Source: Pelagibius sp. Alg239-R121 (lineage in GTDB: Bacteria; Pseudomonadota; Alphaproteobacteria; Kiloniellales; Kiloniellaceae). From it: a stretch of 64,000 nucleotides of DNA. The DNA lies in assembly GCF_947331435.1 (NCBI RefSeq), contig NZ_CAMZOF010000005.1, forward strand, positions 372,001 to 436,000, given 5' to 3'. The position numbers and the translations under genes were made by a program. Position 1 is the stretch's first letter. Every line of letters starts with the position of its first letter. Positions 1 to 64,000 of this stretch are shown here, piece after piece. Under the pieces are notes generated by a model. It worked only from the letters and a program-made list of their open reading frames with translations. It ran no database searches and was not told the origin of the DNA.

Positions 1-594
1 TGCAGCAAGGGTATTTTTGAGAACGCCCGCTTTGCCAGCGACGTGGTCAATCAAGTCCTGTCCTTTGCACGGCGGGACAGTAGTTCCAACCTTGTCTACG
101 ACGCCCGCACAATCATCGGCGAGGCAGTGGATTTTGCCGCGGAATATCTGCCGTCCAGTATTGTCTTTGACCGGCAGGGTTTCGAGCCTGGCGGTCCGTT
201 GGACGGTAAACAGATCAAGATCAACCGGACCGGCTTGCTCCAGGTCATGACCAATCTCTTCAAGAATGCTGCCGATGCCACTCGTGACAAAGGCCGCATC
301 GTCGTGACCCTCTGGCTGTCTGGAGACCCAGCTGCAAGAAGTGGGCATTCGGATGATCCGCAGAACTACGTCGTCATCTCGATTGCCGACAATGGTCATG
401 GCATCGAGTCAAAGACGCTAAAGCATATTTTCGAACCCTTTTATACAACGAAAGCGCCAGGCGAGGGTACTGGGCTGGGGCTTTCGACGATTTACGGCAT
501 CGTTGAGCGCTGGGGTGGCCGCATTGCCGCCCACAGCACGCCCGGCAAGGGAACGACCTTCCGGGTCCTGGTGCCGATCACTTCAAACGCGTGA
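1..594 (+). CDS. Sensor histidine kinase, C-terminal part (5' truncated by window edge)
   Basis: The frame is open from base 1, so the start and sensor region lie outside. What remains is the end of the dimerisation helices (VVNQVLSFARR) and a complete HATPase_c domain: N box NLFKNAADA, G1 box DNGHGI, F box IFEPFYTTK and G2 box GTGLGLST. The box order and the FARR segment resemble NtrB-like or hybrid kinases. The gene ends 7 bases before a receiver-only response regulator, so the two probably form one signalling operon. The signal is unknown. Confidence 0.93.
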   Translation, partial: CSKGIFENARFASDVVNQVLSFARRDSSSNLVYDARTIIGEAVDFAAEYLPSSIVFDRQGFEPGGPLDGKQIKINRTGLLQVMTNLFKNAADATRDKGRIVVTLWLSGDPAARSGHSDDPQNYVVISIADNGHGIESKTLKHIFEPFYTTKAPGEGTGLGLSTIYGIVERWGGRIAAHSTPGKGTTFRVLVPITSNA

Positions 595-601
595 GGTTAA
601 A

Positions 602-994
602 ATGGCGACGATCTTGTTGATAGATGACATGAATGGTGTGCGTTCCTCGCTCACTACGGTGCTGACGACCGCCGGACATCAGGTCGTGGAAGCGGCAGAT
701 GGTGAGGTTGGCCTGCAGAAGGCTGGCGAACAATCCTTCGATCTGGTGATCACCGATATCATCATGCCGAAGGTTGATGGTTCCGAGGTGATTCTGGCAC
801 TCAAGACGCGGTCGCAAACTTTGCCGATCCTTGCGATCTCGGGCGGTGGCGCGACCGTCAACGCCGAGAAAGCGCTGATGCTGGCGCGCAGCACGGCCGA
901 TGCGGTTCTATCGAAACCCTTCTCGCGCGGCGACCTCCTGCAGGCCGTCGATGAGCTTGTGGGGCCCGGCATTGCGGACGTCGCAACCGCGTGA
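602..994 (+). CDS. Single-domain response regulator (REC only)
   Basis: A 130-residue CheY-like receiver with the acidic pair D8-D9, phospho-acceptor D52 in VITDIIMPKVDG, and K105 in VLSKPFS. There is no output domain. ATG at 602 is chosen because the protein then starts right at beta-strand 1 (MATILLIDD) and lies 7 bases after the kinase stop. It probably receives phosphate from that kinase and passes it on, or acts by protein-protein contact. It precedes a chemoreceptor gene, so a motility link is possible but not shown. Confidence 0.92.
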   Translation: MATILLIDDMNGVRSSLTTVLTTAGHQVVEAADGEVGLQKAGEQSFDLVITDIIMPKVDGSEVILALKTRSQTLPILAISGGGATVNAEKALMLARSTADAVLSKPFSRGDLLQAVDELVGPGIADVATA

Positions 995-1086
995 GCCGCA
1001 GACTCTAAAGCTTAAATTTTCGAAACCACCAACTTTTTGATCCTGGGCGACGCCTCGTGTTTGCCGAATCACAGGGGAAATGAACA

Positions 1087-3147
1087 ATGAGTAAGCTCAA
1101 AAACCTCACCATTGCGGGCCGCATCGTCGTCCTGCTGAGCTCGATGACGCTGCTGATGGCTGTGCTGTCGCTTACCAGCGTGCTCACCATGAAGATGATC
1201 GGTGATAAGCTCACCGATATTGCGAAGGAGGATATTCCACTCACCGAGCTGCTCAGCAAGATTACGATCCATCAGCTCGAACAGACAATCCTGACCGAGC
1301 GGGCGATCGCGGTGTTGGAACTGGAGCATGCCGGCGGCCACAGCCGCTTCGATCTCGCCGAGATCCGCGAGCGGTTCGAAAAGCTCGCACATCAGGTCGA
1401 TGGTGAAATCAAGGAGGGCGAGGAGATTGCCGAGCACGCGATCACCCACTCCCGTGATCCCCACGTGGTCGAGGAATTCAAGTCGGTTCTGGTGCGTTTG
1501 AAGAAAATAGAGAAACAGCACGCGGATTTCGATCACCACGTGTTGGAGATGATTGATACCGGCAAAGCCGCCAGCCACGACGAACTGACGGCGATGGAAA
1601 CACAGATCCTGGCCGAGGAAGAAGAGCTCGATCACGCGGTGGAAGAGTTGCTGCTGGAGCTGGCGGCCTTCACCAGGGCCGCCACCGAACAGGCTCTGGC
1701 TCACGAGCAGCAGGGCCTCGTCGTCACGGCGATTGTGAGCGTCGTTGCGATTATTCTCGGACTGGCGCTGGGCTATTGGCTGTTCGCTTCCGTTGCCCTT
1801 CCGCTGCGCGCTTTGACCGCCGCCGCCCAGCGCCTCGCCGACGGCGTGCTGGATGTCGAGACACCCAATTCCTGGTACCGGGACGAGGTCGAGACTATGG
1901 GGCAGACGCTCGAAGTCTTCCGCGAGAATGCCAAGCGCCGACATGACGCCGAAGCAGAGGCGAAAGAGCAGCAGGCTGCACGCAACCGACGCCAGGAAGA
2001 AGTCAATCAACTCGTCGGCATTTTCGGTGCCAGCATCGGTGGCATCTTTAACATCATTTCGGACTCCTCCTCTGCGATGAAAGACAACGCTGAAGGAATG
2101 CGCGGCGAGGCCGACACCACGGTGGATCTTTCGGGGACCGTGTTGAAAGAGTCGGACCGGACGTCGGAAAATGCGCAAACTTTGAGTGCGGCAACCGAGG
2201 AGATGGTTGCATCCATCAAGGAGATCGCCCGTCAGTCCAGCGGCTCCATGGGTGTGGCCGATCAGGCACAGAAGGAAGCCGAGAAGTCTTCCCAGCAGGT
2301 GCTGGAGCTAAAGAAGGCCGCGGAAGAGATCGGGGCGGTCATCGAATTGATCACCGACATCGCCGAGCAGACAAACCTGCTGGCGCTCAACGCAACCATC
2401 GAGGCGGCGCGGGCCGGTGAAGCCGGCAAGGGCTTTGCCGTGGTGGCCAGCGAGGTGAAGTCCCTGGCCAATCAGACCGGTAAGGCGACAGAGCGGATCA
2501 GCAGCCAGGTCAACTCTATTCAGGAGGCGGCTGGTAATTCGGCGGAATCGATCCAGTCCATTGGTGATATCATCAACAAGCTGCATGAATTCTCAACGGT
2601 CATCTCTTCGGCCATCACCGAGCAGGAAGCGACCACGCAGCAGATTTCCAGCAACATTACGGAAGTTGCCGCCAGTGCGGCCGAAGTCAGTCAGTCGATC
2701 GGTGGCATGCGCGACCAGGCGCAGTCGACCGGCAAGCGTGCCGACGAACTGGGTGGGCGTTCCAGCAGCCTCTACAGCGAGGCAACATCGCTGAGCGGAG
2801 AAGTCGATTCCTTCTTGTCGGCACTGCGTGGTGCCGAGTCCGAAGACGATGCTGTGAGCCTCGCCAGCCACAGCGTGAATCTGCCAGCAAGTCTTACGAT
2901 CGATGGGGCGGAACACAATGGCACTGTCGTTGAGCTTTCCAGTACACATCTGCGGGTCACGCCGGGTGTTGCCAAGCCGGCGGGCACGGCTGTCGAGGTG
3001 CGCTGCGAAGCGCTCAGCAAGTCTGTCACGGCACGTGTTGCGACGGCCGAATCAGGTGAGATCGTCCTGCAACTGCCCTTGACTCACGAAAGCATGTCCT
3101 GGATGCAGGAAGAGATCCAGACACTGACCCTGCAACAGGCTTCGTAA
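1087..3147 (+). CDS. Methyl-accepting chemotaxis protein with PilZ-like C-terminal extension
   Basis: A 686-residue chemoreceptor. TM1 is at about residues 10-32, followed by a helical periplasmic region rich in Glu and His (about 35-205) that resembles a four-helix-bundle sensor. TM2 is at about 210-232, followed by HAMP and the signalling domain. The conserved hairpin tip reads [20 protein letters not shown] (about 425-445) and continues into [15 protein letters not shown]. After the coiled coil, about 95 extra residues (590-686) form a predicted beta-rich segment with the order of a PilZ domain (ELSSTHLRV where D-x-S-x-x-G is expected) but lacking the RxxxR motif. An intrinsic terminator follows directly. 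Confidence 0.95.
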
Positions 3148-3155
3148 GACACGGA

Positions 3156-3203
3156 GGGCCAGAGCCGAGGGTTTTTGCCGCGGCTTTGGCCCGCCCTTCT
3201 TTT
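3156..3203 (+). terminator. Rho-independent terminator after the chemoreceptor gene
   Basis: A 12-bp stem, GGGCCAGAGCCG (3156-3167) pairing with CGGCTTTGGCCC (3181-3192) through one G-U pair, with a 13-nt loop and then a pyrimidine/T-rich tract (GCCCTTCTTTT). It ends the chemoreceptor transcript. Confidence 0.85.
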
Positions 3204-3254
3204 GCCAACGGGACTGTGATTGGTCGGGTGCCTGCAGTCTGGTAAAGTGAAGGC

Positions 3255-3458
3255 ATGGCTAAAGGCTCTCTGCTTCGCACCGGCGTCATTGGCTCCGTTC
3301 TATTGGCGCTTTGCTGCTTCACGCCGATCCTGGTCGTCCTCTTTACTGCCGTTGGTCTCGCTTCGCTGATCGGCTGGCTGGACATTGTTCTTTTGCCTGC
3401 TCTGCTCATCTTTCTTTTGATCACGGCCTACGCGTTAATCCAGCGGCGAAGGTCATGA
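3255..3458 (+). CDS. merF: MerF-type mercuric ion transport protein (short form)
   Basis: A 67-residue two-TM protein. The vicinal Cys pair of MerF is present at C20-C21 in the diagnostic CCFTP motif at the end of TM1, followed by the LGW/YLD...LLPALLIF helix typical of MerF. Known MerF proteins are about 80 residues and carry a second Cys pair after TM2; here the protein stops at RRRS without it. Its stop overlaps the start of a small Cys-rich gene (TCATGA), so the two are translationally coupled. No merR, merT, merP or merA is nearby. The SD is weak (GAAGG only a base or two from ATG). Confidence 0.8.
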   Translation: MAKGSLLRTGVIGSVLLALCCFTPILVVLFTAVGLASLIGWLDIVLLPALLIFLLITAYALIQRRRS

Positions 3459-3661
3459 TCGAACTCAGGTCCACCATCGTCTGTCCGCTCTGCCGTCACG
3501 CCGAGACCGAGACAATGCCGACAGACGCCTGCCAGTATTTTTATGACTGCAAGGGCTGCGGCCAACTGCTCAGGCCGCTGAAAGGTGACTGCTGCGTCTT
3601 CTGCTCCTATGGCGACGTCGCCTGTCCGCCGATCCAGGAAGGGAATGGCTGCTGTCATTGA
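3455..3661 (+). CDS. Small Cys-rich protein of the GDCCVFCSYG family, merF partner
   Basis: A 68-residue protein with two CxxC-type knuckles (CPLC near the N-terminus; DCKGC mid-protein), the block GDCCVFCSYG, and a terminal GCC motif. ATG at 3455 overlaps the merF stop by four bases. As I recall, proteins with this block are usually annotated as hypothetical and found beside merF in mercury loci. Soluble, probably metal-binding; handing Hg(II) to or from the short MerF is my inference. The 11 Cys/His-rich positions argue strongly for metal or thiol chemistry. Confidence 0.75.
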   Translation: MIELRSTIVCPLCRHAETETMPTDACQYFYDCKGCGQLLRPLKGDCCVFCSYGDVACPPIQEGNGCCH

Positions 3662-3780
3662 AACCGGGGTGATACTCTCGCTGAATAGTCGCCTGATGCC
3701 GTAGCCGATTGTAACAGAACAATGTTTTAATTGACCAAGCCCCGGCGTCTTGCCCTATCCTCCCGGCGCAGGAGGAGTCT

Positions 3781-4773
3781 ATGAATTCGATTTCCGCAAA
3801 CGCGATATCGAGGGAAGAACTGGAACAGGCGGCGGCGCTGGTTCACCGTGCCATGACGCCGACGGCGGCTTATGCCTGGCCTTTGCTGGCGGAGGCCGTC
3901 GGGGCCGAAGTCTGGGTCAAGCACGAGAACCACACACCCACCGGCGCTTTCAAGGTGCGCGGCGGACTGGTCTATCTGGACCGCCTGAAACGGGAGCGGC
4001 CACAGGTCAAGGGCATTGTCTCCGCCACGCGCGGAAATCACGGTCAGAGCCTTGCCTTCGCGGCCCGTGCTGTCGACCTGCCCTGTAAGATCTTCGTGCC
4101 TCACGGCAACTCAGTGGAAAAGAATGCCGCCATGCGCGCCTTCGGGGCCGAATTGGTGATCCAGGGCCGGGACTTCGACGAAGCCAAAGGGCATGCCGCC
4201 GATCTGGTCGACGAAAAGGGCTTTGAATTCGTGCCGTCCTATCACCGGGACCTGGTGACGGGTGTGGGGACCTATGCGCTGGAACTTTTCACGGCGCAGC
4301 CGGACTTGGATGCGGTCTATGTGCCCATTGGCTTGGGCTCGGGCATTTCGGGCCTTATAGCCGCGCGCGACGCGCTGAACCTTAAGACCGAGATTGTCGG
4401 CGTGGTTTCGGAACACGCCGAGGCTTATGCGCTGTCCTTCGAGGCCGGGCGGGCGGTCAGCACCAATGCTGCGCTGACCTTCGCCGACGGTATGGCGGTG
4501 CGAACGCCCGATCCGGCGGCGGTCGATGTGGTCTGCCGCGGCGCGGCGCGTGTCTTGCGCTTGAGCGAAGCCGAGATCGCGGATGCCATGCGCCTTTACT
4601 ACTGCGCGACCCACAACATTGCCGAGGGGGCTGGGGCTGCGCCGCTCGCCGGTTTGATACAGGAACGCGGGACCATGAAGGGCAAAAAGGCCGGCGTGAT
4701 CCTCTGCGGACAGAACATTGACCGCGCCTGGTTCGCGACGGTGCTGGACGGCGGTGTGCCGGTGGTGGAATGA
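3781..4773 (+). CDS. Threonine/serine dehydratase-like PLP enzyme
   Basis: A 330-residue fold-type II PLP enzyme. The Schiff-base lysine is K58 in TPTGAFKVRGG. The SATRGNHGQS substrate loop and the GLGSGISG phosphate-binding loop match serine/threonine dehydratases (deamination of Thr or Ser to 2-oxo acids). There is no ACT regulatory domain, so it is a catabolic or degradative form. ATG 3781 follows a strong SD (AGGAGGAG, 6 bases away). A LysE exporter and D-cysteine desulfhydrase follow in the same direction with short gaps, suggesting an amino-acid detoxification operon. Exact substrate not determinable; threonine dehydratase is most likely, a hydroxy-aspartate or related dehydratase is possible. 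Confidence 0.88.
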   Translation: MNSISANAISREELEQAAALVHRAMTPTAAYAWPLLAEAVGAEVWVKHENHTPTGAFKVRGGLVYLDRLKRERPQVKGIVSATRGNHGQSLAFAARAVDLPCKIFVPHGNSVEKNAAMRAFGAELVIQGRDFDEAKGHAADLVDEKGFEFVPSYHRDLVTGVGTYALELFTAQPDLDAVYVPIGLGSGISGLIAARDALNLKTEIVGVVSEHAEAYALSFEAGRAVSTNAALTFADGMAVRTPDPAAVDVVCRGAARVLRLSEAEIADAMRLYYCATHNIAEGAGAAPLAGLIQERGTMKGKKAGVILCGQNIDRAWFATVLDGGVPVVE

Positions 4774-4821
4774 TACCGGCTGTCATCATTCTTTCCTGCT
4801 GGAAAATCTGAAGAGGCTTCC

Positions 4822-5436
4822 ATGGATCTCGCAGCTCTTGTGGTATTTGCCGGCGCCCTGCTGATCGCCGCCGGGTCTCCCGGGCCCAGCATTGCCGCGC
4901 TGGTGTCGCGGGTGCTGACGCGGGGCTGGCGCGACGTGCTGCCCTTTGCGGCCGCCATGTGGATCGGAGAGGCGATCTGGCTGACCATGGCGGTCTATGG
5001 GCTGGCGACCCTGGCCGAAACACTGCATTGGGCCTTTATCGCCCTCAAGTACCTGGGCGTGGCCTACCTGCTCTATCTGGCCTGGAAGATGTGGTTCGCG
5101 CCGGTTGATATCGAGGCGGAGAGTTCTGCGACGCGGCCCAAGTCCGCGCTGCGCATGTTCCTGGCCGGGCTGGCGGTAACCCTCGGCAATCCCAAGATCA
5201 TGGTCTTCTATCTCGCCCTGCTGCCGACCATCATCGATCTGGCGGGAATCACGTTTGTCGCCTGGCTTGAGTTGACGGTGACGATGCTGATCGTCCTGGC
5301 CGCCATCGATCTTGGCTACATTGTGCTTGCGGGCCGGGCGCGCCAACTGATGAAGAGTCCGCGTGCCATGCGGATCGCCAATCGGGTCGGAGCGACAGTC
5401 ATGGGCGGTGCTGCGGCAGCCATCGCATCCAAGTAA
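4822..5436 (+). CDS. LysE/RhtB family amino-acid exporter
   Basis: A 204-residue inner-membrane protein with about six TM helices and the family signature AAGSPGPSIAALVSRVLTRG at the N-terminus, then LGNPKIMVFYLALLP in mid-protein. Such proteins export amino acids (Thr, homoserine, Lys, Cys-type) by proton antiport. SD AGAGG precedes ATG. It is sandwiched between the dehydratase-like gene and D-cysteine desulfhydrase, so the exported compound may be the same toxic amino acid those enzymes degrade (inference). Confidence 0.9.
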   Translation: MDLAALVVFAGALLIAAGSPGPSIAALVSRVLTRGWRDVLPFAAAMWIGEAIWLTMAVYGLATLAETLHWAFIALKYLGVAYLLYLAWKMWFAPVDIEAESSATRPKSALRMFLAGLAVTLGNPKIMVFYLALLPTIIDLAGITFVAWLELTVTMLIVLAAIDLGYIVLAGRARQLMKSPRAMRIANRVGATVMGGAAAAIASK

Positions 5437-5457
5437 ATAAGAGTGTCCGGTTCATCC

Positions 5458-6447
5458 ATGCCTCTCTCGTCCTTTGCCCGCGTTCAACTGGCTCACCTGC
5501 CGACGCCACTGGAACCTTTGACGCGATTGAGTCAGATGCTTGGCGGACCAAGGATCTATATAAAGCGCGATGACTGCACCGGCCTGGCGGGCGGGGGTAA
5601 CAAGACCCGTAAACTCGAGTTCCTGATGGGGGACGCGCTGGAAAAGGCGTGTGATTTCATCCTGACCGCCGGCGGACTGCAGTCTAATCACGCGCGCCAG
5701 ACGGCTGCTGCCGCCGCAAAGCTTGGCCTGGATTGCGAACTTTTTCTCGAGTCCGTTCCCGGCACGCCGAGCAGTGACTACGACCGGAACGGCAATTTGC
5801 TGCTCGACCGGCTTCTTGGGGCGGGCGTGCAGCGTTGTCCGGGTGACGGCTCTTTGTTGACGCGCATGGAGGCGCGCGCCGAGGAGTTAAGGCGGGAAGG
5901 CCGAACCCCTTACGTTGTTCCGGTTGGCGGCTCAAGCGGGATCGGCGCCCTGGGCTACGCCGACTGCGCACTGGAACTGATCAAACAATGCCAGGCGCAG
6001 GAGCTCGAGCCCGACCATATCTGGATGGCGACCGGAAGCGGCGGAACCCAGGCCGGGCTGCTGGCCGGTCTGGCCTTGGCGCAGTCGAAGGTTCCACTGA
6101 CCGGCATCAATGTCAGCGCAACCGAAGAGGTGCAGAAGGCGAAGCTGCGCCCGGTGCTCGCCGAGACCTTTGGTCTGCTCGGTCTTGCGCTGCCTGATCT
6201 TGACGACGTGATCTGTGATGAAAACTTCTACCTGCCCGGCTACGGTATTCCCAACGAGGGAACCCTGGAGGCGATCCGCCTGCTGGCCGTATCAGAAGCG
6301 ATTCTGCTGGATCCCGTCTATAGCGGCAAGGCGATGGCGGGTCTGATCGCGCGGATCCGCGAAGGGGCCTTCTCGTCGCGCGATACCGTCGTGTTTCTGC
6401 ACAGCGGTGGGGCGGCGGCGCTCTTCGCTTACGAAACGCTTCTTTAG
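5458..6447 (+). CDS. dcyD: D-cysteine desulfhydrase / ACC-deaminase family PLP enzyme
   Basis: A 329-residue fold-type II PLP enzyme that would convert D-cysteine to pyruvate, H2S and ammonia. The PLP lysine lies in GGGNKTRKLEFL near residue 49, followed by ITAGG-type LQSNHARQTAAAAAKLG and a Ser/Gly-rich TGSGGTQAGL phosphate loop. ATG 5458 is chosen because MPLSSF...LPTPLEPL aligns with the start of known DcyD proteins; a GTG at 5443 is in frame and could add five residues. ACC deaminase is the main alternative within this family. Confidence 0.82.
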   Translation: MPLSSFARVQLAHLPTPLEPLTRLSQMLGGPRIYIKRDDCTGLAGGGNKTRKLEFLMGDALEKACDFILTAGGLQSNHARQTAAAAAKLGLDCELFLESVPGTPSSDYDRNGNLLLDRLLGAGVQRCPGDGSLLTRMEARAEELRREGRTPYVVPVGGSSGIGALGYADCALELIKQCQAQELEPDHIWMATGSGGTQAGLLAGLALAQSKVPLTGINVSATEEVQKAKLRPVLAETFGLLGLALPDLDDVICDENFYLPGYGIPNEGTLEAIRLLAVSEAILLDPVYSGKAMAGLIARIREGAFSSRDTVVFLHSGGAAALFAYETLL

Positions 6448-6517
6448 ATTCTCACGCGCCTGACTGCCTAAGGATGGTGGACCTTCAGAGCTGTTCTCCT
6501 TGTGAAGAGGCATGTTC

Positions 6518-7726
6518 TTACGCTGCCCGGACGCGGGCCCGGGACCGAAACAGGCCGTTCAGGATAAGTGCGGCGGTCAGGGCCGTGGCCGCGAGCACGA
6601 TGGAAAGGTAGAGCGCACCCTGGCTGCCGAAACGTGTCATCACATGGGCGTAGGTGATGGGAGCGGCGGCGGCCAGTAAGAAACTCGGAACCAGCAGCCA
6701 TCCCACTACGGCGCCGTACAGGCGCTGCTCGAACAGCACGAGTGGCAGGGTCCCGCGTGTGATGGTCGCGAGACCGTTTCCTGCACCATAGAAAAAGCAA
6801 AGTGCGGCGGCGGACACCAGAAACTGGCTGCCAAAGAAGCCGGCGATAAAGCTGACGGGCAAGAGAGACGTGGCTGCGAGATTGAGAGAGAGGGGATCAA
6901 GCCTGCGCCCAAAGAGCACTTCACAGAGCCGCGCCGAAGACTGTCCAGCCCCTCGGAGAGCCGCAACCCAAACGGCTGCCGAAGCCGTCAGGCCGAGACC
7001 GGTCAGCAGACCGATCATATGAGCGGACAGGCCCGAACTCAGAACAGTGAGCGCTGCCATCATCACACCATAGAGGCCGGCTGCAAGCAGTGGGCGTTGC
7101 CGGGGCGTTAAGTGTTGAGAGAGCAGGAGTTCCGCCCGGTCCTGGACTTTCGGACTGTGTCTGCAGTCGTTCCGTCGATGCCTTGGCAGGGCCAGATGCA
7201 GCGGCAGGGTCATCAGGGCGAGCGCAGCATAGATCATCATACCGCCGCGCCACCCGAACAGCTCGGCAAGGAAGGCACCCAAGGGCCAGAAGATCGTCGA
7301 GGCCAATCCGCCGAGCAGGGTGATCTGGGCGATTGGTTGCTTGGCGCTCAGCCCGCCGATCCGCGCGAGCGCCGCGAAAGCCGCATCGTACAGGGTCAGC
7401 CGCATGGCAAAGCCGAGACAAAGCCATGCGCCGAAGTAAGAAGGAAGGCTTTCAGCCAGCGCCAGCGCACCGCAGCCGACCGCAGTCAGGATCGATCCGG
7501 CGGTCATAACCTTGCGGCCGCCGTGGCGGTCGATCAGCTTGCCGGTCATGGGGGAGGCCAGCCCCATTGTGACGATGGCCGCCGAAAGCCCGCCATAGAC
7601 GAGCGCTTCGCTCCATCCGAGGTCGGCCACAATCAGCGGACCGAAGACCGCGATGAGGTAGTAGGAAACACCCCAGCAGATGAGCTGGGACAGTCCGAGA
7701 CATAGGACGGTTCTTCGGGTGATCAC
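6518..7726 (-). CDS. MFS transporter
   Basis: A 402-residue polytopic protein with about 12 predicted TM helices and a degenerate MFS loop motif GKLIDRHGGRKVM between TM2 and TM3. The N-terminus LGLSQLICWGVSYYLIAVFGPLI is typical of the monocarboxylate-porter-like subgroup. The start appears to be GTG 7726. It lies 27 bases downstream of the acetyltransferase gene on the same strand, so both may be expressed together opposite the divergent LysR gene. Substrate unknown. Confidence 0.88.
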   Translation of the reverse strand: MITRRTVLCLGLSQLICWGVSYYLIAVFGPLIVADLGWSEALVYGGLSAAIVTMGLASPMTGKLIDRHGGRKVMTAGSILTAVGCGALALAESLPSYFGAWLCLGFAMRLTLYDAAFAALARIGGLSAKQPIAQITLLGGLASTIFWPLGAFLAELFGWRGGMMIYAALALMTLPLHLALPRHRRNDCRHSPKVQDRAELLLSQHLTPRQRPLLAAGLYGVMMAALTVLSSGLSAHMIGLLTGLGLTASAAVWVAALRGAGQSSARLCEVLFGRRLDPLSLNLAATSLLPVSFIAGFFGSQFLVSAAALCFFYGAGNGLATITRGTLPLVLFEQRLYGAVVGWLLVPSFLLAAAAPITYAHVMTRFGSQGALYLSIVLAATALTAALILNGLFRSRARVRAA

Positions 7727-7753
7727 GGTTTTGCAATCCGGAACAGCGCGGGA

Positions 7754-8329
7754 TCAGGCCTGCGGCATCGGTGGCCTGCTGCCGCCCGCGCCCAGTTCTC
7801 GCTGCATCAGGACGGTATCGAGCCAGCGTCCGTGTTTGAAGCCGACGGCCCGCAGCGTACCGATCAGCCGGAAATCCAGGCTGTGATGCAGACCGATCGA
7901 TCCGGCGTTACCGCTGTCGCCGATGATCGCGAGCATCTGCCGCCAGGGCCCTGTCTCGCAGCGCGCGACCAATTCCCGAAGCAACGCTTTGCCGATGCCG
8001 CGGCCGGCGAAGCCCTCGGCGATGTAAACGCTGTTCTCGATGGTGTGGCGATAGGCCGGGCGCGGCCGGTAGGGGGAGGCATAGCTGTAGCCAACCACCC
8101 GGCCGTCGATTTCGGCGGACAAATAGGGCAGGCCCAGCCGCAGGATGACGGCCCTGCGCTGCCCGAGTTCTGCGGTATCGGGCGGGGTTTCTTCAAAGCT
8201 CGCGAGGCCGGTCAGGACGTGGTGGGCGTAGATTCCCTGGATTGCGGGCATATCGCTCTCCGCCGAGTTCCGAACGCAGAGACTGTCGGGGGCGGTCTTG
8301 AAGTAATTGAGGGGTGTCGGGGCTGTCAT
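7754..8329 (-). CDS. GNAT N-acetyltransferase, phosphinothricin acetyltransferase-like
   Basis: A 191-residue GNAT-fold enzyme. It shows the PAT/MnaT-like features ADMPAIQGIYAHHVLTGLASFEE at the N-terminus, YASPYRPRPAYRHTIENSVYI, and the acetyl-CoA loop GRGIGKALL, then IIGDSGNAGSIGLHHSLDF. Members acetylate the amino group of methionine sulfoximine or phosphinothricin, or related amino acids. ATG 8329 is preferred over the in-frame upstream ATG because homologous sequence begins only after it. It is divergent from a LysR gene. Confidence 0.87.
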   Translation of the reverse strand: MTAPTPLNYFKTAPDSLCVRNSAESDMPAIQGIYAHHVLTGLASFEETPPDTAELGQRRAVILRLGLPYLSAEIDGRVVGYSYASPYRPRPAYRHTIENSVYIAEGFAGRGIGKALLRELVARCETGPWRQMLAIIGDSGNAGSIGLHHSLDFRLIGTLRAVGFKHGRWLDTVLMQRELGAGGSRPPMPQA

Positions 8330-8423
8330 AACGCGGGCTTCCAATCTGTCGGGCTGGATCACCAGGTAACCGATTGCTGTTGTGAGACCGTCACTCTGCC
8401 GCTAATTGTACTATACATAAAGC

Positions 8424-8441
8424 TTTGGAAAACTATCCAAA
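8424..8441. promoter_or_regulatory. Candidate LysR operator in divergent promoter region
   Basis: An inverted repeat, TTTGGA (8424-8429) and TCCAAA (8436-8441) with a 6-bp spacer, sits between the divergent acetyltransferase and LysR genes, 20 bases before the LysR start. The spacing is compatible with a LysR half-site pair. No binding data. Confidence 0.35.
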
Positions 8442-8460
8442 CCATAAGGAAAACTTTGGT

Positions 8461-9375
8461 ATGCGCGGATTGAATCTTGATCATCTCAGCGCCTTCGTCG
8501 AGGTCATCGAACTTGGCAGTTTTTCGGCGGTGGCGGAGCGCTTGAACCTATCGCAGCCGGCAATCAGCCTGCAGATCCGGCAACTCGAAAAGCGTCTGGG
8601 CGTTCGTTTGATAGAGCGGGTCGGGCGCCGGGCCATGCCGACGGCGGCGGGCAGCGAGCTCCTGGCCCATGCCCGAGCGATCGATGCCACGGTGACAACT
8701 GCGCTCAACGATATCGCCCGCTATTCGACCGGTACGATCGGGCGGGTCCGCCTGGGGACCGGTGCCAGCGCCTGCATCTATCTGCTGCCGCCAATTCTGC
8801 GTGGGCTGCGCCAACGCTTTCCATCGCTGGAGATCACGGTCAGTACCGGAAATACGGCGGATATCCTAAAATCCGTGGAGGAGAATAGGATCGACATCGG
8901 CTTCGTGACTCTCCCGGCGACAGGACGGATGCTTGAGGTGACGCCGGTCCTGGAAGACGAGTTCGTTGCCATTGCACCGGCCGAGCAGAAGGGGTTTCCG
9001 CAGAAAGTGACGGCTGCTGCGCTCGCCAAACTCCCGGTCCTACTCTACGAACCAGGCGGGAACACCCGACGCATCGTCGATAAATGGTTCGCACGCAGCG
9101 GCGTTGAACTAAAGCCGGTGATGGCGCTGGGCAGCGTTGAGGCCATCAAGGAACTGGTCGCAGCCGGTCTGGGCTGCGCCGTACTGCCGCGCATGGCGGT
9201 TGAGAGCCGACAAAGCGGCACGGCGCCGCTCGTGGTCCGGTCTCTGTCCCCCAGGCTTCATCGAAAGCTTGCGGTGGCGGTTCGGCTCGACAAACCTCTG
9301 CATCTCGGTCTGCGTGAGATGGTGTCGGCCCTTAAAGCCCTGGCCCCCGACAAGCCGTCTGCAGGAAGTGTGTGA
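8461..9375 (+). CDS. LysR-family transcriptional regulator
   Basis: A 304-residue LysR protein. Its N-terminal winged helix (LSAFVEVIELGSFSAVAERLNLSQPAISLQIRQLEKRLG) is followed by a periplasmic-binding-like effector domain from about residue 90. ATG 8461 follows an AAGGA SD about 10 bases away; a further in-frame ATG upstream would add a non-homologous 12-residue leader. Divergence from the acetyltransferase-MFS pair suggests it controls them. Confidence 0.92.
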   Translation: MRGLNLDHLSAFVEVIELGSFSAVAERLNLSQPAISLQIRQLEKRLGVRLIERVGRRAMPTAAGSELLAHARAIDATVTTALNDIARYSTGTIGRVRLGTGASACIYLLPPILRGLRQRFPSLEITVSTGNTADILKSVEENRIDIGFVTLPATGRMLEVTPVLEDEFVAIAPAEQKGFPQKVTAAALAKLPVLLYEPGGNTRRIVDKWFARSGVELKPVMALGSVEAIKELVAAGLGCAVLPRMAVESRQSGTAPLVVRSLSPRLHRKLAVAVRLDKPLHLGLREMVSALKALAPDKPSAGSV

Positions 9376-9381
9376 CGCGCG

Positions 9382-10095
9382 TTATGAAATCGCGGTCATG
9401 AAGTTGCGGTAGAGTTTTTCGGCGTTGCCGACGAAGCCGGTCATATTGGCATCTGCTTCGTCTTTAAGCTTCTCCAACGCACCAGCCCCTAACGTCGATT
9501 CTAAGGCGCTGCGATACGCCGGGATCGCCCCCCAGTTAGTAACGGTATCAGGCTCGACTTCGACGTGATATTGCATCGACCAGGCGTTCTGCCCGATCCG
9601 CATAGCCTGGACCCGGCAGACGTCGGAGCCAGCCAGAACGACGGCACCCTCCGGCGGCTGGGCCACTTGCACCGAGTGCCACTGCAGGGCCTTTTGACTT
9701 GCCGGCATGCCCGCGAACAGGGGATCGGCAAGACCTTCCGCCGTGAGTACAACCTCCAGCACACCGATTTCCGGGACGGGCTGCGGGCCACAGGTGCCGC
9801 CCAGAGCGTCGGCCAGCAACTGATGCCCAAGGCAGAGCCCGAGGTAGGGTTTCTTCAGATCGCGCACCCAACGTCGGATGGCCTGTTTTTCCGCGACCAG
9901 CCAGGGATTTTGCTCTACGTCCCAGACGTCCATGGGGCCGCCCATGACCCAGAGCACGTCGTAGTCCTCCAGTGGCGGAATGGCTTCCCCTTCGTCCAGT
10001 TCGACCGCCGTCCAGTCGATGCCGTCCTGCTTAAGGTATTCGCGCAGCTGGCCGGGATGCTCGCAGTCGATGTGTTGAAAGACGAGAAGGCGCAT
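9382..10095 (-). CDS. Type 1 glutamine amidotransferase (GMP-synthase-like)
   Basis: A 237-residue class I glutamine amidotransferase with the catalytic triad visible: C88 in GLCLGHQ, H177 and E179 in MQYHVEVEP. Stand-alone members are often annotated GuaA-like or carbobenzoxy-Glu peptidase-like and hydrolyse gamma-glutamyl amides. SD GAGG lies 8 bases before ATG. It converges with the LysR gene, with only 6 bases between stops. Confidence 0.88.
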   Translation of the reverse strand: MRLLVFQHIDCEHPGQLREYLKQDGIDWTAVELDEGEAIPPLEDYDVLWVMGGPMDVWDVEQNPWLVAEKQAIRRWVRDLKKPYLGLCLGHQLLADALGGTCGPQPVPEIGVLEVVLTAEGLADPLFAGMPASQKALQWHSVQVAQPPEGAVVLAGSDVCRVQAMRIGQNAWSMQYHVEVEPDTVTNWGAIPAYRSALESTLGAGALEKLKDEADANMTGFVGNAEKLYRNFMTAIS

Positions 10096-10316
10096 GAAGA
10101 AATCCTCGCAGGGAATGTCAATAATGATATCGAGTCGAAATCGAATGCCATTCTTTCATGCCTGCCCGGCCGGGTCGACATCCACTTGCGGCAAAGCTGC
10201 CATACCAATCTCGCGTACCTCAAGAGGAGACTCCGCCCGTAGGATGATCTGATATGTGTCCTGATGGCTGATTAAGTTTTGGACACGGGCAGGCAATATG
10301 AAAAGGGATGGACGCT

Positions 10317-10925
10317 ATGATTGAGGGCTTTGTGTCATTGGCATTGCTGTGGCTGATTGCCGCGATGACGCCTGGTCCGAATTTCTTTGCGGTGATTCAT
10401 ACTGCCGTCGAAAAAGGCCGTAGTGCTGCCGTGGCCGCCGTCCTGGGGACAGTCGCGGGCACCGTGGCCTGGGCCTTGGCGGGCTTTTTTGGCCTGCAGG
10501 CACTTTTCACCGTCTTTCCCTCTGCTGCGACCGCAATCAAGCTGATTGGTGGTGCCTACCTGATCTGGGTCGGAATCGGACTCTGGCGCAGTGCGCATAA
10601 ACCAGGCGCCGGCGTGCAGCCGGTTGAGGGTGGCGTTGGCCGGGCCTTTCTTTTTGGCCTCTCGACGAATCTTGCGAATCCGAAGACGGCCGCCTTTGCC
10701 GCCTCTATCTTCGCCGTGGCGCTGCCCGCAGACGCTTCAGTCGGCCTGTCGCTCCTTGCCGTGGTTCTGGTTTGCGCCATCTCTCTGGTCTGGTACACGA
10801 TCGTTGCCGTGGTAGGTTCGACCGCGCCTTTTCAACGGACTTATGCCCGGGTGCGCCGTGTTCTCATGCGGGCGACCGGAGTGATTTTTGCGGGTTACGG
10901 CACGCGCCTCATGCTGCAGCAATAA
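10317..10925 (+). CDS. LysE/RhtB family amino-acid exporter (second copy)
   Basis: A 202-residue protein with about six TM helices and the signature AAMTPGPNFFAVIHTAVEKGRS, then FLFGLSTNLANPKTAAF. ATG 10317 is chosen because AAGGGA then lies at good SD distance; the in-frame ATG at 10308 has the purine run directly abutting it. It is divergent from the amidotransferase gene and not close to a partner enzyme. Substrate unknown. Confidence 0.88.
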   Translation: MIEGFVSLALLWLIAAMTPGPNFFAVIHTAVEKGRSAAVAAVLGTVAGTVAWALAGFFGLQALFTVFPSAATAIKLIGGAYLIWVGIGLWRSAHKPGAGVQPVEGGVGRAFLFGLSTNLANPKTAAFAASIFAVALPADASVGLSLLAVVLVCAISLVWYTIVAVVGSTAPFQRTYARVRRVLMRATGVIFAGYGTRLMLQQ

Positions 10926-11291
10926 TGTTGCTGTCCAGAGCCTGATCGCTTTTTGCAGTGTTGGTGAAAAGCGGGGATTGCTCTCTGGTGGCCCCGAGCC
11001 CAACGAAAGGCGCGCCGGCATCCAAGCGTACGATAGCCCTGCGCGTTAAGAAGGGCATCGACTTGAAGGGAATGACGAGGCCGCTGGCGACGCATATGTT
11101 TTTGCCGACTGCATTCCGGCAGTTGAGCCGGGCATAGGCCTGCAATTCCGAGGGTAAATTATGTTCCCTTTCCGATTAGATGCCGGGCGATCTTATGATG
11201 GCCGGAAGGGCATGCGAAACGAGACCTGTGCTTTCTCGGGCTTTCTACCATATTCTTGTTTCCGGAGTTAAAGCAGCGTCGGGAAGCGGAT
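10926..11291. other. Intergenic stretch, no supported gene
   Basis: About 366 bases between a LysE gene and the MAPEG gene. A minus-strand ORF of 78 codons (10909-11145) runs through it and into the LysE end, but it has no recognisable motif or convincing SD. I see no RNA gene or clear hairpin. Confidence 0.5.
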
Positions 11292-11708
11292 ATGTCGGAA
11301 GCGGGCACCTCAATCACTATTACGGCATTCTATGCGTCCCTTGCCGCATTTCTATTGGTCCTTCTTTCGATCCGCGTCATCCGCGCGCGGCGGTCGCAGA
11401 AGGTGGCGATCGGAGACGGTGAGGATCTTCTTCTGCGCCGGGCTATGCGGGTGCAGGCCAACTTCACCGAATACACACCCCTGGCACTCTTGCTGATCGG
11501 ATTTGCCGAACTACAGGGCGCGCCGGCCTGGAACGTTCATCTGTTGGGGGCGATCCTGATTGCGGCACGGGCGGTACATGCTTTCGGTGTGGGGCAGGAG
11601 GCGGAGAATCTACGCTTTCGCGTGGTCGGCATGGCGGCCACTTTTTTCGTGTTGATCTCCGGGGCGATCGTGAATCTGGGGTTTGCGGTCCACGCTTGGT
11701 TGCTTTGA
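11292..11708 (+). CDS. MAPEG-family membrane protein
   Basis: A 138-residue protein with four TM helices. The MAPEG pattern RRAMRVQANFTEYTPLALLLIGFAEL, then ARAVHAFG and RFRVVGMAATFFVL, places it with bacterial microsomal-glutathione-S-transferase-like proteins. ATG 11292 is chosen over an upstream in-frame ATG because the family begins with TM1 (ITITAFYASLAAFLLVLLSIRVI). Role presumably glutathione- or lipid-related; substrate unknown. Confidence 0.88.
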   Translation: MSEAGTSITITAFYASLAAFLLVLLSIRVIRARRSQKVAIGDGEDLLLRRAMRVQANFTEYTPLALLLIGFAELQGAPAWNVHLLGAILIAARAVHAFGVGQEAENLRFRVVGMAATFFVLISGAIVNLGFAVHAWLL

Positions 11709-11872
11709 CCACTGATACCGGCGACTGGCCGGCCCGCCTGAATTGCTGCGACAGTCGGGATGGCTGAGACCATTGACCAATTTACCCAGGGTAGTGAAGC
11801 GATGTTTAATCTCGTCGTGAGGTCAATCATTCATCCTCTAGGCGTTACACCCTGAATTTCAGGAGAGAGCCC

Positions 11873-12334
11873 ATGTCAACTTCCGCTGCCGCCGATTATT
11901 CCTCTTACGGTTTTGATGACAGCAACATCACCTGGTTCCCTCTCGGCGACTTCAAGCATTTCGTCTTTGCCGTGCTCGATGTCGACAACGATCGCCGGAT
12001 CGTCGATGCAATTCTAAAGTACGAGCCCAACCAGAAAATTTTCATGCACCGGCATATCCAGCACACCAACACCATGGTCCTGCAGGGTGAGCATCGTTTC
12101 TACGAGCCGGACGGGACCTTAAAGGATGTGCGCCCAGTGGGCCGCTATACCTCGACTCCTGCTGACCCGGACCCACATACCGAAGGCGGCGGTGCGGACG
12201 GCGCTATCGTGCTTTACAGCATCCGCGCGGATGGCGATCTGCTGTTCGAGATCCTCGATGAGAATCTGGAGGTGGCAGGGACCCTGACCATGCAGGATCT
12301 GAATGGCGCCTTTGAGATGCAGAAGAACGCCTGA
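11873..12334 (+). CDS. Cupin-domain protein
   Basis: A 153-residue single-domain cupin. The metal-binding motif is FMHRHIQHTNTMVLQGEHRFYE, and the second half contains IRADGDLLFEILDENLE. The SD AGGAGAG is strong. This subfamily is commonly annotated 2,4'-dihydroxyacetophenone-dioxygenase-like, without proof of activity. Stand-alone gene; role unknown. Confidence 0.75.
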   Translation: MSTSAAADYSSYGFDDSNITWFPLGDFKHFVFAVLDVDNDRRIVDAILKYEPNQKIFMHRHIQHTNTMVLQGEHRFYEPDGTLKDVRPVGRYTSTPADPDPHTEGGGADGAIVLYSIRADGDLLFEILDENLEVAGTLTMQDLNGAFEMQKNA

Positions 12335-12429
12335 GAGAATTGTTCAGGCAAGAGTTTCGCTCAATTGTAATGCTGCCCTGCTTATGATCTCATGACGGCT
12401 GTCATGCAGTCAGAGGTAGAGTATCCGCC

Positions 12430-13065
12430 ATGGGTGAAATTGTTGTTCTGATCTCGGTTTTTGCGATCTTCATTCCGGCACTTATGCTGCCGGGGCCAGA
12501 TTTTGTGGCCGTGGTCCGATCGTCCATGACCAAGGGAACCACGGCAGGCCTTCTGACCACGCTGGGCGTTTCCATCGGGCTCGGTCTCTACGCTTCTCTC
12601 AGCCTGCTGGGGCTCTCGGCGATCCTGGTCGAATATCAATGGCTGGCCTGGACGGTGCGGGTTCTGGGCGGCTGCTATCTGATCTACCTCGGCATCCGGC
12701 TGATCTTCGCCAAACCGCAACTGGTCAACGTGAACGGCGCGACCGCCGGTAAGCCGCACGGTAATCCACTGCTGTTTGGTTTTCTGGTGACACTGACGAA
12801 CCCCAAGGCGGTGGTGCTCTTTACCAGCGTCTTCGCGACGGCCGTCACCGAGGCCACGCCGCTCTGGCTGATGGGTCTGATGATCGCACTGGTCGTGACG
12901 GCGTCGCTGATCTGGTACGCGATCGTCAGCCTCTTCATGTCGTCGTCACCGGTGATCAAACGCTTTCGCAACGCCCAGCATTGGATTGAGCGCGCCGCTG
13001 GTGTTTGCTTCGTTGCCATCGGCGGCCGCATCTTGGCGGACAGCCGGAACCCGGTGACACCATAG
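12430..13065 (+). CDS. LysE/RhtB family amino-acid exporter (third copy)
   Basis: A 211-residue protein with about six TM helices, signature LMLPGPDFVAVVRSSMTKGTTAG and FLVTLTNPKAVVLF. It is more distant from the other two LysE genes than they are from each other in the first loop. SD is weak. The next gene begins 50 bases downstream on the same strand, but its family is unrelated to transport. Confidence 0.88.
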   Translation: MGEIVVLISVFAIFIPALMLPGPDFVAVVRSSMTKGTTAGLLTTLGVSIGLGLYASLSLLGLSAILVEYQWLAWTVRVLGGCYLIYLGIRLIFAKPQLVNVNGATAGKPHGNPLLFGFLVTLTNPKAVVLFTSVFATAVTEATPLWLMGLMIALVVTASLIWYAIVSLFMSSSPVIKRFRNAQHWIERAAGVCFVAIGGRILADSRNPVTP

Positions 13066-13115
13066 CAATCCTTACCATCCGATGTGAGTGCGATCGTGAA
13101 ACCAGCGGTATTTTG

Positions 13116-13853
13116 ATGAACCATACGGCGGCTCAAATTCTCGGCATCCTGGACGACTGTTGCGGTCAGTTCACCTTTCCGATGCTCGACAATGGTTATG
13201 TCTATCTGGCTGCAACCCGTCTCTCGTTGCTTCGTTCCGAGCTGGATTGGGCAATGACCATTGAAATTTTTGGTTTCTCTCCTCGCTCCGGGATTCCGGA
13301 TACGCAAATCTACAGCTTTTCGAGCAAACTAAGCGGTCGACGTACGGCCAATGACTTTGTTCGGCACGATGCTTACGATCGCTTTTTGGCCGTTAATCCT
13401 TTTAACGAATCTCACGTCATATTCCCTGTTGACGAAGGAGACTGGCAAGATTTAGATGATCCTGAATTCGTCTCCAAAAACGGTGCCACTGTACCCTTAC
13501 GTGGGCGGGCCGTTCCTTTGCCGGGAAAAAGTGCATATGCCGATGCCGGAATTCGGTTGGAGCAGCCGCGGGTTCAGACTTTCGAATTGTGCCGGTTTCT
13601 TGCCCATCATCACCGAGATTACGTTCTCGCGCGCCCGGAGGAGTGCCGTCACCATTTAGATCCAGCGCTCAATCTGATTCTGACCTTGGAAGAATGGCAT
13701 CATCCAGATGTTGCGGATGAGAGCTTGCCGAGCGAGTCTCCCACCTTCCAACAATTGGCCCAGGTAGTGGAAACGGGCGATTTAAAGGCCTACAACCCGA
13801 GCCAGCCGCCCAACACTCATTGGTCCTTCTGGCCCGACGGCGGTACCCTTTAG
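13116..13853 (+). CDS. Conserved protein of unknown function (DUF7003-like)
   Basis: A 245-residue soluble protein without signal peptide or TM. Distinctive blocks are FPMLDNGYVYLAATRLSLLRS, WAMTIEIFGFSPRSGIPD, and near the C-terminus ILTLEEWHHPDV and NTHWSFWPDGG. I associate this pattern with an uncharacterised family (DUF7003), but from memory only. Starting at ATG 13116 matches where the recognisable sequence starts; an in-frame upstream extension overlaps the LysE gene. Function unknown. Confidence 0.7.
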   Translation: MNHTAAQILGILDDCCGQFTFPMLDNGYVYLAATRLSLLRSELDWAMTIEIFGFSPRSGIPDTQIYSFSSKLSGRRTANDFVRHDAYDRFLAVNPFNESHVIFPVDEGDWQDLDDPEFVSKNGATVPLRGRAVPLPGKSAYADAGIRLEQPRVQTFELCRFLAHHHRDYVLARPEECRHHLDPALNLILTLEEWHHPDVADESLPSESPTFQQLAQVVETGDLKAYNPSQPPNTHWSFWPDGGTL

Positions 13854-13906
13854 GAATCCACCGCTTGGGGTTCCGACTATATGATCCATGAACTGAAAGG
13901 ATCCTG

Positions 13907-14911
13907 ATGCCCGATATCGACATCACCTATATCAATGGCCCTGACGTCAAGGCGCTGGCGTTGACCGACGCAGAGATCATTGCGGCGGTGGAGGAGGCGC
14001 TGCGGGCACAGGGCGAAGGGGAGACGGTCATCGAGCCGCGTGTGCATCTGGTGCCGGAATCCTCCGACAAGGGGCACTTCAACGTGCTGCGCGGTTACGT
14101 CAAGCCGTTGGGGGTTGCCGGGGTGAAGGTCGTGGGCGATTTCGTCGACAACTATAAACAGGGCCTGCCGTCGGAGATGGCGATCCTGAACCTCTTCGAT
14201 CCGGAAAACGGAATGCCCAAGGCCGTTATCGACGCCAGTGCCATTACGGACATGCGCACCGGTGCCATGACCGCGATCGGTGCCAAATACCTGGCGCGCA
14301 AGGACAGTAAGATCCTGGGGCACATCGGGGCACGCGGCACGGCCTATTGGAACGTGCGCCTGATGGACCATCTCTTCGACTTCGATGAGATCCGGGTGCA
14401 TTCGCGCCGGCCCGAGAGCAGGGAGGCTTTCGGTGCACGCCTGGAGGCGGACCTGGGCAAGCCCGTGCGCGTGACCGATAACTGGCAGGATTGTCTCGAA
14501 GGCGCGGACATCATGGTCGAGGCCTCCCGCCTGCCGGAGCCACAGCCGTTGTTCCTGACTGAATGGGTGAAGAAGGGGGCTTTCGTCGTGCCTTATGGCA
14601 CCATGAGCGCCATCGAGTTCTCGCTCACCGATATCATGGACAAGGTGGTGGTCGACGATTGGGGTCAATGCAAGCCGGGCCGGCCCTTTGGGTCACTCCG
14701 GCGTCATGTAGACGAAGGCAAGGTCACCGAGGAAAACCTGCACGCCGAGATGGGGCAGATCGTTGCGGGTAGGAAATCCGGCAGGGAAAGCGATGAGGAA
14801 ACCATCCTCTTCTGGCACCGCGGCCTGAGCTCGTCCGATATCGCGCTTGGCTGGGCTATGATGGCCAAGGCGAAGAAGCTCGGCATCGGGCAGACACTGA
14901 AGTTCGCGTGA
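13907..14911 (+). CDS. Ornithine cyclodeaminase / mu-crystallin family protein
   Basis: A 334-residue NAD(P)-dependent enzyme. It has RVHL..ES-type substrate residues at the N-terminus, DASAITDMRTGAMTAIGAKYLARKDSKILGHIGARG leading into the Rossmann fold, and VVDDWGQC. Family members include ornithine cyclodeaminase, alanine dehydrogenase and ketimine reductase; GHIGARG differs from the common GxGxQA dinucleotide motif, so cofactor use may differ. SD AAGGA precedes ATG. Confidence 0.83.
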   Translation: MPDIDITYINGPDVKALALTDAEIIAAVEEALRAQGEGETVIEPRVHLVPESSDKGHFNVLRGYVKPLGVAGVKVVGDFVDNYKQGLPSEMAILNLFDPENGMPKAVIDASAITDMRTGAMTAIGAKYLARKDSKILGHIGARGTAYWNVRLMDHLFDFDEIRVHSRRPESREAFGARLEADLGKPVRVTDNWQDCLEGADIMVEASRLPEPQPLFLTEWVKKGAFVVPYGTMSAIEFSLTDIMDKVVVDDWGQCKPGRPFGSLRRHVDEGKVTEENLHAEMGQIVAGRKSGRESDEETILFWHRGLSSSDIALGWAMMAKAKKLGIGQTLKFA

Positions 14912-15055
14912 GTTCTGACGCCTGCTAAGCCTTTCAATTTTGAAACGGTTTTTTCGACTTCGGTTCTTTTTGAATCAAGAAATTCCGCAGATCCTAGCAA
15001 AAGAACGTTGGATTCAGCCCTATGACTGAAGTTCGCTTTTTTGAAAGGAAACGGA

Positions 15056-16072
15056 ATGAGACAGGTACTTTCAGAGCGCCGTATCGGTAAATCCGGCCCG
15101 AAAGTCGGCCCTATGGGGATCGGCACCTGGGCGATCGGCGGTCCCTTTTTCAGCGGTGAAGCTTGCCGCTATCCCACCGGTGCGCCGCTCGGCTACGGCG
15201 CGGTCGATGATGCGGAATCTATCCGTGCTCTACACTGCGCCGTCGATCTGGGTGCGAAGCTGTTCGACACGGCCGATGCCTATGGCGCCGGCCACGGCGA
15301 GCGTATTCTGGGAGAGGCCCTGAAGGATAAAAGAGGCCAGGTCTTCATCGCCACCAAGTTTGGCAATACCTATGACGAAACGACGAAGGAGCTTACGGGC
15401 CTCGATGTTTCGCCCGCCTATATTCGCAAAGCCTGCGAAGCTTCGTTGAAACGCCTGCAGACTGACTGGATCGATCTTTATCAGCTTCATGCCGGGGACT
15501 TGCCGTTGGATCAGGCGGAAGCGGTCGCCGATGCCCTTGATGCGCTTTGCGATGACGGTCTGATCCGATCCTTCGCCTGGAGCACTGACGACCCGGAACG
15601 AGCAGCGATCTTTTGCAAACGCGACCGTGTTCCTGCCGTCCAGTTCGATCTGAATGTTTTTTCCGATGCGCCGGGAATGATCGAGGCCTGTGAGTCGTAC
15701 AACTGTGCGGGTTTGACCCGGGTGCCCCTGGCCATGGGGTTCCTCAGCGGAAAGTTTACCAGCGGCAGCCGGCTTTCATCGACCGACATCCGCGCCACAC
15801 CACCGGCGTGGCTGCCCTATTTCGAAACAGGAGGCGGTGCGAAGGCGGAATGGGGCGAACGGCTGGAGGTGATCCGGGAGATCCTGACCAGCAAAGGACG
15901 CACGCCGGCGCAGGGTGCTCTGGCCTGGATCTGGGCCCGCAGCGAACGGACGATCGCTATACCCGGCGTCCGCACGGTCGCGCAGGTCGAGGAGAACCTG
16001 GGTGCTGCGGAATTCGGACCCTTGACGGACGCGGACATGGGAGAGATTGAGCTGCTTCTTGAAAGAGGTTGA
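15056..16072 (+). CDS. Aldo/keto reductase
   Basis: A 338-residue (beta/alpha)8 NADPH-dependent oxidoreductase. Catalytic Asp and Tyr are in LFDTADAYGAGHGERILGEAL and Lys in FIATKFGN, followed by DLYQLHAGD and, near the C-terminus, ALAWIWARSERTIAIPGVRTVAQVEENLGA. ATG 15056 is preferred over an upstream TTG because AGGAAACGGA gives an SD at correct distance. Substrate unknown. Confidence 0.9.
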   Translation: MRQVLSERRIGKSGPKVGPMGIGTWAIGGPFFSGEACRYPTGAPLGYGAVDDAESIRALHCAVDLGAKLFDTADAYGAGHGERILGEALKDKRGQVFIATKFGNTYDETTKELTGLDVSPAYIRKACEASLKRLQTDWIDLYQLHAGDLPLDQAEAVADALDALCDDGLIRSFAWSTDDPERAAIFCKRDRVPAVQFDLNVFSDAPGMIEACESYNCAGLTRVPLAMGFLSGKFTSGSRLSSTDIRATPPAWLPYFETGGGAKAEWGERLEVIREILTSKGRTPAQGALAWIWARSERTIAIPGVRTVAQVEENLGAAEFGPLTDADMGEIELLLERG

Positions 16073-16116
16073 GAAAATTTAGTTTCCTTCATTCGCTGAT
16101 GACTGGCCGAGCGAAG

Positions 16117-16534
16117 TCAGTAGTGGTCCGCTTCCTCTCTGAAGCGGACCTTCAGCCCGGCAAGGTTTGCAGCGCTCCAGGTCGCGAAGATTGAAGCCGA
16201 AAGCAATGCCGTGCCAATCAAACCCTGGACATCATTCCGATAGAAAAGTGTCGCGATCAAGAGAGTGGCGAGGCCAGACGGAATTGTTGCTGCAACGACT
16301 GTGCTAAACCACTTTCGAAGATATACCGCGGGGATAAACAGGAACTGAATTGTGACGAGAGTGAAAACAATCACAATTATTATAAAAAATGCGCTGGATC
16401 GGGCGGCGATATCGTCGATACAACCCGTCGTTAAACACCAGAAGCCCGGCTAGGCAGTTTGAAACGAATGCGACCGCTGTGAAAGCCTGGAATGTTCGTC
16501 TGACTTCTCTCGCGGTTTGGAACATTTCGACCAA
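16117..16534 (-). pseudogene. Small four-TM membrane protein gene broken by a frameshift
   Basis: Two overlapping minus-strand frames make one plausible protein. The 5' part (from TTG 16534 or ATG 16525) reads MFQTAREVRRTFQAFTAVAF and ends TM1 in NCLAGLLVF. The 3' part, in the next frame, continues from about 16440 (CLTTGCIDDIAARSS), then AFFIIIVIVFTLV and two more hydrophobic helices to stop 16117. A single-base change near 16435-16445 would join them into a four-helix protein of about 138 residues. It could be genuine decay or a sequencing error. No family recognised. Confidence 0.45.
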
Positions 16535-16669
16535 TTCTTCTCTGTGACTTATCTTGTTGTTCGTGACTTTGGGTCGTCAATTCCGCAAGACTGACGAAAA
16601 TACCTTCATCACTCTGCTTTGATCTCGTCACAAAGGTGACAACATCTCCCCGCAGGAATTCAGGCCGGT

Positions 16670-16710
16670 CACACGGCCCTGAGTTGAGTCCACCACACTA
16701 GGGCCGTGTG
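16670..16710. repeat. Perfect 11-bp inverted repeat (hairpin) in non-coding DNA
   Basis: CACACGGCCCT (16670-16680) pairs exactly with AGGGCCGTGTG (16700-16710) across a 19-nt loop. There is no T-run on either side, so it is not a standard terminator. It lies between the frameshifted membrane gene and the phosphoesterase gene. Confidence 0.6.
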
Positions 16711-16758
16711 GCGAGGTTAGGGCATGAATTCGATTCGTAACAGCTGGAAGGTGCAAAG

Positions 16759-17607
16759 TTGGTGTCCCACTCTTTGTTCAGTCATCTAAGACCACGGTCG
16801 CCGTTCACGAACCGGAGCGGAGCTAAGGGGTGGTTGACTGTTCTTTCTCACGCTCAAGCACACCAACGGACAGAGGCCACCCTCTCACCGCCGGGCTGGG
16901 AGGCGCGGATGGCTCCCCTGAGAGCAGCGGTGCTGGCCGATCCGCATCTGGGCAGTCACACGAACGACATTGCACGCTTCGAAAAGATCGTTGCTGAAGT
17001 CAATGATTGGCAGCCGGATATCGTGCTGCTGTTGGGTGATTTCATAAACACCCAGATTTTCGGTCGCGGTCATATCCCGCCCGATGTGATTGCACATGTC
17101 CTGGGCCCGCTGAAGGCCCGGCTGGGAACCTACGCGATCCTTGGAAACCATGACTGGATCTACGACGGCCGCGCCGTCTGGCGGGCACTTGAAGCTGTAG
17201 GTATTACGGTACTGGAAAACGACAGCCTGGAGATCAAGGATCAGACTGGTGATTTCTGGCTCGTTGGACTGGCAGATGATCAAACCCGTCGTCCCGAAGC
17301 CAGAAAGACCCTGGAACCTATACCTGATGCCGCGCTGAAACTGGTCATGGCGCATGATCCGGCGACCTTTGCCGATATACCGACCGGCCCAAACCTCACG
17401 CTCTGTGGCCATACCCATGGAGGACAGGTGCGGCTGCCGTTTGTTGGCCCCCTGGTCAATTCCAGCCGGGCACCGCTTCGCTGGACCTCAGGCCACGTTG
17501 TTGAAGATGGACGACATCTTTTCGTGTCGCGCGGCCTCGGCACCAGCGGGATACCTCTGCGTTTCAACTGCCCACCCGAGGTCTGCTTTCTGTCTATCGG
17601 AGGATAA
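16759..17607 (+). CDS. Metallophosphoesterase (YaeI/YkuE-type)
   Basis: A calcineurin-like phosphoesterase with all metal-site blocks: LADPHLG (D-x-H), LLGDFIN, LGNHDW, MAHDP and CGHTHGG. The start is uncertain. The long form opens at TTG 16759 (GTG 16762), and its QRTEATLSPPGW segment resembles the strand that precedes the first metal motif in relatives. ATG 16909 has the better SD (GGGAGG, 6-7 bases away) and would give 232 residues. Relatives act on UDP-diacylglucosamine-type lipids or unknown phosphoesters at the membrane. Confidence 0.85.
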   Translation: MVSHSLFSHLRPRSPFTNRSGAKGWLTVLSHAQAHQRTEATLSPPGWEARMAPLRAAVLADPHLGSHTNDIARFEKIVAEVNDWQPDIVLLLGDFINTQIFGRGHIPPDVIAHVLGPLKARLGTYAILGNHDWIYDGRAVWRALEAVGITVLENDSLEIKDQTGDFWLVGLADDQTRRPEARKTLEPIPDAALKLVMAHDPATFADIPTGPNLTLCGHTHGGQVRLPFVGPLVNSSRAPLRWTSGHVVEDGRHLFVSRGLGTSGIPLRFNCPPEVCFLSIGG

Positions 17608-17844
17608 TACCAAGGGGCGTTATCAACGCTCCTTAGTGTAAGTCCGCCGCGGCTGTAAAACCTCGGCGGGTCCGACGACCGATTCGTTTCGCTTTTTCAG
17701 GCGGAGAGATTCGCGAAAACCACGAACGCGCCGAAACAGCGCTACCGTTGGTGGGCGCTGCAGAGGAAAGACCGTTGAATCCGATCTTTTCACATAGATT
17801 CCACAGCATTACACCGCTATCTTCCCGCATAGGGGAGAAATGGG

Positions 17845-19602
17845 ATGGAACGTCGCTTAGCCGCGATTCTAGCCGCCGACATGGTCGGATACAGCCGCCT
17901 GATGGCAGCCGACGAAGCGGGGACCATCAGGCGTCAAAAAGCACTTCGCGAAACTGTCATCGATCCGAAGATCGCGCAGTTCGGCGGCCGTATCGTCAAG
18001 ACGACCGGTGACGGCGTGCTCGTCGAATTCGGCAGCGTGGTGGACGCGGTGCAATGTGCTGCCGATGTCCAGGCGGTGGTGGTGGCACAAGAGGCCGAGG
18101 TGCCCGATGACCTGCGGATCAGCTATCGTATCGGCATCAATCTGGGCGACATCGTCGTCGATGGCGATGACATTCTGGGAGACGGGGTCAACGTCGCCGC
18201 CCGGTTGGAAAGCGTATCGGCGCCCGGCGGCATCTGCGTCTCCGACATGGTTTATCAAAGCCTGCTGAAGAAAGTCGATCTTGGCTTTACCGATTTGGGC
18301 GAGCTGGCGCTGAAAAACATCGATCGTAAAATCCGGGCCTGGCAATGGTCGACAGACCGTTCGGGGGCCGATGCCATGCTCCAGACGGCGCGAAAGGTCG
18401 CCCTGCGCTCCTCGGTCGATAAACCCTCAGTAGCAATCCTGCCCTTCGACAACATGTCGGGTGGGAGCGGCGATGACTTTTTTGCCGACGGCCTGGCCGA
18501 AGACATCATCACGGAACTGGCCCGCGAACCGGATCTTTACGTAATCGCGCGGAATTCCAGCTTCGTCTACAAGGACAAGGTTAAGAACATCAAGGATGTC
18601 GGGCGCGAACTGGGAGCGCGCTATGTGCTTGAAGGCAGCGTGCGGCGCGCTGGCAACCGCGTCCGGCTGACTGCCCAACTGATTGATGCCGAGACGAACC
18701 GCCACATCTGGGCGGAACGCTACGACCGCAGCCTCGAAGATGTCTTCGAAGTTCAAGACGAATTGACCGGAGCCATCTACAGCACGCTGCTGACAAAGCT
18801 GATGGGGTTGGGACTTGAGCAGTCGGTGCGCCAGAAGCCGGCAGATATGGATGCTTACAGCCATTCTCTGCGGGCCTTCGGATTGATGTACCGTTTGACG
18901 CGCGCCGACATCGATGCGGCGGAGGAATCGGCCAAGGCCGCCCTTGCCGCCGATCCTCACTATGCCCGTGGGCATGTGGCGATGGCCTGGGCGCATATTC
19001 ACCGGGTGTTTCTCGGCCAGCAAGCGGATCCCCTGGGGCGGTTGAAACAGGCGCGGGCGGAAGCGCAGAAAGCCATTGAGACTGACCGGAACGACTATTG
19101 GAGCTTCGGCGCGCTTGGCGGCGCGGAACTCTGGCTGGGAAATCATGACCGCGCTCTAACGGCGCTGGAGCGCGCCGTAGCGCTAGGTCCGAATTCCGCC
19201 GATATGCGCGCGCTCTATGCCGTGGTGATGAATTTCCTGGATCGCCCTGAAGAAGGCCTGGCGAACATCGAACTGGCGGTCCGCCTCAATCCGCACCACC
19301 CTGACTGGTACCTGCTGCCCTGGAGCCGTTCTCTCTATCTTCTAGGGCGCCATGGCGAGACTCTTCCGCTGCTCCGAAGGCTGATCGATTCCGGTGTCGA
19401 AACGCTGCCGGGCTATTTGCAGATGATCGCCAACTATTCGGCGCTTGGACTTACCGATGAGGCGCGTCAGGTCGTACCGGCGCTGTTGGAAGTCAATCCG
19501 AGTTTCTCGCTCGCACATGTGCCGCGTTACACGCCCTTCAAAAATCCGCAAGATCTTGATCGCTTTGTCGGCTTGTTGCGAGAGGCCGGCTTGCCGGAAT
19601 GA
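17845..19602 (+). CDS. Class III adenylate/guanylate cyclase with TolB-like and TPR regions
   Basis: A 585-residue protein. The N-terminal class III cyclase domain (about 1-165) contains LAADMVGYSRLMAADE, GRIVKTTGDGVLVEF and GINLGDIVVDGDDILGDGVNVAARLE. A TolB-N-like segment follows (about 190-330; PSVAILPFDNMSGGSGDDFFADGLAEDI, YVLEGSVRRAGNRVRLTAQLIDA). The rest consists of TPR-like helices (AAEESAKAALAADPHYARGH, LERAVALGPNSADMRA). No TM, so soluble. Such tripartite cyclases are numerous in alphaproteobacteria. SD GGGGAGAA precedes ATG. Confidence 0.93.
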   Translation: MERRLAAILAADMVGYSRLMAADEAGTIRRQKALRETVIDPKIAQFGGRIVKTTGDGVLVEFGSVVDAVQCAADVQAVVVAQEAEVPDDLRISYRIGINLGDIVVDGDDILGDGVNVAARLESVSAPGGICVSDMVYQSLLKKVDLGFTDLGELALKNIDRKIRAWQWSTDRSGADAMLQTARKVALRSSVDKPSVAILPFDNMSGGSGDDFFADGLAEDIITELAREPDLYVIARNSSFVYKDKVKNIKDVGRELGARYVLEGSVRRAGNRVRLTAQLIDAETNRHIWAERYDRSLEDVFEVQDELTGAIYSTLLTKLMGLGLEQSVRQKPADMDAYSHSLRAFGLMYRLTRADIDAAEESAKAALAADPHYARGHVAMAWAHIHRVFLGQQADPLGRLKQARAEAQKAIETDRNDYWSFGALGGAELWLGNHDRALTALERAVALGPNSADMRALYAVVMNFLDRPEEGLANIELAVRLNPHHPDWYLLPWSRSLYLLGRHGETLPLLRRLIDSGVETLPGYLQMIANYSALGLTDEARQVVPALLEVNPSFSLAHVPRYTPFKNPQDLDRFVGLLREAGLPE

Positions 19603-19610
19603 ATTAAAAA

Positions 19611-19652
19611 AGGCGGGAAGCGGGCTGCCTCGTATATGCCCAGTTCCCGCCT
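19611..19652 (-). terminator. Rho-independent terminator between convergent genes
   Basis: AGGCGGGAA (19611-19619) and TTCCCGCCT (19644-19652) form a 9-bp stem with a 24-nt loop. On the minus strand the stem is followed by TTTTTTAATT, so it terminates the small membrane-protein gene at 19675-20103; it may also slow readthrough from the cyclase gene. Confidence 0.75.
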
Positions 19653-19674
19653 GAATCTGTCCTTTCGCAATCCT

Positions 19675-20103
19675 TCAGCCGTGCGCCGGTCTTGCGGTCC
19701 GCCAGAGCGGAACGACATAAAGCAACAGAAAGCCGATGTTGAAGACGGCGTTCAGAGGAGCGCCTGCTACGACGGAACCGAGACTGTCGAAGACGAACCA
19801 GGTGCCGATACTGGTCAGAATGAGGCTGCGGGCAAGATCTGGATCCCGCGGGAAAAGGCGCGCCGTAATCTGCCAGAGCAATAGGCCCCATCCCATCAGC
19901 ATACCGCCGGAAATCGCGAAGAGCAGGTGGACTTCCGGTCGTGCCGCGCTTTGCTGACCGTCGAGCGGCCAAAAGATCAGGTCGAGCAGAAACGCTGTCG
20001 ATGCCGAGGTTGCCGGGATTGCGGCCGACACCATTGCGATACCAAAAACGATCACGATGGCTGACGCAATCTTAAGCCGGTTCATTGTTTTCTCGTGGGG
20101 CAT
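19675..20103 (-). CDS. Small inner-membrane protein, unknown function
   Basis: A 142-residue protein with four predicted TM helices, including IASAIVIVFGIAMVSAAIP, LLFAISGGMLMGWGLLLW and SLILTSIGTWFVFDSLGSVV. ATG 20103 has SD GGGAG at 8 bases; ORF extension upstream is not supported. It is divergent from the XRE regulator gene, with a perfect operator-like palindrome between them, so it is probably that regulator's target. It resembles small BphX-like membrane proteins only in general layout. Confidence 0.72.
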   Translation of the reverse strand: MPHEKTMNRLKIASAIVIVFGIAMVSAAIPATSASTAFLLDLIFWPLDGQQSAARPEVHLLFAISGGMLMGWGLLLWQITARLFPRDPDLARSLILTSIGTWFVFDSLGSVVAGAPLNAVFNIGFLLLYVVPLWRTARPAHG

Positions 20104-20165
20104 TAGCTGATCTCCCGTATTGTCTGGAATGATCGGAGCATGCCGCCGTGCCGGATTACTCTCAA

Positions 20166-20180
20166 TTACCTCGGAGGTAA
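20166..20180. promoter_or_regulatory. Perfect palindrome, probable XRE operator
   Basis: TTACCT-CGG-AGGTAA is an exact 6-bp inverted repeat lying 62 bases before the XRE gene start and 63 bases before the divergent membrane gene. Position and symmetry suit autoregulation by the dimeric HTH protein. Confidence 0.55.
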
Positions 20181-20241
20181 GTGTTTTGCCTGCGCTTGTG
20201 CGTATGATGACGCAACGGCTTCCCAGCAATGATGGTTTAGT

Positions 20242-21027
20242 ATGGACAAGAACTTCGGAGTCATGTTGAAGGACTGGCGCAACCAGCGGCGCATGAGCCA
20301 GCTTGCACTCGGCCTGACCGCCAATGTCTCGGCCAGGCATATTTCCTTTCTGGAAACCGGGAGGGCAAAGCCAAGCCGCTCGATGGTCCTGCAGCTCTGT
20401 GAAGTTTTGCAGGCGCCGCGGTCGACGCGCAATTCGCTTTTAAATGCAGCGGGTCTGGCACCGGCCTATCGGCAGCGGGAGTTGGACGAAGCCGAAATGA
20501 CACAGGTGCGCGCAGCCGTCGATTGGACCCTGGAGCGTCATAACCCCTATCCGGCCATGGCGCTCGATCGGCATTGGACGCTGGTCAAGGTGAACGATTC
20601 GGCGCGCTTTCTGCTAGGTGCAATCGATCTGGCGGAGGGAGACAGCCTGCTCTCAGTCTTGACAGATATCGAGAAGATGAAAGCCATGTTCGAAAACTGG
20701 CAGGAAGTCGCGGCGCATATGATGATCCGTCTCAAGACAGAGAGCAGTCATTTCGGCGGCGACGAGGTTTTAGATGCAGCTTCCCGTCGCTTGGCCAGGG
20801 GTCTCGGTGATGAGCTACCGGGACTTCGAGGGGTGTTGCCGGCCGTTGTTCCCGCACGCTATCTGGCAAGTGAGGGAACACTATCGCTCTTTTCGACCAT
20901 CGCACAGTTCGGTACCGCCGAAGATATTGCACTGGCCGAGTTGAAAATCGAGCTGATGTTTCCGGCCGACGAAACGACGCGGCTGGCCTTGCTCCATATC
21001 GCGGATGCCATCAAAGCTGTGAGCTGA
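20242..21027 (+). CDS. XRE-family regulator with MmyB-like ligand-binding domain
   Basis: A 261-residue protein. The N-terminal helix-turn-helix reads LKDWRNQRRMSQLALGLTANVSARHISFLETGRAKPSRSMVLQLCEVL. From about residue 90 it has the MmyB-type domain (NPYPAMALDRHWTLVKVNDSARFLLG, ending in FGTAEDIALAELKIELMFPADETT). This family usually represses a neighbouring divergent gene, here the small membrane protein. SD is poor. Confidence 0.9.
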   Translation: MDKNFGVMLKDWRNQRRMSQLALGLTANVSARHISFLETGRAKPSRSMVLQLCEVLQAPRSTRNSLLNAAGLAPAYRQRELDEAEMTQVRAAVDWTLERHNPYPAMALDRHWTLVKVNDSARFLLGAIDLAEGDSLLSVLTDIEKMKAMFENWQEVAAHMMIRLKTESSHFGGDEVLDAASRRLARGLGDELPGLRGVLPAVVPARYLASEGTLSLFSTIAQFGTAEDIALAELKIELMFPADETTRLALLHIADAIKAVS

Positions 21028-21053
21028 CAATCGCAAAGGGGCCTATTCGAAGT

Positions 21054-21356
21054 TCACACCAGCCAATTCCAGGCGGCAGCGACAACCATGCCCGCGGTCA
21101 CGGCGGCGATGGAACTGCGCGTGACCGCCATGACGGCTGCTGCCACAAGGGTCGCAGTGTTTTCGCGAAATCCGCTTTGGGCTACGGCAGAGGCGACAAT
21201 AGCAACCATCACCGAGACCGCCATGGATTTCAGAAAGGCTTCGATCCGGGGCGTGATGCGGATCAGGGTCATCAACTCCGCCCCGGCGATCCGTGTGCCG
21301 TAGGTCACAGCGGCCATGAGGAAAATGGTGAGATAGGCGTTGGCTTCAGCGCTCAT
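21054..21356 (-). CDS. azlD: AzlD-type branched-chain amino-acid transport subunit
   Basis: A 100-residue protein with three to four TM helices and the AzlD pattern VTYGTRIAGAELM, then FLKSMAVSVMVAIVASAV. Its start overlaps the azlC stop by 11 bases, the usual coupled azlCD arrangement. Together they form a branched-chain amino-acid exporter. Confidence 0.85.
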   Translation of the reverse strand: MSAEANAYLTIFLMAAVTYGTRIAGAELMTLIRITPRIEAFLKSMAVSVMVAIVASAVAQSGFRENTATLVAAAVMAVTRSSIAAVTAGMVVAAAWNWLV

Positions 21357-22050
21357 GCCAAAGGACTCCTGCTATACCGCCTGCGACGGCGGCAAGAACG
21401 ATGTTCCATCCCGGTGGCAGCAAGGTGAGGCCCAGGACTGCAACGGCCGCCGCGACGATCGAAGGCAAAATATCCTTGAGGCCTTCCCACTGCCCGACCG
21501 CAATGGACGTAAAGAAGGCAACCATTACGACATCGATCCCAAAGCGCCCTAAATCTCCGAGGTTGGCGCCGGCGATGACACCGATAGCGGTGCCGATAAC
21601 CCAAAAAGTGCAGAGCGCCAGTCCGCCCCCGGCAAGCCTGCCTATATCCCGCTCGTCGCGGCGAAGGGCGCTATAGCTGTCCGCGAAGTTCACGTCGCTG
21701 AGGACGGAAAGAGCAAGCAGGCGTTTTGGGCGAGGCAAACGATTGAGCCAGGGCGCCAGTGTTGCGCCCATGAGGATAAGCCGCGTGCCGACCGCGAGGA
21801 CCGTCAGCAGCAGGGAAATCGCCGGCAGCGGTCCTTCCCAGAAGTCCAGAGCGGCAAACTGTGCCGCTGCTGAAAAGACAGAAAGGCTCATGACGATTGA
21901 CTGATCGGACGTAACACCGCGCTCGATGGCGGCGGTGCCGAAGGCAATGCCGAAAGGAATCGTGAAAAGCGAAATCGGCCCGAGGCCCTTTGCGCCCTTC
22001 ATCACGCCGGCCATCGTCAACTGGACCTTGGGGGTCTCAGCATTAAGCAT
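21346..22050 (-). CDS. azlC: AzlC-type branched-chain amino-acid exporter, large subunit
   Basis: A 234-residue polytopic protein with AzlC features: GPISLFTIPFGIAFGTAAIERG at the N-terminus, SLSVFSAAAQFAALDFW and LPRPKRLLALSVLSDVNFADS. Translationally coupled to azlD. Divergent from a CGNR zinc-finger regulator gene 85 bases away, which is a plausible controller. Confidence 0.88.
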   Translation of the reverse strand: MLNAETPKVQLTMAGVMKGAKGLGPISLFTIPFGIAFGTAAIERGVTSDQSIVMSLSVFSAAAQFAALDFWEGPLPAISLLLTVLAVGTRLILMGATLAPWLNRLPRPKRLLALSVLSDVNFADSYSALRRDERDIGRLAGGGLALCTFWVIGTAIGVIAGANLGDLGRFGIDVVMVAFFTSIAVGQWEGLKDILPSIVAAAVAVLGLTLLPPGWNIVLAAVAGGIAGVLWHER

Positions 22051-22065
22051 CGATTCAATCCGATA

Positions 22066-22083
22066 TAACTGGTATAGTGGTTA
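22066..22083. promoter_or_regulatory. Imperfect palindrome between azlC and the CGNR regulator gene
   Basis: TAAC-N4-TATA-N2-... arms TAAC (22066-22069) and GTTA (22080-22083) flank a TATA centre; 12 of 18 positions are symmetric. It lies 16 bases upstream of azlC. A weak operator candidate only. Confidence 0.25.
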
Positions 22084-22135
22084 GATTACTTTGTTGGGCA
22101 ATGAGCGTCAACCGGAACACAGGTTAGAATTTTTC

Positions 22136-22699
22136 ATGAGCTATCGTTCCACTCCCGTCAGGCTTATAGGCGGCCGCCTCTGCCTGGATTTCCTGAACAC
22201 TGCCGACTGGTCGGCCGAAGGAGAGGTGCTTCACGAAAAGCTGAGTGATGTCCAGGATCTCTCGACCTGGTGCCGGGCGGTTGATTTGGGCAGTCAAAGC
22301 GGTCCCAAGGCACTGTCTACGACGGAAACAATCCTTATGTTCAGGGGATGCCTGCGCCGAGTTTTCCTGGCGGCCATGACGGGTGAAAAGCCAAAGAAGA
22401 AGGACCTGGCCCACCTGAACCGGGTGCTCAAGAGCGGCGCAGACGAGACGCCGCTGGCAACGCGTCAGGGTAAGCTATCTTTCAGTAAAAACACATCGCT
22501 TGAGCAGATCCTCGCGCTGTCCGCGGTCGGCGTCCTGACGGCGCAGCAGGAACTTGCGCGGATTAAAATCTGCCCATCTGCAGATTGCGGCTGGCTGTTT
22601 CTGGACGAGAGCAAGAACAGGCGCCGGCGCTGGTGTTCAATGGAGACCTGCGGTAACCGCGCGAAGGCGCGCAGGCACTATCAGCGGCAATCCGGCTAA
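22136..22699 (+). CDS. ABATE-domain / CGNR zinc-finger regulator
   Basis: A 187-residue protein. The N-terminal stress-induced ABATE region (GGRLCLDFLNTADW) is followed by a C-terminal CGNR zinc finger, ICPSADCGWLFLDESKNRRRRWCSMETCGNRAKARRHY, with four Cys and a basic DNA-binding tail. ATG 22136 starts just before the conserved region. Members are transcription factors; being divergent from azlCD suggests it controls amino-acid export. Confidence 0.9.
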   Translation: MSYRSTPVRLIGGRLCLDFLNTADWSAEGEVLHEKLSDVQDLSTWCRAVDLGSQSGPKALSTTETILMFRGCLRRVFLAAMTGEKPKKKDLAHLNRVLKSGADETPLATRQGKLSFSKNTSLEQILALSAVGVLTAQQELARIKICPSADCGWLFLDESKNRRRRWCSMETCGNRAKARRHYQRQSG

Positions 22700-22874
22700 G
22701 TTCAATGCGCAGTTGGAGGGTCAATTGCCAGGACGTTAGGCATTTTACGTTTAAACGGACTCAAAATGCGCCGCCTCTCAATCAGCAAGCTGCTGATCCC
22801 GCCCGGCGACCCTGGCGCAAGTTCTGAGGCTCAGCGATTCCAGAAAAACGCAATCCACTCTGGATCAGCGGCCT

Positions 22875-24197
22875 CTAACTCGAGCGAACTTCGGCAGCGT
22901 CTTTCAAAGCTGCCGCGAGATCCCCGCGATTGCGAATTTCGATCCGCTCCAGACCAAGCCAGTGAGCCATGGACTGTAGTTCCCGGTACAGCGCGCTTGC
23001 GACTGCGCCTTGTTTGGCGCCCTTTTCCGCGTGACTCGCCTGAACCTTCAGACAGCCTGACTGCCGGTCGGCCTTCAGGTCGACCCGCGCCACCAGCTGG
23101 TTGCCAAGCAGGAAGGGCAGTACATAATAGCCGTGACGGCGCTTGTGCTCCGGCGTGTAGATCTCCAGACGGTAGCGGAAGCCGAACAGCCGCTCGGTGC
23201 GCGGACGGTCCCAGACAAGGGAGTCAAATGGCGACAGCAGGGCGCGGCTATGGATGCGCCGGGGAAGGGTGTCCAAGTCGGTGAAAGATGGGTCAAGGAA
23301 GGCAGGCTGATCCCAGCCCTCGATCGTAACCGGAATCAGGTCGCCCGCTTCGGCGAGTTCGGCGACCCGCTGTTTGGAATCGACTGCGCTGAGGCGGAAA
23401 TAATCACGCAGGTCAGGTTCGCTGGCGACGCCCAGGGCTCGGGATGCGATCCGAAGCAGGCCGCGTTGGGCTTCGTCCTGGCTGGGTGTCGGGGCTGCAG
23501 CGACGTGATCAGGCAAGACGCGCTCCGGCAGATCGTAGAGCCGTTCGAAGTTCTGCCGTCCGGCAGCCGTGACCTGACCGGTCCAGAACAGCCACTCCAT
23601 CACCTGCTTGCAGTCATCCCAACCCCACCAGGCGCGATCGCGTTTTTGACCGTTCTGCAGTTTTTTCTCGTCGAGATCGGAAACCTTGATCGGCCCTCGA
23701 TCCGTGACCTGTTTCAAAATGGATGTGATCTGGTCCGGGTTGGCACGGGCATACTCGGCAATGCGTTTCCAAACCCCGTCCCCATTGTAGGCACGCTCCA
23801 TGCGCCATCGCAGAAGCGGTTGGACATCGAAAGGGAGCAGCGAAGCTTCATGTGCCCAGTATTCGAACAGGCGGCGGTTCTTTTTCGCCGCGCCAGGCTT
23901 TTCCGGCGCGAAAGCGGCTTTGTCGAGGATGTCCGTTGCGTAGGGACCCAGTCTGGAAAAAAGCGGCAAGTAGTGTGCCCGTGCCAGTACGTTGACGGAA
24001 TCGATCTGCAGCAGGCCGACCTTGTCGAGAACCAAATCCAGATGCCGTCGGTCGTGCCGTTTGCGTTTGGGCTCTGCAGGCGCGAAGCCTTGAGCAGTCA
24101 AGGCGATACGTCGGGCTTCCTTGTTGGAAAGCGAGGCGGCATTAGAGAACGGAGCTGCTGCCACTGCGGAATGATCGTTGGAGGGGGGATTGGACAT
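22875..24197 (-). CDS. YcaQ-like winged-helix protein (crosslink-repair glycosylase family)
   Basis: A 440-residue protein of the AlkZ/YcaQ family, known for unhooking DNA interstrand crosslinks. Conserved parts: LVLDKVGLLQIDSVNVLARAHYLPLFSRLGPY at the N-terminus (the family's QxD catalytic motif is QID here), FEYWAHEASLLP, ESW/WDDCKQVMEWLFWTGQVTAAGRQNFERLYDLPERVLP, and FDSLVWDRPRTERLFGFRYRLEIYTPEHKRRHGYYVLPFL. ATG 24197 is chosen since upstream residues are unlike the family. Confidence 0.88.
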   Translation of the reverse strand: MSNPPSNDHSAVAAAPFSNAASLSNKEARRIALTAQGFAPAEPKRKRHDRRHLDLVLDKVGLLQIDSVNVLARAHYLPLFSRLGPYATDILDKAAFAPEKPGAAKKNRRLFEYWAHEASLLPFDVQPLLRWRMERAYNGDGVWKRIAEYARANPDQITSILKQVTDRGPIKVSDLDEKKLQNGQKRDRAWWGWDDCKQVMEWLFWTGQVTAAGRQNFERLYDLPERVLPDHVAAAPTPSQDEAQRGLLRIASRALGVASEPDLRDYFRLSAVDSKQRVAELAEAGDLIPVTIEGWDQPAFLDPSFTDLDTLPRRIHSRALLSPFDSLVWDRPRTERLFGFRYRLEIYTPEHKRRHGYYVLPFLLGNQLVARVDLKADRQSGCLKVQASHAEKGAKQGAVASALYRELQSMAHWLGLERIEIRNRGDLAAALKDAAEVRSS

Positions 24198-24341
24198 GGG
24201 CCTGCACAAATTTCGAATCGAAGCGACATTAAGGATCGCGCCTCGGCCTCCTGTTTGGCAAGATGATCTGATTCGGGGCGTGGATTGGGCGTTCACCCTG
24301 TCATGCAAGTTGGATACGGCGGTTTGAAGGGAATTCAGCGA

Positions 24342-24761
24342 ATGCAGCTTGGAAATGCACGAAGCCGAACTGTAAGAAGCTGGTTTGTGATGACCGGGAT
24401 GCTTCTCGCGGTTGCCTGCGTGCTGTCGGGTACGTCAGGCTGGGCCGTGGAAGAACGCAGGCTTGAGGCTGCTGAGATTACGGCATTGTTGACGGGGCAG
24501 ACCGCACTTGGCGAGAACCGGGGACGAGACACGCGACAGTATTTCGATGCTTCGGGGCGGACCGACTATGTCGAGCGTGGCGGTCAGGTGGATCCCGGTA
24601 AATGGCGGGTCGATGATGCCAAGAACCAGTATTGCTCACTCTGGGCGCGCGGTGGCTGGGCTTGTTATGACATCACAACCGATGGCACCCGTTACTACTG
24701 GGTCGGGGAAGGGTATCACTCACCCTTTTCCATGGTCGAAGGCCGCAAACTGAAGTTCTAG
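24342..24761 (+). CDS. Small exported protein, unknown function
   Basis: A 139-residue protein with a signal peptide (SWFVMTGMLLAVACVLSG...GWA, cleavage near residue 38). The mature part contains EITALLTGQTALG, QYFDASGRTDYVERGG, WRVDDAKNQYCSLW and WACYDITTDGTRYYW, a pattern like small periplasmic DUF995-type proteins (from memory). AAGGGA lies about 10 bases before ATG 24342. The two Cys in the mature part (YCSLW and ACYD) may form a disulfide. Confidence 0.72.
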   Translation: MQLGNARSRTVRSWFVMTGMLLAVACVLSGTSGWAVEERRLEAAEITALLTGQTALGENRGRDTRQYFDASGRTDYVERGGQVDPGKWRVDDAKNQYCSLWARGGWACYDITTDGTRYYWVGEGYHSPFSMVEGRKLKF

Positions 24762-24838
24762 CCCATTCGGTCTTTTTGCAGGATCGATGGAGCCGGCGTT
24801 GGAGTGGCCGTGGTGTGGCCTGCGGCCAAGGGGGATTG

Positions 24839-25285
24839 ATGAAAGCCAAGAAGGCCAAAAAGACGAAGTCGAAGAAAGACCCGGGGTCGCGAAGTGAAGC
24901 GGCACTTCCGGAGGCTCTTCTGGGTCCGGTCGCGGCGGTGCGGGTTTTTTCTCAGCGCTTTGATGAGGCTCTGAGTTTTTACCGGGATACTCTGAACTTT
25001 GCCCTGCTGCATGAAGGCGAGAGCGTTGCAGTGTTTGGGACCGGTAACTGCGACTTGGTTCTGGAGCACCTGGATCTGGGTGATCTTGAAGTCCGCAGCC
25101 TGACGGGGCGTTTCGTTGGTGTATCCTTCCTGGTTCCGGATGCCTTTCAAGCTTATGAGAGATTGCAGCAGCTCGGCGTGCGGTTCGAGGATCTGCCGGT
25201 TCGTCAGGATTGGGGCGGAACGACCGCTCATTTCTTTGATCCGGACGGCAATATCCTGACTCTGGTCAGCTATCCGAAGGGCTGA
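24839..25285 (+). CDS. VOC-family (glyoxalase-like) protein
   Basis: A 148-residue vicinal-oxygen-chelate protein after a strongly basic, Lys-rich N-terminal leader (KAKKAKKTKSKK). The core shows VRVFSQRFDEALSFYRDTLNF, GDLEVRSLTGRFVGVSFLV and FFDPDGNILTLV (metal Glu position replaced by Asn-Ile-Leu context). ATG 24839 has SD GGGGGA. Substrate unknown. The Lys-rich tail is unusual and could bind nucleic acid or be dispensable. Confidence 0.8.
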   Translation: MKAKKAKKTKSKKDPGSRSEAALPEALLGPVAAVRVFSQRFDEALSFYRDTLNFALLHEGESVAVFGTGNCDLVLEHLDLGDLEVRSLTGRFVGVSFLVPDAFQAYERLQQLGVRFEDLPVRQDWGGTTAHFFDPDGNILTLVSYPKG

Positions 25286-25408
25286 CACGCTGACGGGGCG
25301 GCAGGAAGCCAATTCTGTTGTCCACCATCTTTTCAATTAAGTTGCTGTTCCAAATCAGTATTTCGATTTAACTTGTATTTTCATATTTTCCTTGTTAGGA
25401 AAATAACT

Positions 25409-25561
25409 ATGGATAAGCTGGAAGGAAAGCCTTCTAATCCATGCCGCGCTTCCAGCTCGCTGGAGTCGGCAATGTCTGAAGAAAAAATGCGGTGTGTGAT
25501 GAGAACCTATCTGTCTGTTGCCCTGTGCGATCGTTCAGGAATAGCTCTCTTGGAGACCTAG
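25409..25561 (+). CDS. Possible 50-codon leader ORF
   Basis: ATG 25409 has a good SD (AGGA, 8 bases away), and the ORF ends 6 bases before the start of the next gene, as a leader peptide or small protein would. The product begins MDKLEGKPSNPCRASSS and has four Cys but no family resemblance. The only support is SD and spacing. Confidence 0.3.
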   Translation: MDKLEGKPSNPCRASSSLESAMSEEKMRCVMRTYLSVALCDRSGIALLET

Positions 25562-25567
25562 AAGTTC

Positions 25568-26518
25568 ATGAAATCTGTTGTGTCTCTGCTGCAACCGAGA
25601 GCGCCAAAGTGGATCTATCTGATATATTTGATCGGAGCAGCGACGCTTACGGCGCGGGGCCTTCTCTTATCCGGTTTTGCAAACAGCTCCCTGCTTTATC
25701 TCGGTCTTCCCTTCGTCATTTCCCTGATGCTCCATCATTTCATCGGGTATTCGAAGAACCAGTCGGCTCTTGGCCGCTACCTGAACCATCTGCGAAATGC
25801 GACCGTCGTGATGCTTGGCTCCTCGGCCCTGCTTTTCGAGGGCTTTATTTGCGTCTTGATGTTCATGCCGATCTATTACCTAGCGATAACGATCGGGTTT
25901 GTGTACGCGGATTACAACGAGAGGCGGGACAGGCGGCGCAAATCCCGTGTGGGGGTCTATGCTGTTCCCCTGATTGTCATGGTTCTGTCGCTGGAGGGTG
26001 TTGTGCCGACGACATCCTTGCCGCGTTTGAATGCGGTGACGCATGTAGCCGTGGTTGAGACTGATATCCGCCAGCTGAAGGAAAACATGGCACGGCCGAT
26101 CCGGTTCGACGCGCCACGCAACTGGTTTCTCTCCATCTTCCCGTTGCCGGTCGACATCAGGGCTGGGTCCCTGGCATCGGGTGACGTCCACGAACTGGAC
26201 TTTGTCTATAAGCGCTGGTTTTTCACCAACCTCCATCGTGGCCGTTTGCGCCTGCTCATCGAGCATGTGGGAGAGCGCGACATACGCACCAGGGTCATCG
26301 AAAACACCAGCTATCTGGCCAACTATCTCGAAGTCCAGGGGACAGAGATCCGTTTTACCGATCTCGGCGAAGGACTCACGGAAATCGCTCTGACGATCAG
26401 TTACCGTCGTCTGCTGGATCCGGCCTGGTACTTCGGCCCCCTGCAGCGTTTTGCCATGGAAGAGAATGCGCGGTATTTCGTCGAGAATATCATCGCCCGG
26501 GAGCAGTTTGATGGCTGA
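25568..26518 (+). CDS. Polytopic membrane protein with cytosolic C-terminal domain
   Basis: A 316-residue protein. Three to four TM helices fill about residues 15-135 (KWIYLIYLIGAATLTARGLLL, LGLPFVISLMLHHFIGY, VVMLGSSALLFEGFICVLMFMPIYYLAITIGFVYADY), a basic loop RRDRRRKSR follows, then one more helix. The last about 150 residues look like an SRPBCC-type lipid/ligand-binding fold (FDLP-like DVHELDFVYKRWFFTNLHRGRLRLLIEH, and GLTEIALTISYRRLLDPAWYFGPLQRFAM). No family named. Transport or membrane-lipid sensing is speculation. Confidence 0.75.
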   Translation: MKSVVSLLQPRAPKWIYLIYLIGAATLTARGLLLSGFANSSLLYLGLPFVISLMLHHFIGYSKNQSALGRYLNHLRNATVVMLGSSALLFEGFICVLMFMPIYYLAITIGFVYADYNERRDRRRKSRVGVYAVPLIVMVLSLEGVVPTTSLPRLNAVTHVAVVETDIRQLKENMARPIRFDAPRNWFLSIFPLPVDIRAGSLASGDVHELDFVYKRWFFTNLHRGRLRLLIEHVGERDIRTRVIENTSYLANYLEVQGTEIRFTDLGEGLTEIALTISYRRLLDPAWYFGPLQRFAMEENARYFVENIIAREQFDG

Positions 26519-26532
26519 ACCTTCGGGTGTGC

Positions 26533-26556
26533 TGTTTCAAGTTCGTCCTTGAAACA
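26533..26556. terminator. Hairpin between convergent genes
   Basis: TGTTTCAAG (26533-26541) and CTTGAAACA (26548-26556) form a 9-bp perfect stem with a 6-nt TTCGTC loop. There is no T-tract, but the position between convergent stops suggests transcript-end function. Confidence 0.5.
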
Positions 26557-26587
26557 ATGAAAAACGGTGAGGATCTAAAAAAACGGG

Positions 26588-26971
26588 TTACTTCACCGAG
26601 GCGGCCGCGCGGACCAGTTGAAAGGTTGTTTCCTTCAGATCCTCATTCGCGATGCTGTTGAAGGCCTGGACGAGTCGGATTTCCTTCAGGGAAAGCGTGA
26701 CCGGTGTCGACTGGTTACGGGAGATGGAATCATCCAGATTGTAAAAATACTTTATGTCGATGTTATAGAACTGCGCCACCTTGAGCAGGCGGCTGGCTGA
26801 AATTTTATTATATCCGGTTTCGTACTTCTGGAGTTGCTGAAAAGATATTCCGAGGTGTTCAGCGACGTCCTTTTGCGTCTTTTTGAACACCTGACGAATG
26901 TATTTCATCTGATGGCCAATGATGGCGTCCATCGATTTCATGTCGTGTGGGCCCGGGCAATATTTATCCAT
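26588..26971 (-). CDS. XRE-family helix-turn-helix regulator
   Basis: A 127-residue protein with a central HTH: MKYIRQVFKKTQKDVAEHLGISFQQLQKYETGYNKISASRLLKVAQFYNI, followed by DIKYFYNLDD and a helical tail. Such short XRE proteins resemble SinR/PraR-type regulators of alphaproteobacteria (the QQLQKYETGxN block is typical). ATG 26971 has SD GAGAGG. It reads away from the 1.2-kb non-coding region. Confidence 0.88.
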   Translation of the reverse strand: MDKYCPGPHDMKSMDAIIGHQMKYIRQVFKKTQKDVAEHLGISFQQLQKYETGYNKISASRLLKVAQFYNIDIKYFYNLDDSISRNQSTPVTLSLKEIRLVQAFNSIANEDLKETTFQLVRAAASVK

Positions 26972-28144
26972 CAATACCTCTCGACAACGACTTTCCTCTG
27001 CACCGGCAGTGCAGGGGGTGTCGAAGCTCTTGGAGGCCATAGTCGATAGAGCTCCTGACCGAAGACAACTTAGGGATTCTACGTAGTTCAAACTCATGAT
27101 AGAGAAAATTATCGCTTTATTTTTTGTATATTGATGCACTGTCTCTGGGGGATAGAGAAGGTGATGGAATTGTCTTTTCCCAATTGATCGGTCTAAGGAC
27201 GCTTAGGCATCCTCGGCATCGACAGTGCGAAAGCCAACGAAACGACAGATACCTACCGCGAGGTGAGAAGTCGTTCGCTTGTCGATAGTTAGCGGGACCC
27301 AAGATCGGAACCATGAGAAGTCTGTGCCTTCGATCTTGGGAGGAGTGGCCGATTCCTTCCTGCCGCCATCTCCTGCGCGCGCCTATCTCGGCTGCTGTTG
27401 GAAAGCTGTCAGATCCTCCCGATCCGTGCATTAACGCTTCGCGTAGTTCTCACCTGAATTGAAATTGTGTTTTTGACGCGTTAACCCCCAAATTGCTTGT
27501 TCTGGTGCAGGTTCGGGTGCTTTCGGCGACCGTGAGGGCAAATCCGGCTGTTGTCGCTCACCTGTTCTTGTGTGAGAGGTTGCCGCAAAACGCTTCTCGC
27601 CGCACCTGCTTTCCAAATTGCTGCCGAGGTCACTCGCCACTGGCACGTGAGACAAACCGTCAGGTCGGATCGCAACATGAACAGCACCCATCAAGAGTAA
27701 TTATAAAAGAATTTTCGCGTCATTCCTTTTCGATGAATCTATGTTTTCGACTCTGGCGTCGTGACGTTGTTCCTACAAAATCGGCTCCTTATGCAGCTCG
27801 TGGTCAGTAATAGAAATGGCGTTCCGGTCAACGACAATTCATCACATGGCATTGTGATTGCGGTCCATTTCTTTCAATACGATCACGGGATAGCGTGAAG
27901 AAAAAGCAACCAAAGAGTGTTATTTGGCCTTTAAACCCAGTGTGATCATCGCTGTGTTCACGGGAGGATATTTCTACTTACACTGGTTTCAATTATTAAA
28001 ATGTATAGTTAATTATATTTTAAAAGTATTTATAATCAATAAACTGTGATATTGTTTAGAATTAGTCGAATTAAAGTAGACTCTACCAGTGATGGCGCAT
28101 AACGTTGGCCGCTCCCCATAATCCCAACAGGAAATGGATGAGCC
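26972..28144. other. 1.2-kb stretch without supported genes, partly AT-rich
   Basis: No ORF here shows family features or a good SD; the minus-strand ORFs at 27117-27431 and 27431-27694 and the plus ORF at 27493-27810 look random. 27298-27340 contains a 10-bp perfect hairpin. From about 27820 to 28080 the DNA becomes strongly AT-rich, consistent with the promoter region of the catalase gene. I find no tRNA cloverleaf or other known RNA. Confidence 0.55.
27298..27340. repeat. 10-bp perfect inverted repeat in the 27-kb non-coding region
   Basis: CCCAAGATCG (27298-27307) pairs with CGATCTTGGG (27331-27340), with a 23-nt loop. There is no T-run after it. It could be a structured RNA element, a protein-binding site or a remnant of mobile DNA. 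Confidence 0.5.
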
Positions 28145-29671
28145 ATGTTCGTCAAACAGATATCCAGATTACTCGCCGCAGGAATGCTGTTCGCAATGCC
28201 GGGGCAGGCCGGTGCCGAAGCCCTGCCCAACCTGACCCAGGACAGCGGCGCACCGATCGGCGACAACCAAAACTCCAAAACTGCCGGTGCGTTCGGTGGT
28301 GTGTTGCTCGAGGACTTTCATCTCATTGAGAAGCTGGCGCGCTTCGACCGGGAGCGGATTCCCGAGCGGGTTGTTCATGCGCGTGGTACCGGTGCTCATG
28401 GCGAATTCGTGGCCAGTCACGATTTTTCCCAATACACCAAAGCCTCGCTGTTTCAAACGGGCAAAACCACACCCGTCTTCGTGCGGTTTTCCACCGTGAT
28501 TCACCCCAAGGGCTCTCCGGAAGCACTGCGGGATCCCCGCGGGTTTGCCACGAAGTTTTATACCGACGAAGGTAACTGGGATCTGGTAGGCAACAATCTG
28601 CCTGTCTTCTTTATCCGCGATGCGATCAAGTTTCCGGACATGGTGCATTCCTTGAAACCGTCTCCTGTCAGTAATGTTCAGGACCCCAATCGCTTCTTCG
28701 ATTTCTTTTCGCACATCCCCGAGTCAACACACATGTTGACCCTGGTTTATTCGGATCTCGGAACGCCGGCATCCCTGCGTGAGATGGATGGACACGGCGT
28801 GCATGCTTTGAAGCTGGTTGACGCCGAGGGCAATTACGTCTTTGCCAAGTTCAAATGGAAAAGCCGACAGGGTGTTAAGACCCTGACTGCAGAAGAAGCT
28901 GCGGCGGCGGAGTTTAACTTCGCGACCAAGGACCTCTATCAAAACATTGCAGACGGAAATTTTCCCAAGTGGGATCTCTACGCCCAGATCCTCAAACCGG
29001 AAGACATTGAGAAGCTGGATTTCAATCCCTTTGACGCCACGAAGATCTGGCCAGGTGTTGAAGAGGTCAAACTGGGCACCATGACGCTCAACCGTGTGCC
29101 GGAGAACTTTTTCCAGGCAACCGAAATGTCCGCTTTTTCACCTGGTGTGATGGTCCCTGGCATCGAAGCTTCTCCCGACCGTCTTTTGCAGGGCCGTTTG
29201 TTCTCCTATTCCGATACGCAGCGCTATCGCATCGGCGCCAACTATCAGTCTCTCGCCATCAATGCACCCAAGCCGGACGTCAGAAACAACACGCAGGATG
29301 GCCGCCTGAACTTCGTTGCCAAGACTGGTGACGTCAACTATCAGCCTTCGCGCAAGCAGGGCGACAACGCCTATGCCGATAATAATGCAAAGCGCCAGAG
29401 CCGCTATGCACTGGCAGGCCTGACTCAGCAGCTGGCTATCAAAAAACCGCAACCCTTCAAACAGGCGGGCGAGGCTTATCGAGCCTTCACGGCCGCGCAG
29501 CAGGACAACCTGATTTCCAATCTAGCGGGTGATTTGAACCAGGTGACCAGTCAGGAGGTCAAGGAAGTGATGGTCAGCCATTTCTATGCCGCCGACCGCG
29601 AATTCGGCGAGCGGCTGGCAAAGGCCGTTGATGTGAATATTGAGAGGGTGAAGCAGGCCAGTCTCCAGTAG
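28145..29671 (+). CDS. katB: Exported heme catalase (KatB/KatA type)
   Basis: A 508-residue small-subunit catalase that dismutates H2O2. A signal peptide (MFVKQISRLLAAGMLFAMPGQAGAEA) predicts periplasmic location. The catalytic His is H78 in RVVHARGTGAHGEF, the heme-ligand Tyr is Y355 in RLFSYSDTQRYR, and RFSTVIHPKGSPEALRDPRGFATKFYT is the family block. SD AGGAAA is nearby. An exported ankyrin protein follows, the same order as Pseudomonas katB-ankB. The AT-rich upstream region may carry an oxidative-stress promoter, but I cannot point to an OxyR site. Confidence 0.95.
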   Translation: MFVKQISRLLAAGMLFAMPGQAGAEALPNLTQDSGAPIGDNQNSKTAGAFGGVLLEDFHLIEKLARFDRERIPERVVHARGTGAHGEFVASHDFSQYTKASLFQTGKTTPVFVRFSTVIHPKGSPEALRDPRGFATKFYTDEGNWDLVGNNLPVFFIRDAIKFPDMVHSLKPSPVSNVQDPNRFFDFFSHIPESTHMLTLVYSDLGTPASLREMDGHGVHALKLVDAEGNYVFAKFKWKSRQGVKTLTAEEAAAAEFNFATKDLYQNIADGNFPKWDLYAQILKPEDIEKLDFNPFDATKIWPGVEEVKLGTMTLNRVPENFFQATEMSAFSPGVMVPGIEASPDRLLQGRLFSYSDTQRYRIGANYQSLAINAPKPDVRNNTQDGRLNFVAKTGDVNYQPSRKQGDNAYADNNAKRQSRYALAGLTQQLAIKKPQPFKQAGEAYRAFTAAQQDNLISNLAGDLNQVTSQEVKEVMVSHFYAADREFGERLAKAVDVNIERVKQASLQ

Positions 29672-29689
29672 GGGCGACCTGAACCTTAA

Positions 29690-29730
29690 CCGGGTCCGGA
29701 GAGCGGCGGTTCGGACCCGGCCATTTCTAA
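29690..29730 (+). terminator. Hairpin between catalase and ankyrin genes
   Basis: CCGGGTCCG (29690-29698) pairs perfectly with CGGACCCGG (29712-29720), followed by a weak T-containing tract (CCATTTCTAATTT). It may terminate part of the catalase transcript or protect its 3' end, setting the catalase:ankyrin ratio. Confidence 0.55.
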
Positions 29731-29777
29731 TTTAACGCACCCCGGCACAGTCAAACCCTATCGAAAGGCACTTTGTC

Positions 29778-30350
29778 ATGAAGCATTTCAAGGCAGTCCT
29801 CGCTGCAGTCTTCTTAGCGGCTTTCGTTTTGCCGATGGCGGTGAAAGCCGAAAACCAGTCCTTCACTCCCGAACAGATCTCGGCCATCTACTTCGACGCT
29901 GCACGGAGTGGCCGAAGCGATATTCTGACCGAACTTCTGGATGCAGGCGCCGATATGGAAGCCCGGAACGAAGCCGGTTACACGGCCTTCGTTCTTGCGG
30001 CTTATAACGGGCATATGGATACAGTCGAGTTTCTGTCTCAACGCGGGGCGGATGCCTGTTCTTCCGATCACCGGGGTAACACGGCCCAGATGGGAGCGGC
30101 TTTCAAGGGCGACGACAGGATGGCAGCACGTCTGCTGACCACTGGCTGCGACGTGAATGCCACAAATGCCTCGGGGCAGACGGCCCTGATGATGGCTGCT
30201 CTCTTTGGACGCAGCAAACAGGTCGACTTGCTGTTGGCAAAAGGCGCCGACCGCGCGATCCGGGATGCGGCCGGAAACACGGCGATCGGATTGGCTGAGC
30301 AGCAGGGAAACACACTGATGGTTGCTCGTTTGCAGCGAAGAGAAAAGTGA
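29778..30350 (+). CDS. ankB: Exported ankyrin-repeat protein (AnkB-like)
   Basis: A 190-residue protein with a signal peptide (KHFKAVLAAVFLAAFVLPMAVKA) and about four ankyrin repeats: DILTELLDAGADMEARNEAGYTAF, HMDTVEFLSQRGADACSSDHRGNTA, DRMAARLLTTGCDVNATNASGQTALMMAALFGRSKQVDLLLAKGAD and a final partial repeat. In Pseudomonas aeruginosa the equivalent AnkB is needed for full KatB activity. The catalase gene lies 106 bases upstream. Probably a periplasmic scaffold for the catalase. Confidence 0.88.
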   Translation: MKHFKAVLAAVFLAAFVLPMAVKAENQSFTPEQISAIYFDAARSGRSDILTELLDAGADMEARNEAGYTAFVLAAYNGHMDTVEFLSQRGADACSSDHRGNTAQMGAAFKGDDRMAARLLTTGCDVNATNASGQTALMMAALFGRSKQVDLLLAKGADRAIRDAAGNTAIGLAEQQGNTLMVARLQRREK

Positions 30351-30451
30351 GTTGGCAGAGCGAGCCTGTTTCAACGGCTCATCGCCTTTAAACTAAACAA
30401 AGGTGGAGTTCTGTTGGCGCTTCGCTGGTAATCCGGATCAGTGTTCGCAGA

Positions 30452-30904
30452 TCAGCGGATAAGACGGGAGATCCAGACCGGCCGGCGCGCAGCAAGGCCG
30501 AGTATACCTAGTCCCAACAGCAGGAGTGCCAGGCCGGAACCGCCGGCTATGCTGGCCGATCGGGGCGGCGGATAGGAGACAATCTTTGGTGCATAGAAAT
30601 CGGCGAGAGTTCCGCAGAAAACCTCGCCGTTTCTTTCTTGCGCCAGCCAGCCCTGTTCCCTGGCGCAGGGATCACTGCTCTTTGGGCTGCGGTTTACACC
30701 GCTCCGTTCTGGAAGCGGTGCGTGAAATGCGACGGTGTGCCGGTTGGTGATTCTGCCGTGGCTGTCGCCGGCCGACAACGTGGATTCACTGCTCGTCTTG
30801 GTGCTGCCTAAATCCTGTATCAGGACGGCGCGCGCAGGCAAAGAGAAGCAGCCGGTGGTGAGGCCGATCAACAGGGCGGCGAAAATGAGGTGTGATCTCG
30901 ACAA
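30452..30904 (-). CDS. Exported protein with C-terminal anchor-like tail
   Basis: A 150-residue protein if started at TTG 30904 (AAGG about 9 bases away; no ATG gives a sensible start except one that adds 46 untypical residues). It begins with a signal peptide (SHLIFAALLIGLTTGCFSLPARA), has a hydrophilic middle with two Cys, and ends in a hydrophobic stretch, GGSGLALLLLGLGILGLAARR, followed by a basic end. That three-part layout resembles PEP-CTERM/VPLPA-CTERM exosortase substrates, but the PEP or VPLPA motif is absent. Function unknown. Confidence 0.6.
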   Translation of the reverse strand: MSRSHLIFAALLIGLTTGCFSLPARAVLIQDLGSTKTSSESTLSAGDSHGRITNRHTVAFHAPLPERSGVNRSPKSSDPCAREQGWLAQERNGEVFCGTLADFYAPKIVSYPPPRSASIAGGSGLALLLLGLGILGLAARRPVWISRLIR

Positions 30905-31232
30905 TGGCGGGCCTTGGTAGAAGAAAGCAGAAACAAGGGCAGGGTGTCGGGGTGCGAAACCATGTCCTGCAAAACAGAAGCATTTTCCATTCCTGAGAAA
31001 TAGTTGGGGATTCCACCTATCTCTCCTTTTTTGTGCAGCCACATATAGACTTAGTTTCGCCGTGCGCGCTCAATCGATCGCAATTTCGCGTTCGACGCCG
31101 ATTCAGAACCCTGCGAGGAAATGACGTCGTTTCCGGGTGTATTTATTCGGTAAAACAATACGTTGGCGGAAATCTTCCCCGAGAGCGTCTAAAGATCACG
31201 AACGCAATCCAATCATCTGTGGGGAGCTTACA
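30905..31232. promoter_or_regulatory. Divergent promoter region with a GGAAA...TTTCC palindrome
   Basis: About 330 bases between the divergent exported-protein gene and the sigma-factor operon. At 31117-31134 an 18-bp near-palindrome (GGAAA, T, GACGTC, G, TTTCC; 16 of 18 symmetric) lies about 100 bases before the membrane-protein start. GGAAA resembles an ECF -35 element, but I cannot identify a matching -10. No ORF is convincing. Confidence 0.35.
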
Positions 31233-31670
31233 ATGATCAATTACGCTAAGTCCGGCGCACTTTGTTTTATTCTCTGGGGGTTACTGCATGTTGTTGGCGG
31301 AGGTGCGGTTCTCATTGCGTTAAGTGGGTCCGTCGACGCGGGCTTCGCATTTTATAGCAGTTCCGAGAACGGCCATTCTGCCTTGGCCGGTGCGATCCTT
31401 GGTTGCCTGGCGTATGGTTTCGTCTGGGTCGGTGCCGTTGTGGTCTATGTCGGTGCCAGGCGAAACTGGAAAAACAGTGAGTCGGGACTCCTGCTGAACA
31501 CGACGTTGGTGGGATTTACGGAAACGGGTTTGGTCTTTTTCCTGCTCTTGCCGGGGTTTGTGGGGTGGCTGGAAGCGATCGCGGGTATCCTTCTCTTCGT
31601 TGCGGCGGTTGTTTCGGGCGGCGTTGCCTGCAGAGATGTCCACCGAAAGACAGGAGACGGTCATGTCTGA
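31233..31670 (+). CDS. Four-TM membrane protein coupled to an ECF sigma factor
   Basis: A 145-residue protein with four TM helices (LCFILWGLLHVVGGGAVLIAL, ALAGAILGCLAYGFVWVGAVVVYVGAR, LLNTTLVGFTETGLVFFLLLP, WLEAIAGILLFVAAVVSGGVACRD). Its stop overlaps the sigma gene by 8 bases (ATGTCTGA), so translation is coupled. Membrane proteins in this position can act as anti-sigma factors or sensors, but it lacks any recognised anti-sigma motif; a transport-like role is equally possible. Confidence 0.75.
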   Translation: MINYAKSGALCFILWGLLHVVGGGAVLIALSGSVDAGFAFYSSSENGHSALAGAILGCLAYGFVWVGAVVVYVGARRNWKNSESGLLLNTTLVGFTETGLVFFLLLPGFVGWLEAIAGILLFVAAVVSGGVACRDVHRKTGDGHV

Positions 31671-32493
31671 GCAGGAGTTGGAAAAATCACTAGTTCAGAG
31701 AGCGAAAAGCGGCGATGCCGAAGCGTTCCAAGAGTTAGTCGGGCCCAGCAAATCACGCCTGTACAGCGTGGTCCAAAAGATGATTGGGCATCCGGAGGAT
31801 ACGGACGATGTTGTGCAGGAAGCCCTCGCTAAGGCATGGAATGGAATTGGTAGCTTTAAGGGGCAGGCGAGATTCTCCACTTGGGTGGTTTCGATTGCTT
31901 CCAGGGCAGCGGTCGATTTTCTCCGCGCACAAAAGAGATGGCGTGCGGAATCTCAGGTTGCCTATGCCAATCTTTGCGCAAACTCCGAAGATCTCAGTGG
32001 CGAGGTGATGGCGTCCTACGCTTCGCCGGAATTTTCCTACGAAGTTCGCGAACATATTGCCTATTGCTTCAGTTGCGTTGGCCGGTCTTTGCCACCTGAT
32101 GAGCTGGCCGCTTTGGTATTGCGTGACGTTGTCGGTATGTCGGCGCGCGAGGCCGCTGCCGCGCTGGGGGTCTCTGATTCGGTTCTGCGCCATCGGTTAA
32201 CGGCGGCCCGAAGCGTGATGCAGGAACAATACGAGGGCCTTTGCGCCCTGGTCAGCAAAAAGGGCATCTGCCACCAATGTAAAGGCTTGCAGATGATTGC
32301 GCCGGATGACGTAAAAGGCGGTCCTTTTCCCGACATTGCGGACTTTGCTGACCGCTGTGCCGTCGTGCGGGATTGCGGTACGACATCGATGCAGGAACTT
32401 CATAAGGTTTTTTGGCGCCGTACCAAGGAGATTGAGGACGTTGGGTTAGGCTCGACGGAACCGGACAGCGGTTGCGGAGAGGATACAGAATAA
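31663..32493 (+). CDS. ECF-type sigma factor with Cys-rich C-terminal extension
   Basis: A 276-residue sigma-70-family protein. Region 2 reads FQELVGPSKSRLYSVVQKMIG...DVVQEALAKAWNGIGSFKGQARFSTWVVSIASRAAVDFLRAQKRW; region 4 reads LPPDELAALVLRDVVGMSAREAAAALGVSDSVLRHRLTAARSVMQ. Then an extra about 75 residues hold GICHQCKGLQMIAP and DRCAVVRDCG, a CxxC plus two further Cys that could bind zinc or sense redox. ATG 31663 has SD AGGAG and overlaps the upstream membrane-protein gene. Confidence 0.88.
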   Translation: MSEQELEKSLVQRAKSGDAEAFQELVGPSKSRLYSVVQKMIGHPEDTDDVVQEALAKAWNGIGSFKGQARFSTWVVSIASRAAVDFLRAQKRWRAESQVAYANLCANSEDLSGEVMASYASPEFSYEVREHIAYCFSCVGRSLPPDELAALVLRDVVGMSAREAAAALGVSDSVLRHRLTAARSVMQEQYEGLCALVSKKGICHQCKGLQMIAPDDVKGGPFPDIADFADRCAVVRDCGTTSMQELHKVFWRRTKEIEDVGLGSTEPDSGCGEDTE

Positions 32494-32609
32494 GAGGCTG
32501 GAGCCTGTGCGCTTTTCCCGATTTTGGGGAGAGCCGGAAATCAGGCGCAGTTGCCACAACGCAGGGGCTGGCCATCAAGCTGATGATATACGCCTGTTTC
32601 AGCCAGCAG

Positions 32610-33848
32610 CTAGGCTTTGGCACGCCTGGCCTTTTTTGACATCACCATGAGCATGACCAAGCCCATGCCTGCGGCGGCCAAGGCTGTCATAAAGGGGGCC
32701 TGCGGCGAGAGAGACGCAAAGTAACCGCCGACGGCGGCCGCCAAACCGCCTGCAAGAACGGTTATCGCGCGATAGAGCCCCAATATTTGACCTTGTTGAG
32801 CCTTTGAGGCGGCATCCGAAACCAATACAGAGGTTGCCGTTTGACCGAAGTTGATGCCGATGGAGACCAGGATCGCGGGCAGGATATGGCCGGTTTGCGA
32901 GGTCGCCCGCACAAACAGCGCGATGCCGATAAACAAGAGGACGAACGAAGCCGCCGCGGTCGTGCCGGGTCCATAGCGCGTGACGATACGGCCAACGACC
33001 AGGCCGGAAAGAATAAGGGGCAGCGATAGGAGAGCTGCGTTTATCCCCAGCTCCCGCGGCGGTGTGTCGTAAAGCTGAACGAAAAAGACCGGAAAGAAGT
33101 CGAAGAAGATCATAACTGCCCAGTAAGTCAGGAACGACAGAACCAGTAGCCGGACAATCAGCGGGTCGCTGACCGCGCGAACCAGCGGGGGCGTGGGCTC
33201 TGTAACACAGCTGGGGTTGGTACGAGTGCCGCTGTTCAAAAAGAGCGGTACGACAAGCGCATTGAGCGCGAAAAGTCCGGCGGCGGTCCAGAAAGGAAAA
33301 GCAAACCCGAAAGCCTCCGACAGCGAAGGATCGGCAAGCACTCCCCCTAACACCGGTCCGACGACGAACCCGAGATCCATGGCAATGCCGATCACTGCAA
33401 AGTTGCGTGCCTTGCTTTCCGGACTGCTGACATCGGCGGCGAGCGACTGGACAATGGCGATATTGCCTTCGCCCAAACCTGCGACGAAGCGACCCAGAAA
33501 CAATAGCGGCAGAGAATCAGCGGAAACACCTGCCGCGAGGAAAGCACCGCCGGCGACGGCCGTCAGCAGCGCGGCTTTCAACACCGGTTTGCGGCCAATG
33601 CGGTCGGACCAGTGTCCGAAAAGTGGTGCGCCGATAATCTGTCCCAGCGGATAGACCGCAATCGCGGCACCGAGCAACAGGGTGCGTGCCTGCGGTGACG
33701 TGTCATTCGCGAGCAGTGACCCGTCGAGGTCCAGGAACAGGTGGCTGAAGACCGGGTAGGGCAGTGAGAAGCCTATCCAGCCGATGAAGACCGTCATGAA
33801 GACGAGGACCATCGTTCTTGTCTCGGTGTTCTTCGATCGTTTTTTCAT
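32610..33848 (-). CDS. MFS transporter
   Basis: A 412-residue polytopic protein with 12 predicted TM helices. The MFS motif between TM2 and TM3 reads GAPLFGHWSDRIGRKPVLKAALL. It resembles drug-resistance (DHA1) or sugar-efflux transporters; substrate not inferable. ATG 33848 is chosen because the in-frame upstream extension is unlike a transporter start. Confidence 0.88.
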   Translation of the reverse strand: MKKRSKNTETRTMVLVFMTVFIGWIGFSLPYPVFSHLFLDLDGSLLANDTSPQARTLLLGAAIAVYPLGQIIGAPLFGHWSDRIGRKPVLKAALLTAVAGGAFLAAGVSADSLPLLFLGRFVAGLGEGNIAIVQSLAADVSSPESKARNFAVIGIAMDLGFVVGPVLGGVLADPSLSEAFGFAFPFWTAAGLFALNALVVPLFLNSGTRTNPSCVTEPTPPLVRAVSDPLIVRLLVLSFLTYWAVMIFFDFFPVFFVQLYDTPPRELGINAALLSLPLILSGLVVGRIVTRYGPGTTAAASFVLLFIGIALFVRATSQTGHILPAILVSIGINFGQTATSVLVSDAASKAQQGQILGLYRAITVLAGGLAAAVGGYFASLSPQAPFMTALAAAGMGLVMLMVMSKKARRAKA

Positions 33849-34047
33849 CTTGATGAAATCCTGTTCGCGCAGGGATCTGCCCGAGGACGGGCGAACACGC
33901 ACGGGGATCGGGTTGAAGTCCGCTATCCGAAAAAGGGGAGTGGCGGCGGACGCAAGATCGTCAGAGGAAGCCCTGCGAACCCGCCGCCTGCCCGTCAGTG
34001 CAGACCGATCTCGTCGGGCGCGGCCTCGATTGCGATTTCGAATGCAG

Positions 34048-34950
34048 CTACGACTGTGGCGTCAGCTGCAGAGACTTATCGATGCGTGCCAGCTTGTCCG
34101 GATTGCGCATGATGAAGATGCCGGAAGCATTGAAAGCACTGTCGTAGGCAAAGGAGACGACGGCGACCGCGCATCCCTGTTCGCGCACGATGAGCGCCCG
34201 GCCCGAATTGATTTCCGTGGGGAAAACCTCTCCGGCTTGCCAGGCTGGCGAGAGGACATTCTCGACGAAGGCCAGGATCTCCGTCGCGCCTTCCAGCGTT
34301 TCACGGATCGCGACGACCTTACCGCCGCTGTCGGCGCTCAGGGTGGCGTCGTGCGACAGGAGACCTGCCAAGCGGTCGGTCGATCCTTCGGTGATTGCCG
34401 TATTGAAGGCAGCGACGAGTTCGTCCTGCTGCGCGCGTGGCACCTTGTGGGCGCTGTTGCCGCGGCGGACATTGGCCCGGGCTCTTGAAACCAGCTTCCG
34501 GCAGGCCGGTTCAGAGATCTCGAGGCTTTCGGCGACTTCTCCGTAATCCATGGCAAAGACGTCACGCAGCAGAAAGGCCGCGCGCTCCTTGGGCGCCAGC
34601 CGCTCAAGCACCAGAAGAAAAGCCGTGGTGATGCTTTCCGACAGGGCGACCTCGCTTTCCGGTGTGTCGAGCACCTGCGTATGGATCGGTTCCGGAAGCC
34701 ACGCGCCGACATAGTTCGTCCGTGCGTGACGCGCCGATCTCAGCGTGTCGACCGCTTTGCGTGTACAGACCGTGGCCAGCCAGTTCCGGGCGCGGTCGAC
34801 CTTTTCGTGATCGGCACTCATCCAGGCGAGGAGGGTATCCTGCACCACGTCTTCGGCTTCGGCGGCCGAGCCCAGGATCCGGTACGCCAGACCCATAAGC
34901 ATGGGCCTGGCTGCTTCGAAGACCTTGTTGGCTTCCAGGTTCTGGGTCAT
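34048..34950 (-). CDS. ECF41-type sigma factor (SigJ-like) with SnoaL-like C-terminal domain
   Basis: A 300-residue sigma factor. Besides region 2 (ANKVFEAARPMLMGLAYRILGSAAEAEDVVQDTLLAWM) and region 4 (LAPKERAAFLLRDVFAMDYGEVAESLEISEPACRKLVSRAR), it carries all three ECF41 landmarks: YVGAWLPEPI in the linker, DSGGKVVA in the SnoaL-like extension (usually DGGGK), and NPDKLARI at the C-terminus. ECF41 factors have no separate anti-sigma; the C-terminal domain modulates activity. Its ATG overlaps the AhpD-like gene's stop (ATGA), the classic ECF41-target pairing. Confidence 0.94.
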   Translation of the reverse strand: MTQNLEANKVFEAARPMLMGLAYRILGSAAEAEDVVQDTLLAWMSADHEKVDRARNWLATVCTRKAVDTLRSARHARTNYVGAWLPEPIHTQVLDTPESEVALSESITTAFLLVLERLAPKERAAFLLRDVFAMDYGEVAESLEISEPACRKLVSRARANVRRGNSAHKVPRAQQDELVAAFNTAITEGSTDRLAGLLSHDATLSADSGGKVVAIRETLEGATEILAFVENVLSPAWQAGEVFPTEINSGRALIVREQGCAVAVVSFAYDSAFNASGIFIMRNPDKLARIDKSLQLTPQS

Positions 34951-35381
34951 CAGTGGTTCGATATCTGAATGCGGTTCCAGAGATTGATCATGGCGATCAT
35001 CGAGGTGAGAGTCGAAATCTCATTGTCCGAGAAATGTTTTTTCAGCTCGCCCCGCAAGGCCGCCAGATCATGCGTTTGCCCCAGCTCGGTCAGCGCTTCG
35101 GTCCAGGCGAAAGCCGCTTTCTCGCGCAACGTAAAATCGGCGACCTGCCGCCAGACGATCAGGTGGTCGAGACGTTTATCGGTTTCTCCGTCCCGCCGGG
35201 CGTCCCGGGTGTGCATCTTCACGCAGAAGCCGCACTTGTTGACCTGAGAGGCGCGGAGCAGGATCAGATGGTGAAGTCCGACCTCGATGCCCCGCTCTCC
35301 GATCACGCCTTCCACGCTTTCCAGAGCGCCCAGAATGTCTGCACCCTGTTCGTAAAAGTTGATGCTGTTTGCGCTCGCCAT
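34950..35381 (-). CDS. Carboxymuconolactone decarboxylase / AhpD-like protein
   Basis: A 143-residue protein. The CxxC-type redox motif KCGFCVKMHTRDAR is that of AhpD-like alkylhydroperoxidases; the rest is all-helical (VIWRQVADFTLREKAAFAWTEALTEL). An ideal SD (AAGGAGATAAAA) precedes ATG 35381. It is the first gene of an operon with the ECF41 sigma factor and is the expected target of it. Likely role: peroxide or organic-radical detoxification. Confidence 0.92.
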   Translation of the reverse strand: MASANSINFYEQGADILGALESVEGVIGERGIEVGLHHLILLRASQVNKCGFCVKMHTRDARRDGETDKRLDHLIVWRQVADFTLREKAAFAWTEALTELGQTHDLAALRGELKKHFSDNEISTLTSMIAMINLWNRIQISNH

Positions 35382-35573
35382 TTTTATCTCCTTCATGGCA
35401 GTTCGTTACACTGTCAAAGAGAAGACGTTTGAGCCTGCCGTTTTGTGACGTCGTATTTTATCTAGAGCCTGTCGCACAATTTGAGTTCACCGGTTCCTCC
35501 GCACGCGTTGAGCCTCGCGAACACTGCCTCCTGCAGGCCTTGGACTGCTTGTATCCGGTTAAAGACGGCACGC

Positions 35574-36026
35574 TCAATAAGGTTTGCCGACACCGGTATC
35601 GAGGTATTTCTTCAGGCTGTCGACGAAGAACAGATCCCAGCCCTGCCTGCAGATGTCATAGCAAAGAAGGCGGGGATTGAGGCCGACGTGTTCGAAAGCG
35701 ATTTCGGTCGCACCGCTGCGTGTTCCGATCTGCCAGAGCGCCTTGCTGCCGAGCCATTCCTGTTCGATTTCTGCTGGCTGTCCCTCATGCAGATGCAGAG
35801 CTTCCACGCAGGTCAGTTCGACCCGTTCTCCGGAAACGAGTTCGCTTGCCTCGAATGTCCAATAGGATTTTCCCGGCGGAAAGGTGAACTTTGCCCTGTC
35901 GCCGAGCTTTCTGATGGGGCGATCGGGTGTGGTCCACCACTCTGCGAAGCCCTGAGTCAGCGCGTGATAGGCATCTGCCGGACTGGCGCTGACCGTGATG
36001 GTTCTGGCGTAGTTATCTATGGACAT
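35574..36026 (-). CDS. SRPBCC / AHSA1-type protein
   Basis: A 150-residue START-like protein. The N-terminus ARTITVSASPADAYHALTQGFAEWWTTPD and the C-terminus LNPRLLCYDICRQGWDLFFVDSLKKYLDTG are typical of AHSA1-like ligand-binding proteins. ATG 36026 has SD AGGAAC at 9 bases. The exported-protein gene ends 12 bases upstream on the same strand, so the order GST, exported protein, SRPBCC may be one transcript. Confidence 0.85.
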   Translation of the reverse strand: MSIDNYARTITVSASPADAYHALTQGFAEWWTTPDRPIRKLGDRAKFTFPPGKSYWTFEASELVSGERVELTCVEALHLHEGQPAEIEQEWLGSKALWQIGTRSGATEIAFEHVGLNPRLLCYDICRQGWDLFFVDSLKKYLDTGVGKPY

Positions 36027-36037
36027 GATTGCTGTTC

Positions 36038-36826
36038 CTATTTCTTTTTCTCGAGACACCAGTTCACATGAAGCGCGCAGAGCCGTTCGAGCAGGCCGGC
36101 ATGCTTCTTCCGCAGGACGTCGGCTTTTGGTGTCGGCAGCATGAACATCATGTAACCGTGCGGACCACTGTCCGTGCCGCCGTGGTTCAGGACGAAGGGA
36201 CCGCCGTTCATCGGCGTGTCGTTGCCGAGCTGCGCGCTGGTGACGTAGGGGGCATAGGGCATGTAATGCGGCATGCTCACCGTAATCATTTCGTCGGAGG
36301 TTTCCGGCGCCATGTAGGCCCGGTGGATCGGCGCCAGCATATAGGACAGCCCGCCCTTGGACGGCGCCCTGTAGCGGCCGTCGCGGTACCCGTTTCTAAG
36401 ATCCGTTTTGGCTTCCTGGGGCGAGATACCCTTGGCACGCATTTCCGCCAGATCGAACCAGGGGGGCATGTGATGTTGTACGCCCACGCTGTCGAAGGCC
36501 ATGGGGATAAGCTGGTCCCGCGGATAGGCATAAGACCAATCCGAGCCGTAGAAGCGGGTGCTTGTCCGCCCGACGAAGGTCGCGAAGCCGTTATTTCCTT
36601 CGCGGTGCAGAATATAGCCGCGCGCGGGGTCCAGCACATAGACCAATGCATCCTGCTGCAGGCGTTCGGGGAGCGCGCTCAGCGCCAATTCGACTTCAAG
36701 ATCGCGCGGTAGGTCGACGAGTTCCTGAGCCACAGATGGTGTGGCCTGGCCGCCCACGATCAATGACAGGAACAATAAAACGGCGCCATGCCAGGCGCAG
36801 TGAAGGAAGCGCTTTTTCATTTTCAT
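36038..36826 (-). CDS. Exported protein, unknown function
   Basis: A 262-residue protein with a signal peptide (KRFLHCAWHGAVLLFLSLIVGGQATPSVAQ). The mature part starts ELVDLPRDLEVELALSALPERLQQDALVYVLDPARGYI and contains HHMPPWFDLAEMRAKGISP, MPHYMPYAPYVTSAQLG and NHGGTDSGPHGYMMFMLP. The His/Met-rich centre might bind metal, but no family is recognised. It lies between GST (10 bases upstream) and an SRPBCC gene on the same strand. Confidence 0.78.
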   Translation of the reverse strand: MKMKKRFLHCAWHGAVLLFLSLIVGGQATPSVAQELVDLPRDLEVELALSALPERLQQDALVYVLDPARGYILHREGNNGFATFVGRTSTRFYGSDWSYAYPRDQLIPMAFDSVGVQHHMPPWFDLAEMRAKGISPQEAKTDLRNGYRDGRYRAPSKGGLSYMLAPIHRAYMAPETSDEMITVSMPHYMPYAPYVTSAQLGNDTPMNGGPFVLNHGGTDSGPHGYMMFMLPTPKADVLRKKHAGLLERLCALHVNWCLEKKK

Positions 36827-36836
36827 TTTTCAGGCT

Positions 36837-37517
36837 CTATGCGTTCCAGTGGATAGGGAAAGTTTTATCGACACCCGGCAGAGATTCGATGCGGGCCTTC
36901 CAGGCATCGAGCTTGGGATAGCTGAATGGCGGGTTGGCAAAGCCAAGCGCCGACATAAGCTTTGGCTTGGTTTCGACCGCTCGCTGGATCAGGCGAATTT
37001 CAGGAAAGGCGACGGCATCTGCTGCGCTCGGCGCATTGCCTGCGAGGAAGGGGCGGTCAGCGAGAAGGTCTTCCACGAACCGGCACTCGTCATGGAGCAC
37101 TCTTGCTGCGGTGTTCAGCGCGATCATCTCGTCGCTGTCGAGTGGCGGCACGCTGCCGTCGCCGGTAAAGGCGGGTGCGAGCACGCCGGTGATCGCATCT
37201 CGCAGATAGTCGCAACATTCCAATGCGATCTGCCAGATTTCGGCGGCTTCTTCCGCTGTTTCACCGAACAGCGGATTTTCTGGGTGTTGCCGGTCAAGCC
37301 AGGCAAGGATGCCAATCGAATCCCGTAGAATCCGATCGCCGGCTTCGACAACCGGCACCGTTCCACGCGGGTTCAAGGCAAGGAACGCCGGCATTTTGTG
37401 CTCCCGTTTTGAACTTTGCAGATAGCGGGTGTTGTATTCCAGGCCTTTGAAGGCGAAACCGAGCAGGACGCGCCATCCGCGAGGCGCACCGCTAACGGTA
37501 TGTAGTGTCAGCGTCAT
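36837..37517 (-). CDS. Glutathione S-transferase family protein
   Basis: A 226-residue GST with N-terminal thioredoxin fold (TLHTVSGAPRGWRVLLGFAFKGLEYNTRYL, NPRGTVPVVEAGDRILRDSIGILAWLD) and helical C-terminal domain with FLAGNAPSAADAVAFPEIRLIQRA. SAPRGWRV places Ser near the catalytic position. It leads a minus-strand transcript with the exported protein and SRPBCC gene. A 22-bp palindrome lies 84 bases upstream. SD AGGAAAAG is good. Confidence 0.9.
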   Translation of the reverse strand: MTLTLHTVSGAPRGWRVLLGFAFKGLEYNTRYLQSSKREHKMPAFLALNPRGTVPVVEAGDRILRDSIGILAWLDRQHPENPLFGETAEEAAEIWQIALECCDYLRDAITGVLAPAFTGDGSVPPLDSDEMIALNTAARVLHDECRFVEDLLADRPFLAGNAPSAADAVAFPEIRLIQRAVETKPKLMSALGFANPPFSYPKLDAWKARIESLPGVDKTFPIHWNA

Positions 37518-37854
37518 ATCTTTTCCTTTCGACGAATGACTGTCGTTTAGGAAACGATAAGCTCGTGGTTCGATTTCGCAAGAAGGCAGAATTTTCGTAT
37601 ATAGTATCGTTTTCGATACTATTGGAGGTGAGCAACGGCCTTCCGGGGCGCAATATGTTTTTCTAAAAGGCCGTGTTGATGCGTTTTACGACCGATACAT
37701 CGGTCTCTTCGAGCTACCGTTTACAGATTTTTGCACAGAGAAAAGTCCCTGAGCATTGTGCTCTCCAGCGCTTGGTCAAATGATGCGGCTTTGACATTTG
37801 CTTTTGCAAAACCGGCGTGCATAATCAGAACAAATAGTGAACATGAGGTATGTT
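37518..37854. other. Divergent intergenic region
   Basis: About 337 bases between the GST and VOC starts. It contains the 22-bp palindrome and a GGAGG followed by a 12-codon ORF at about 37628 that has no family resemblance. A remnant of a regulator gene cannot be excluded. Confidence 0.45.
37601..37622. promoter_or_regulatory. Perfect 9-bp-arm palindrome upstream of GST gene
   Basis: ATAGTATCG (37601-37609) and CGATACTAT (37614-37622) are exact inverted repeats with a TTTT spacer, the geometry of a dimeric repressor operator (TetR- or HxlR-like). It lies in the divergent region between GST and the VOC gene. No regulator gene is next to it; about 230 bases beyond hold no good ORF. Confidence 0.6.
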
Positions 37855-38187
37855 ATGAAAATCGATTATGTGGAAATGCCGGCGTTGGATTTTGGCGCCA
37901 TGAAAGCCTTTTACGGCGCCGCGTTTGGTTGGGATTTCGAAGAATGGGGCGACGAGTATATGTCCTTCTCGAATTCAGGACTCGAGGGCGGCTTTCGTAA
38001 AGCGGATACATCGCCGCCGCGTGGCGGAAGCCTGGTTATTCTTCTGGCGGAGGACCTGGATGCGGCCGAGAAGGCCGTCACCGCAGCCGGAGGCGACATC
38101 ATTGAACGGCACGAGTTTCCCGGCGGTCGACGGTTCCACTTTACCGATCCTTCGGGCAATGAACTCGCCATTTGGACAAAGACCTGA
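37855..38187 (+). CDS. VOC-family (glyoxalase-like) protein
   Basis: A 110-residue protein: YVEMPALDFGAMKAFYGAAFGWDFEEWGDEYMSFSNSGLEGGF then FHFTDPSGNELAIW, with the metal Glu in NELAIW. The best start is ATG 37855, with SD GAGG about 8 bases upstream; ATG 37843 and GTG 37837 are in frame with poorer sites. Function unknown; relatives include antibiotic- and glyoxal-resistance proteins. Confidence 0.88.
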   Translation: MKIDYVEMPALDFGAMKAFYGAAFGWDFEEWGDEYMSFSNSGLEGGFRKADTSPPRGGSLVILLAEDLDAAEKAVTAAGGDIIERHEFPGGRRFHFTDPSGNELAIWTKT

Positions 38188-38240
38188 TCATCCTTCAAAG
38201 GTGGTTTGGCGCTCTTGTTCTTGATAAAGTTTGAGAATAT

Positions 38241-38642
38241 CTACCTGCCTGCGGTCAGAAGCTCTGGATTGACCTGGTCCCATGGCTGGGCGGCCTCCTC
38301 GAAGACCACGAACTTCGGTTCAAAGCGCGACGGGTCGTCCAGCGTTGCAGCGTGAATGTACAGCCGTTCGGGAAAGCGGGCCGTGCTGCTGAAGAGCGGC
38401 GAGCCGCAGGTCGGACAGAAGCTGGAACAGGTGACGGTGCCGTTCTCGATCGTCTGTTCGTATTGCCTGATCTCGCCGGCCAATCTTACCTCGTTGCGCT
38501 GAACGGCGAAGGCTGAGGAATGGCCGCCACCGGTGGCGCGTTGACACTTACGGCAATGGCAATGGAAGGCGAACTCGACTTCGCTGCTGGCACTGTAACG
38601 CACGGCACCACAAGCGCAGCCTCCGGACAGCTTCGGGCTCAT
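38241..38642 (-). CDS. GFA / CENP-V family zinc protein
   Basis: A 133-residue Mss4-like fold protein with two zinc sites: CACGAVRYSA, FHCHCRKCQRATG and SSFCPTCGSPLFS. The family includes glutathione-dependent formaldehyde-activating enzyme, although most members are uncharacterised. Its ATG overlaps the end of the SRPBCC gene upstream (TCAT), so it is translationally coupled to the ArsR-SRPBCC pair. Confidence 0.9.
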   Translation of the reverse strand: MSPKLSGGCACGAVRYSASSEVEFAFHCHCRKCQRATGGGHSSAFAVQRNEVRLAGEIRQYEQTIENGTVTCSSFCPTCGSPLFSSTARFPERLYIHAATLDDPSRFEPKFVVFEEAAQPWDQVNPELLTAGR

Positions 38643-39145
38643 GTCGTCGTCTCCTTACTTAACAGGAAATCTTCGAGACACAGGAGGCCACCGTTCCAGC
38701 CACCGAACAGAGCTTGGCGGGCAAAATCCGAAACGAGCTTTTCGTGTGTAACGGTCACTTCAGTTCCGATCTGGCAGGGCGCGAGTTCGACGGTTACGAG
38801 AGTTGGCTTGCCGTTCGCGTCGCGCCAACCTTCAACCTGTTCTTCTGATGCCCAGCTAAAGATCAATTTGTGTGGCGGTCTGATTTCAATGAAGGTTCCG
38901 AAGTGATGAAAGGCGTCGCCGCCGTCATTCTTCATCAGAAAGCGCCAGAGGCCGCCGACGCGCAGATCATGAGACAATACTTCCGCACGAAAGCCGGGCG
39001 GGCCGAACCACTTTGCCAGGGACGAAGGATTTACCCAGGCGTCGAATACGGCTTCGGGTGTGGCCCTGTAGCTCCGTTGTGCGATTAGCTTTTCCGCCGA
39101 AATCAGACTGGCGTGGTTTTCCACCGAATCGTTTCTAGACATCAT
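38639..39145 (-). CDS. SRPBCC / AHSA1-type protein, ArsR partner
   Basis: A 168-residue AHSA1-like protein: LIAQRSYRATPEAVFDAWVNPSSLAKWFGPPGF, ...FHHFGTFIEIRPPHKLIFSW, then GTEVTVTHEKLVSDFARQALFGGWNGGLLCLEDFL. The gene starts inside the last codons of the ArsR gene, the common ArsR-SRPBCC arrangement. The start could be either of two adjacent ATGs (39145 or 39142). Binds a hydrophobic ligand; substrate unknown. Confidence 0.88.
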   Translation of the reverse strand: MMSRNDSVENHASLISAEKLIAQRSYRATPEAVFDAWVNPSSLAKWFGPPGFRAEVLSHDLRVGGLWRFLMKNDGGDAFHHFGTFIEIRPPHKLIFSWASEEQVEGWRDANGKPTLVTVELAPCQIGTEVTVTHEKLVSDFARQALFGGWNGGLLCLEDFLLSKETTT

Positions 39146-39467
39146 CACCCTCGAGAAATTCTCCTAATGCATCGAGCTTTTGGTCCCAGAAGCGTTGGTA
39201 GCCGGTCAGCCAGCTTGTGGCTTCTCTCAAGGGTGCGGCGTTAAGCTGGCAACGGATGTTTTTGCCTTCCCTGATCCGGCTCATAAGCCCAACGTCGGCC
39301 AGGACGTGGACGTGTCTGGAAACTGCAGCCAGTGACATGTCATGAGGTTCTGCAAGCTCATTGACCGTAGCATCGCCTTGGGAAAGACGTGTTAAAATTG
39401 CGCGCCGGGTCGGATCGGCCAGAGCGCCGAAGACGGCATCCATATCGGATCTGGATTGGCGCACCAT
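39135..39467 (-). CDS. ArsR-family winged-helix regulator
   Basis: A 110-residue regulator: VFGALADPTRRAILTRLSQGDATVNELAEPHDMSLAAVSRHVHVLADVGLMSRIREGKNIRCQLNAAPLREATSWL. No metal-binding CxC in helix 3, so it is not an arsenic sensor; it belongs to the SRPBCC-linked subgroup. ATG 39467 has SD GAGGAG. It overlaps the SRPBCC gene and heads the operon ArsR-SRPBCC-GFA. Confidence 0.92.
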   Translation of the reverse strand: MVRQSRSDMDAVFGALADPTRRAILTRLSQGDATVNELAEPHDMSLAAVSRHVHVLADVGLMSRIREGKNIRCQLNAAPLREATSWLTGYQRFWDQKLDALGEFLEGDDV

Positions 39468-39477
39468 TGTGCTCCTC

Positions 39478-39505
39478 ACATACAATCAACATAATTATTG
39501 AATGT
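39478..39505. promoter_or_regulatory. Inverted repeat before ArsR gene, likely autoregulatory operator
   Basis: ACATACAAT (39478-39486) and ATTGAATGT (39497-39505) match as inverted repeats at 8 of 9 positions with a 10-bp spacer, directly upstream of the ArsR SD. This placement suits repression by the ArsR dimer. Confidence 0.5.
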
Positions 39506-39514
39506 AGCATATGG

Positions 39515-39550
39515 GCAGATTCATTCAACAAATTTGTTAAATGAATCTGC
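39515..39550. repeat. 36-bp near-perfect palindrome without spacer
   Basis: The 18-bp left arm (GCAGATTCATTCAACAAA) and the right arm (39533-39550) are inverted copies with one mismatch (39526). As minus-strand RNA that mismatch becomes a G-U pair. It lies between the phosphoesterase stop (39603) and the ArsR gene start (39467), both on the minus strand. No T-run follows, so it is either a hairpin at an mRNA end, a large operator, or a replication/recombination-type site. Confidence 0.75.
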
Positions 39551-39602
39551 GGCCACCTGTCGATAGACTGATTGCACGGCAAAGGATTGCGGAAGGTTCC
39601 TG

Positions 39603-41690
39603 CTAGATTTGCAGCAGGATGGGTAAGTCGTCGCGAACCCGCATAAGAGTTTCTCCGGCTTCAGACGGGTAACTTACGGGATGTATGATTCCGGTTCCCA
39701 GGTCGACCGAATGCACTCTGCTGGAAGAGGGGAGTGGGATCCTGATCTCCGAGCGGGAAGCTTCTGCGACCGCAAGTAAGAACGTAAATCGCATTCCCTT
39801 GATCGACATAACCCGTCCGCCGTCGACAATACTGCAGGAACCGGCGGTGAAAGGACCCGGATCCTGGCTCAGAGCCGCGTTCAGGTGCCGCACGATGTGA
39901 AAAGCCTTCCGCGGGTTGTTCAGACGGTCGAGCACACCGTTGCGGACGAAGTATCCTCTGTCATTGTCGATGAAGGTATCGGCGTAGACGGAGACGTTAT
40001 CCTGTGCGACGGATGCGAAGAGGGCTTCGGCGATGCGATTGCCTGCCCAGACATCGTCTTGAGTGGCTTCGGCGGGATCCGCTCCACACATTCGAAGGTG
40101 TACCGAGGCCTTGACACCCAATCCGGCCGCAAGTGCACCTGCTTCCTGAATCGCTTCCCAGGGTCTGCGGTTTGCAGTGAGCCGGAAGACGAAGCCGTCC
40201 AACGCGCCCGTCATGTCTTCGCGGTCCAGAATGGCTTCCATTTGTTCGTAATCTTCAGCGAGGAAACCCTGGTTGATCACGTGGTAATAGCGTCCCGCTT
40301 CTTCGCGAAGCTCGTCGATCGATCGCAGTCTTGACAGGTAAACCGGTAGATCGGCTTGGCGCGCTATCTGGCCGATGTCACTGGCAATGCGTTCAAAGAC
40401 CTCCCAATTCACGCCGATTTCCCAGGCCGAAAAAATGTCCTGGTTGTCGAGGATCAACTTCGTCGTGTGCGTGTTCGGTACACCGAAGGAAAACAGAGTG
40501 AATTCGTGACCCTGGCCCCGCAGCATGCGCATGCGTTCGCAGGCGTCGGTGACCATAAGATCGCGCAGGGGGACGCGGAGTTTGCGAACGCCCATCTCCC
40601 AGAGTGCCATGAGCGGATAGTCGTTGCGCACTTCCTTGCGGTCGAATTCGTCCAGTCCGCCAGTCGGAGGAATCTCAACGATCTCCATCCAGTTCTGGCG
40701 CATGTCGAAGCCGAAGCCTGCGTGAGGATTTAGGCGCGGATGAACCGGCATTACCCCTTGAACCGCCGCGCGCTCGGGCGTGCCGGGATCGAGGGTTTTT
40801 CCGTAGGTCCGGATGACGTCGCAGAGATGGCCGCCTTCGTAAACCCGGACGACGAAATAGCCCAGTTTGGCTTTGTCATTGCGCCCGGCCTGGTCGTCAG
40901 GGCCCGGCTTGATCCGGAACATCTCGCTGTAGTCCTGTCGCACAAAGGCGGTGGAGGGCAGCAGGTAGCAATCGGTGTTGGCGTAACGGTTGTACCAGAA
41001 GTTATGAACATGTCCGATGAAGAGCGCCTCGATGTCGTATTGCTTCAGCAGGTTCAGCATCCAACTGCGGCCGGGCTCGCCGATATTATCGTAGTTTTCC
41101 TCTTCATCGGGCCGCGTGAAATAGGGCGGATAGTGACTATTGAGAAAGATACGCTTGCCGCTATTGGCCTTCAGGTCATTTTCCAGCCACAGCCGTTGTT
41201 CCTCTTCGCAGGCGAGGCCTGAATTGATGATCTGTGCGTTGATGATGACGAAGTGGCAGTCACCATGATCGAAGGCATGGTAATGCGCGCCAAAGTGCTT
41301 TTCCCAGAGGGCGACATAGGCATCGCAGATCTGGGCGGCGGGCGCCCAGTCGTTGGGTTTGTCGCCGATGTCGTGGTTGCCGGGAACCAGATGGAGTTGG
41401 TGCTGAAGGTCGGCGACCTGTTCGTGGAAGCGTGCCGCTGCCTGTTCGTAGAGTTCGGGAATCGCAGGCACCGGATGGATCAGATCACCGACGTTGATGA
41501 CGAAGGCCAGGTCGCGTTGGTTGAGGTCACGCACGACATGACGCATGCGCCGGTTTGCCAAGCGGTTAACCTCAAAGGGCGAGTTGCACTCGTCCTCTCC
41601 CTGATTAAGGTGGGTGTCGGTTATCACGGCGAAGGAGAAGAGCAGGCTACCCAGACCCTGGTCAGAACCGGTGTTTTGCTGGCCGTTCAT
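39603..41690 (-). CDS. Metallophosphoesterase fused to a barrel-like domain
   Basis: A 695-residue protein. Residues about 15-270 are a calcineurin-type phosphoesterase with every metal motif: VITDTHLN, NVGDLIH, VPGNHDIGD, NSHYPP and IGHVHNF. From about 315 to 600 comes a second domain, predicted alternating alpha/beta with TIM-barrel-like features (LMALWEMGVRKLRVPLRDLM, FTLFSFGVPNTH, YADTFIDNDRGYFVRNGVLDRL), then a C-terminal beta segment. No signal peptide, so cytosolic. Its ATG overlaps the tctA stop (ATGA), so it belongs to the Tct operon. I do not know a characterised protein with this pairing. Confidence 0.82.
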   Translation of the reverse strand: MNGQQNTGSDQGLGSLLFSFAVITDTHLNQGEDECNSPFEVNRLANRRMRHVVRDLNQRDLAFVINVGDLIHPVPAIPELYEQAAARFHEQVADLQHQLHLVPGNHDIGDKPNDWAPAAQICDAYVALWEKHFGAHYHAFDHGDCHFVIINAQIINSGLACEEEQRLWLENDLKANSGKRIFLNSHYPPYFTRPDEEENYDNIGEPGRSWMLNLLKQYDIEALFIGHVHNFWYNRYANTDCYLLPSTAFVRQDYSEMFRIKPGPDDQAGRNDKAKLGYFVVRVYEGGHLCDVIRTYGKTLDPGTPERAAVQGVMPVHPRLNPHAGFGFDMRQNWMEIVEIPPTGGLDEFDRKEVRNDYPLMALWEMGVRKLRVPLRDLMVTDACERMRMLRGQGHEFTLFSFGVPNTHTTKLILDNQDIFSAWEIGVNWEVFERIASDIGQIARQADLPVYLSRLRSIDELREEAGRYYHVINQGFLAEDYEQMEAILDREDMTGALDGFVFRLTANRRPWEAIQEAGALAAGLGVKASVHLRMCGADPAEATQDDVWAGNRIAEALFASVAQDNVSVYADTFIDNDRGYFVRNGVLDRLNNPRKAFHIVRHLNAALSQDPGPFTAGSCSIVDGGRVMSIKGMRFTFLLAVAEASRSEIRIPLPSSSRVHSVDLGTGIIHPVSYPSEAGETLMRVRDDLPILLQI

Positions 41691-43204
41691 GTGCGGGCGG
41701 CTTCCGCGGTTGTGCTTGCCTTTGCTTTCGCCCGGGAGTCCCGAATATGGCTACGCACGACCAAGAAGATCGAGAGGGCCGTGAGGGCCCAGAACACCCA
41801 GCAGATGGCGTTGTGGAAGAAGATACCGTAGCTGCCGTCTGAGAGCAGCAATGACTGGCGGAAATTATCCTCCAGCAACGGACCCAGGATAAAGGCGATC
41901 AGGAAGGGGGCGGCTGGGACCTCCAGGCGCAGCATGGTAAACCCGACGATCCCCATGCAGGACATGACAAGGATGTCGAACAGGCTGTTGTTGACGGCAT
42001 AGGCGCCGAAAATGCAGAGCACCAGCACGATTGGGTAGAGCAGGTTGTTGGGTACGTCTGATATGCGGCTGATGGTGCGGATGGAGCATTTGCCGATGAC
42101 GAAGAGGTAAGCTGAACTGAGCATGATGCCGATAAAGATGGCGTAGATCATCGTCAGGTTTTGTTCGAACATTACGGGGCCGGGTTTCAGGCCGTGAATC
42201 ATGAAGGCGCCGAGGATGACCGCGGTAATGACATCGCCGGGCACACCCAATGCCAGCAACGGGATCATGGTCGCTCCGGCCACCCCGTTGTTGCCGGCTT
42301 CGGCGGCGGCAACCCCTTCGATCTCACCCTTACCGAAGTTCTCTTTGTTCTTCGATGTCCGCCGCGCCTCGCTGTAGGACAGGAAGGCGGAGGGCGCACC
42401 GCCGATGCCGGGGATGGCGCCGAGTACGACGCCGATCAGGCTGCCGCGCAGGATCGATTTGAAGCAGCTGCGGAACTCGGCGAAGGTCGCACCGACTTTG
42501 CCCAGAGCGCCGACCGAAACGTGGCCGTCGTTTTTCTTGGCATAGTGGTTGATGATCTCCGGCAATGCAAAGAGGCCGATTAGAACCGGAATGAAATTGA
42601 GCCCGGACATCAGCTCGTACTCGCCGAAGATAAAGCGCTCGGTTCCGTAAATGATGTCCAGTCCGATCGTTGCCAGAAGCAGACCAAGGCAAGCGGAGAC
42701 GATCCCCTTCGAAAGCCGGTCCCCGGAGACGCCGGATATAATGGTCAGGGAGAAAACGATCAGGGTGAAGAATTCGGGCGGGCCGAAGCGCAGCGCAAAG
42801 CTCGCGAGAAACCCGGTCAGTAGTATGAGCGACAGATTCGATACGAAGTCGGCGAAACAGGAAGCGTAAAGGGCCATGTCAAGTGCCCGCCGCGCCTCGC
42901 CGCGTTGGGCCATCGGAAAGCCGTCGAGCACGGTGCAGGATGCAGCCGGCGTTCCCGGCGCTTTCAACAGGATTGCGGTGATGGACCCGCCGTAGAGTCC
43001 GCCTTTGTATACGCCGAGCAGAAGTAGGATGCCGGTCACCGGGTGCATGGTGAAGGTAAAGGGCAGTGCCAGGGCCACCCCCATTGGTGTGGTCATGCCG
43101 GGAATGGCGCCTATTATGGTGCCGATCAGCACACCGATGAAAATGACAAGGATGTTTTCGAAGCTGAGGAACAGGAAAAAGGCTTCGGTCAGATTTTCGA
43201 TCAT
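41687..43204 (-). CDS. tctA: Tripartite tricarboxylate transporter large permease TctA
   Basis: A 505-residue 12-TM permease with the TctA signature GTIIGAIPGMTTPMGVALALPFTFTM and the internal repeat GVVLGAIPGIGGAPSAFLSYSEARRTSKN, and AGNNGVAGATMIPLLALGVPGD. With TctB and the TctC binding protein it imports carboxylates or related small acids driven by ion gradients. Overlaps the phosphoesterase gene downstream and lies 17 bases from tctB. Confidence 0.95.
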   Translation of the reverse strand: MIENLTEAFFLFLSFENILVIFIGVLIGTIIGAIPGMTTPMGVALALPFTFTMHPVTGILLLLGVYKGGLYGGSITAILLKAPGTPAASCTVLDGFPMAQRGEARRALDMALYASCFADFVSNLSLILLTGFLASFALRFGPPEFFTLIVFSLTIISGVSGDRLSKGIVSACLGLLLATIGLDIIYGTERFIFGEYELMSGLNFIPVLIGLFALPEIINHYAKKNDGHVSVGALGKVGATFAEFRSCFKSILRGSLIGVVLGAIPGIGGAPSAFLSYSEARRTSKNKENFGKGEIEGVAAAEAGNNGVAGATMIPLLALGVPGDVITAVILGAFMIHGLKPGPVMFEQNLTMIYAIFIGIMLSSAYLFVIGKCSIRTISRISDVPNNLLYPIVLVLCIFGAYAVNNSLFDILVMSCMGIVGFTMLRLEVPAAPFLIAFILGPLLEDNFRQSLLLSDGSYGIFFHNAICWVFWALTALSIFLVVRSHIRDSRAKAKASTTAEAART

Positions 43205-43220
43205 GGCGGTTCTCCCGGCC

Positions 43221-43760
43221 TCAACGGAGTTGTTCGAACAGGCCGAGCGGCATCGGCACGTTGGCGACGTAAACGAAGAAGACGTAAAGCAATGTTGGCA
43301 GCAGGATTGCGATCGGCAGGATGTAGCGCCAGCGGCGTTCGCCGGTGAAGCGCATCATGAACAGAAGCAGAAGCATGGTTCCAAGGACAATGCCAGTGTA
43401 GGGAAGGGCAAAGTAGAGAGCAAAAATAGCCCCTAATGCCGCGACGACCCGAACTGCGGCCTCTGCCGGAGGGCGGTCTTGTTCGACAACTTCGGTTTCA
43501 GGCGTTGTGTCCTTCGACGCAATGACCGGCGAGGTGGCTGTCTGCCGTCTGCGATCCGACAGGCCTTCCAGAACGACAACGGCGCCGGCGAGCCCTGCAA
43601 AGACCAGAACGATGAAGGGCCAGAAGTCGGGTGCCAGGGGCCTGACTTCGATGTTTTCCGGAGCGTCGACGCCGAGGGGGATTGCGACGAACAGCCCCAG
43701 CATTGCCAGCGCGACGATGGCGGCTCCCAGTCCGATTTCACGGTTTGCATTGCTGATCAT
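43221..43760 (-). CDS. tctB: Tripartite tricarboxylate transporter small subunit TctB
   Basis: A 179-residue protein with four TM helices (LGAAIVALAMLGLFVAIPLG, DFWPFIVLVFAGLAGAVVVLEGL, AALGAIFALYFALPYTGIVLGTMLLLLFMM, ILPIAILLPTLLYVFFVYVANVPMP), the TctB layout. Its start overlaps the ROK gene's stop (ATGA), so regulator, tctB, tctA and phosphoesterase form one coupled operon. Confidence 0.9.
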   Translation of the reverse strand: MISNANREIGLGAAIVALAMLGLFVAIPLGVDAPENIEVRPLAPDFWPFIVLVFAGLAGAVVVLEGLSDRRRQTATSPVIASKDTTPETEVVEQDRPPAEAAVRVVAALGAIFALYFALPYTGIVLGTMLLLLFMMRFTGERRWRYILPIAILLPTLLYVFFVYVANVPMPLGLFEQLR

Positions 43761-44989
43761 GCCACTTGGGTCCTGTCCAATTGCGAAAGGTCAATATCGC
43801 GGCAGAGAAGAAACTCGTTGATGGCGAGCCAACGGGCCGCAGCCTGACTGGTCATGGCGCTGATGCGCAGCCGGTCCAATTCCGAGTCGCGTGGCCAAAT
43901 GCCGTCAATCGCGGCACGCAGGCCTTCGACGTATTGTGGGCTGTTGACCAGCGGGCCCGAGACAATGACCATCTCGGGATGAAGAATTTCCGTTACTGTC
44001 TCGACCAGGTCGGCGAGCGATTGTCCAGCCTTGGTCAGCGCTGTTCGGGCGGAATCATTCCCACCATTTGCAGCGTCCATGGCCTCGATCAGGCTGGCGG
44101 CGGAGGGCAGCGGTGCGTCTGGCGAGGGGCGGCGTCCGACGTCCATATGACGCAGCACACCCCAGCCGCCGGCGACTTCGTTCACGGTCAGCCGCTGGCC
44201 TTTGGCGTCGCGCCACAGTCCCACGTCGTAGACAAGTCCAGCCGAAAAATCCTTGCCGCGCAGCAGGCGGTTGTCGAGCAACAGGCTGCCGCCGATCCCG
44301 AGCGAGGCATTAAAGAGAACGACACTGTGATGTCCGCGACCGATGCCGAAACGGGTCTCCGCCAGGTTCACTGCGTTGGGGATGCTCTCGACATGGATCG
44401 GCATTTCGAGGGCCTGCGACAGGAAACTTCCGATTTCGACGTTTTTCCAACCCATCGACGAAGCGTGGAGGACGGTTCCAGCGTCCGGATTGACGGCGCC
44501 GGCTACGGCGATACTGCCGCCGAAGATCCTGCCTTTTGGAACCTCTGCCTCTCTGATGATATCCAGAGCAGCCTCTGCGACGCGCGCAAGAACGTCATTC
44601 GGGTCAGCGAAATCCGCTAGGCTCAGTTCGCGCCGGGCAACCGCACGGTTCTTAACGTCGGCGAGCGTGATCGTTTGCTGAAAAGCATTGATGCTGATGC
44701 CCAGGACATATCCGCCCTTGGGGTTTACATCCAAGGTTACGAAGCGGCGCCCCGGCCGGTTGGGGGCGGGGAGGGATTCACCTTCGGTTACCAGACCCGC
44801 CTCGATGAATTCCCGTGAAATGCGCGAGACCGAAGCGTTGGTCAGGCCTGTGCGCTGCGAGATCTCGGTGCGCGCCAGCGGTCCGTTCAGAATGATCTCG
44901 GATAACACCAGTCGGCGGTTGATCAGCTTAACGTCCTGGCGGGAGAAGTCCAAAGCGACGATCGACACGGCAGTGTTCCCTGTGTTCAT
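43757..44989 (-). CDS. ROK-family transcriptional regulator
   Basis: A 410-residue regulator with N-terminal winged helix (LVLSEIILNGPLARTEISQRTGLTNASVSRISREFIEAGLV) and a ROK sugar-kinase fold (GYVLGISINAFQQ, FGGSIAVAGAVNP). The zinc motif (CxCGxxGCxE) and the catalytic EGH are absent (ending SAGLVYDVGLWRDAKG), so it is a pure sensor. It controls the Tct/sulfatase genes by position: it heads the minus-strand operon and faces tctC. An inverted repeat overlaps its start codon. Confidence 0.9.
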   Translation of the reverse strand: MNTGNTAVSIVALDFSRQDVKLINRRLVLSEIILNGPLARTEISQRTGLTNASVSRISREFIEAGLVTEGESLPAPNRPGRRFVTLDVNPKGGYVLGISINAFQQTITLADVKNRAVARRELSLADFADPNDVLARVAEAALDIIREAEVPKGRIFGGSIAVAGAVNPDAGTVLHASSMGWKNVEIGSFLSQALEMPIHVESIPNAVNLAETRFGIGRGHHSVVLFNASLGIGGSLLLDNRLLRGKDFSAGLVYDVGLWRDAKGQRLTVNEVAGGWGVLRHMDVGRRPSPDAPLPSAASLIEAMDAANGGNDSARTALTKAGQSLADLVETVTEILHPEMVIVSGPLVNSPQYVEGLRAAIDGIWPRDSELDRLRISAMTSQAAARWLAINEFLLCRDIDLSQLDRTQVA

Positions 44990-45028
44990 TATTTAATTGC
45001 ATACTGTAAGCAAATATGATTGAATAAT
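44988..45028. promoter_or_regulatory. Inverted repeat overlapping the ROK gene start
   Basis: Arms at 44988-45002 (ATTATTTAATTGCAT) and 45014-45028 (ATATGATTGAATAAT) are imperfect inverted repeats, 11 of 15 positions matching, with an 11-bp spacer. They sit on the ROK start codon in the 236-bp divergent region, as expected for autoregulation that also covers the tctC promoter. Confidence 0.5.
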
Positions 45029-45225
45029 TCTCATAAGTCAACGAAAAAAGCGCAAGAAGCGCAGAAACCTTGAGGTTTTCGGCTAATGTGCCGGGTAAGC
45101 AAGGCTGTTGCGACCCCAGGGCTCCGTGCCGAAAAGGTGTCGATTAACGATCGAGACCGCTCGGACGGGTCGCTGATAACGATCAGGGGCACTGCAATGG
45201 GGAAACGTTCTTTTGGGAGGTATGA

Positions 45226-46206
45226 ATGAACCGTCTTTTGAAAACATTTGCCGGGGCTGCGTTTGCCGCTTCGACTGTCCTAACCACCGCCGCACAAGCG
45301 GAATATCCCACCAAACCCGTCACGCTTGTGTCGCCCTACGGGCCAGGCGGCGCAGCGGATCTCGCGGCGCGGACACTCTCGGCCACTGCGCCAGGACTGC
45401 TGGGTAACGGCATCCTCGTCGTGAACCGCACGGGAGCCGCCGGTGTCACCGGTTCGACCTTTGTCGCGAAATCACGTCCTGATGGCTACACGCTGTTACT
45501 TGCCCGCGTCGGTTCACAAGCGGCGGTGCCGGCGATCAATCGCAAGATCCCCTACAAATGGGACGACTTCACCTTTCTGGGCATGCTGGAACAGAACCCT
45601 TTCGTGCTGACCATCAACGCGGATTCTCCCTACCAGACCTTCGATGAACTTAAGGCTGCGATCAAAGGCGGCGAAAAGTTAAGCTATGCTTCTGCTGGTG
45701 TCGGCACGCTGTTGCATCTTGCCATGGTGGTTCTGCAGGACGATCTGGGTGTTGAGGCTTCGTCGCTGAAGCATATTCCCTTCAAGGGCGGCGGGAAGGC
45801 GGCAGCTGCCGTTGTGGGTGGCCATGTCGACCTGCTCTTCCAGAATCTGTCCGGTGTTATCGGTAATATCCAATCCGGCAAGCTTCGGGCCCTGGCAGTG
45901 ACCACCGACAAACGCGTGGCCTCGATTAAGGATGTGCCCACCGTTAGCGAGTTGGGACATCCGGGTCTGGGGGTCATTGTTGGCTGGAGCGGCCTATGGG
46001 GACCGAAGGATCTGTCTGATGACGTCGTCACCAAGTGGACGGGCGTGCTGCAGGGGCTCGGAGAAGACAAAGCCTGGAACAAGATGACTGCGGGCCTCGG
46101 TTCCGTGCCGACGATCATGAACCCGACCGATACCCACGAATTCGTAAAGGCGCAGTATGAGACTTTCCGCGAGGTCACCGAACGTCTTGGTTTGACAATT
46201 AAGTGA
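45226..46206 (+). CDS. tctC: Tct transporter periplasmic solute-binding protein TctC
   Basis: A 326-residue Bug/TctC binding protein with a signal peptide (KTFAGAAFAASTVLTTAAQA) and the family motifs YPTKPVTLVSPYGPGGAADLAAR, GSTFVAKSRPDGYTLL and HIPFKGGGKAAAAVVGGHVDL. It delivers the ligand to TctAB encoded on the other side of the ROK gene. SD GGGAGG is strong. A good intrinsic terminator follows. Confidence 0.95.
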   Translation: MNRLLKTFAGAAFAASTVLTTAAQAEYPTKPVTLVSPYGPGGAADLAARTLSATAPGLLGNGILVVNRTGAAGVTGSTFVAKSRPDGYTLLLARVGSQAAVPAINRKIPYKWDDFTFLGMLEQNPFVLTINADSPYQTFDELKAAIKGGEKLSYASAGVGTLLHLAMVVLQDDLGVEASSLKHIPFKGGGKAAAAVVGGHVDLLFQNLSGVIGNIQSGKLRALAVTTDKRVASIKDVPTVSELGHPGLGVIVGWSGLWGPKDLSDDVVTKWTGVLQGLGEDKAWNKMTAGLGSVPTIMNPTDTHEFVKAQYETFREVTERLGLTIK

Positions 46207-46228
46207 CTTGCGGCCTGTGCCTCCCGGA

Positions 46229-46256
46229 GGGGCCGGCTTTATGCCGGCCCCTTTTT
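46229..46256 (+). terminator. Rho-independent terminator after tctC
   Basis: GGGGCCGGC (46229-46237), loop TTTAT, GCCGGCCCC (46243-46251) and TTTTT: a perfect 9-bp stem with T-run. It separates tctC from the sulfatase gene, allowing high tctC expression. Confidence 0.92.
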
Positions 46257-46323
46257 CTCCATAGTGCGGCCACGAACATGAACCGCTGGTAATTTGTTGA
46301 AGGCGAATGACAAGAGGACGCCG

Positions 46324-47868
46324 ATGAAAACCCCGAACATCCTGGTCATCCAAGTCGATCAAATGACCCCCATGGCGATGTCGGCCTATGGACATCCACT
46401 GGTCAAGACGCCTCATCTGGACGCGCTCGCAGAGACCGGCGTCGTGTTCGAAAACGCCTATTGCAATTTTCCGCTCTGCGTGCCGTCACGTGTCTCGATG
46501 ATGGCAGGCCGACTGGCAAATGCCATCGGTGCCTGGGATAATGCTATCGAGATGCCGGCTTCGGTGCCGACCCTGGCGCACTATCTGCGTAATGCCGGAT
46601 ATCACACCGTGCTTTGCGGCAAGATGCACTTTATCGGGCCCGACCAGGTGCATGGTTTCGACGAACGCATCACCACCGATGTCTACCCTTCCAACTTCGC
46701 CTGGACACCTGACTGGATCGTGGGCGAACGCTATCGCCCGACCGGAATCTCTCCACGCGCCGTGGTCGAGGCAGGGGTCTGTACTCGCAGTCTCCAGATC
46801 GACTACGACGATGAAGTCGAGCATGCCGGCATACAAAAACTCTACGATCTGGCCCGCTTCAATAGCGATAAACCTTTCCTGCACTGGGTGTCCTTCACCC
46901 ACCCGCATTCGCCCTTTATCACGCCTCAGAAATACTGGGATCTCTACGATCACGACGCCATCGACATGCCGAAGGTTCCACCCATTCCCGTCGAGGAATT
47001 GGACACCTTCTCGCGCTGGCTTCACTACGCCCATGCGCAGGATCGACTGACCATCGAGGAAGAACACGTGCGCAATGCGCGCCATGCCTACTACGGCATG
47101 TGCAGCTACCTCGACGATAAAGTCGGACGTATCATGGGGGTTCTGCGCGAAACCGGCCTGGATGAGAATACGATGGTCGTGTTTACATCAGACCACGGGG
47201 AGATGCTTGGCGAGCGCGGCATGTGGTTCAAGCAGAGTTTTTTTGAATCCTCGACACGTGTCCCCTTGATAATTTCCGCACCGAAATCCCTTCCGAACGC
47301 ACTTGGGTCCGGCCGCGTCTCCGAGTTGGTGTCGCTGGTCGATCTCTTGCCGACCTTTATGGATGTGGCGACCGAAGGAAACGCGCCGGAGCCGGTCTCG
47401 CCTCTGGACGGCCATTCTCTGATGCGCCTGATGACGGGTGACGACCCACGGTGGGACAACGTGGTTATTTCGGAATACACCGGTGAAGGTGTGATCGCGC
47501 CCTGCCGGATGCTGCGCCGTGATAACTACAAGTATGTCTATACCCACGGACATCCCGGCATGCTGTTCGATCTGGACCGGGATCCCCTGGAACTCACCAA
47601 TCTGGCCGGCAACCCCGATACTTTGGAACTCGAGCAGCAGCTTCTCGCTGATCTGCTTGAGGGCTGGAACCCCGATGAGATCTACGCGCTTTGCATTCAG
47701 AGCCAGAAAGAGCGCATGTTCATTCAGGCTGCGACCGGCGGCGAGCCCAACTGGGCGCACCAAAGCCGGATCGGAGACGAGCACCGCTATGTGCGAAACT
47801 CCGGCGCGGTGGAAACCAAGGGCCTGTCACGCTTCCCCTTTGTCGAGCCGACCCCTTTCGAGCGCTGA
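46324..47868 (+). CDS. Choline-sulfatase-family arylsulfatase-type enzyme
   Basis: A 514-residue type I sulfatase. The formylglycine Cys is C52 in NFPLCVPSRVSMMAGR. Blocks typical of choline sulfatase BetC are present: YLRNAGYHTVLCGKMHFIGPDQVHGFDERITTDVYP, the region QIDYDDEVEHAGIQKLYDLAR, WVSFTHPHSPFI and GERGMWFKQSFFESSTRVPL, and the C-terminal HRYVRNSG...SRFPF. No signal peptide, so cytosolic. Position between tctC and gnd argues that its substrate enters by the Tct system; choline sulfate is the first guess but Tct ligands are usually acids. Confidence 0.9.
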   Translation: MKTPNILVIQVDQMTPMAMSAYGHPLVKTPHLDALAETGVVFENAYCNFPLCVPSRVSMMAGRLANAIGAWDNAIEMPASVPTLAHYLRNAGYHTVLCGKMHFIGPDQVHGFDERITTDVYPSNFAWTPDWIVGERYRPTGISPRAVVEAGVCTRSLQIDYDDEVEHAGIQKLYDLARFNSDKPFLHWVSFTHPHSPFITPQKYWDLYDHDAIDMPKVPPIPVEELDTFSRWLHYAHAQDRLTIEEEHVRNARHAYYGMCSYLDDKVGRIMGVLRETGLDENTMVVFTSDHGEMLGERGMWFKQSFFESSTRVPLIISAPKSLPNALGSGRVSELVSLVDLLPTFMDVATEGNAPEPVSPLDGHSLMRLMTGDDPRWDNVVISEYTGEGVIAPCRMLRRDNYKYVYTHGHPGMLFDLDRDPLELTNLAGNPDTLELEQQLLADLLEGWNPDEIYALCIQSQKERMFIQAATGGEPNWAHQSRIGDEHRYVRNSGAVETKGLSRFPFVEPTPFER

Positions 47869-47992
47869 TCCTTTTTGGGGCCCGACCCAATCGAGCCTTC
47901 CGGCGTCTGTTTCGATGGACGTGATGTACTTGCCTGATTAGGTTGTCGGGGGGCAACCGGCCTTCCGTCAGTTGGGAATTTCAAGGGGTAAA

Positions 47993-49417
47993 ATGGCTAG
48001 TAGCGACAAGGAAAGCGCCGTAATAGGCTTGCTCGGATTGGGGACAATGGGGGCCAATCTTGCCCTTAATATCGCGGAAAAGGGCTTCAAGATTGCTGTT
48101 TTCAACCGCACAGTGGAGACAACGCGCAGGTTTCATGCGCAATCGGGCGGGTTGGCGCAGCAAATCGTGCCTTGTGACGTCCTGGAAGACCTCGTTTCAG
48201 CCCTAAAACCCCCCCGCTCCATCATTTTGATGCTGCCGGCAGGGGAGATTTTGGACCAGCAGATTGCGGTTCTGCGGGAGCTGCTGGATCCCGACGACTT
48301 GATCATCGACGCGGGCAATGCGAATTTCCACGACACCAACCGGCGGACCGCCGAGGCCAAGGCGACGGGCGTACCCTACCTGGGGATCGGCGTCTCCGGT
48401 GGTGAGGAAGGTGCACGCCACGGCCCCTCCATCATGGGCGGTGGCCCCCGTCCAGCCTGGGACCGCGTGTCGCACATTTTGGGGGCGATCGCCGCGAAAC
48501 ATGACGGCCAGGCCTGTGCCCAATGGATGGGTGAAGGTGGTGCCGGTCACTTCGTGAAGTCGGTCCACAACGGCATCGAATATGCCGACATGCAGATGAT
48601 CGCCGAGGTCTACGGCATCCTACGCGACGGCTTCGGCATGACGGCGGCGGCAATCGGAGAGGTCTTCGCCCGCTGGAACAAAGGTCCGCTGAAATCCTAC
48701 CTGATCGAAATCTCTGCCGAGGTCTCAAGCTGCCGGGACGCGCAAAGCGAAAAACCTATGCTGGACGTGATACTGGACCGTGCCGGCCAGAAGGGCACCG
48801 GACGCTGGACGGCGATCGAGGCGCTGCATCTGGCTTCGCCCGCGACGGTGATCGAAGCGGCGGTCGCCGCGCGCAATCTCTCTTCAAGGCTAGGGGAGCG
48901 GAAGGCCGGCGAAGCCATCTTCGGTGCCGCCCCGCGCGCCCTCGCGCCGGACGCGCTCACCATCGATGCTTTGGAGAACGCGCTGATCGCCGGGAAGATC
49001 GTTTGCTACGCCCAGGGCTTCGGGCTGTTGGCTTCGGCCTCGGATGCCTACGGCTGGTCGCTTCCTCTGCCGGAAGTCGCGCGGGTCTGGCGGGCCGGCT
49101 GTATTATCCGCTCAAGCATGCTCAACGACATGGCCGAGGCCCTGACGAAAAACCCGACCCTCAATCTAATGTTCTCGGATTTCTTTGCCGCGCGTCTAAA
49201 GGGAAGCGAGCTGGCGTTGCGTGAGGTCGTTGCGGCCTCGGCGCTTGCGGGATTACCGGCCCCTGCCTTGTCATCGGGGCTCGCCTACTTCGATATGATG
49301 CGCACGAGCCGCTCGACCGCCAACATGATCCAGGCGCAGCGGGACTTTTTCGGTGCGCATAGCTTCGAACGTATCGGTGAAGAAGGGGCGCACCACGGTC
49401 CCTGGCATAAGGGGTAG
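47993..49417 (+). CDS. gnd: 6-phosphogluconate dehydrogenase, decarboxylating
   Basis: A 474-residue enzyme that oxidises 6-phosphogluconate to ribulose-5-phosphate and CO2. GLLGLGTMGANLALNIAEKGF is the NADP-binding loop; VSGGEEGARHGPSIMGGG and FVKSVHNGIEYADMQMIAEVYG form the substrate site (catalytic Lys and Glu visible). The C-terminal AQRDFFGAHSFERIG...HHGPWH ends as in the E. coli-type long form. ATG 47993 has SD AAGGGG. It lies after the sulfatase, linking this cluster to the pentose phosphate pathway or a related phospho-sugar acid. Confidence 0.93.
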   Translation: MASSDKESAVIGLLGLGTMGANLALNIAEKGFKIAVFNRTVETTRRFHAQSGGLAQQIVPCDVLEDLVSALKPPRSIILMLPAGEILDQQIAVLRELLDPDDLIIDAGNANFHDTNRRTAEAKATGVPYLGIGVSGGEEGARHGPSIMGGGPRPAWDRVSHILGAIAAKHDGQACAQWMGEGGAGHFVKSVHNGIEYADMQMIAEVYGILRDGFGMTAAAIGEVFARWNKGPLKSYLIEISAEVSSCRDAQSEKPMLDVILDRAGQKGTGRWTAIEALHLASPATVIEAAVAARNLSSRLGERKAGEAIFGAAPRALAPDALTIDALENALIAGKIVCYAQGFGLLASASDAYGWSLPLPEVARVWRAGCIIRSSMLNDMAEALTKNPTLNLMFSDFFAARLKGSELALREVVAASALAGLPAPALSSGLAYFDMMRTSRSTANMIQAQRDFFGAHSFERIGEEGAHHGPWHKG

Positions 49418-49484
49418 GCAAGGGGGAGGCGGGTTGTTGCTTCTTCGGCGGGGCAACTACTGCTCGTTCAGTTCCTCTGCGCGT

Positions 49485-50024
49485 TCAGTTCCCAGGGTAA
49501 GTTTCCTGCCGGACCTCGATCGCGACACCGGTTTCGGCATCAAAGGCGATGCGCCGGTTTTCGACGGTGTGGATGACAAAGCGTCCCTGACAGTCGAAGC
49601 CGACGCTATGCCCCCAAAGGAAGTGAGAGACCGTTGGCTTGAGGTTGGATTCGTCTTCAATAATCTCCGACAGCGTAACGCGCCGGATAATTTCGTCCCG
49701 CCGCCAAAAGGTAATCATCACGGTTTCGGGCTTGTAGTCCTGCTGAAGCAGGTTCCGCCCGTGGTAACCGACTACGAAGTGTTCGCCGTCGTCGGCGAGG
49801 TGGGCGTCCCGGTACCAGCCCGGCATGCGCCAGAGAATCCGGTGGCCGGTGACGATACGGGTTTCAGCGGGATCAACGTCCATCTGGGCGCAGAATATTC
49901 CGCTCGGCGCGCACAGAGATTTGTCGGCGGGTGCCCTCGGCGGCGCATCGGCATGAACCCGTGGGCTGAGAAGCAGAGCCACAAGGACGGTAAGGCGAAT
50001 GACGTGGGCGTTGTGGGAAGCCAT
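49485..50024 (-). CDS. Exported protein, unknown function
   Basis: A 179-residue protein with a signal peptide (HVIRLTVLVALLLSPRVHA). Mature part: SLCAPSGIFCAQMDVDPAETRIVTGHRILWRMPGWYRDAHLADDGEHFVVGYHG and FLWGHSVGFDCQGRFVIHTVENRRIAFDAETG. Three Cys. The repeated beta-strand pattern is like a short beta-propeller fragment. The polytopic protein gene lies 3 bases upstream in the same direction, so they are likely co-expressed. No family named. Confidence 0.75.
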   Translation of the reverse strand: MASHNAHVIRLTVLVALLLSPRVHADAPPRAPADKSLCAPSGIFCAQMDVDPAETRIVTGHRILWRMPGWYRDAHLADDGEHFVVGYHGRNLLQQDYKPETVMITFWRRDEIIRRVTLSEIIEDESNLKPTVSHFLWGHSVGFDCQGRFVIHTVENRRIAFDAETGVAIEVRQETYPGN

Positions 50025-50026
50025 GG

Positions 50027-51142
50027 TCAGCCGGTTTCCGTTTTGACGATCGCAGCCTGCAAAAAGATTATCAGCCAGAGCGCTGTTTTCCGGTTTAAAA
50101 ACAGGACGTAGAGGCGCTTCTGGTCAGCCTCGACAAGGACTCCATCCGACAGAGGCACATCGCTTCGTGTAATCCGCGTCACTGCGTTGCAGGGCAGGCG
50201 CTGCTGCCAGAACTTCAAACCGAAAAGGCGATACTCGATGACAATTTCTGCGCGGGTAATGCGAAGCGTCTGACGTGCTCCCATTGTAACCAGGATCAAA
50301 AACAGCGCGAGAGAAAGAGAGAAAATCAGCGATGTCATTCCTTCTTCGACGAACTGTCCGGCTTCAATGACCGAGCTGGTCCCGACCAAGACAAAGAGTG
50401 GTGCCAGGACGACGGCGAAAACCAACGTGGGGCGAAGCTTCACCCAGAGCAAACCGGAGGCTTCACCCCATTTCGCGCCAGGAGGCGGCGGTTCCGTAAC
50501 GTCGAAACCGGCCGGAAGCCTCCCTTCGCGCGCCAGCGCGGTGAGTGGCTTGTGAAGTTCCTCTGCGGCGCGTTCGACACTCTGGCCCGCTTCCGTCCGG
50601 ACGACCGGCAAACCCAAAGCCTCTGCCCAACGCGTACAATCATCCTGCAACTGCGGTGAATCCTGATGGGCGAATATTTCGAAACTGCGGCTCGGTTCGA
50701 CATGATCGAGGGTGATGACCTGTACCGTGTAATATTTCCTGCCGTACTTTGTGAGATAGGACCTTGTCTCCTCGTGCCATCGAACCTGGCGATAGTTTTC
50801 TTTCGGTTCGCGCCAGAGCAAGCCCCTCCCGTCCAGGCAAAGGATTTCGTCTTCCTCAAGACGGTAGATACGTTTCTTTTTCAGCCGACCCAGGAAAACC
50901 CGCAGGCTCCAACCGGCAAAGAACAACGCCCCCAGGGAAAAGCCGGCAAGGGGGATGACGTCCTCGCTCGGGTCGTCGTAGGGGCCGTAGTTATCCTGAA
51001 TGAGTTCGTAAACAAAGAAGCTGCCGAAAATGAGGCAAATCACCAGGCAAATGAGCAAACCAAACAGTTCCGATTTGCCCGGGTCGTGGGTGACACTTAA
51101 ATGCAGGGCGGCATTGCTTGGCCGCTTGGAGGAAGCTGGCAC
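50027..51142 (-). CDS. Polytopic/cytosolic two-part membrane protein, unknown function
   Basis: A 371-residue protein (GTG start at 51142). An N-terminal pair of TM helices (LFGLLICLVICLIFGSFFVYELI and PLAGFSLGALFFAGWSLRVFLG) is followed by a soluble region resembling a PH-like domain (KKRIYRLEEDEILCLDGRGLLWREPKENYRQVRWHEE), then a second helix pair (LVFAVVLAPLFVLVG, LIFSLSLALFLILVTMG) and another PH-like stretch. The repeat suggests duplication. Adjacent to an exported protein gene. Confidence 0.72.
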   Translation of the reverse strand: MPASSKRPSNAALHLSVTHDPGKSELFGLLICLVICLIFGSFFVYELIQDNYGPYDDPSEDVIPLAGFSLGALFFAGWSLRVFLGRLKKKRIYRLEEDEILCLDGRGLLWREPKENYRQVRWHEETRSYLTKYGRKYYTVQVITLDHVEPSRSFEIFAHQDSPQLQDDCTRWAEALGLPVVRTEAGQSVERAAEELHKPLTALAREGRLPAGFDVTEPPPPGAKWGEASGLLWVKLRPTLVFAVVLAPLFVLVGTSSVIEAGQFVEEGMTSLIFSLSLALFLILVTMGARQTLRITRAEIVIEYRLFGLKFWQQRLPCNAVTRITRSDVPLSDGVLVEADQKRLYVLFLNRKTALWLIIFLQAAIVKTETG

Positions 51143-51581
51143 GGTGCGGCGCCTTCAAAATTGTTTCCGACAGACAAAAGATCTAATCGCAACGAGCGTA
51201 ATTAATGGTTCTTCGGAATCTGTATCAGGAGTCTGATGCAGGTTCGTGCCAAAGACAAGTTATCCTGGAATTTCTACCTGAGCTTCCTTGAGGCCGGCTG
51301 TTGTGCCGCGGTTTAACACTGTTGGCAATGGGGGGCTAGTGACTGCTTCGAGTCCTTCTGCGACGTTAACCGCAGTGTATTAAACCGAACGAAACGGGCG
51401 GAAAGTGCGCGTTCGCTGCAACTTGCACGACCGGCTACACTGCGGATAAAGCGCCAATTCGCTGTCCAGACTCCAGTGGCAGCTATCTGCGCATCTTTAT
51501 ATACAGCACGTCGGCATCAACTGACCTGATCGTCTGCAGGGAGTTCATCCGTTACAACTTCGTGCAGCTTTTGACAAATTG
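51143..51581. other. Intergenic stretch
   Basis: About 440 bases between the membrane-protein start and the CDO-like cupin stop. I see no credible ORF, hairpin or RNA. Confidence 0.5.
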
Positions 51582-52130
51582 CTACTGAAGCTCTTCCACG
51601 TCTGTAGGTTTCCGGAGCATCGCGTGGAAGTTCGCCATTGTGAATTCGATCTCGCCACCGCTGGTCCAGTCAAACAATGAGCGTGTCACCTGCGTGGTCG
51701 CGCCTTCGTAGATATGAATGGCATAGCTTGGCATGTCGCCTTCTGCCGTCACTGCATGGACGGCATCAGGCCCGAGGCTCACGACCTCTCCTTCCAACAC
51801 CACTCGGTTCTTGGCATGGCGCAGGCGGTCTGCGTCGCGGTGGTATAGGATTTCAACTTCATTTCCCCGGTACACAGCAATATGCACGGTCATGAGGTGC
51901 TCGTGGGGAGGCAGCACGACATCAGAATGGTAGCGGCATGTCCAGATGGAACAGGTCTCGTTTTCGAAGATCAGGACCTCGTCGTCAGGTTGCCTGGCAA
52001 TTGCTTCGGCCATTGCTGTTTTGTCCGAGATACTTTCCTCCAGCAGGCTCCGAAGGGCCGCTGTGGGGTTTTCACAAGCTGCCGCGGAGCAGGCGCGTTC
52101 AACAAAGTTCTCGAGAATAGACGGTTCCAT
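51582..52130 (-). CDS. Cysteine-dioxygenase-like cupin
   Basis: A 182-residue protein of the cysteine/3-mercaptopropionate dioxygenase superfamily. The three metal His are H76 and H78 in LPPHEHLMTVHIAVYRG and H125 in GPDAVHAVTAEG, followed by SYAIHIYEGAT. Such enzymes use Fe(II) and O2 to make sulfinates from thiols. It closes the M24-GMC-cupin gene run. ATG 52130 is chosen because the extra in-frame upstream codons lack homology. A thiol substrate fits the sulfur theme (inference). Confidence 0.72.
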   Translation of the reverse strand: MEPSILENFVERACSAAACENPTAALRSLLEESISDKTAMAEAIARQPDDEVLIFENETCSIWTCRYHSDVVLPPHEHLMTVHIAVYRGNEVEILYHRDADRLRHAKNRVVLEGEVVSLGPDAVHAVTAEGDMPSYAIHIYEGATTQVTRSLFDWTSGGEIEFTMANFHAMLRKPTDVEELQ

Positions 52131-52177
52131 TTTTGACGTCTTCCCATTGCGCATGCATGCGCGCAGTCTTCATTTGG

Positions 52178-52525
52178 TTACTGGTTCTGCCACTTCACTT
52201 GAGTCCCGCGGTTCGACGCGGATGCGAATGTGTCGTGATACATGTAGCTATTGCGAATGGGTTCCGAGATGACCCAATCTGCGCTGGCTCCGCTATGAAC
52301 AGTCAGCGTATCGCCGGGTTGCAGATCTACGGAGGCACCATTCGAAAAGGTCAGAACGGCCACACCTTCGCGAACATACATCGTAACGGTACGGTCATAG
52401 TCATAGCTGAATGCGGGATCGGCACATTCCCAAATCTCCCAACTCGCGATTTTGCGTTTGGTGTCTTCAGTAGCCCTACGTCGCTTGAATTGATCAGAAT
52501 CCAGAATGCGTTCGTTCAGTCTCAT
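52178..52525 (-). CDS. DUF861/cupin_3-like cupin
   Basis: A 115-residue single cupin: ASWEIWECADPAFSYDYDRTVTMYVREGVAVLTFSNGASVDLQPGDTLTVHSGASADWVISEPIRNSYMYHD. This is the cupin_3 (EutQ-like) pattern with the PGD turn and the final aromatic-rich strand. It lies 12 bases after the GMC gene stop. Activity unknown; DMSP-lyase cupins (DddL/Q/W) carry a different HxH...E motif. Confidence 0.75.
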   Translation of the reverse strand: MRLNERILDSDQFKRRRATEDTKRKIASWEIWECADPAFSYDYDRTVTMYVREGVAVLTFSNGASVDLQPGDTLTVHSGASADWVISEPIRNSYMYHDTFASASNRGTQVKWQNQ

Positions 52526-52537
52526 ACCGGGGTCCTT

Positions 52538-54181
52538 TCAGTTGGCGCGGTGGTATGGCACCACCTCAGGCGGGAGTGGGGCGCGGTCCAGAATTTTGTC
52601 GGCCGCTTTCTCTGCGATCATGAAGACGCAGGCGTTGATGTTGGCACTTGGCACGGCGGGAATAACCGAGGCATCGACAATGCGCAGCGCGTCTATTCCA
52701 CGGAACTTCAGATTCAGGTCGACGACGGCACGCGCATCACCGTCTGCACCCATCCGCGCGGTCCCGCAGGGGTGATAGGCCGACGACGCGTCTTCGCGAA
52801 TGAAGTCACACCATTCGGCATCGGTGCGCACATGAACGCCCGGCAAGTCTTCGCGGTGGTGAAACTCCTTGAACGCGGGCTGCGACAACAGCTCACGACC
52901 CAGTTTCAATCCTTCACGCATGACGAACCAATCGCTGTCCGTTGCCAGATAGTTCGGGTCAATCAATGGCGCATCGTTTGGATCGGCCGAGGCCAACCTG
53001 ACCGTGCCGCGACTTTCGGGGCGCATGGGTCCCGCCCCGAGGCGATAGCCGTTCTTGTCGGGATCGGGTATCCAGTTCGGCCCAAAGAGGATAGGGAAGA
53101 AATGGAACTGGATATCTGGATGGGTCGTTTCAGGCGTTGAGCGCAGGAACGCACCTACGTGGCACTGATTCACCGCTGCTACGCCGCCCTTCCAGCCAAA
53201 CCACTGCATTCCGGCCCAGACCATCAAATGCGGCTTGAGGTATTTGTTGAGCGAAACTGACTTGACAGTTTCGACCTGAATATGCGCTTCCAGGTGATCT
53301 TGCAGGTTCTCGCCCACATTGGGAGCATTGAACACGACCGGCACGTCATGTGCTTTCAGATGCCCCTCGGGACCAACACCAGACAACATTAACAATTGCG
53401 GGGTACCAAATGCCCCGGCAGACAGGATGACTTCGCGGCTGGCGCGGACATGGTGCCTGTTGCTGCCTTTGGCGAATTCGACACCTACGGCACGGCCTTT
53501 TTCGACAAGCACGCGCAAAACCTTAACGCCGGTCTTGATCTCCAGATTCCTTCGTTTTGGCTGGGAATGCAGATAGGCTCGCGCTGAGGTGCTGCGAATG
53601 CCGCCTTCGACCGACATCTCAAACCGGCTGACGCCCTCCTGAGAATATCCGTTTACGTCCTCCGTCAGAGCGTGACCCGCCTGCTGGCCTGCCTCCAGAA
53701 AGGCATTGTTGAGCGTGGATAGTTCTTGTTGAGTTTTAACACCCACCATACCCGTGGTGTTGCGATATTCGTTCCTGGGACCATCGCGGCGCTCAAACCT
53801 CTTGAAGTAAGGCAGACAGTCGGCAAAAGACCATCCTGCGCAGCCCTCGACCTCGACCCAATCATCATAATCGCGCGGGTTTCCACGTAGAAAGGTCATC
53901 CCGTTAATCGAAGACGACCCGCCCAGTGCCTTTCCTCGCGGCTGATCGATCTCGCGGTTGTTGAGGAATTTCTGGGGCGTCGTCTTGAACCAGTAATTGT
54001 ACTTGCTGGTCGGTTTGAATGCCGAGCGCAAACCGGCTGGCATCTGAATGATCCAGTTGCGGTCATCTCCGCCGTGTTCAAGCAACAACACCGAGAAACT
54101 GCCATCCTCGCTCAACCGGTGGGCCAGAACACAGCCCGCCGTGCCGGCGCCGACGATGACATAGTCATATTCAGTTCTCAC
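52538..54181 (-). CDS. GMC-family FAD oxidoreductase (choline-dehydrogenase-like)
   Basis: A 547-residue flavoprotein. The FAD loop is [22 protein letters not shown]; then [22 protein letters not shown] and, at the C-terminus, [20 protein letters not shown] and [20 protein letters not shown] (catalytic His...Asn pair). GTG 54181 overlaps the M24 gene stop (GTGA), so it is translationally coupled to it. DddA, which oxidises 3-hydroxypropionate in DMSP breakdown, belongs to this family, but so do many alcohol dehydrogenases. Confidence 0.9.
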
Positions 54182-55371
54182 AGGTAGTCTTCCTCGAACG
54201 GACAATCAGTCAGAGAAACGGGGCCGTCGTTCGTAATCAGAACTGGCTGTTCAAGCTTTACGCCTTCGTCACCACCCACTGGGCCAATATAACTTTCGAC
54301 ACAAACGGTCATACCTTCCATGAAAGTGCCGGAGTACTGCCAGGTCTCGTGGTCTTCAGGATAGTAGATGACCGGGTACTCCACTCCGAATCCAATGCCG
54401 TGAATCATCTCGGCATAGCGGTTGGGCACATAGATATCGTGCATCTTCCATGACAACTCGCCAAATTCCTCGAATGTCATGCCGGGACGCAGCAGCGCCA
54501 TGTTGTGCTGCATCTGCTCAAATGCATGAGCATAGAGTAGACGCTGTTCATCGGTCGGATTTCGGTCGCCAACGACAAAGGCACGCGTTTGGTCTGCGAA
54601 TACCCCGCCGGGGCCGATCAGGTCGCTGTCAAAAACCAACATTTCTCCGTTTGCGATCAGCTTGTCCGTGGTCTCGGTGAACCATGGGTTTGTGTGATGC
54701 CCCGAAGTCAGAAGGCGAGTTTCCTGGTATTCGCCTCCATGGCCCATATTGTATTCGTTCATCTTCGCCAGCAGGAAATTCTCGGTCACGCCCGGTTCGG
54801 CAAACTGACGCATATGAGCAATTGCATCTGTGCAGACCTGCATCGAATTCCTGATGATCGCTACTTCGTCCATTGACTTGATAGAGCGGGCCAATTCCAT
54901 TGGACCCTTAGCGTCCTTCATTTTGATGCCGCGATGTTGCATGGCCAGCGTCGGCAAGAGGTCAGCGCGGTCAATGCCCAGGGTCGCGCCACGGCCGCAG
55001 GTTCGATGCAGCAGGTCGACGATCTCGTCCGCCCATTTGTTCGCATGCTCCTCGGCACGGTTGCCTGACCCGAAATAATCCCAACTCCTTGCCGGGCGCG
55101 TTTCGTCAATGGTTTCGAGGTCGTCCGAAAGATGCTTGGCCCCGCCATAGTCGAACAGGACAATCGGCCCTTCGACCGTCACAAAGACGTAGCGGGACAA
55201 ATGATGCGAGGTCCAGACCTGCATATTCCGACATCCTGTCGCATAACGCAGGTTCAGCGGGTCAAACAGCACTGCGGCGTCCATCTTGAACTGCGCCAGC
55301 AGTTCGCGCGTACGGTTCAGCCGATACGCACGTACGCGTTTCTCGTCGATGATATGCGGGAGATCCAGCAT
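54178..55371 (-). CDS. DddP-like M24-family protein
   Basis: A 397-residue protein of the M24 'pita-bread' fold, closest by memory to the DMSP lyase DddP. Shared blocks: [20 protein letters not shown] and [19 protein letters not shown]. The six DddP metal ligands (Asp295, Asp297, Asp307, His371, Glu406, Glu421 in RlDddP) match D248, D250, D260, H324, E359 and E374 with constant offset 47; Tyr366 matches Y319. The proposed catalytic Asp377, however, is V330. So it is a DddP relative whose reaction may differ. It begins the cluster with GMC and cupins. Confidence 0.8.
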
Positions 55372-55468
55372 GATTCACCTTTTTGGAGCATGACTGGTCA
55401 ATTCTGGCGATGAATGATAATTCAAACAAACTAAACTACTTTAACCAATAATAAATGGATTCTTAATC

Positions 55469-56302
55469 ATGCCCGCTGCCCTGGATCTGGCACTGATCAA
55501 GACGTTTTTGACGGTGATCGACGCAAAGGGATTTAAACCCGCCGCCGAGCAGATGTACAAAACACCGGCAGCCGTGAGCCAGCAAATCAAACGGCTTGAG
55601 GAAATTCTTGGAAAACGGGTTCTGGAGCGAAGCAATCAGGGAATTTCCCTGACCTCGGCGGGCGAAATTCTGAAAGAAAAAGGCCAGAGATTGTTGACCC
55701 TGAACTATGAACTTCTAGGTGATCTGCGGGAAAATGAACTATCAGGGCAGCTTAACTTTGGTGCCCCCACCGATTACGCACCGACATTGCTGCAGAAGCT
55801 ATTGCCGATCTTCCAAACAGATTTCCCGCGCGTTTTGCCGAACATAACTCTGGAACCCAGCCGTGTTCTTCGGCGAAGGGTCAATGCAGGCACATTGGAT
55901 ATGGCAATTGTCGCTCGCGAACCTGGCACCAACGAAGGAAGCGAACTTTGGACTGAGGAAATCGCCTGGTTCAATTCCACCCTGAATGGAGATGAACCAG
56001 CACGTGTTGGTGTTCTCACCACGGATTGTGTATTGAGAGAGCATGCGCTCCACCATCTGAAGGAAAGCTCATGTGCTTTCGACCTCGTATTGGAAGCGGC
56101 AACCGTTGCGTCTCTCCGCGATGCCGTGGAAGCAGGGTTCTGTCGAGCTTTGCTACCCACTTCAATGGCAGAGCGTTTTGCGCCCGCACCACTTAAGAAT
56201 TCACTACAAACCCTACAGCTCTCGTTCTGCCTCATTGCAGGCCCTCGTTTCGACGCGGATACTACAAAAAAAGTCTCTGCGAAATTTAGAAGGGCGCTCT
56301 AA
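55469..56302 (+). CDS. LysR-family regulator divergent from the DddP-like cluster
   Basis: A 277-residue LysR protein: IKTFLTVIDAKGFKPAAEQMYKTPAAVSQQIKRLEEILGKRVLERSNQGISLTSAGE, then effector domain with LNFGAPTDYAP. Base composition is more AT-rich than neighbours. The 97-base AT-rich divergent region to the DddP-like gene makes it the likely regulator. The effector pocket gives no clue to the ligand. Confidence 0.92.
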   Translation: MPAALDLALIKTFLTVIDAKGFKPAAEQMYKTPAAVSQQIKRLEEILGKRVLERSNQGISLTSAGEILKEKGQRLLTLNYELLGDLRENELSGQLNFGAPTDYAPTLLQKLLPIFQTDFPRVLPNITLEPSRVLRRRVNAGTLDMAIVAREPGTNEGSELWTEEIAWFNSTLNGDEPARVGVLTTDCVLREHALHHLKESSCAFDLVLEAATVASLRDAVEAGFCRALLPTSMAERFAPAPLKNSLQTLQLSFCLIAGPRFDADTTKKVSAKFRRAL

Positions 56303-56510
56303 TCAGAAATTGAGCGCATAATTTGGAGTGTCGGGCGACGACTGGTCTTGTCGACCGCGATGTCTGCTTGTTCCGACAAACGCCCATTCGAACGCGTCGC
56401 AGCATGCGGTAGTTCAAGCTCGAACCAGCCGTTCGCTGCCCGCCGCACCAATGGCGACTACGCGGACGAAGAGGTCATTGATGAAATGTCAGTTAGAGGA
56501 AATTGCAGGC

Positions 56511-57527
56511 CTATGCTGCTCGGATCCCCTGCCTATAGTCGGACGGCGATACGTTTAGCAGGCGCATGAAGGCGCGGCGCATGCGTTCTTCATCGTTGAA
56601 GCCGCATTGCGCCGCAATCTGCTTCATGCCCAGATCAGTTGTCTCCAACAGATTACGGGCCGCTTCCGTTCGTATCGCTTCTACTGCCTTTGCCGGTGTC
56701 AATCCCATCTGTCTGGAATAGAGTCTTGAAAAATTGCGGGCGCTCATATTCACCCGTCCGGCCAGAACCGCGACCCCAAGGTTCAGTTTAAGATTTTCCG
56801 CTATCCACTGATGAAGGCTTTCGAACCGCCCGGTCGCATCCAACAACTGTCGGTTCAGAGTGGGACTGAACTGGGACTGACCGCCGGAGCGGGCCATATG
56901 CGTGACCATTGATCTTGCGACCTGAAGTGCGGTCGGCCGTCCCAAATCTTCTGCCACGATCGCCAACGCCATATCCATTCCGGCAGTTATGCCAGCCGAA
57001 GTCCACACATGACCATCCTTGATGTAGATGGGGTCAATTTCGACCTGAACAGCTGGAAATTCTTCTTCGAGCGTTTTGCAATCATCCCAGTGTGTAACCG
57101 CCCTGCGACCGTCCAGAATGCCGGTTGCCGCCAAAACCAGGGCACCCGAACATACCGAGCAGACGCGCTGTGCGGTTGATGCAAGCTTCGAGATCTTTTC
57201 CAACAACGCCCTGTCCCGCATGGCGGTGTTGGCACCATCACCTCCTACGACCACAAGTGTGTGGATTCGACGTTTTAGGTAACTGGAGATCGGTTCGCTT
57301 GGGATAGAGATCACGGTATTGGTTTCTACCATGCCACTTTCGAAGGACGTTACTGCGCATTCATATCCATTTGCCCCGGTTTCCGGGTCGAGCGCATGAG
57401 AGAAAACCTGCAGCGGGCCGACAAGATCCAGCAGGACAATGTCGGGATATACGACAAAAACCACCTGTCTGGGGTCATTATCGGAATTACGAGAATTGGC
57501 AGAAAAAGAGGTCATGTTGTCATTCAT
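56511..57527 (-). CDS. GlxA-family AraC-type regulator
   Basis: A 338-residue protein. The N-terminal DJ-1/PfpI domain (QVVFVVYPDIVLLDLVGPLQVFSHALD, with the Cys-containing elbow RVCSVCSGALVLAATGIL) precedes the AraC-type double HTH (VAVLAGRVNMSARNFSRLYSRQMGLTPAKAVEAIRTEAARNLLETTDLGMKQIAAQCGFNDEERMRRAFMRLLNVSPSDYR). Such regulators control degradation of carnitine, glycine betaine, choline or similar compounds in several Proteobacteria. Position beside the DddP-like cluster may not be accidental. Confidence 0.92.
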   Translation of the reverse strand: MNDNMTSFSANSRNSDNDPRQVVFVVYPDIVLLDLVGPLQVFSHALDPETGANGYECAVTSFESGMVETNTVISIPSEPISSYLKRRIHTLVVVGGDGANTAMRDRALLEKISKLASTAQRVCSVCSGALVLAATGILDGRRAVTHWDDCKTLEEEFPAVQVEIDPIYIKDGHVWTSAGITAGMDMALAIVAEDLGRPTALQVARSMVTHMARSGGQSQFSPTLNRQLLDATGRFESLHQWIAENLKLNLGVAVLAGRVNMSARNFSRLYSRQMGLTPAKAVEAIRTEAARNLLETTDLGMKQIAAQCGFNDEERMRRAFMRLLNVSPSDYRQGIRAA

Positions 57528-57696
57528 GCCATGCCTAATTCTATTAGTCTATCAGGTTACGGAATGAAGTTTTCCTCAAGTTGATAGTTAAACCGAATTA
57601 CGAATGTTGCGACAAAGGTCCGCCACCTTCGTCGACCGACGCCCGAATGTGCAGATTCGAATGCGCGCCCTGAATACCTGATGATTGGAGAGTGCG

Positions 57697-58176
57697 ATGC
57701 GCGATTTACCGGACATCTTGAACTGGAGAAGGCTCGATGACAGGATCACCTTGTCGGGCCAGCCGACAGAAGAACAACTCGCCGAAATCCGAGACCTCGG
57801 CGTAACCCATGTCATCAATCTCGGGCCTCATCACAACAAGGGTGCACTTGCGGATGAAGCAGGCACGATCGTGACGCTTGGTATGGAATACATTTACATT
57901 CCAGTGGAATTCGGCAATCCGACGGATGAAGATTTTGCAAAGTTCTGTGACGCCATTGAAAGCTGTCCCAACACACAAATCCACGTGCATTGCATTTACA
58001 ATGCACGCGTTACCGCTTTCTTCTATCGCTATGCCAAGACTGGACAAGGCATTTCCGAGGCGGAGGCTCACACGCTGATGGACGGCATTTGGAAACCGGG
58101 GAACGATTGGGCCAAATTCATTGGAAGCCAGGAAGCCGTCGGTCAGCCGAACCGCTACGCTGGCGAGGACTACTGA
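57697..58176 (+). CDS. Protein-tyrosine-phosphatase-like (DSP-fold) protein
   Basis: A 159-residue protein: ILNWRRLDDRITLSGQPTEEQLAEIRDLGVTHVINLG then IHVHCIYNARVTAFFYRY. The phosphate loop has C followed by four residues then R (CIYNAR), shorter than the classical CX5R; I recall the same spacing in several bacterial members, whose catalysis is unproven. ATG 57697 has SD GGAG. It is divergent from the GlxA gene. Confidence 0.8.
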   Translation: MRDLPDILNWRRLDDRITLSGQPTEEQLAEIRDLGVTHVINLGPHHNKGALADEAGTIVTLGMEYIYIPVEFGNPTDEDFAKFCDAIESCPNTQIHVHCIYNARVTAFFYRYAKTGQGISEAEAHTLMDGIWKPGNDWAKFIGSQEAVGQPNRYAGEDY

Positions 58177-58239
58177 CAACGGCCCAAATTGCTTTCCAGT
58201 ACTGAGCCCAAACGCGACGTTGTCGCATGGGCTATTCGG

Positions 58240-58477
58240 TCGAAGATCAGATGCCAGCGATGAGCAATTCAGTTCTCGCTTTAAAGCTTTTTTTGATCGA
58301 TTGAGATCACGGGGCTTGGTCACTTCGGCCCGCTTTGTGCGAATTGAGCCGCATTGAGAGAATGATGCTCAACCACCCGGTGCGGGATAACACAAATCGA
58401 TTGAATTCACCGATATGGAGGAAGCCGAGAACTGCTGTCCCTATGCGGAAGCAAATGAGGAACCGCTCTCCGGCTAG
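58240..58477 (+). pseudogene. Decayed tandem copy of the downstream small protein
   Basis: In one frame this region reads DEQFSSRFKAFFDRLRSRGLVTSARFVRIEPH, stop TGA (58355), ENDAQPPGAG, stop TAA (58388), HKSIEFTDMEEAENCCPYAEANEEPLSG, stop TAG (58475). It aligns collinearly with the intact protein at 58493-58840 (NDLVSFKKAFDGFCEHLRQQGHVHSWRLWERLPH ... EMRFHDHPASLACYKYVEANQEPL). Two in-frame stops and no clear start make it a pseudogene; true ends are uncertain. Confidence 0.7.
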
Positions 58478-58492
58478 AAACTGTGATTTGAT

Positions 58493-58840
58493 ATGACTGA
58501 ACGACGACCCGAATACTGCTCAATGTTTGGAGCCTTTGATTTGCAAGCCGGGAACGATCTAGTTTCGTTCAAAAAAGCCTTTGACGGCTTTTGCGAGCAC
58601 CTACGGCAACAGGGTCATGTGCATTCGTGGCGACTTTGGGAAAGATTACCCCATGGTGGGTATGACAACAGGCCACCGCCAGTTCCAATTCTGGTCGAAA
58701 TGCGGTTTCACGATCATCCCGCGTCACTTGCGTGCTATAAATACGTTGAGGCAAATCAAGAACCGCTTCGAACTTTGCATAGATCGATGAATCAACAGAT
58801 CAACGACACCTTTTTTGCTTTGTACCGGGAACTGGGTTGA
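58493..58840 (+). CDS. Small conserved protein, DUF6614-like
   Basis: A 115-residue soluble protein. The pattern (F-K-x-F...LRxxGxVxSxR, central PPPVPILVEMRFHD, and the end RSMNQQINDTFFALYRELG) matches my recollection of the DUF6614 family. Function unknown. The decayed copy just upstream shows that it arose, or was retained, from a tandem duplication. SD before ATG 58493 is weak. Confidence 0.72.
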   Translation: MTERRPEYCSMFGAFDLQAGNDLVSFKKAFDGFCEHLRQQGHVHSWRLWERLPHGGYDNRPPPVPILVEMRFHDHPASLACYKYVEANQEPLRTLHRSMNQQINDTFFALYRELG

Positions 58841-58873
58841 TACGCGACTGCGTTTCGGGTGTTTAATCCGAAG

Positions 58874-59389
58874 TCACATGCGCAGAAAACGCTCTGGCAT
58901 GAATGGCACGTCCGTATCATCTGGCTTTGCGCCAACCGATGTCAGCATCGCATGAATTTGCCCACGATGGTGCGTCTGGTGATTAAACAGCTGTATCACC
59001 AGAATCTTTTTCGGTTTTGTAACATCACGGCCAAGTGCGCCAGAAAACCAGCCTAGGTCACCTTCGAACCAAGTCGGCGAAACTTCATGTGCCCATTGCA
59101 AGATCCGCTCATCAAAGACCTTTCTATCGTCGCGGAATTTGTCCCAGCTCTCGATGAGAGCGACAGACTCCGGAATGCCGCCGTCTGGCGCTTGCGTTCC
59201 TGCAAATCTGCTCAGCCAAATCATGTCGCCCCAGTAAATATGTGAGAGGGTTTGCTGAATCGAGCCGAAGAATGACCCCCGATCTTTCTCTCGTTCGGCA
59301 GCAGATAGGCTGTCAGCCGCTGCAAGCAGGCTTTCGTTCTGCCAGAGGTTATATCTGGCCATTGTGAGCGTGTATTCTTTGTCGGGCAT
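58874..59389 (-). CDS. DinB-family protein
   Basis: A 171-residue four-helix-bundle protein. YTLTMARYNLWQNESLLAAADSLSAAEREKDRGSFFGSIQQTLSHIYWGDMIWLSRFAG and, near the end, LVIQLFNHQTHHRGQIHAMLTSVGAKPDDTDVP carry the three metal-binding His of DinB proteins (H in LSHIYWG; HxxxHRGQ). Family members include thiol S-transferases with bacillithiol or mycothiol and stress proteins. Confidence 0.92.
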   Translation of the reverse strand: MPDKEYTLTMARYNLWQNESLLAAADSLSAAEREKDRGSFFGSIQQTLSHIYWGDMIWLSRFAGTQAPDGGIPESVALIESWDKFRDDRKVFDERILQWAHEVSPTWFEGDLGWFSGALGRDVTKPKKILVIQLFNHQTHHRGQIHAMLTSVGAKPDDTDVPFMPERFLRM

Positions 59390-59673
59390 AACCGTTCCTT
59401 TGAAAACAGAGTGTTACCGGCAAGAAACCCTAAAGCAGACAATAGGGCAATGGCTGGTTTGTCCGTGTTGTCACCATTGGTGCGGAGCACAGCGAACAGC
59501 TGGTTCGGGCCCGATTTCTTGTTAAGCGCGCTACCACGATGTTCCGGTTTCGTTACCGTAGGATACCGCCCCTTTCCGGCTTCGCTCCCTTGAACGACAA
59601 AGTGATCCATTTTGACGCCTCGACCGTACTGACGATGGATACCAAGGTTGACCTCAATAGGGAGACTGAAGCA

Positions 59674-60120
59674 ATGACCGACGACGCGAAAAAACGAAAG
59701 GACCTCATGGCGGAGCTCATCCGCCAGGCGGTTGAGCACGTTGACAGGACAGGGCAGGCCACCGAGGCCGAAGAGAGCTTCGACACGCAGGCCAGAAGCG
59801 ACAACCAGTGGGTGGTCGCCTATCACGGCGGCTTCAGGACGTTGCTCGATTACCTCCGGACCGGGACCGGTATGATGCTGCAAGATCTCTGGATCACGCA
59901 CCTGCGAGGCTACGCCCAGGGGCACGCGAATAACGAAGCCAAAAGGCTTTGGGTCATCAGGATCCGGTCGTCGCTTTTTCTGAGCGTGGCGCGCGGGCCC
60001 GATACGTTGGAGCGTGAGCCGCCACGTGCCCCGGGCGAAAGCGATCATCGTTGGACCATCGCCCCCGGCTGGCTCCATCAGGAATGGCAGAACGGCAACA
60101 TAGAAATCCTGGAGGCATGA
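59674..60120 (+). CDS. Conserved hypothetical protein
   Basis: A 148-residue protein starting at ATG 59674 (SD GGGAG, about 10 bases away). It is hydrophilic with helical content: DDAKKRKDLMAELIRQAVEHVDRTGQATEAEESFDTQARSDNQWVVAYHGGFRTLLDYLRTGTGMMLQDLWITHLRGYAQGHANNEAKRLW. No TM and no known motif. A long minus-strand ORF in the same place looks like its shadow. Function unknown. Confidence 0.62.
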   Translation: MTDDAKKRKDLMAELIRQAVEHVDRTGQATEAEESFDTQARSDNQWVVAYHGGFRTLLDYLRTGTGMMLQDLWITHLRGYAQGHANNEAKRLWVIRIRSSLFLSVARGPDTLEREPPRAPGESDHRWTIAPGWLHQEWQNGNIEILEA

Positions 60121-60452
60121 CGCCAGGCGCCGTCAGCGTGGGCACCGCGGGAACGATCAACGAAACACGGCAACCCGGCCACTCTCTGTACGCGTCGCCA
60201 AACAACTATAGGCTTCGGTTCGAACAACTGCCTGAATCGATACAGCAGTGGCTGAACCCAAATCCGCCGTTTGGTGCTGCCCGTTAAATTGGATCTGTTT
60301 GGGGCTTTTGAGACATAGAGCCGGTGGCAATTCGCACCCCAAAGCGGACTATCCAGCTAATTCAATTTTTTTAGCAAGACACACTGCCGGTGTCTCGCCG
60401 GGTGTGCCAAGATAGGCGCTATAAGTCTATCGTCTTGCGAACGGCCTTGATT
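60121..60452. other. Intergenic stretch between convergent genes
   Basis: About 330 bases with a short T-rich run and a weak AGACAC/GTGTCT hairpin near 60376. No gene or RNA recognised. Confidence 0.45.
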
Positions 60453-61325
60453 TCAATTGTTCCGTTCAAACTCGATGACGACCGTACCGAGCATGCCAAA
60501 GTCCGCATGAACAACGTCCCCGGGCCGCACTGGATCCAAGCCAGTGCATGTGCCAGTCGCGACAATTTCTCCGGCCCTAAGGCCTACACGGCGATTGGAC
60601 AGGTGGTTCACGAGCCAACACAAGACGTTGAGCGGGTCACCCAATGCCCGGCTGCCCGTTCCTGTTCCCCCGGGGACGCCGTTGATCGTCATCATGACGC
60701 CATGCTCGCGTAAATTCTGTCCGCAGAATTTCACCCAGTTCCCTGTGGCAAGCGCGATGTTCACGCCGCCGTCCGCTGTCGTAAGCAACCTTCCTTTGCC
60801 TTCAAGTCCACCTGAGAAGCGGGTTCCCACAACCTCGATGGCACCGGTCACGCCATCGATTGCATCAGCAATTTCAGCCAGGGTGTATTGCTCAGTGCGC
60901 CAAGGAAGATCCCGACCGATGCGAAAGACGAACTCCCCCTCCACTGCAGGCATCTGCTCAGGAACGATGTTAATCCGGGCGGGACTTTCGTGAACAAAGG
61001 GAGCTAGGAGAACGCCCAGGCCGGGCTCGTCTGTCGAGAGGAGCCGCTGGGCCTCCTTGCTGGTCGAGCCTACCTTGTAGCCGCATCGGGGTAACTCACT
61101 TAGTTCCACGATGGCTTCCTGCACTTCGTAGGCTTCAGCCTTTGTCTTTGGCAGGTCATTTCTCGTGGCGTCAATGGTGTGCCCGAGGCGTCTCGCTTCC
61201 CAAAGCTCATAGGCCAAGTCGTTCAAGAAAACCCCCGATAAAACAGCGTCGACATCGAGTATCCTATTGAAGGCGCGGACGTCATTCAACGCCTCCGGTC
61301 GTCGACTGGAGTATGTTACGATCAC
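60453..61325 (-). CDS. 2-keto-4-pentenoate hydratase / FAH-like family enzyme
   Basis: A 290-residue protein (GTG start 61325; an internal start is possible since the first about 25 residues are atypical). The hydratase family pattern is clear: TKAEAYEVQEAIVELSELPRCGYKVGSTSKEAQ, PAVEGEFVFRIGRDLP, EVVGTRFSG, and GEIVATGTCTGLDPVRPGDVVHADFG. Members hydrate 2-keto-4-pentenoates or decarboxylate oxalocrotonate-type acids in aromatic degradation. It lies 51 bases downstream of an Asp/Glu racemase gene on the same strand. Confidence 0.85.
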   Translation of the reverse strand: MIVTYSSRRPEALNDVRAFNRILDVDAVLSGVFLNDLAYELWEARRLGHTIDATRNDLPKTKAEAYEVQEAIVELSELPRCGYKVGSTSKEAQRLLSTDEPGLGVLLAPFVHESPARINIVPEQMPAVEGEFVFRIGRDLPWRTEQYTLAEIADAIDGVTGAIEVVGTRFSGGLEGKGRLLTTADGGVNIALATGNWVKFCGQNLREHGVMMTINGVPGGTGTGSRALGDPLNVLCWLVNHLSNRRVGLRAGEIVATGTCTGLDPVRPGDVVHADFGMLGTVVIEFERNN

Positions 61326-61376
61326 ACGGAATCATTCAGGCCGCTGGATGCCAGTTCCTTTATTCTGGCAGTGCCC

Positions 61377-62081
61377 TCAGGGTCGCGCAGTTCGGCATTG
61401 TTCAAAAGTTGCCCGGGCCAAAATTTCCGCAGTGTCGAAACATGGAATGTCTATATCTTCCTGCCTGACAATAAGTGGAATTTCAGTACAGCCAAGAACA
61501 ACCCCTTCAGCCTGCGGATAATTTGATATTACATCCAGCACTATTTTTCGGGTTGTCTCGTTCACTGTTCCATTACAGACGGCGACAATAGACTGGGTGA
61601 TTAATTTCTGGCACTGAAGATTGGGAACCAGTGCTTCAATATTGTAATTCGCCAAGTGCGATTGATAAATACTATGCTTCAAAGTGTTTTTTGTGCCAAG
61701 CAACAGAACATTTTTCAGGCCAGCACGCTGTATCGCCTTCGCTGTTTCTTCAAGAATGTTCATTACAGGCACATTTGCTGCTTTGATGACGGCATCAATA
61801 TGTATGTGAGCAGTATTGCAGGGGATAGCCAGCAGCTGCATTCCAGCTTTTTCAAGTAAGTTTACACTGTCGACGAGATATTCACACAACTCCATGTCAA
61901 CACCACCCTCAACATTGTCTGGGGATGGAATGTTGTGGATCAACATTTCGGGGTATTCATAGTTGAACCTGGCTTGAAGTTCGCTCTGAAATAATTTGAT
62001 TATGCGAAGATAAAATGCGGCGGATGCTTCTGGTCCCATTCCCCCAAGTACGCCGACATTCAGGTAGTTATGTCTTTTCAT
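61377..62081 (-). CDS. Aspartate/glutamate racemase family protein
   Basis: A 234-residue protein of the RacX/YgeA type. Both catalytic Cys are present: IPCNTAHI and GCTEIPL, with GVLGGMGPEASAAFYLRII at the N-terminus. The coding sequence is clearly more AT-rich and uses rarer codons than its neighbours, suggesting horizontal origin. ATG 62081 is chosen; upstream in-frame codons are not homologous. Could be a broad-specificity amino-acid racemase; maleate isomerase/hydantoin racemase are distant alternatives. Confidence 0.9.
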   Translation of the reverse strand: MKRHNYLNVGVLGGMGPEASAAFYLRIIKLFQSELQARFNYEYPEMLIHNIPSPDNVEGGVDMELCEYLVDSVNLLEKAGMQLLAIPCNTAHIHIDAVIKAANVPVMNILEETAKAIQRAGLKNVLLLGTKNTLKHSIYQSHLANYNIEALVPNLQCQKLITQSIVAVCNGTVNETTRKIVLDVISNYPQAEGVVLGCTEIPLIVRQEDIDIPCFDTAEILARATFEQCRTARP

Positions 62082-62739
62082 CACAAGTCCGCCATTGTTT
62101 AATCTGACCTCAAATAGGATTGGTATCGGTAAACATCTTTGCCACCCCGGCAACATTGTCCCCATCACTTTCAAAAACCCACTCCGGGGCCTTGAATAGT
62201 TTCCGGTTTTCCGTCCTTAAGTGCCAGGTCGGACGATGAAATCAGATCCCATTTCTGAACATAGTTCATGTGCCGGTTGCCATCATCCAGATTAGCGATG
62301 GCCGTCGCGGTACTGTCAACTCAATGAAGACAAAACCGGCTCGAGAGAATTTACTGATCGACTTACGCGGTAACACTCAAAGTGCACTATGTGTTCAAGG
62401 CTGGGGCACGGAACTTACGTAGTGTCTTATGGCGGATCAGATGGCGTTGAACAAAAAAACTATTGTAAATTGCAGGGTAGGTTGGGAGGAATCGCTGGGC
62501 TGATGCTGGTGATATAAAACGCTGCATTCGTCATTCGCGTTATCGAGCCGGTAAATGCGAGTTTTCTGTGGGGTTATTGAGATTGCAGGTGCATTCCTCA
62601 CTCGAAGCAGTGCCGATCTCTCTTGGTCTTCTGGTTTCAACTCGACTGTCGAAGTTCTGGGCCAGTTTTTTTATCAGCGGAGGCGAGAAACTAGCCTTCT
62701 CTGCCTCAAACCGGTTTGTTCGGACACTGACGGCAGCAC
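62082..62739. other. 658-base stretch without supported gene
   Basis: No ORF in this region has motifs or a reasonable SD. It separates the AT-rich racemase gene from the response-regulator operon and is itself AT-richer than the window average. I see no hairpin or RNA that I can name. Confidence 0.5.
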
Positions 62740-63504
62740 CTATGGGCTGATGCTTGAATCAACGTCGGCATCCGGATTGAAGAGATAGCCTGCGCCGTGC
62801 ACTGTGACGATCCAGCGCGGGAACTTCGGGTTCGGCTCGAGGTACTTTCGAAGGCGGGCAACCAGCACATCGATGGAACGGTCGTTGTGAGACCATTCGC
62901 GATGGCAGATGCTTTGGGTCAGCAGGTTCCTGTCCAGAATTTCTCCGGGATGCGTCAGAAAGACCGCGGCAAGACGGGTTTCGGCCAGGGTCAGTTGATG
63001 GACAACGCCACTCACAATCAGCCTGCGGGTGGTTTGAATCAGCCGGAAGCATCCGTATTCGATCTCGCGTGAAGGCAGGGGCAGCGGAGAGGCATTGCGC
63101 GCCAGAAGAAGATTACGGATCCGCAGGGAGAGCTCCGTCGCACTGAAGGGTTTGGTGATGTAGTCCTGTGCTCCCAATCCCAAACCCAGCGTCCGGTCGT
63201 GTTCGTCGTCCAGAACACTTAGAATGATCACCGGGCAATCACATTTATCCTTGATCGTCTGCAGCAGGAGCAAGCCGTCGCAATCTGGCAGACGGCGATC
63301 CAGCAACACCAGATCCCAGGCCTTCTTCCTTAACTGCCGCTCCGCCTGTTCCGCCGTGCCAGCCTCTGAAACCGCATAGCCCTCCGCCAGGAGGAGTTCC
63401 CGCAAAAGCACGCGAACAACCTGATCGTCGTCGACCACCAAAATGCTGTCGGGCTGCTGCACGGCAACGGAAGGCGGATGAGCCTGGGCCGGTCGAGGAA
63501 TCAT
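62740..63504 (-). CDS. OmpR/PhoB-family response regulator
   Basis: A 254-residue two-domain regulator. The receiver: SILVVDDDQVVRVLLRELLLAEGYAV, phospho-Asp in DLVLLDRRLPDCDG, and ITKPFSATEL. The C-terminal winged helix: RLAAVFLTHPGEILDRNLLTQSICHREWSHNDRSIDVLVARLRKYLEPNPKFPRWIVTVHGAGYLF. ATG 63504 overlaps the kinase stop (ATGA), so it is translationally coupled to the hybrid kinase upstream. Target genes unknown. Confidence 0.93.
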   Translation of the reverse strand: MIPRPAQAHPPSVAVQQPDSILVVDDDQVVRVLLRELLLAEGYAVSEAGTAEQAERQLRKKAWDLVLLDRRLPDCDGLLLLQTIKDKCDCPVIILSVLDDEHDRTLGLGLGAQDYITKPFSATELSLRIRNLLLARNASPLPLPSREIEYGCFRLIQTTRRLIVSGVVHQLTLAETRLAAVFLTHPGEILDRNLLTQSICHREWSHNDRSIDVLVARLRKYLEPNPKFPRWIVTVHGAGYLFNPDADVDSSISP

Positions 63505-64000
63505 CTGCTCACCTCCGCAGCCAGCGCACGTGCCCGCTTTGGCGCCGTCCGCAAGTGAGGATCCAGAAGCACCTGCCAAGCCCCAAGGTCCGGCCGCTGC
63601 TGACCGCGGCGGCACTCGAACTCCAGATCCCTCAGCATAGCCGCCAAATCCGTAATTCCCATGACGGCACAGCTGCTCGCAACACGATGCGCAAGATCTG
63701 CGAGACGATGAAGGTCGCCATCCGCCAAAGCTGCACGAAACTTGCCGGCCTCACCGTCCCATTGGGTCGTGAAGGCTGCAGCCATGGCATCGACGATCCG
63801 GGGCGATAGATCCGAGAGGCAGTTTGCGGACGTCTGCGGCTGGGTCTCCGGGCGCTGTGCCGGGATCTCTCCGCCCTCGGGCAGGATCGCCCGGATCAGG
63901 GCATCGCCCGCGGCTGGCTTTGCAAGCAGCGCATCGAAGGGATGGCCTTTGCCATTCGTTCTGGAGACCAGATCGGCGTTTGCCGTCAGGGCAATGAAGC
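63501..64000 (-). CDS. Hybrid sensor kinase C-terminus: receiver end plus Hpt domain (runs off window)
   Basis: The reading frame is open to base 64000, so the N-terminal sensor and kinase parts lie outside. What is visible starts in a receiver domain (FIALTANADLVSR...FDALLAKPAAGDALIRAILP, with the conserved Lys-Pro), then a linker, and a C-terminal Hpt domain with the phosphorylatable His in LADLAHRVASSCAVMG. A complete phosphorelay component typical of ArcB/BarA-like kinases, ending in an overlap with the response-regulator gene. Confidence 0.9.
   Translation of the reverse strand, partial: FIALTANADLVSRTNGKGHPFDALLAKPAAGDALIRAILPEGGEIPAQRPETQPQTSANCLSDLSPRIVDAMAAAFTTQWDGEAGKFRAALADGDLHRLADLAHRVASSCAVMGITDLAAMLRDLEFECRRGQQRPDLGAWQVLLDPHLRTAPKRARALAAEVSR

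Follow-up and report, generated by a model that had tools for sequence, protein, structure and literature searches.

A putative import-and-de-esterification cassette combining a tripartite tricarboxylate transporter, a sulfatase of the BetC clade and a metallophosphoesterase-barrel fusion in Pelagibius sp. Alg239-R121

A stretch of 64,000 nucleotides from Pelagibius sp. Alg239-R121 (hereafter the window) harbors six genes, encoding a ROK-family regulator, the TctA, TctB and TctC components of a tripartite tricarboxylate transporter (TTT), a sulfatase and a fusion of a metallophosphoesterase with a barrel domain, which probably form a single cassette for scavenging, taking up an organic anion and stripping it of sulfate as well as phospho- or phosphonoester groups. 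This proposal is based on the gene content, the conservation of the unit, the catalytic residues kept in both hydrolases and the loss of the choline-binding hairpin from the sulfatase, together with the predicted fold of both fusion domains and a common operator-like sequence.

All seven open reading frames of the initial annotation were recovered where it had placed them. The minus strand carries the gene of the GpdQ-type metallophosphoesterase-barrel fusion (39603..41690; PF00149, model and fold matches), tctA for the large membrane subunit (41687..43204; PF01970, E 6.5e-146), tctB for the small membrane subunit (43221..43760; PF07331) and the ROK-family regulator, with a winged HTH and a ROK domain (43757..44989; PF00480, PF13412). 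Diverging from these on the plus strand are tctC, encoding the periplasmic solute-binding protein (45226..46206; PF03401, E 7.2e-52), a formylglycine-type sulfatase of the BetC clade with an altered substrate hairpin (46294..47868; PF00884, TIGR03417) and gnd, encoding a decarboxylating 6-phosphogluconate dehydrogenase (47972..49417; TIGR00873 at 555 bits, PF00393). The minus-strand genes had been described as coupled throughout by ATGA overlaps, which holds for ROK/tctB and tctA/fusion (4 nt each) but not for tctB and tctA, separated by a 16-nt gap; on the other strand, gnd starts 103 nt past the sulfatase stop and is not coupled to it. In 2-kb steps, the GC content is 0.58-0.59 over the cassette; on the left side it is 0.56 in the adjacent stretch and 0.59 at 32-36 kb, and on the right side it is 0.53-0.56 from 50 kb onward, giving no clear signature of foreign origin.

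The neighbourhoods of 22 distinct fusion loci (the window, L010, L018-L030, L031, L053-L055, L073, L076 and L077) were compared, with genes called by codon score for 13 loci and family scans covering selected neighbours. TctABC and an orthologous sulfatase accompany the fusion at nine of these loci, the sulfatase alone at two, a non-orthologous TctBAC at one, only an adjacent TctC at three and neither at seven, and the TctABC-sulfatase-fusion content is kept across three gene orders. Because all six are found together again in other genomes, from several bacterial lineages, their clustering exceeds a chance arrangement. With TctABC and the sulfatase at 9/22 loci, co-occurrence is not rare, and the outcome that the initial annotation had named as refuting its idea of a shared pathway did not arise. 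Many of the loci are closely related (L019/L021; L027-L030 with L053) and therefore represent few independent lineages. At three beta-type loci the adjoining TctC is not an orthologue (31-33% identity), and L076 has four annotated TTT binding proteins within 26 kb.

A different explanation, that the region joins two unrelated units by coincidence, an operon of Tct and sulfatase genes and a phosphoesterase gene that strayed next to it, could draw on the seven loci with neither partner and on members of the sulfatase clade that exist without the fusion. Among these seven loci, L010, L020 and L022 are on contigs of at most 11 kb and L023 is cut off shortly after the fusion, while L024, L026 and L031 have neither Tct nor sulfatase despite several kb or more on both flanks. 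The converse search covered a sample of 385 genomes of the class, with at most three candidates scored per genome. TctA was found at E <= 1e-180 in eight genomes, and the five copies with at least 71% identity, a line set after the list was viewed, all lie beside the fusion, whereas the other three (64%) are in genomes lacking it. The sulfatase was found at E <= 1e-150 in nine of the 385 genomes, in five of them beside the fusion, and the fusion itself was present in eight. The linkage of these five TctA genes, the 4-nt overlap of tctA with the fusion gene and the constant content through three gene orders all argue against unrelated units, an explanation that we consider improbable.

All three TTT components are present in the single cassette that we favor (PF01970, PF07331 and PF03401). 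The N-terminus of TctC is signal-like by eye, and its sequence PYGPGGAAD fits P-[FY]-x-x-G-G-x-x-D, given as the carboxylate motif of TTT binding proteins in passages of PMC5812351. The sulfolactate transporter SlcHFG (PMC5812351) and a TTT for alginate oligosaccharides (PMC13390454) import acidic small molecules, as TctABC would; the passages of these two papers that were compared describe no sulfatase plus phosphoesterase partner of the kind found in the window. The regulator scores 95.5 bits against Mlc and 84.0 bits against NagC, both far under the equivalog cut-offs. In the spacer between its gene and tctC we identified a candidate ROK operator, TTAATTGCATACTGTAAGCAA (44993..45013, plus strand), with similar sites in L018 and L025. 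When the window spacer was shuffled 300 times by mononucleotide, no shuffled version equalled its match to the L025 copy, and the 64-kb window contains no other site with at least 16/21 matches besides an overlapping one on the reverse strand.

The sulfatase reaches 563.7 bits against the TIGR03417 choline-sulfatase model, whose curated cut-off is 433.45, and has no signal peptide evident by eye. It retains the catalytic residues C54, N75, K102, H201 and K309, along with H104, D296 and H297, which we take to be catalytic residues of choline sulfatase as well. The roles of the first five are described in sections of PMC5870055 and PMC9063841. The enzyme is 41% identical over 489 aligned residues to BetC of Sinorhizobium meliloti (PDB 6FNY, 6G5Z/6G60, 7PTH/7PTJ), with which it has in common the formylglycine-type cysteine motif, the catalytic residues, an acid at position 386 and a similar C-terminal tail with Asn495. 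Compared with the S. meliloti enzyme, the WYHN clamp has been substituted, as has the Asn146-Asp500 latch, and the gene lies beside TctABC and the fusion. Within the choline-binding hairpin, GW-X13-WYHN with Trp129 and His145 (motif from a section of PMC9063841), Trp129 is kept and WYHN has become TGIS (W143T, Y144G, H145I, N146S), and Ser and Glu stand in place of the latch pair. The WYHN hairpin is lost in all 11 fusion-linked sulfatases, whose substrate hairpin instead reads P-T-[GN]-[IL]-[SNT] and which all carry an acid at 386, a combination seen in none of the 20 other rows compared; they make up one side of a branch with weak support (54/83). Position 386, where a Glu is described in part of PMC5870055 as invariant among choline sulfatases and as contacting the cation, is E in the window, and E in five and D in six of the 11.

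Without the choline-binding hairpin, choline sulfate is an unlikely substrate of the cassette, in agreement with the earlier remark that it fits poorly. Were the sulfatase nevertheless a true BetC serving choline-O-sulfate utilisation, with the remaining genes incidental, the TIGR03417 score, the retained catalytic residues and E386 would be accounted for, as would a choline-dehydrogenase-like GMC oxidoreductase (52538-54205) that lies 3 kb past gnd and exceeds the PRK02106 cut-off. The GMC gene, however, falls under the betA cut-off TIGR01810, and the same genome has two other copies that keep both WYHN and E386, namely L059 and L057, whose identities to the S. meliloti enzyme are 64% and 48%, respectively, as opposed to 41% for the window protein; together with the hairpin loss in 11/11 sulfatases, this makes a choline-O-sulfate function very improbable.

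The second hydrolase of the cassette comprises two domains. Class III metallophosphoesterases are characterized by the ligand motifs DxH, GD, GNHD, H and GHxH. The N-terminal domain of the fusion (approximately residues 14-298; PF00149) has these motifs and the GpdQ-type fold, and D25, H27, D69, N105, H106, H186, H227 and H229 are invariant in 22/22 fusion sequences, so that diesterase activity is predicted. Fold and ligand motifs are those of GpdQ, the glycerophosphodiesterase of Enterobacter aerogenes (PDB 2DXL, 2ZO9, 3D03), but the window protein additionally carries a barrel of roughly 375 residues and belongs to an import cassette. For this C-terminal domain (approximately residues 321-695), the barrel assignment of the initial annotation is supported by an AlphaFold2 model (mean pLDDT 75.3, pTM 0.81, with several stretches below 50), which predicts a (beta/alpha)8 barrel and a beta-sandwich in a GH-A-like fold and which in a fold search aligns, among the matches listed, with GpdQ and with a GH39 enzyme. 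Residues 573-593, with D575, D577 and R578, are modelled at low confidence. A single-sequence structure model (pLDDT 35.8) was set aside.

In GH-A enzymes, including GH39, the nucleophile is a Glu at the end of strand 7 and the acid/base belongs to an Asn-Glu pair at the end of strand 4. The best GH-A fold match of the barrel is BcGH39 (PDB 5JVK), followed by a GH79-type beta-glucuronidase, GH51 and PslG, with the (beta/alpha)8 barrel and beta-sandwich in common at 11% identity. With strand 7 placed by DSSP of the model rather than by superposition, no Asp or Glu occurs at its end (528-536) in any of the 22 fusion sequences; nearby, L055 alone has a Glu at 527, at the strand start, and some fusions have D or E at 537-539. 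The Asn-Glu pair of strand 4 is likewise absent, the invariant E424 being preceded by W, L or F and the strand end being variable. An active glycosidase was therefore rejected, the catalytic glutamates not being at the GH-A positions. Pfam gave no meaningful match for the barrel in 17/17 members (seven unrelated families, one member each, no glycosidase, best E 0.032) and none at all for that of the window, and a PDB profile search with the barrel had no match up to E 10. Across the 17 sequences 26 barrel positions are invariant, and a domain with this degree of conservation and no Pfam family has a role that is directly testable.

The initial annotation proposed that the cell takes up a sugar acid bearing sulfate or phosphate, removes the ester group and feeds the product through gnd into the pentose phosphate pathway. 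The carboxylate motif in TctC, the import of alginate oligosaccharides by a TTT as reported in part of PMC13390454, the glycosidase-like fold predicted for the barrel and the second sulfatase gene adjoining the fusion in L028 and L053 would all suit a sugar acid. The link to gnd did not hold up: the gene adjoins the fusion in 1/22 loci, that of the window, whereas none was detected at the remaining 21, some of which are on short contigs (L018 ends 534 bp past the sulfatase). It is moreover the sole PF00393 match found in this genome, and occurs in 4/4 genus members searched, three of which lack the fusion and have gnd at 83-84% identity in a different neighbourhood. As a single-copy gene not conserved with the cassette, gnd was rejected as a pathway member and seems, on this comparison, to lie outside the cassette, whose product does not have to pass into the pentose phosphate pathway; the sugar-acid proposal as a whole appears unlikely.

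Elsewhere the fusion adjoins aminophosphonate, dioxygenase or TctC genes, which implies a chemistry wider than sulfated sugar acids, and at some loci the neighbours suggest phospho- or phosphonoesters that bear an amine. It is possible, if tentative, that the compounds handled by the cassette have amino-alcohol or aminophosphonate head groups. The fusion would release the head group from its ester with glycerol or a sugar, as in glyceryl-aminoethylphosphonate or a glycerophospho-amino alcohol, while the sulfate analogue would be the substrate of the sulfatase. One fusion region contains PhnE and PhnW above cut-off, a PhnD-like protein below it, TctBAC and two sulfatases, and in L019 a single SDR gene separates the sulfatase from a PhnW above cut-off, an arrangement whose genes recur in L021 at 97%. 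TmpA/butyrobetaine-type dioxygenases, far below cut-off, flank the fusion in L024, with one at 79% identity in L026, and a sarcosine oxidase beta subunit above cut-off lies 3.9 kb from the fusion in L055, while L053 carries a 74% relative at a distance of roughly 8 kb. Single loci also have a hydantoinase (L019) and an MM-CoA mutase (L026) nearby. The acid kept at the cation-contact position of choline sulfatase (role from part of PMC5870055) is in line with an amine-bearing substrate, although Glu386 is also present in sulfatases unlinked to the fusion. PhnW above cut-off is found in 4/10 fusion genomes searched (G000, G035, G434 and G760), near the fusion only in G434, and the three fusion-less genus-mates carry it as well. 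Aminoethylphosphonate is not supported as a general substrate, since four full-cassette genomes (G243, G336, G405 and G413) have no PhnW above cut-off. As to known aminoethylphosphonate clusters with PhnW and PbfA (PMC8154272, PMC10590968), the fusion locus of G434 is inside such a cluster and L019/L021 have PhnW nearby, while the window region examined has none; the main texts of both papers mention no phosphodiesterase, sulfatase or phosphoesterase.

For the scavenging cassette that we favor, we infer the catalytic steps, their order and cellular places, and the action of both hydrolases on one compound. Outside the cell, TctC would capture a small organic ester that bears a carboxylate, and TctAB would bring this compound inside, where the sulfatase may cleave the sulfate ester in the cytosol and the GpdQ-type dimetal site of the fusion may cut a phospho- or phosphonoester, the barrel holding the organic part. 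The ROK protein would repress both divergent operons from the intervening site until it binds an inducer. It can further be speculated, with considerable reserve, that this is a new catabolic pathway for amine-bearing head groups esterified with sulfate or phospho/phosphonate, combining a TTT, a re-specialised relative of choline sulfatase and a GpdQ-type diesterase steered by a pseudo-glycosidase barrel, the last a new enzyme class, with the one diesterase recruited in different lineages for the metabolism of sulfate esters, aminophosphonates or methylamines. Our literature search found no import-and-de-esterify route of this kind, and no paper joining tripartite tricarboxylate, sulfatase and metallophosphoesterase, or metallophosphoesterase with glycoside hydrolase family 39. 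If correct, the cassette would define such a route in Rhodospirillaceae metagenome bins and their relatives, and would give a substrate handle both on TctC proteins without an assigned ligand and on proteins annotated as choline sulfatases that are probably not choline sulfatases.

The minus-strand genes for ROK, TctB, TctA and a two-domain fusion (39603-41690; GpdQ-type metallophosphoesterase and GH-A-like barrel), together with the divergent tctC and sulfatase genes, form a real and conserved cassette. Profile matches place these genes and gnd (47972-49417, plus strand), all seven ORFs of the proposed island, in the window and in the families first assigned. The initial annotation also had the minus-strand genes all coupled by ATGA, which holds for ROK/tctB and tctA/fusion but is wrong at one of three junctions because a 16-nt gap separates tctB from tctA. 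Given that the 8.02-Mb genome (G000, with the window at C5:372001-436000) contains 14 TctA matches, the proximity of one Tct set carries little weight on its own, and for the Tct association it is conservation that counts. Just left of the cassette lie an AHSA1-domain gene (38639-39148) and two small same-strand ORFs (window 38241-39485).

Fusion relatives were sought in 143 genomes (eight matched, three of these near full length), by a scan of genome contigs (13 loci), in samples of the class (8/385 genomes) and phylum (2/398), in the genus (1/4), in the order of genome G434 (1/27) and in plasmids (31 records, two spanning at least 80% of the query). Removal of copies (L050, the same as L026; L051, as L028; L052, about as L029) left 22 loci. 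The expected co-occurrence is borne out, with TctABC plus sulfatase at nine of them (window, L018, L025, L027, L028, L029, L030, L053 and L055). A sulfatase occurs without Tct at L019 and L021, TctC alone lies directly downstream of the fusion at L073, L076 and L077, and L054/L074 (G434:C14) has TctBAC of a different type, 6-10 kb from the fusion, with phosphonate genes; neither Tct nor sulfatase is found at L010, L020, L022, L023, L024, L026 and L031, some of which are on very short contigs. Gene order takes three forms: ROK-tctB-tctA-fusion diverging from sulfatase-tctC (window, L018, L025), ROK-tctB-tctA diverging from tctC-sulfatase-fusion (L027-L030, L053), and tctC diverging from tctB-tctA-fusion with the sulfatase on the fusion's far side (L055). 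A ROK related to the window's is present at 8 of the 22 loci, with none found at L055.

The converse test used the same 385-genome class sample and handles for the fusion, TctA and sulfatase searches, scoring at most three candidates per genome. TctA at E <= 1e-180 was found in eight genomes; the fusion adjoins it in all five with at least 71% identity (G000, G243, G336, G405, G413), and is not beside the 64% matches of G003, G139 and G253 or the second, 63% copy of G000. As three of the five share one genus, they represent three lineages. The sulfatase at E <= 1e-150 was found in nine genomes, adjoining the fusion in five.

The ROK/tctC spacer contains a 21-nt inverted-repeat-like candidate site (44993-45013), with counterparts in the corresponding spacers of L018 and L025; the window and L018 sites each agree with the L025 copy at 17/21 positions (0/300 shuffles as good). 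A weaker related form occurs in L027-L030 and L053 (14-15/21; 1-5/300 shuffles). None of these counts, for either form, is blind, since the motif was picked from the same spacers.

The inclusion of gnd in the island was not upheld. It is the sole PF00393 match in G000, adjoins the fusion at 1 of 22 loci, the window, and is present at 83-84% identity in three genus-mates lacking the fusion, where no other window ORF matched at E <= 1e-10 within the 20-kb stretches around it and its neighbours, read by eye only, are propionate-type genes. Being the only copy, and lying in unrelated surroundings in those genus-mates, gnd looks like a housekeeping gene that the cassette happens to adjoin here, and seems to be outside it. 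Downstream (52538-55371), a choline-dehydrogenase-like GMC oxidoreductase gene adjoins an M24/creatinase-type peptidase gene; L019, L021 and L078 likewise have a GMC gene close to the sulfatase.

The window sulfatase passes the choline-sulfatase model and is 41% identical over 489 residues to the Sinorhizobium meliloti choline sulfatase BetC. With residue roles taken from parts of PMC5870055 and PMC9063841, the alignment reveals that the catalytic residues, Trp129, Tyr123 and Glu386 are retained, while the choline-binding hairpin Trp143-Tyr144-His145-Asn146 is replaced by Thr-Gly-Ile-Ser and Asp500 by Glu. All 11 fusion-linked sulfatases carry P-T-[GN]-[IL]-[SNT] at the hairpin, with E (five) or D (six) at position 386; among the 20 remaining rows only L078 has this pattern, but with M at 386. 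WYHN is found in four of those 20, including the S. meliloti reference and two copies from the window's own genome (L057, L059). L059 shares 64% identity with the S. meliloti reference, so G000 appears to have a canonical choline sulfatase outside the cassette. In the tree, fusion-linked sulfatases occupy one side of a weakly supported branch (54/83) and comprise two strongly supported groups (100/100 each). The same genome contains a parallel cluster (L056, G000:C13:5000-24999, about 3291-10878) with genes for a ROK-like protein, a TRAP permease of the DctM type, an NMT1-like binding protein and a pair of sulfatases. One of this pair shares 53% identity with the window sulfatase but differs from it in its hairpin (ASGTA) and carries Ile at position 386. 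The genome also has a further choline-sulfatase-like match (42%; G000:C7:192860-194302; L038, L060) with one in-frame TAG.

Other contexts bear on a rival reading of the cassette, in which an amine-bearing ester is handled. Aminophosphonate genes surround the fusion at the large G434 locus: a PhnD-like SBP with PhnE, Fe-ADH and a GcvT-domain FAD enzyme precede it, and PbfA, an FAD oxidoreductase, a LysR-like gene (by eye) and PhnW follow, then, on the same strand as PhnW, TctB (40% over 60 residues), TctA and TctC, and next a weak CehA-like match, a sulfatase, an aminotransferase and a sulfatase. PhnW also opens the order PhnW, SDR, sulfatase, fusion at L019/L021. A general phosphonate role is opposed by the search of 10 fusion genomes for PhnW: six (G067, G243, G318, G336, G405, G413) have none over cut-off, and those of G000, G035 and G760 lie on a different contig from the fusion. 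Word counts of the main texts of three AEP-cluster papers (PMC12366243, PMC10590968, PMC8154272) gave zero occurrences of phosphodiesterase, sulfatase and phosphoesterase, and in part of PMC10574752 phosphodiesterase is used only for PhnP. We regard the amine-bearing ester as rather unlikely.

TauD/BBOX dioxygenases adjoin the fusion in L024 and L026, with PhyH genes nearby; for the two in L024 the top-scoring NCBIfam models are those of TmpA and butyrobetaine dioxygenases, with scores well short of the cut-offs. Several related dioxygenase genes run near the fusion in L024 (10695-17705; the one scanned is of the PhyH family), with one relative in L026 (13568-14611). Sarcosine oxidase genes occur at L053 and L055, and TctC is followed by a SulP-type transporter at L073 and L077. 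L022 and L024 encode relatives of sulfopyruvate/phosphonopyruvate decarboxylase subunits, with scores below cut-off. We contend that the reading of the six genes as one scavenging cassette is somewhat more probable than its negation.
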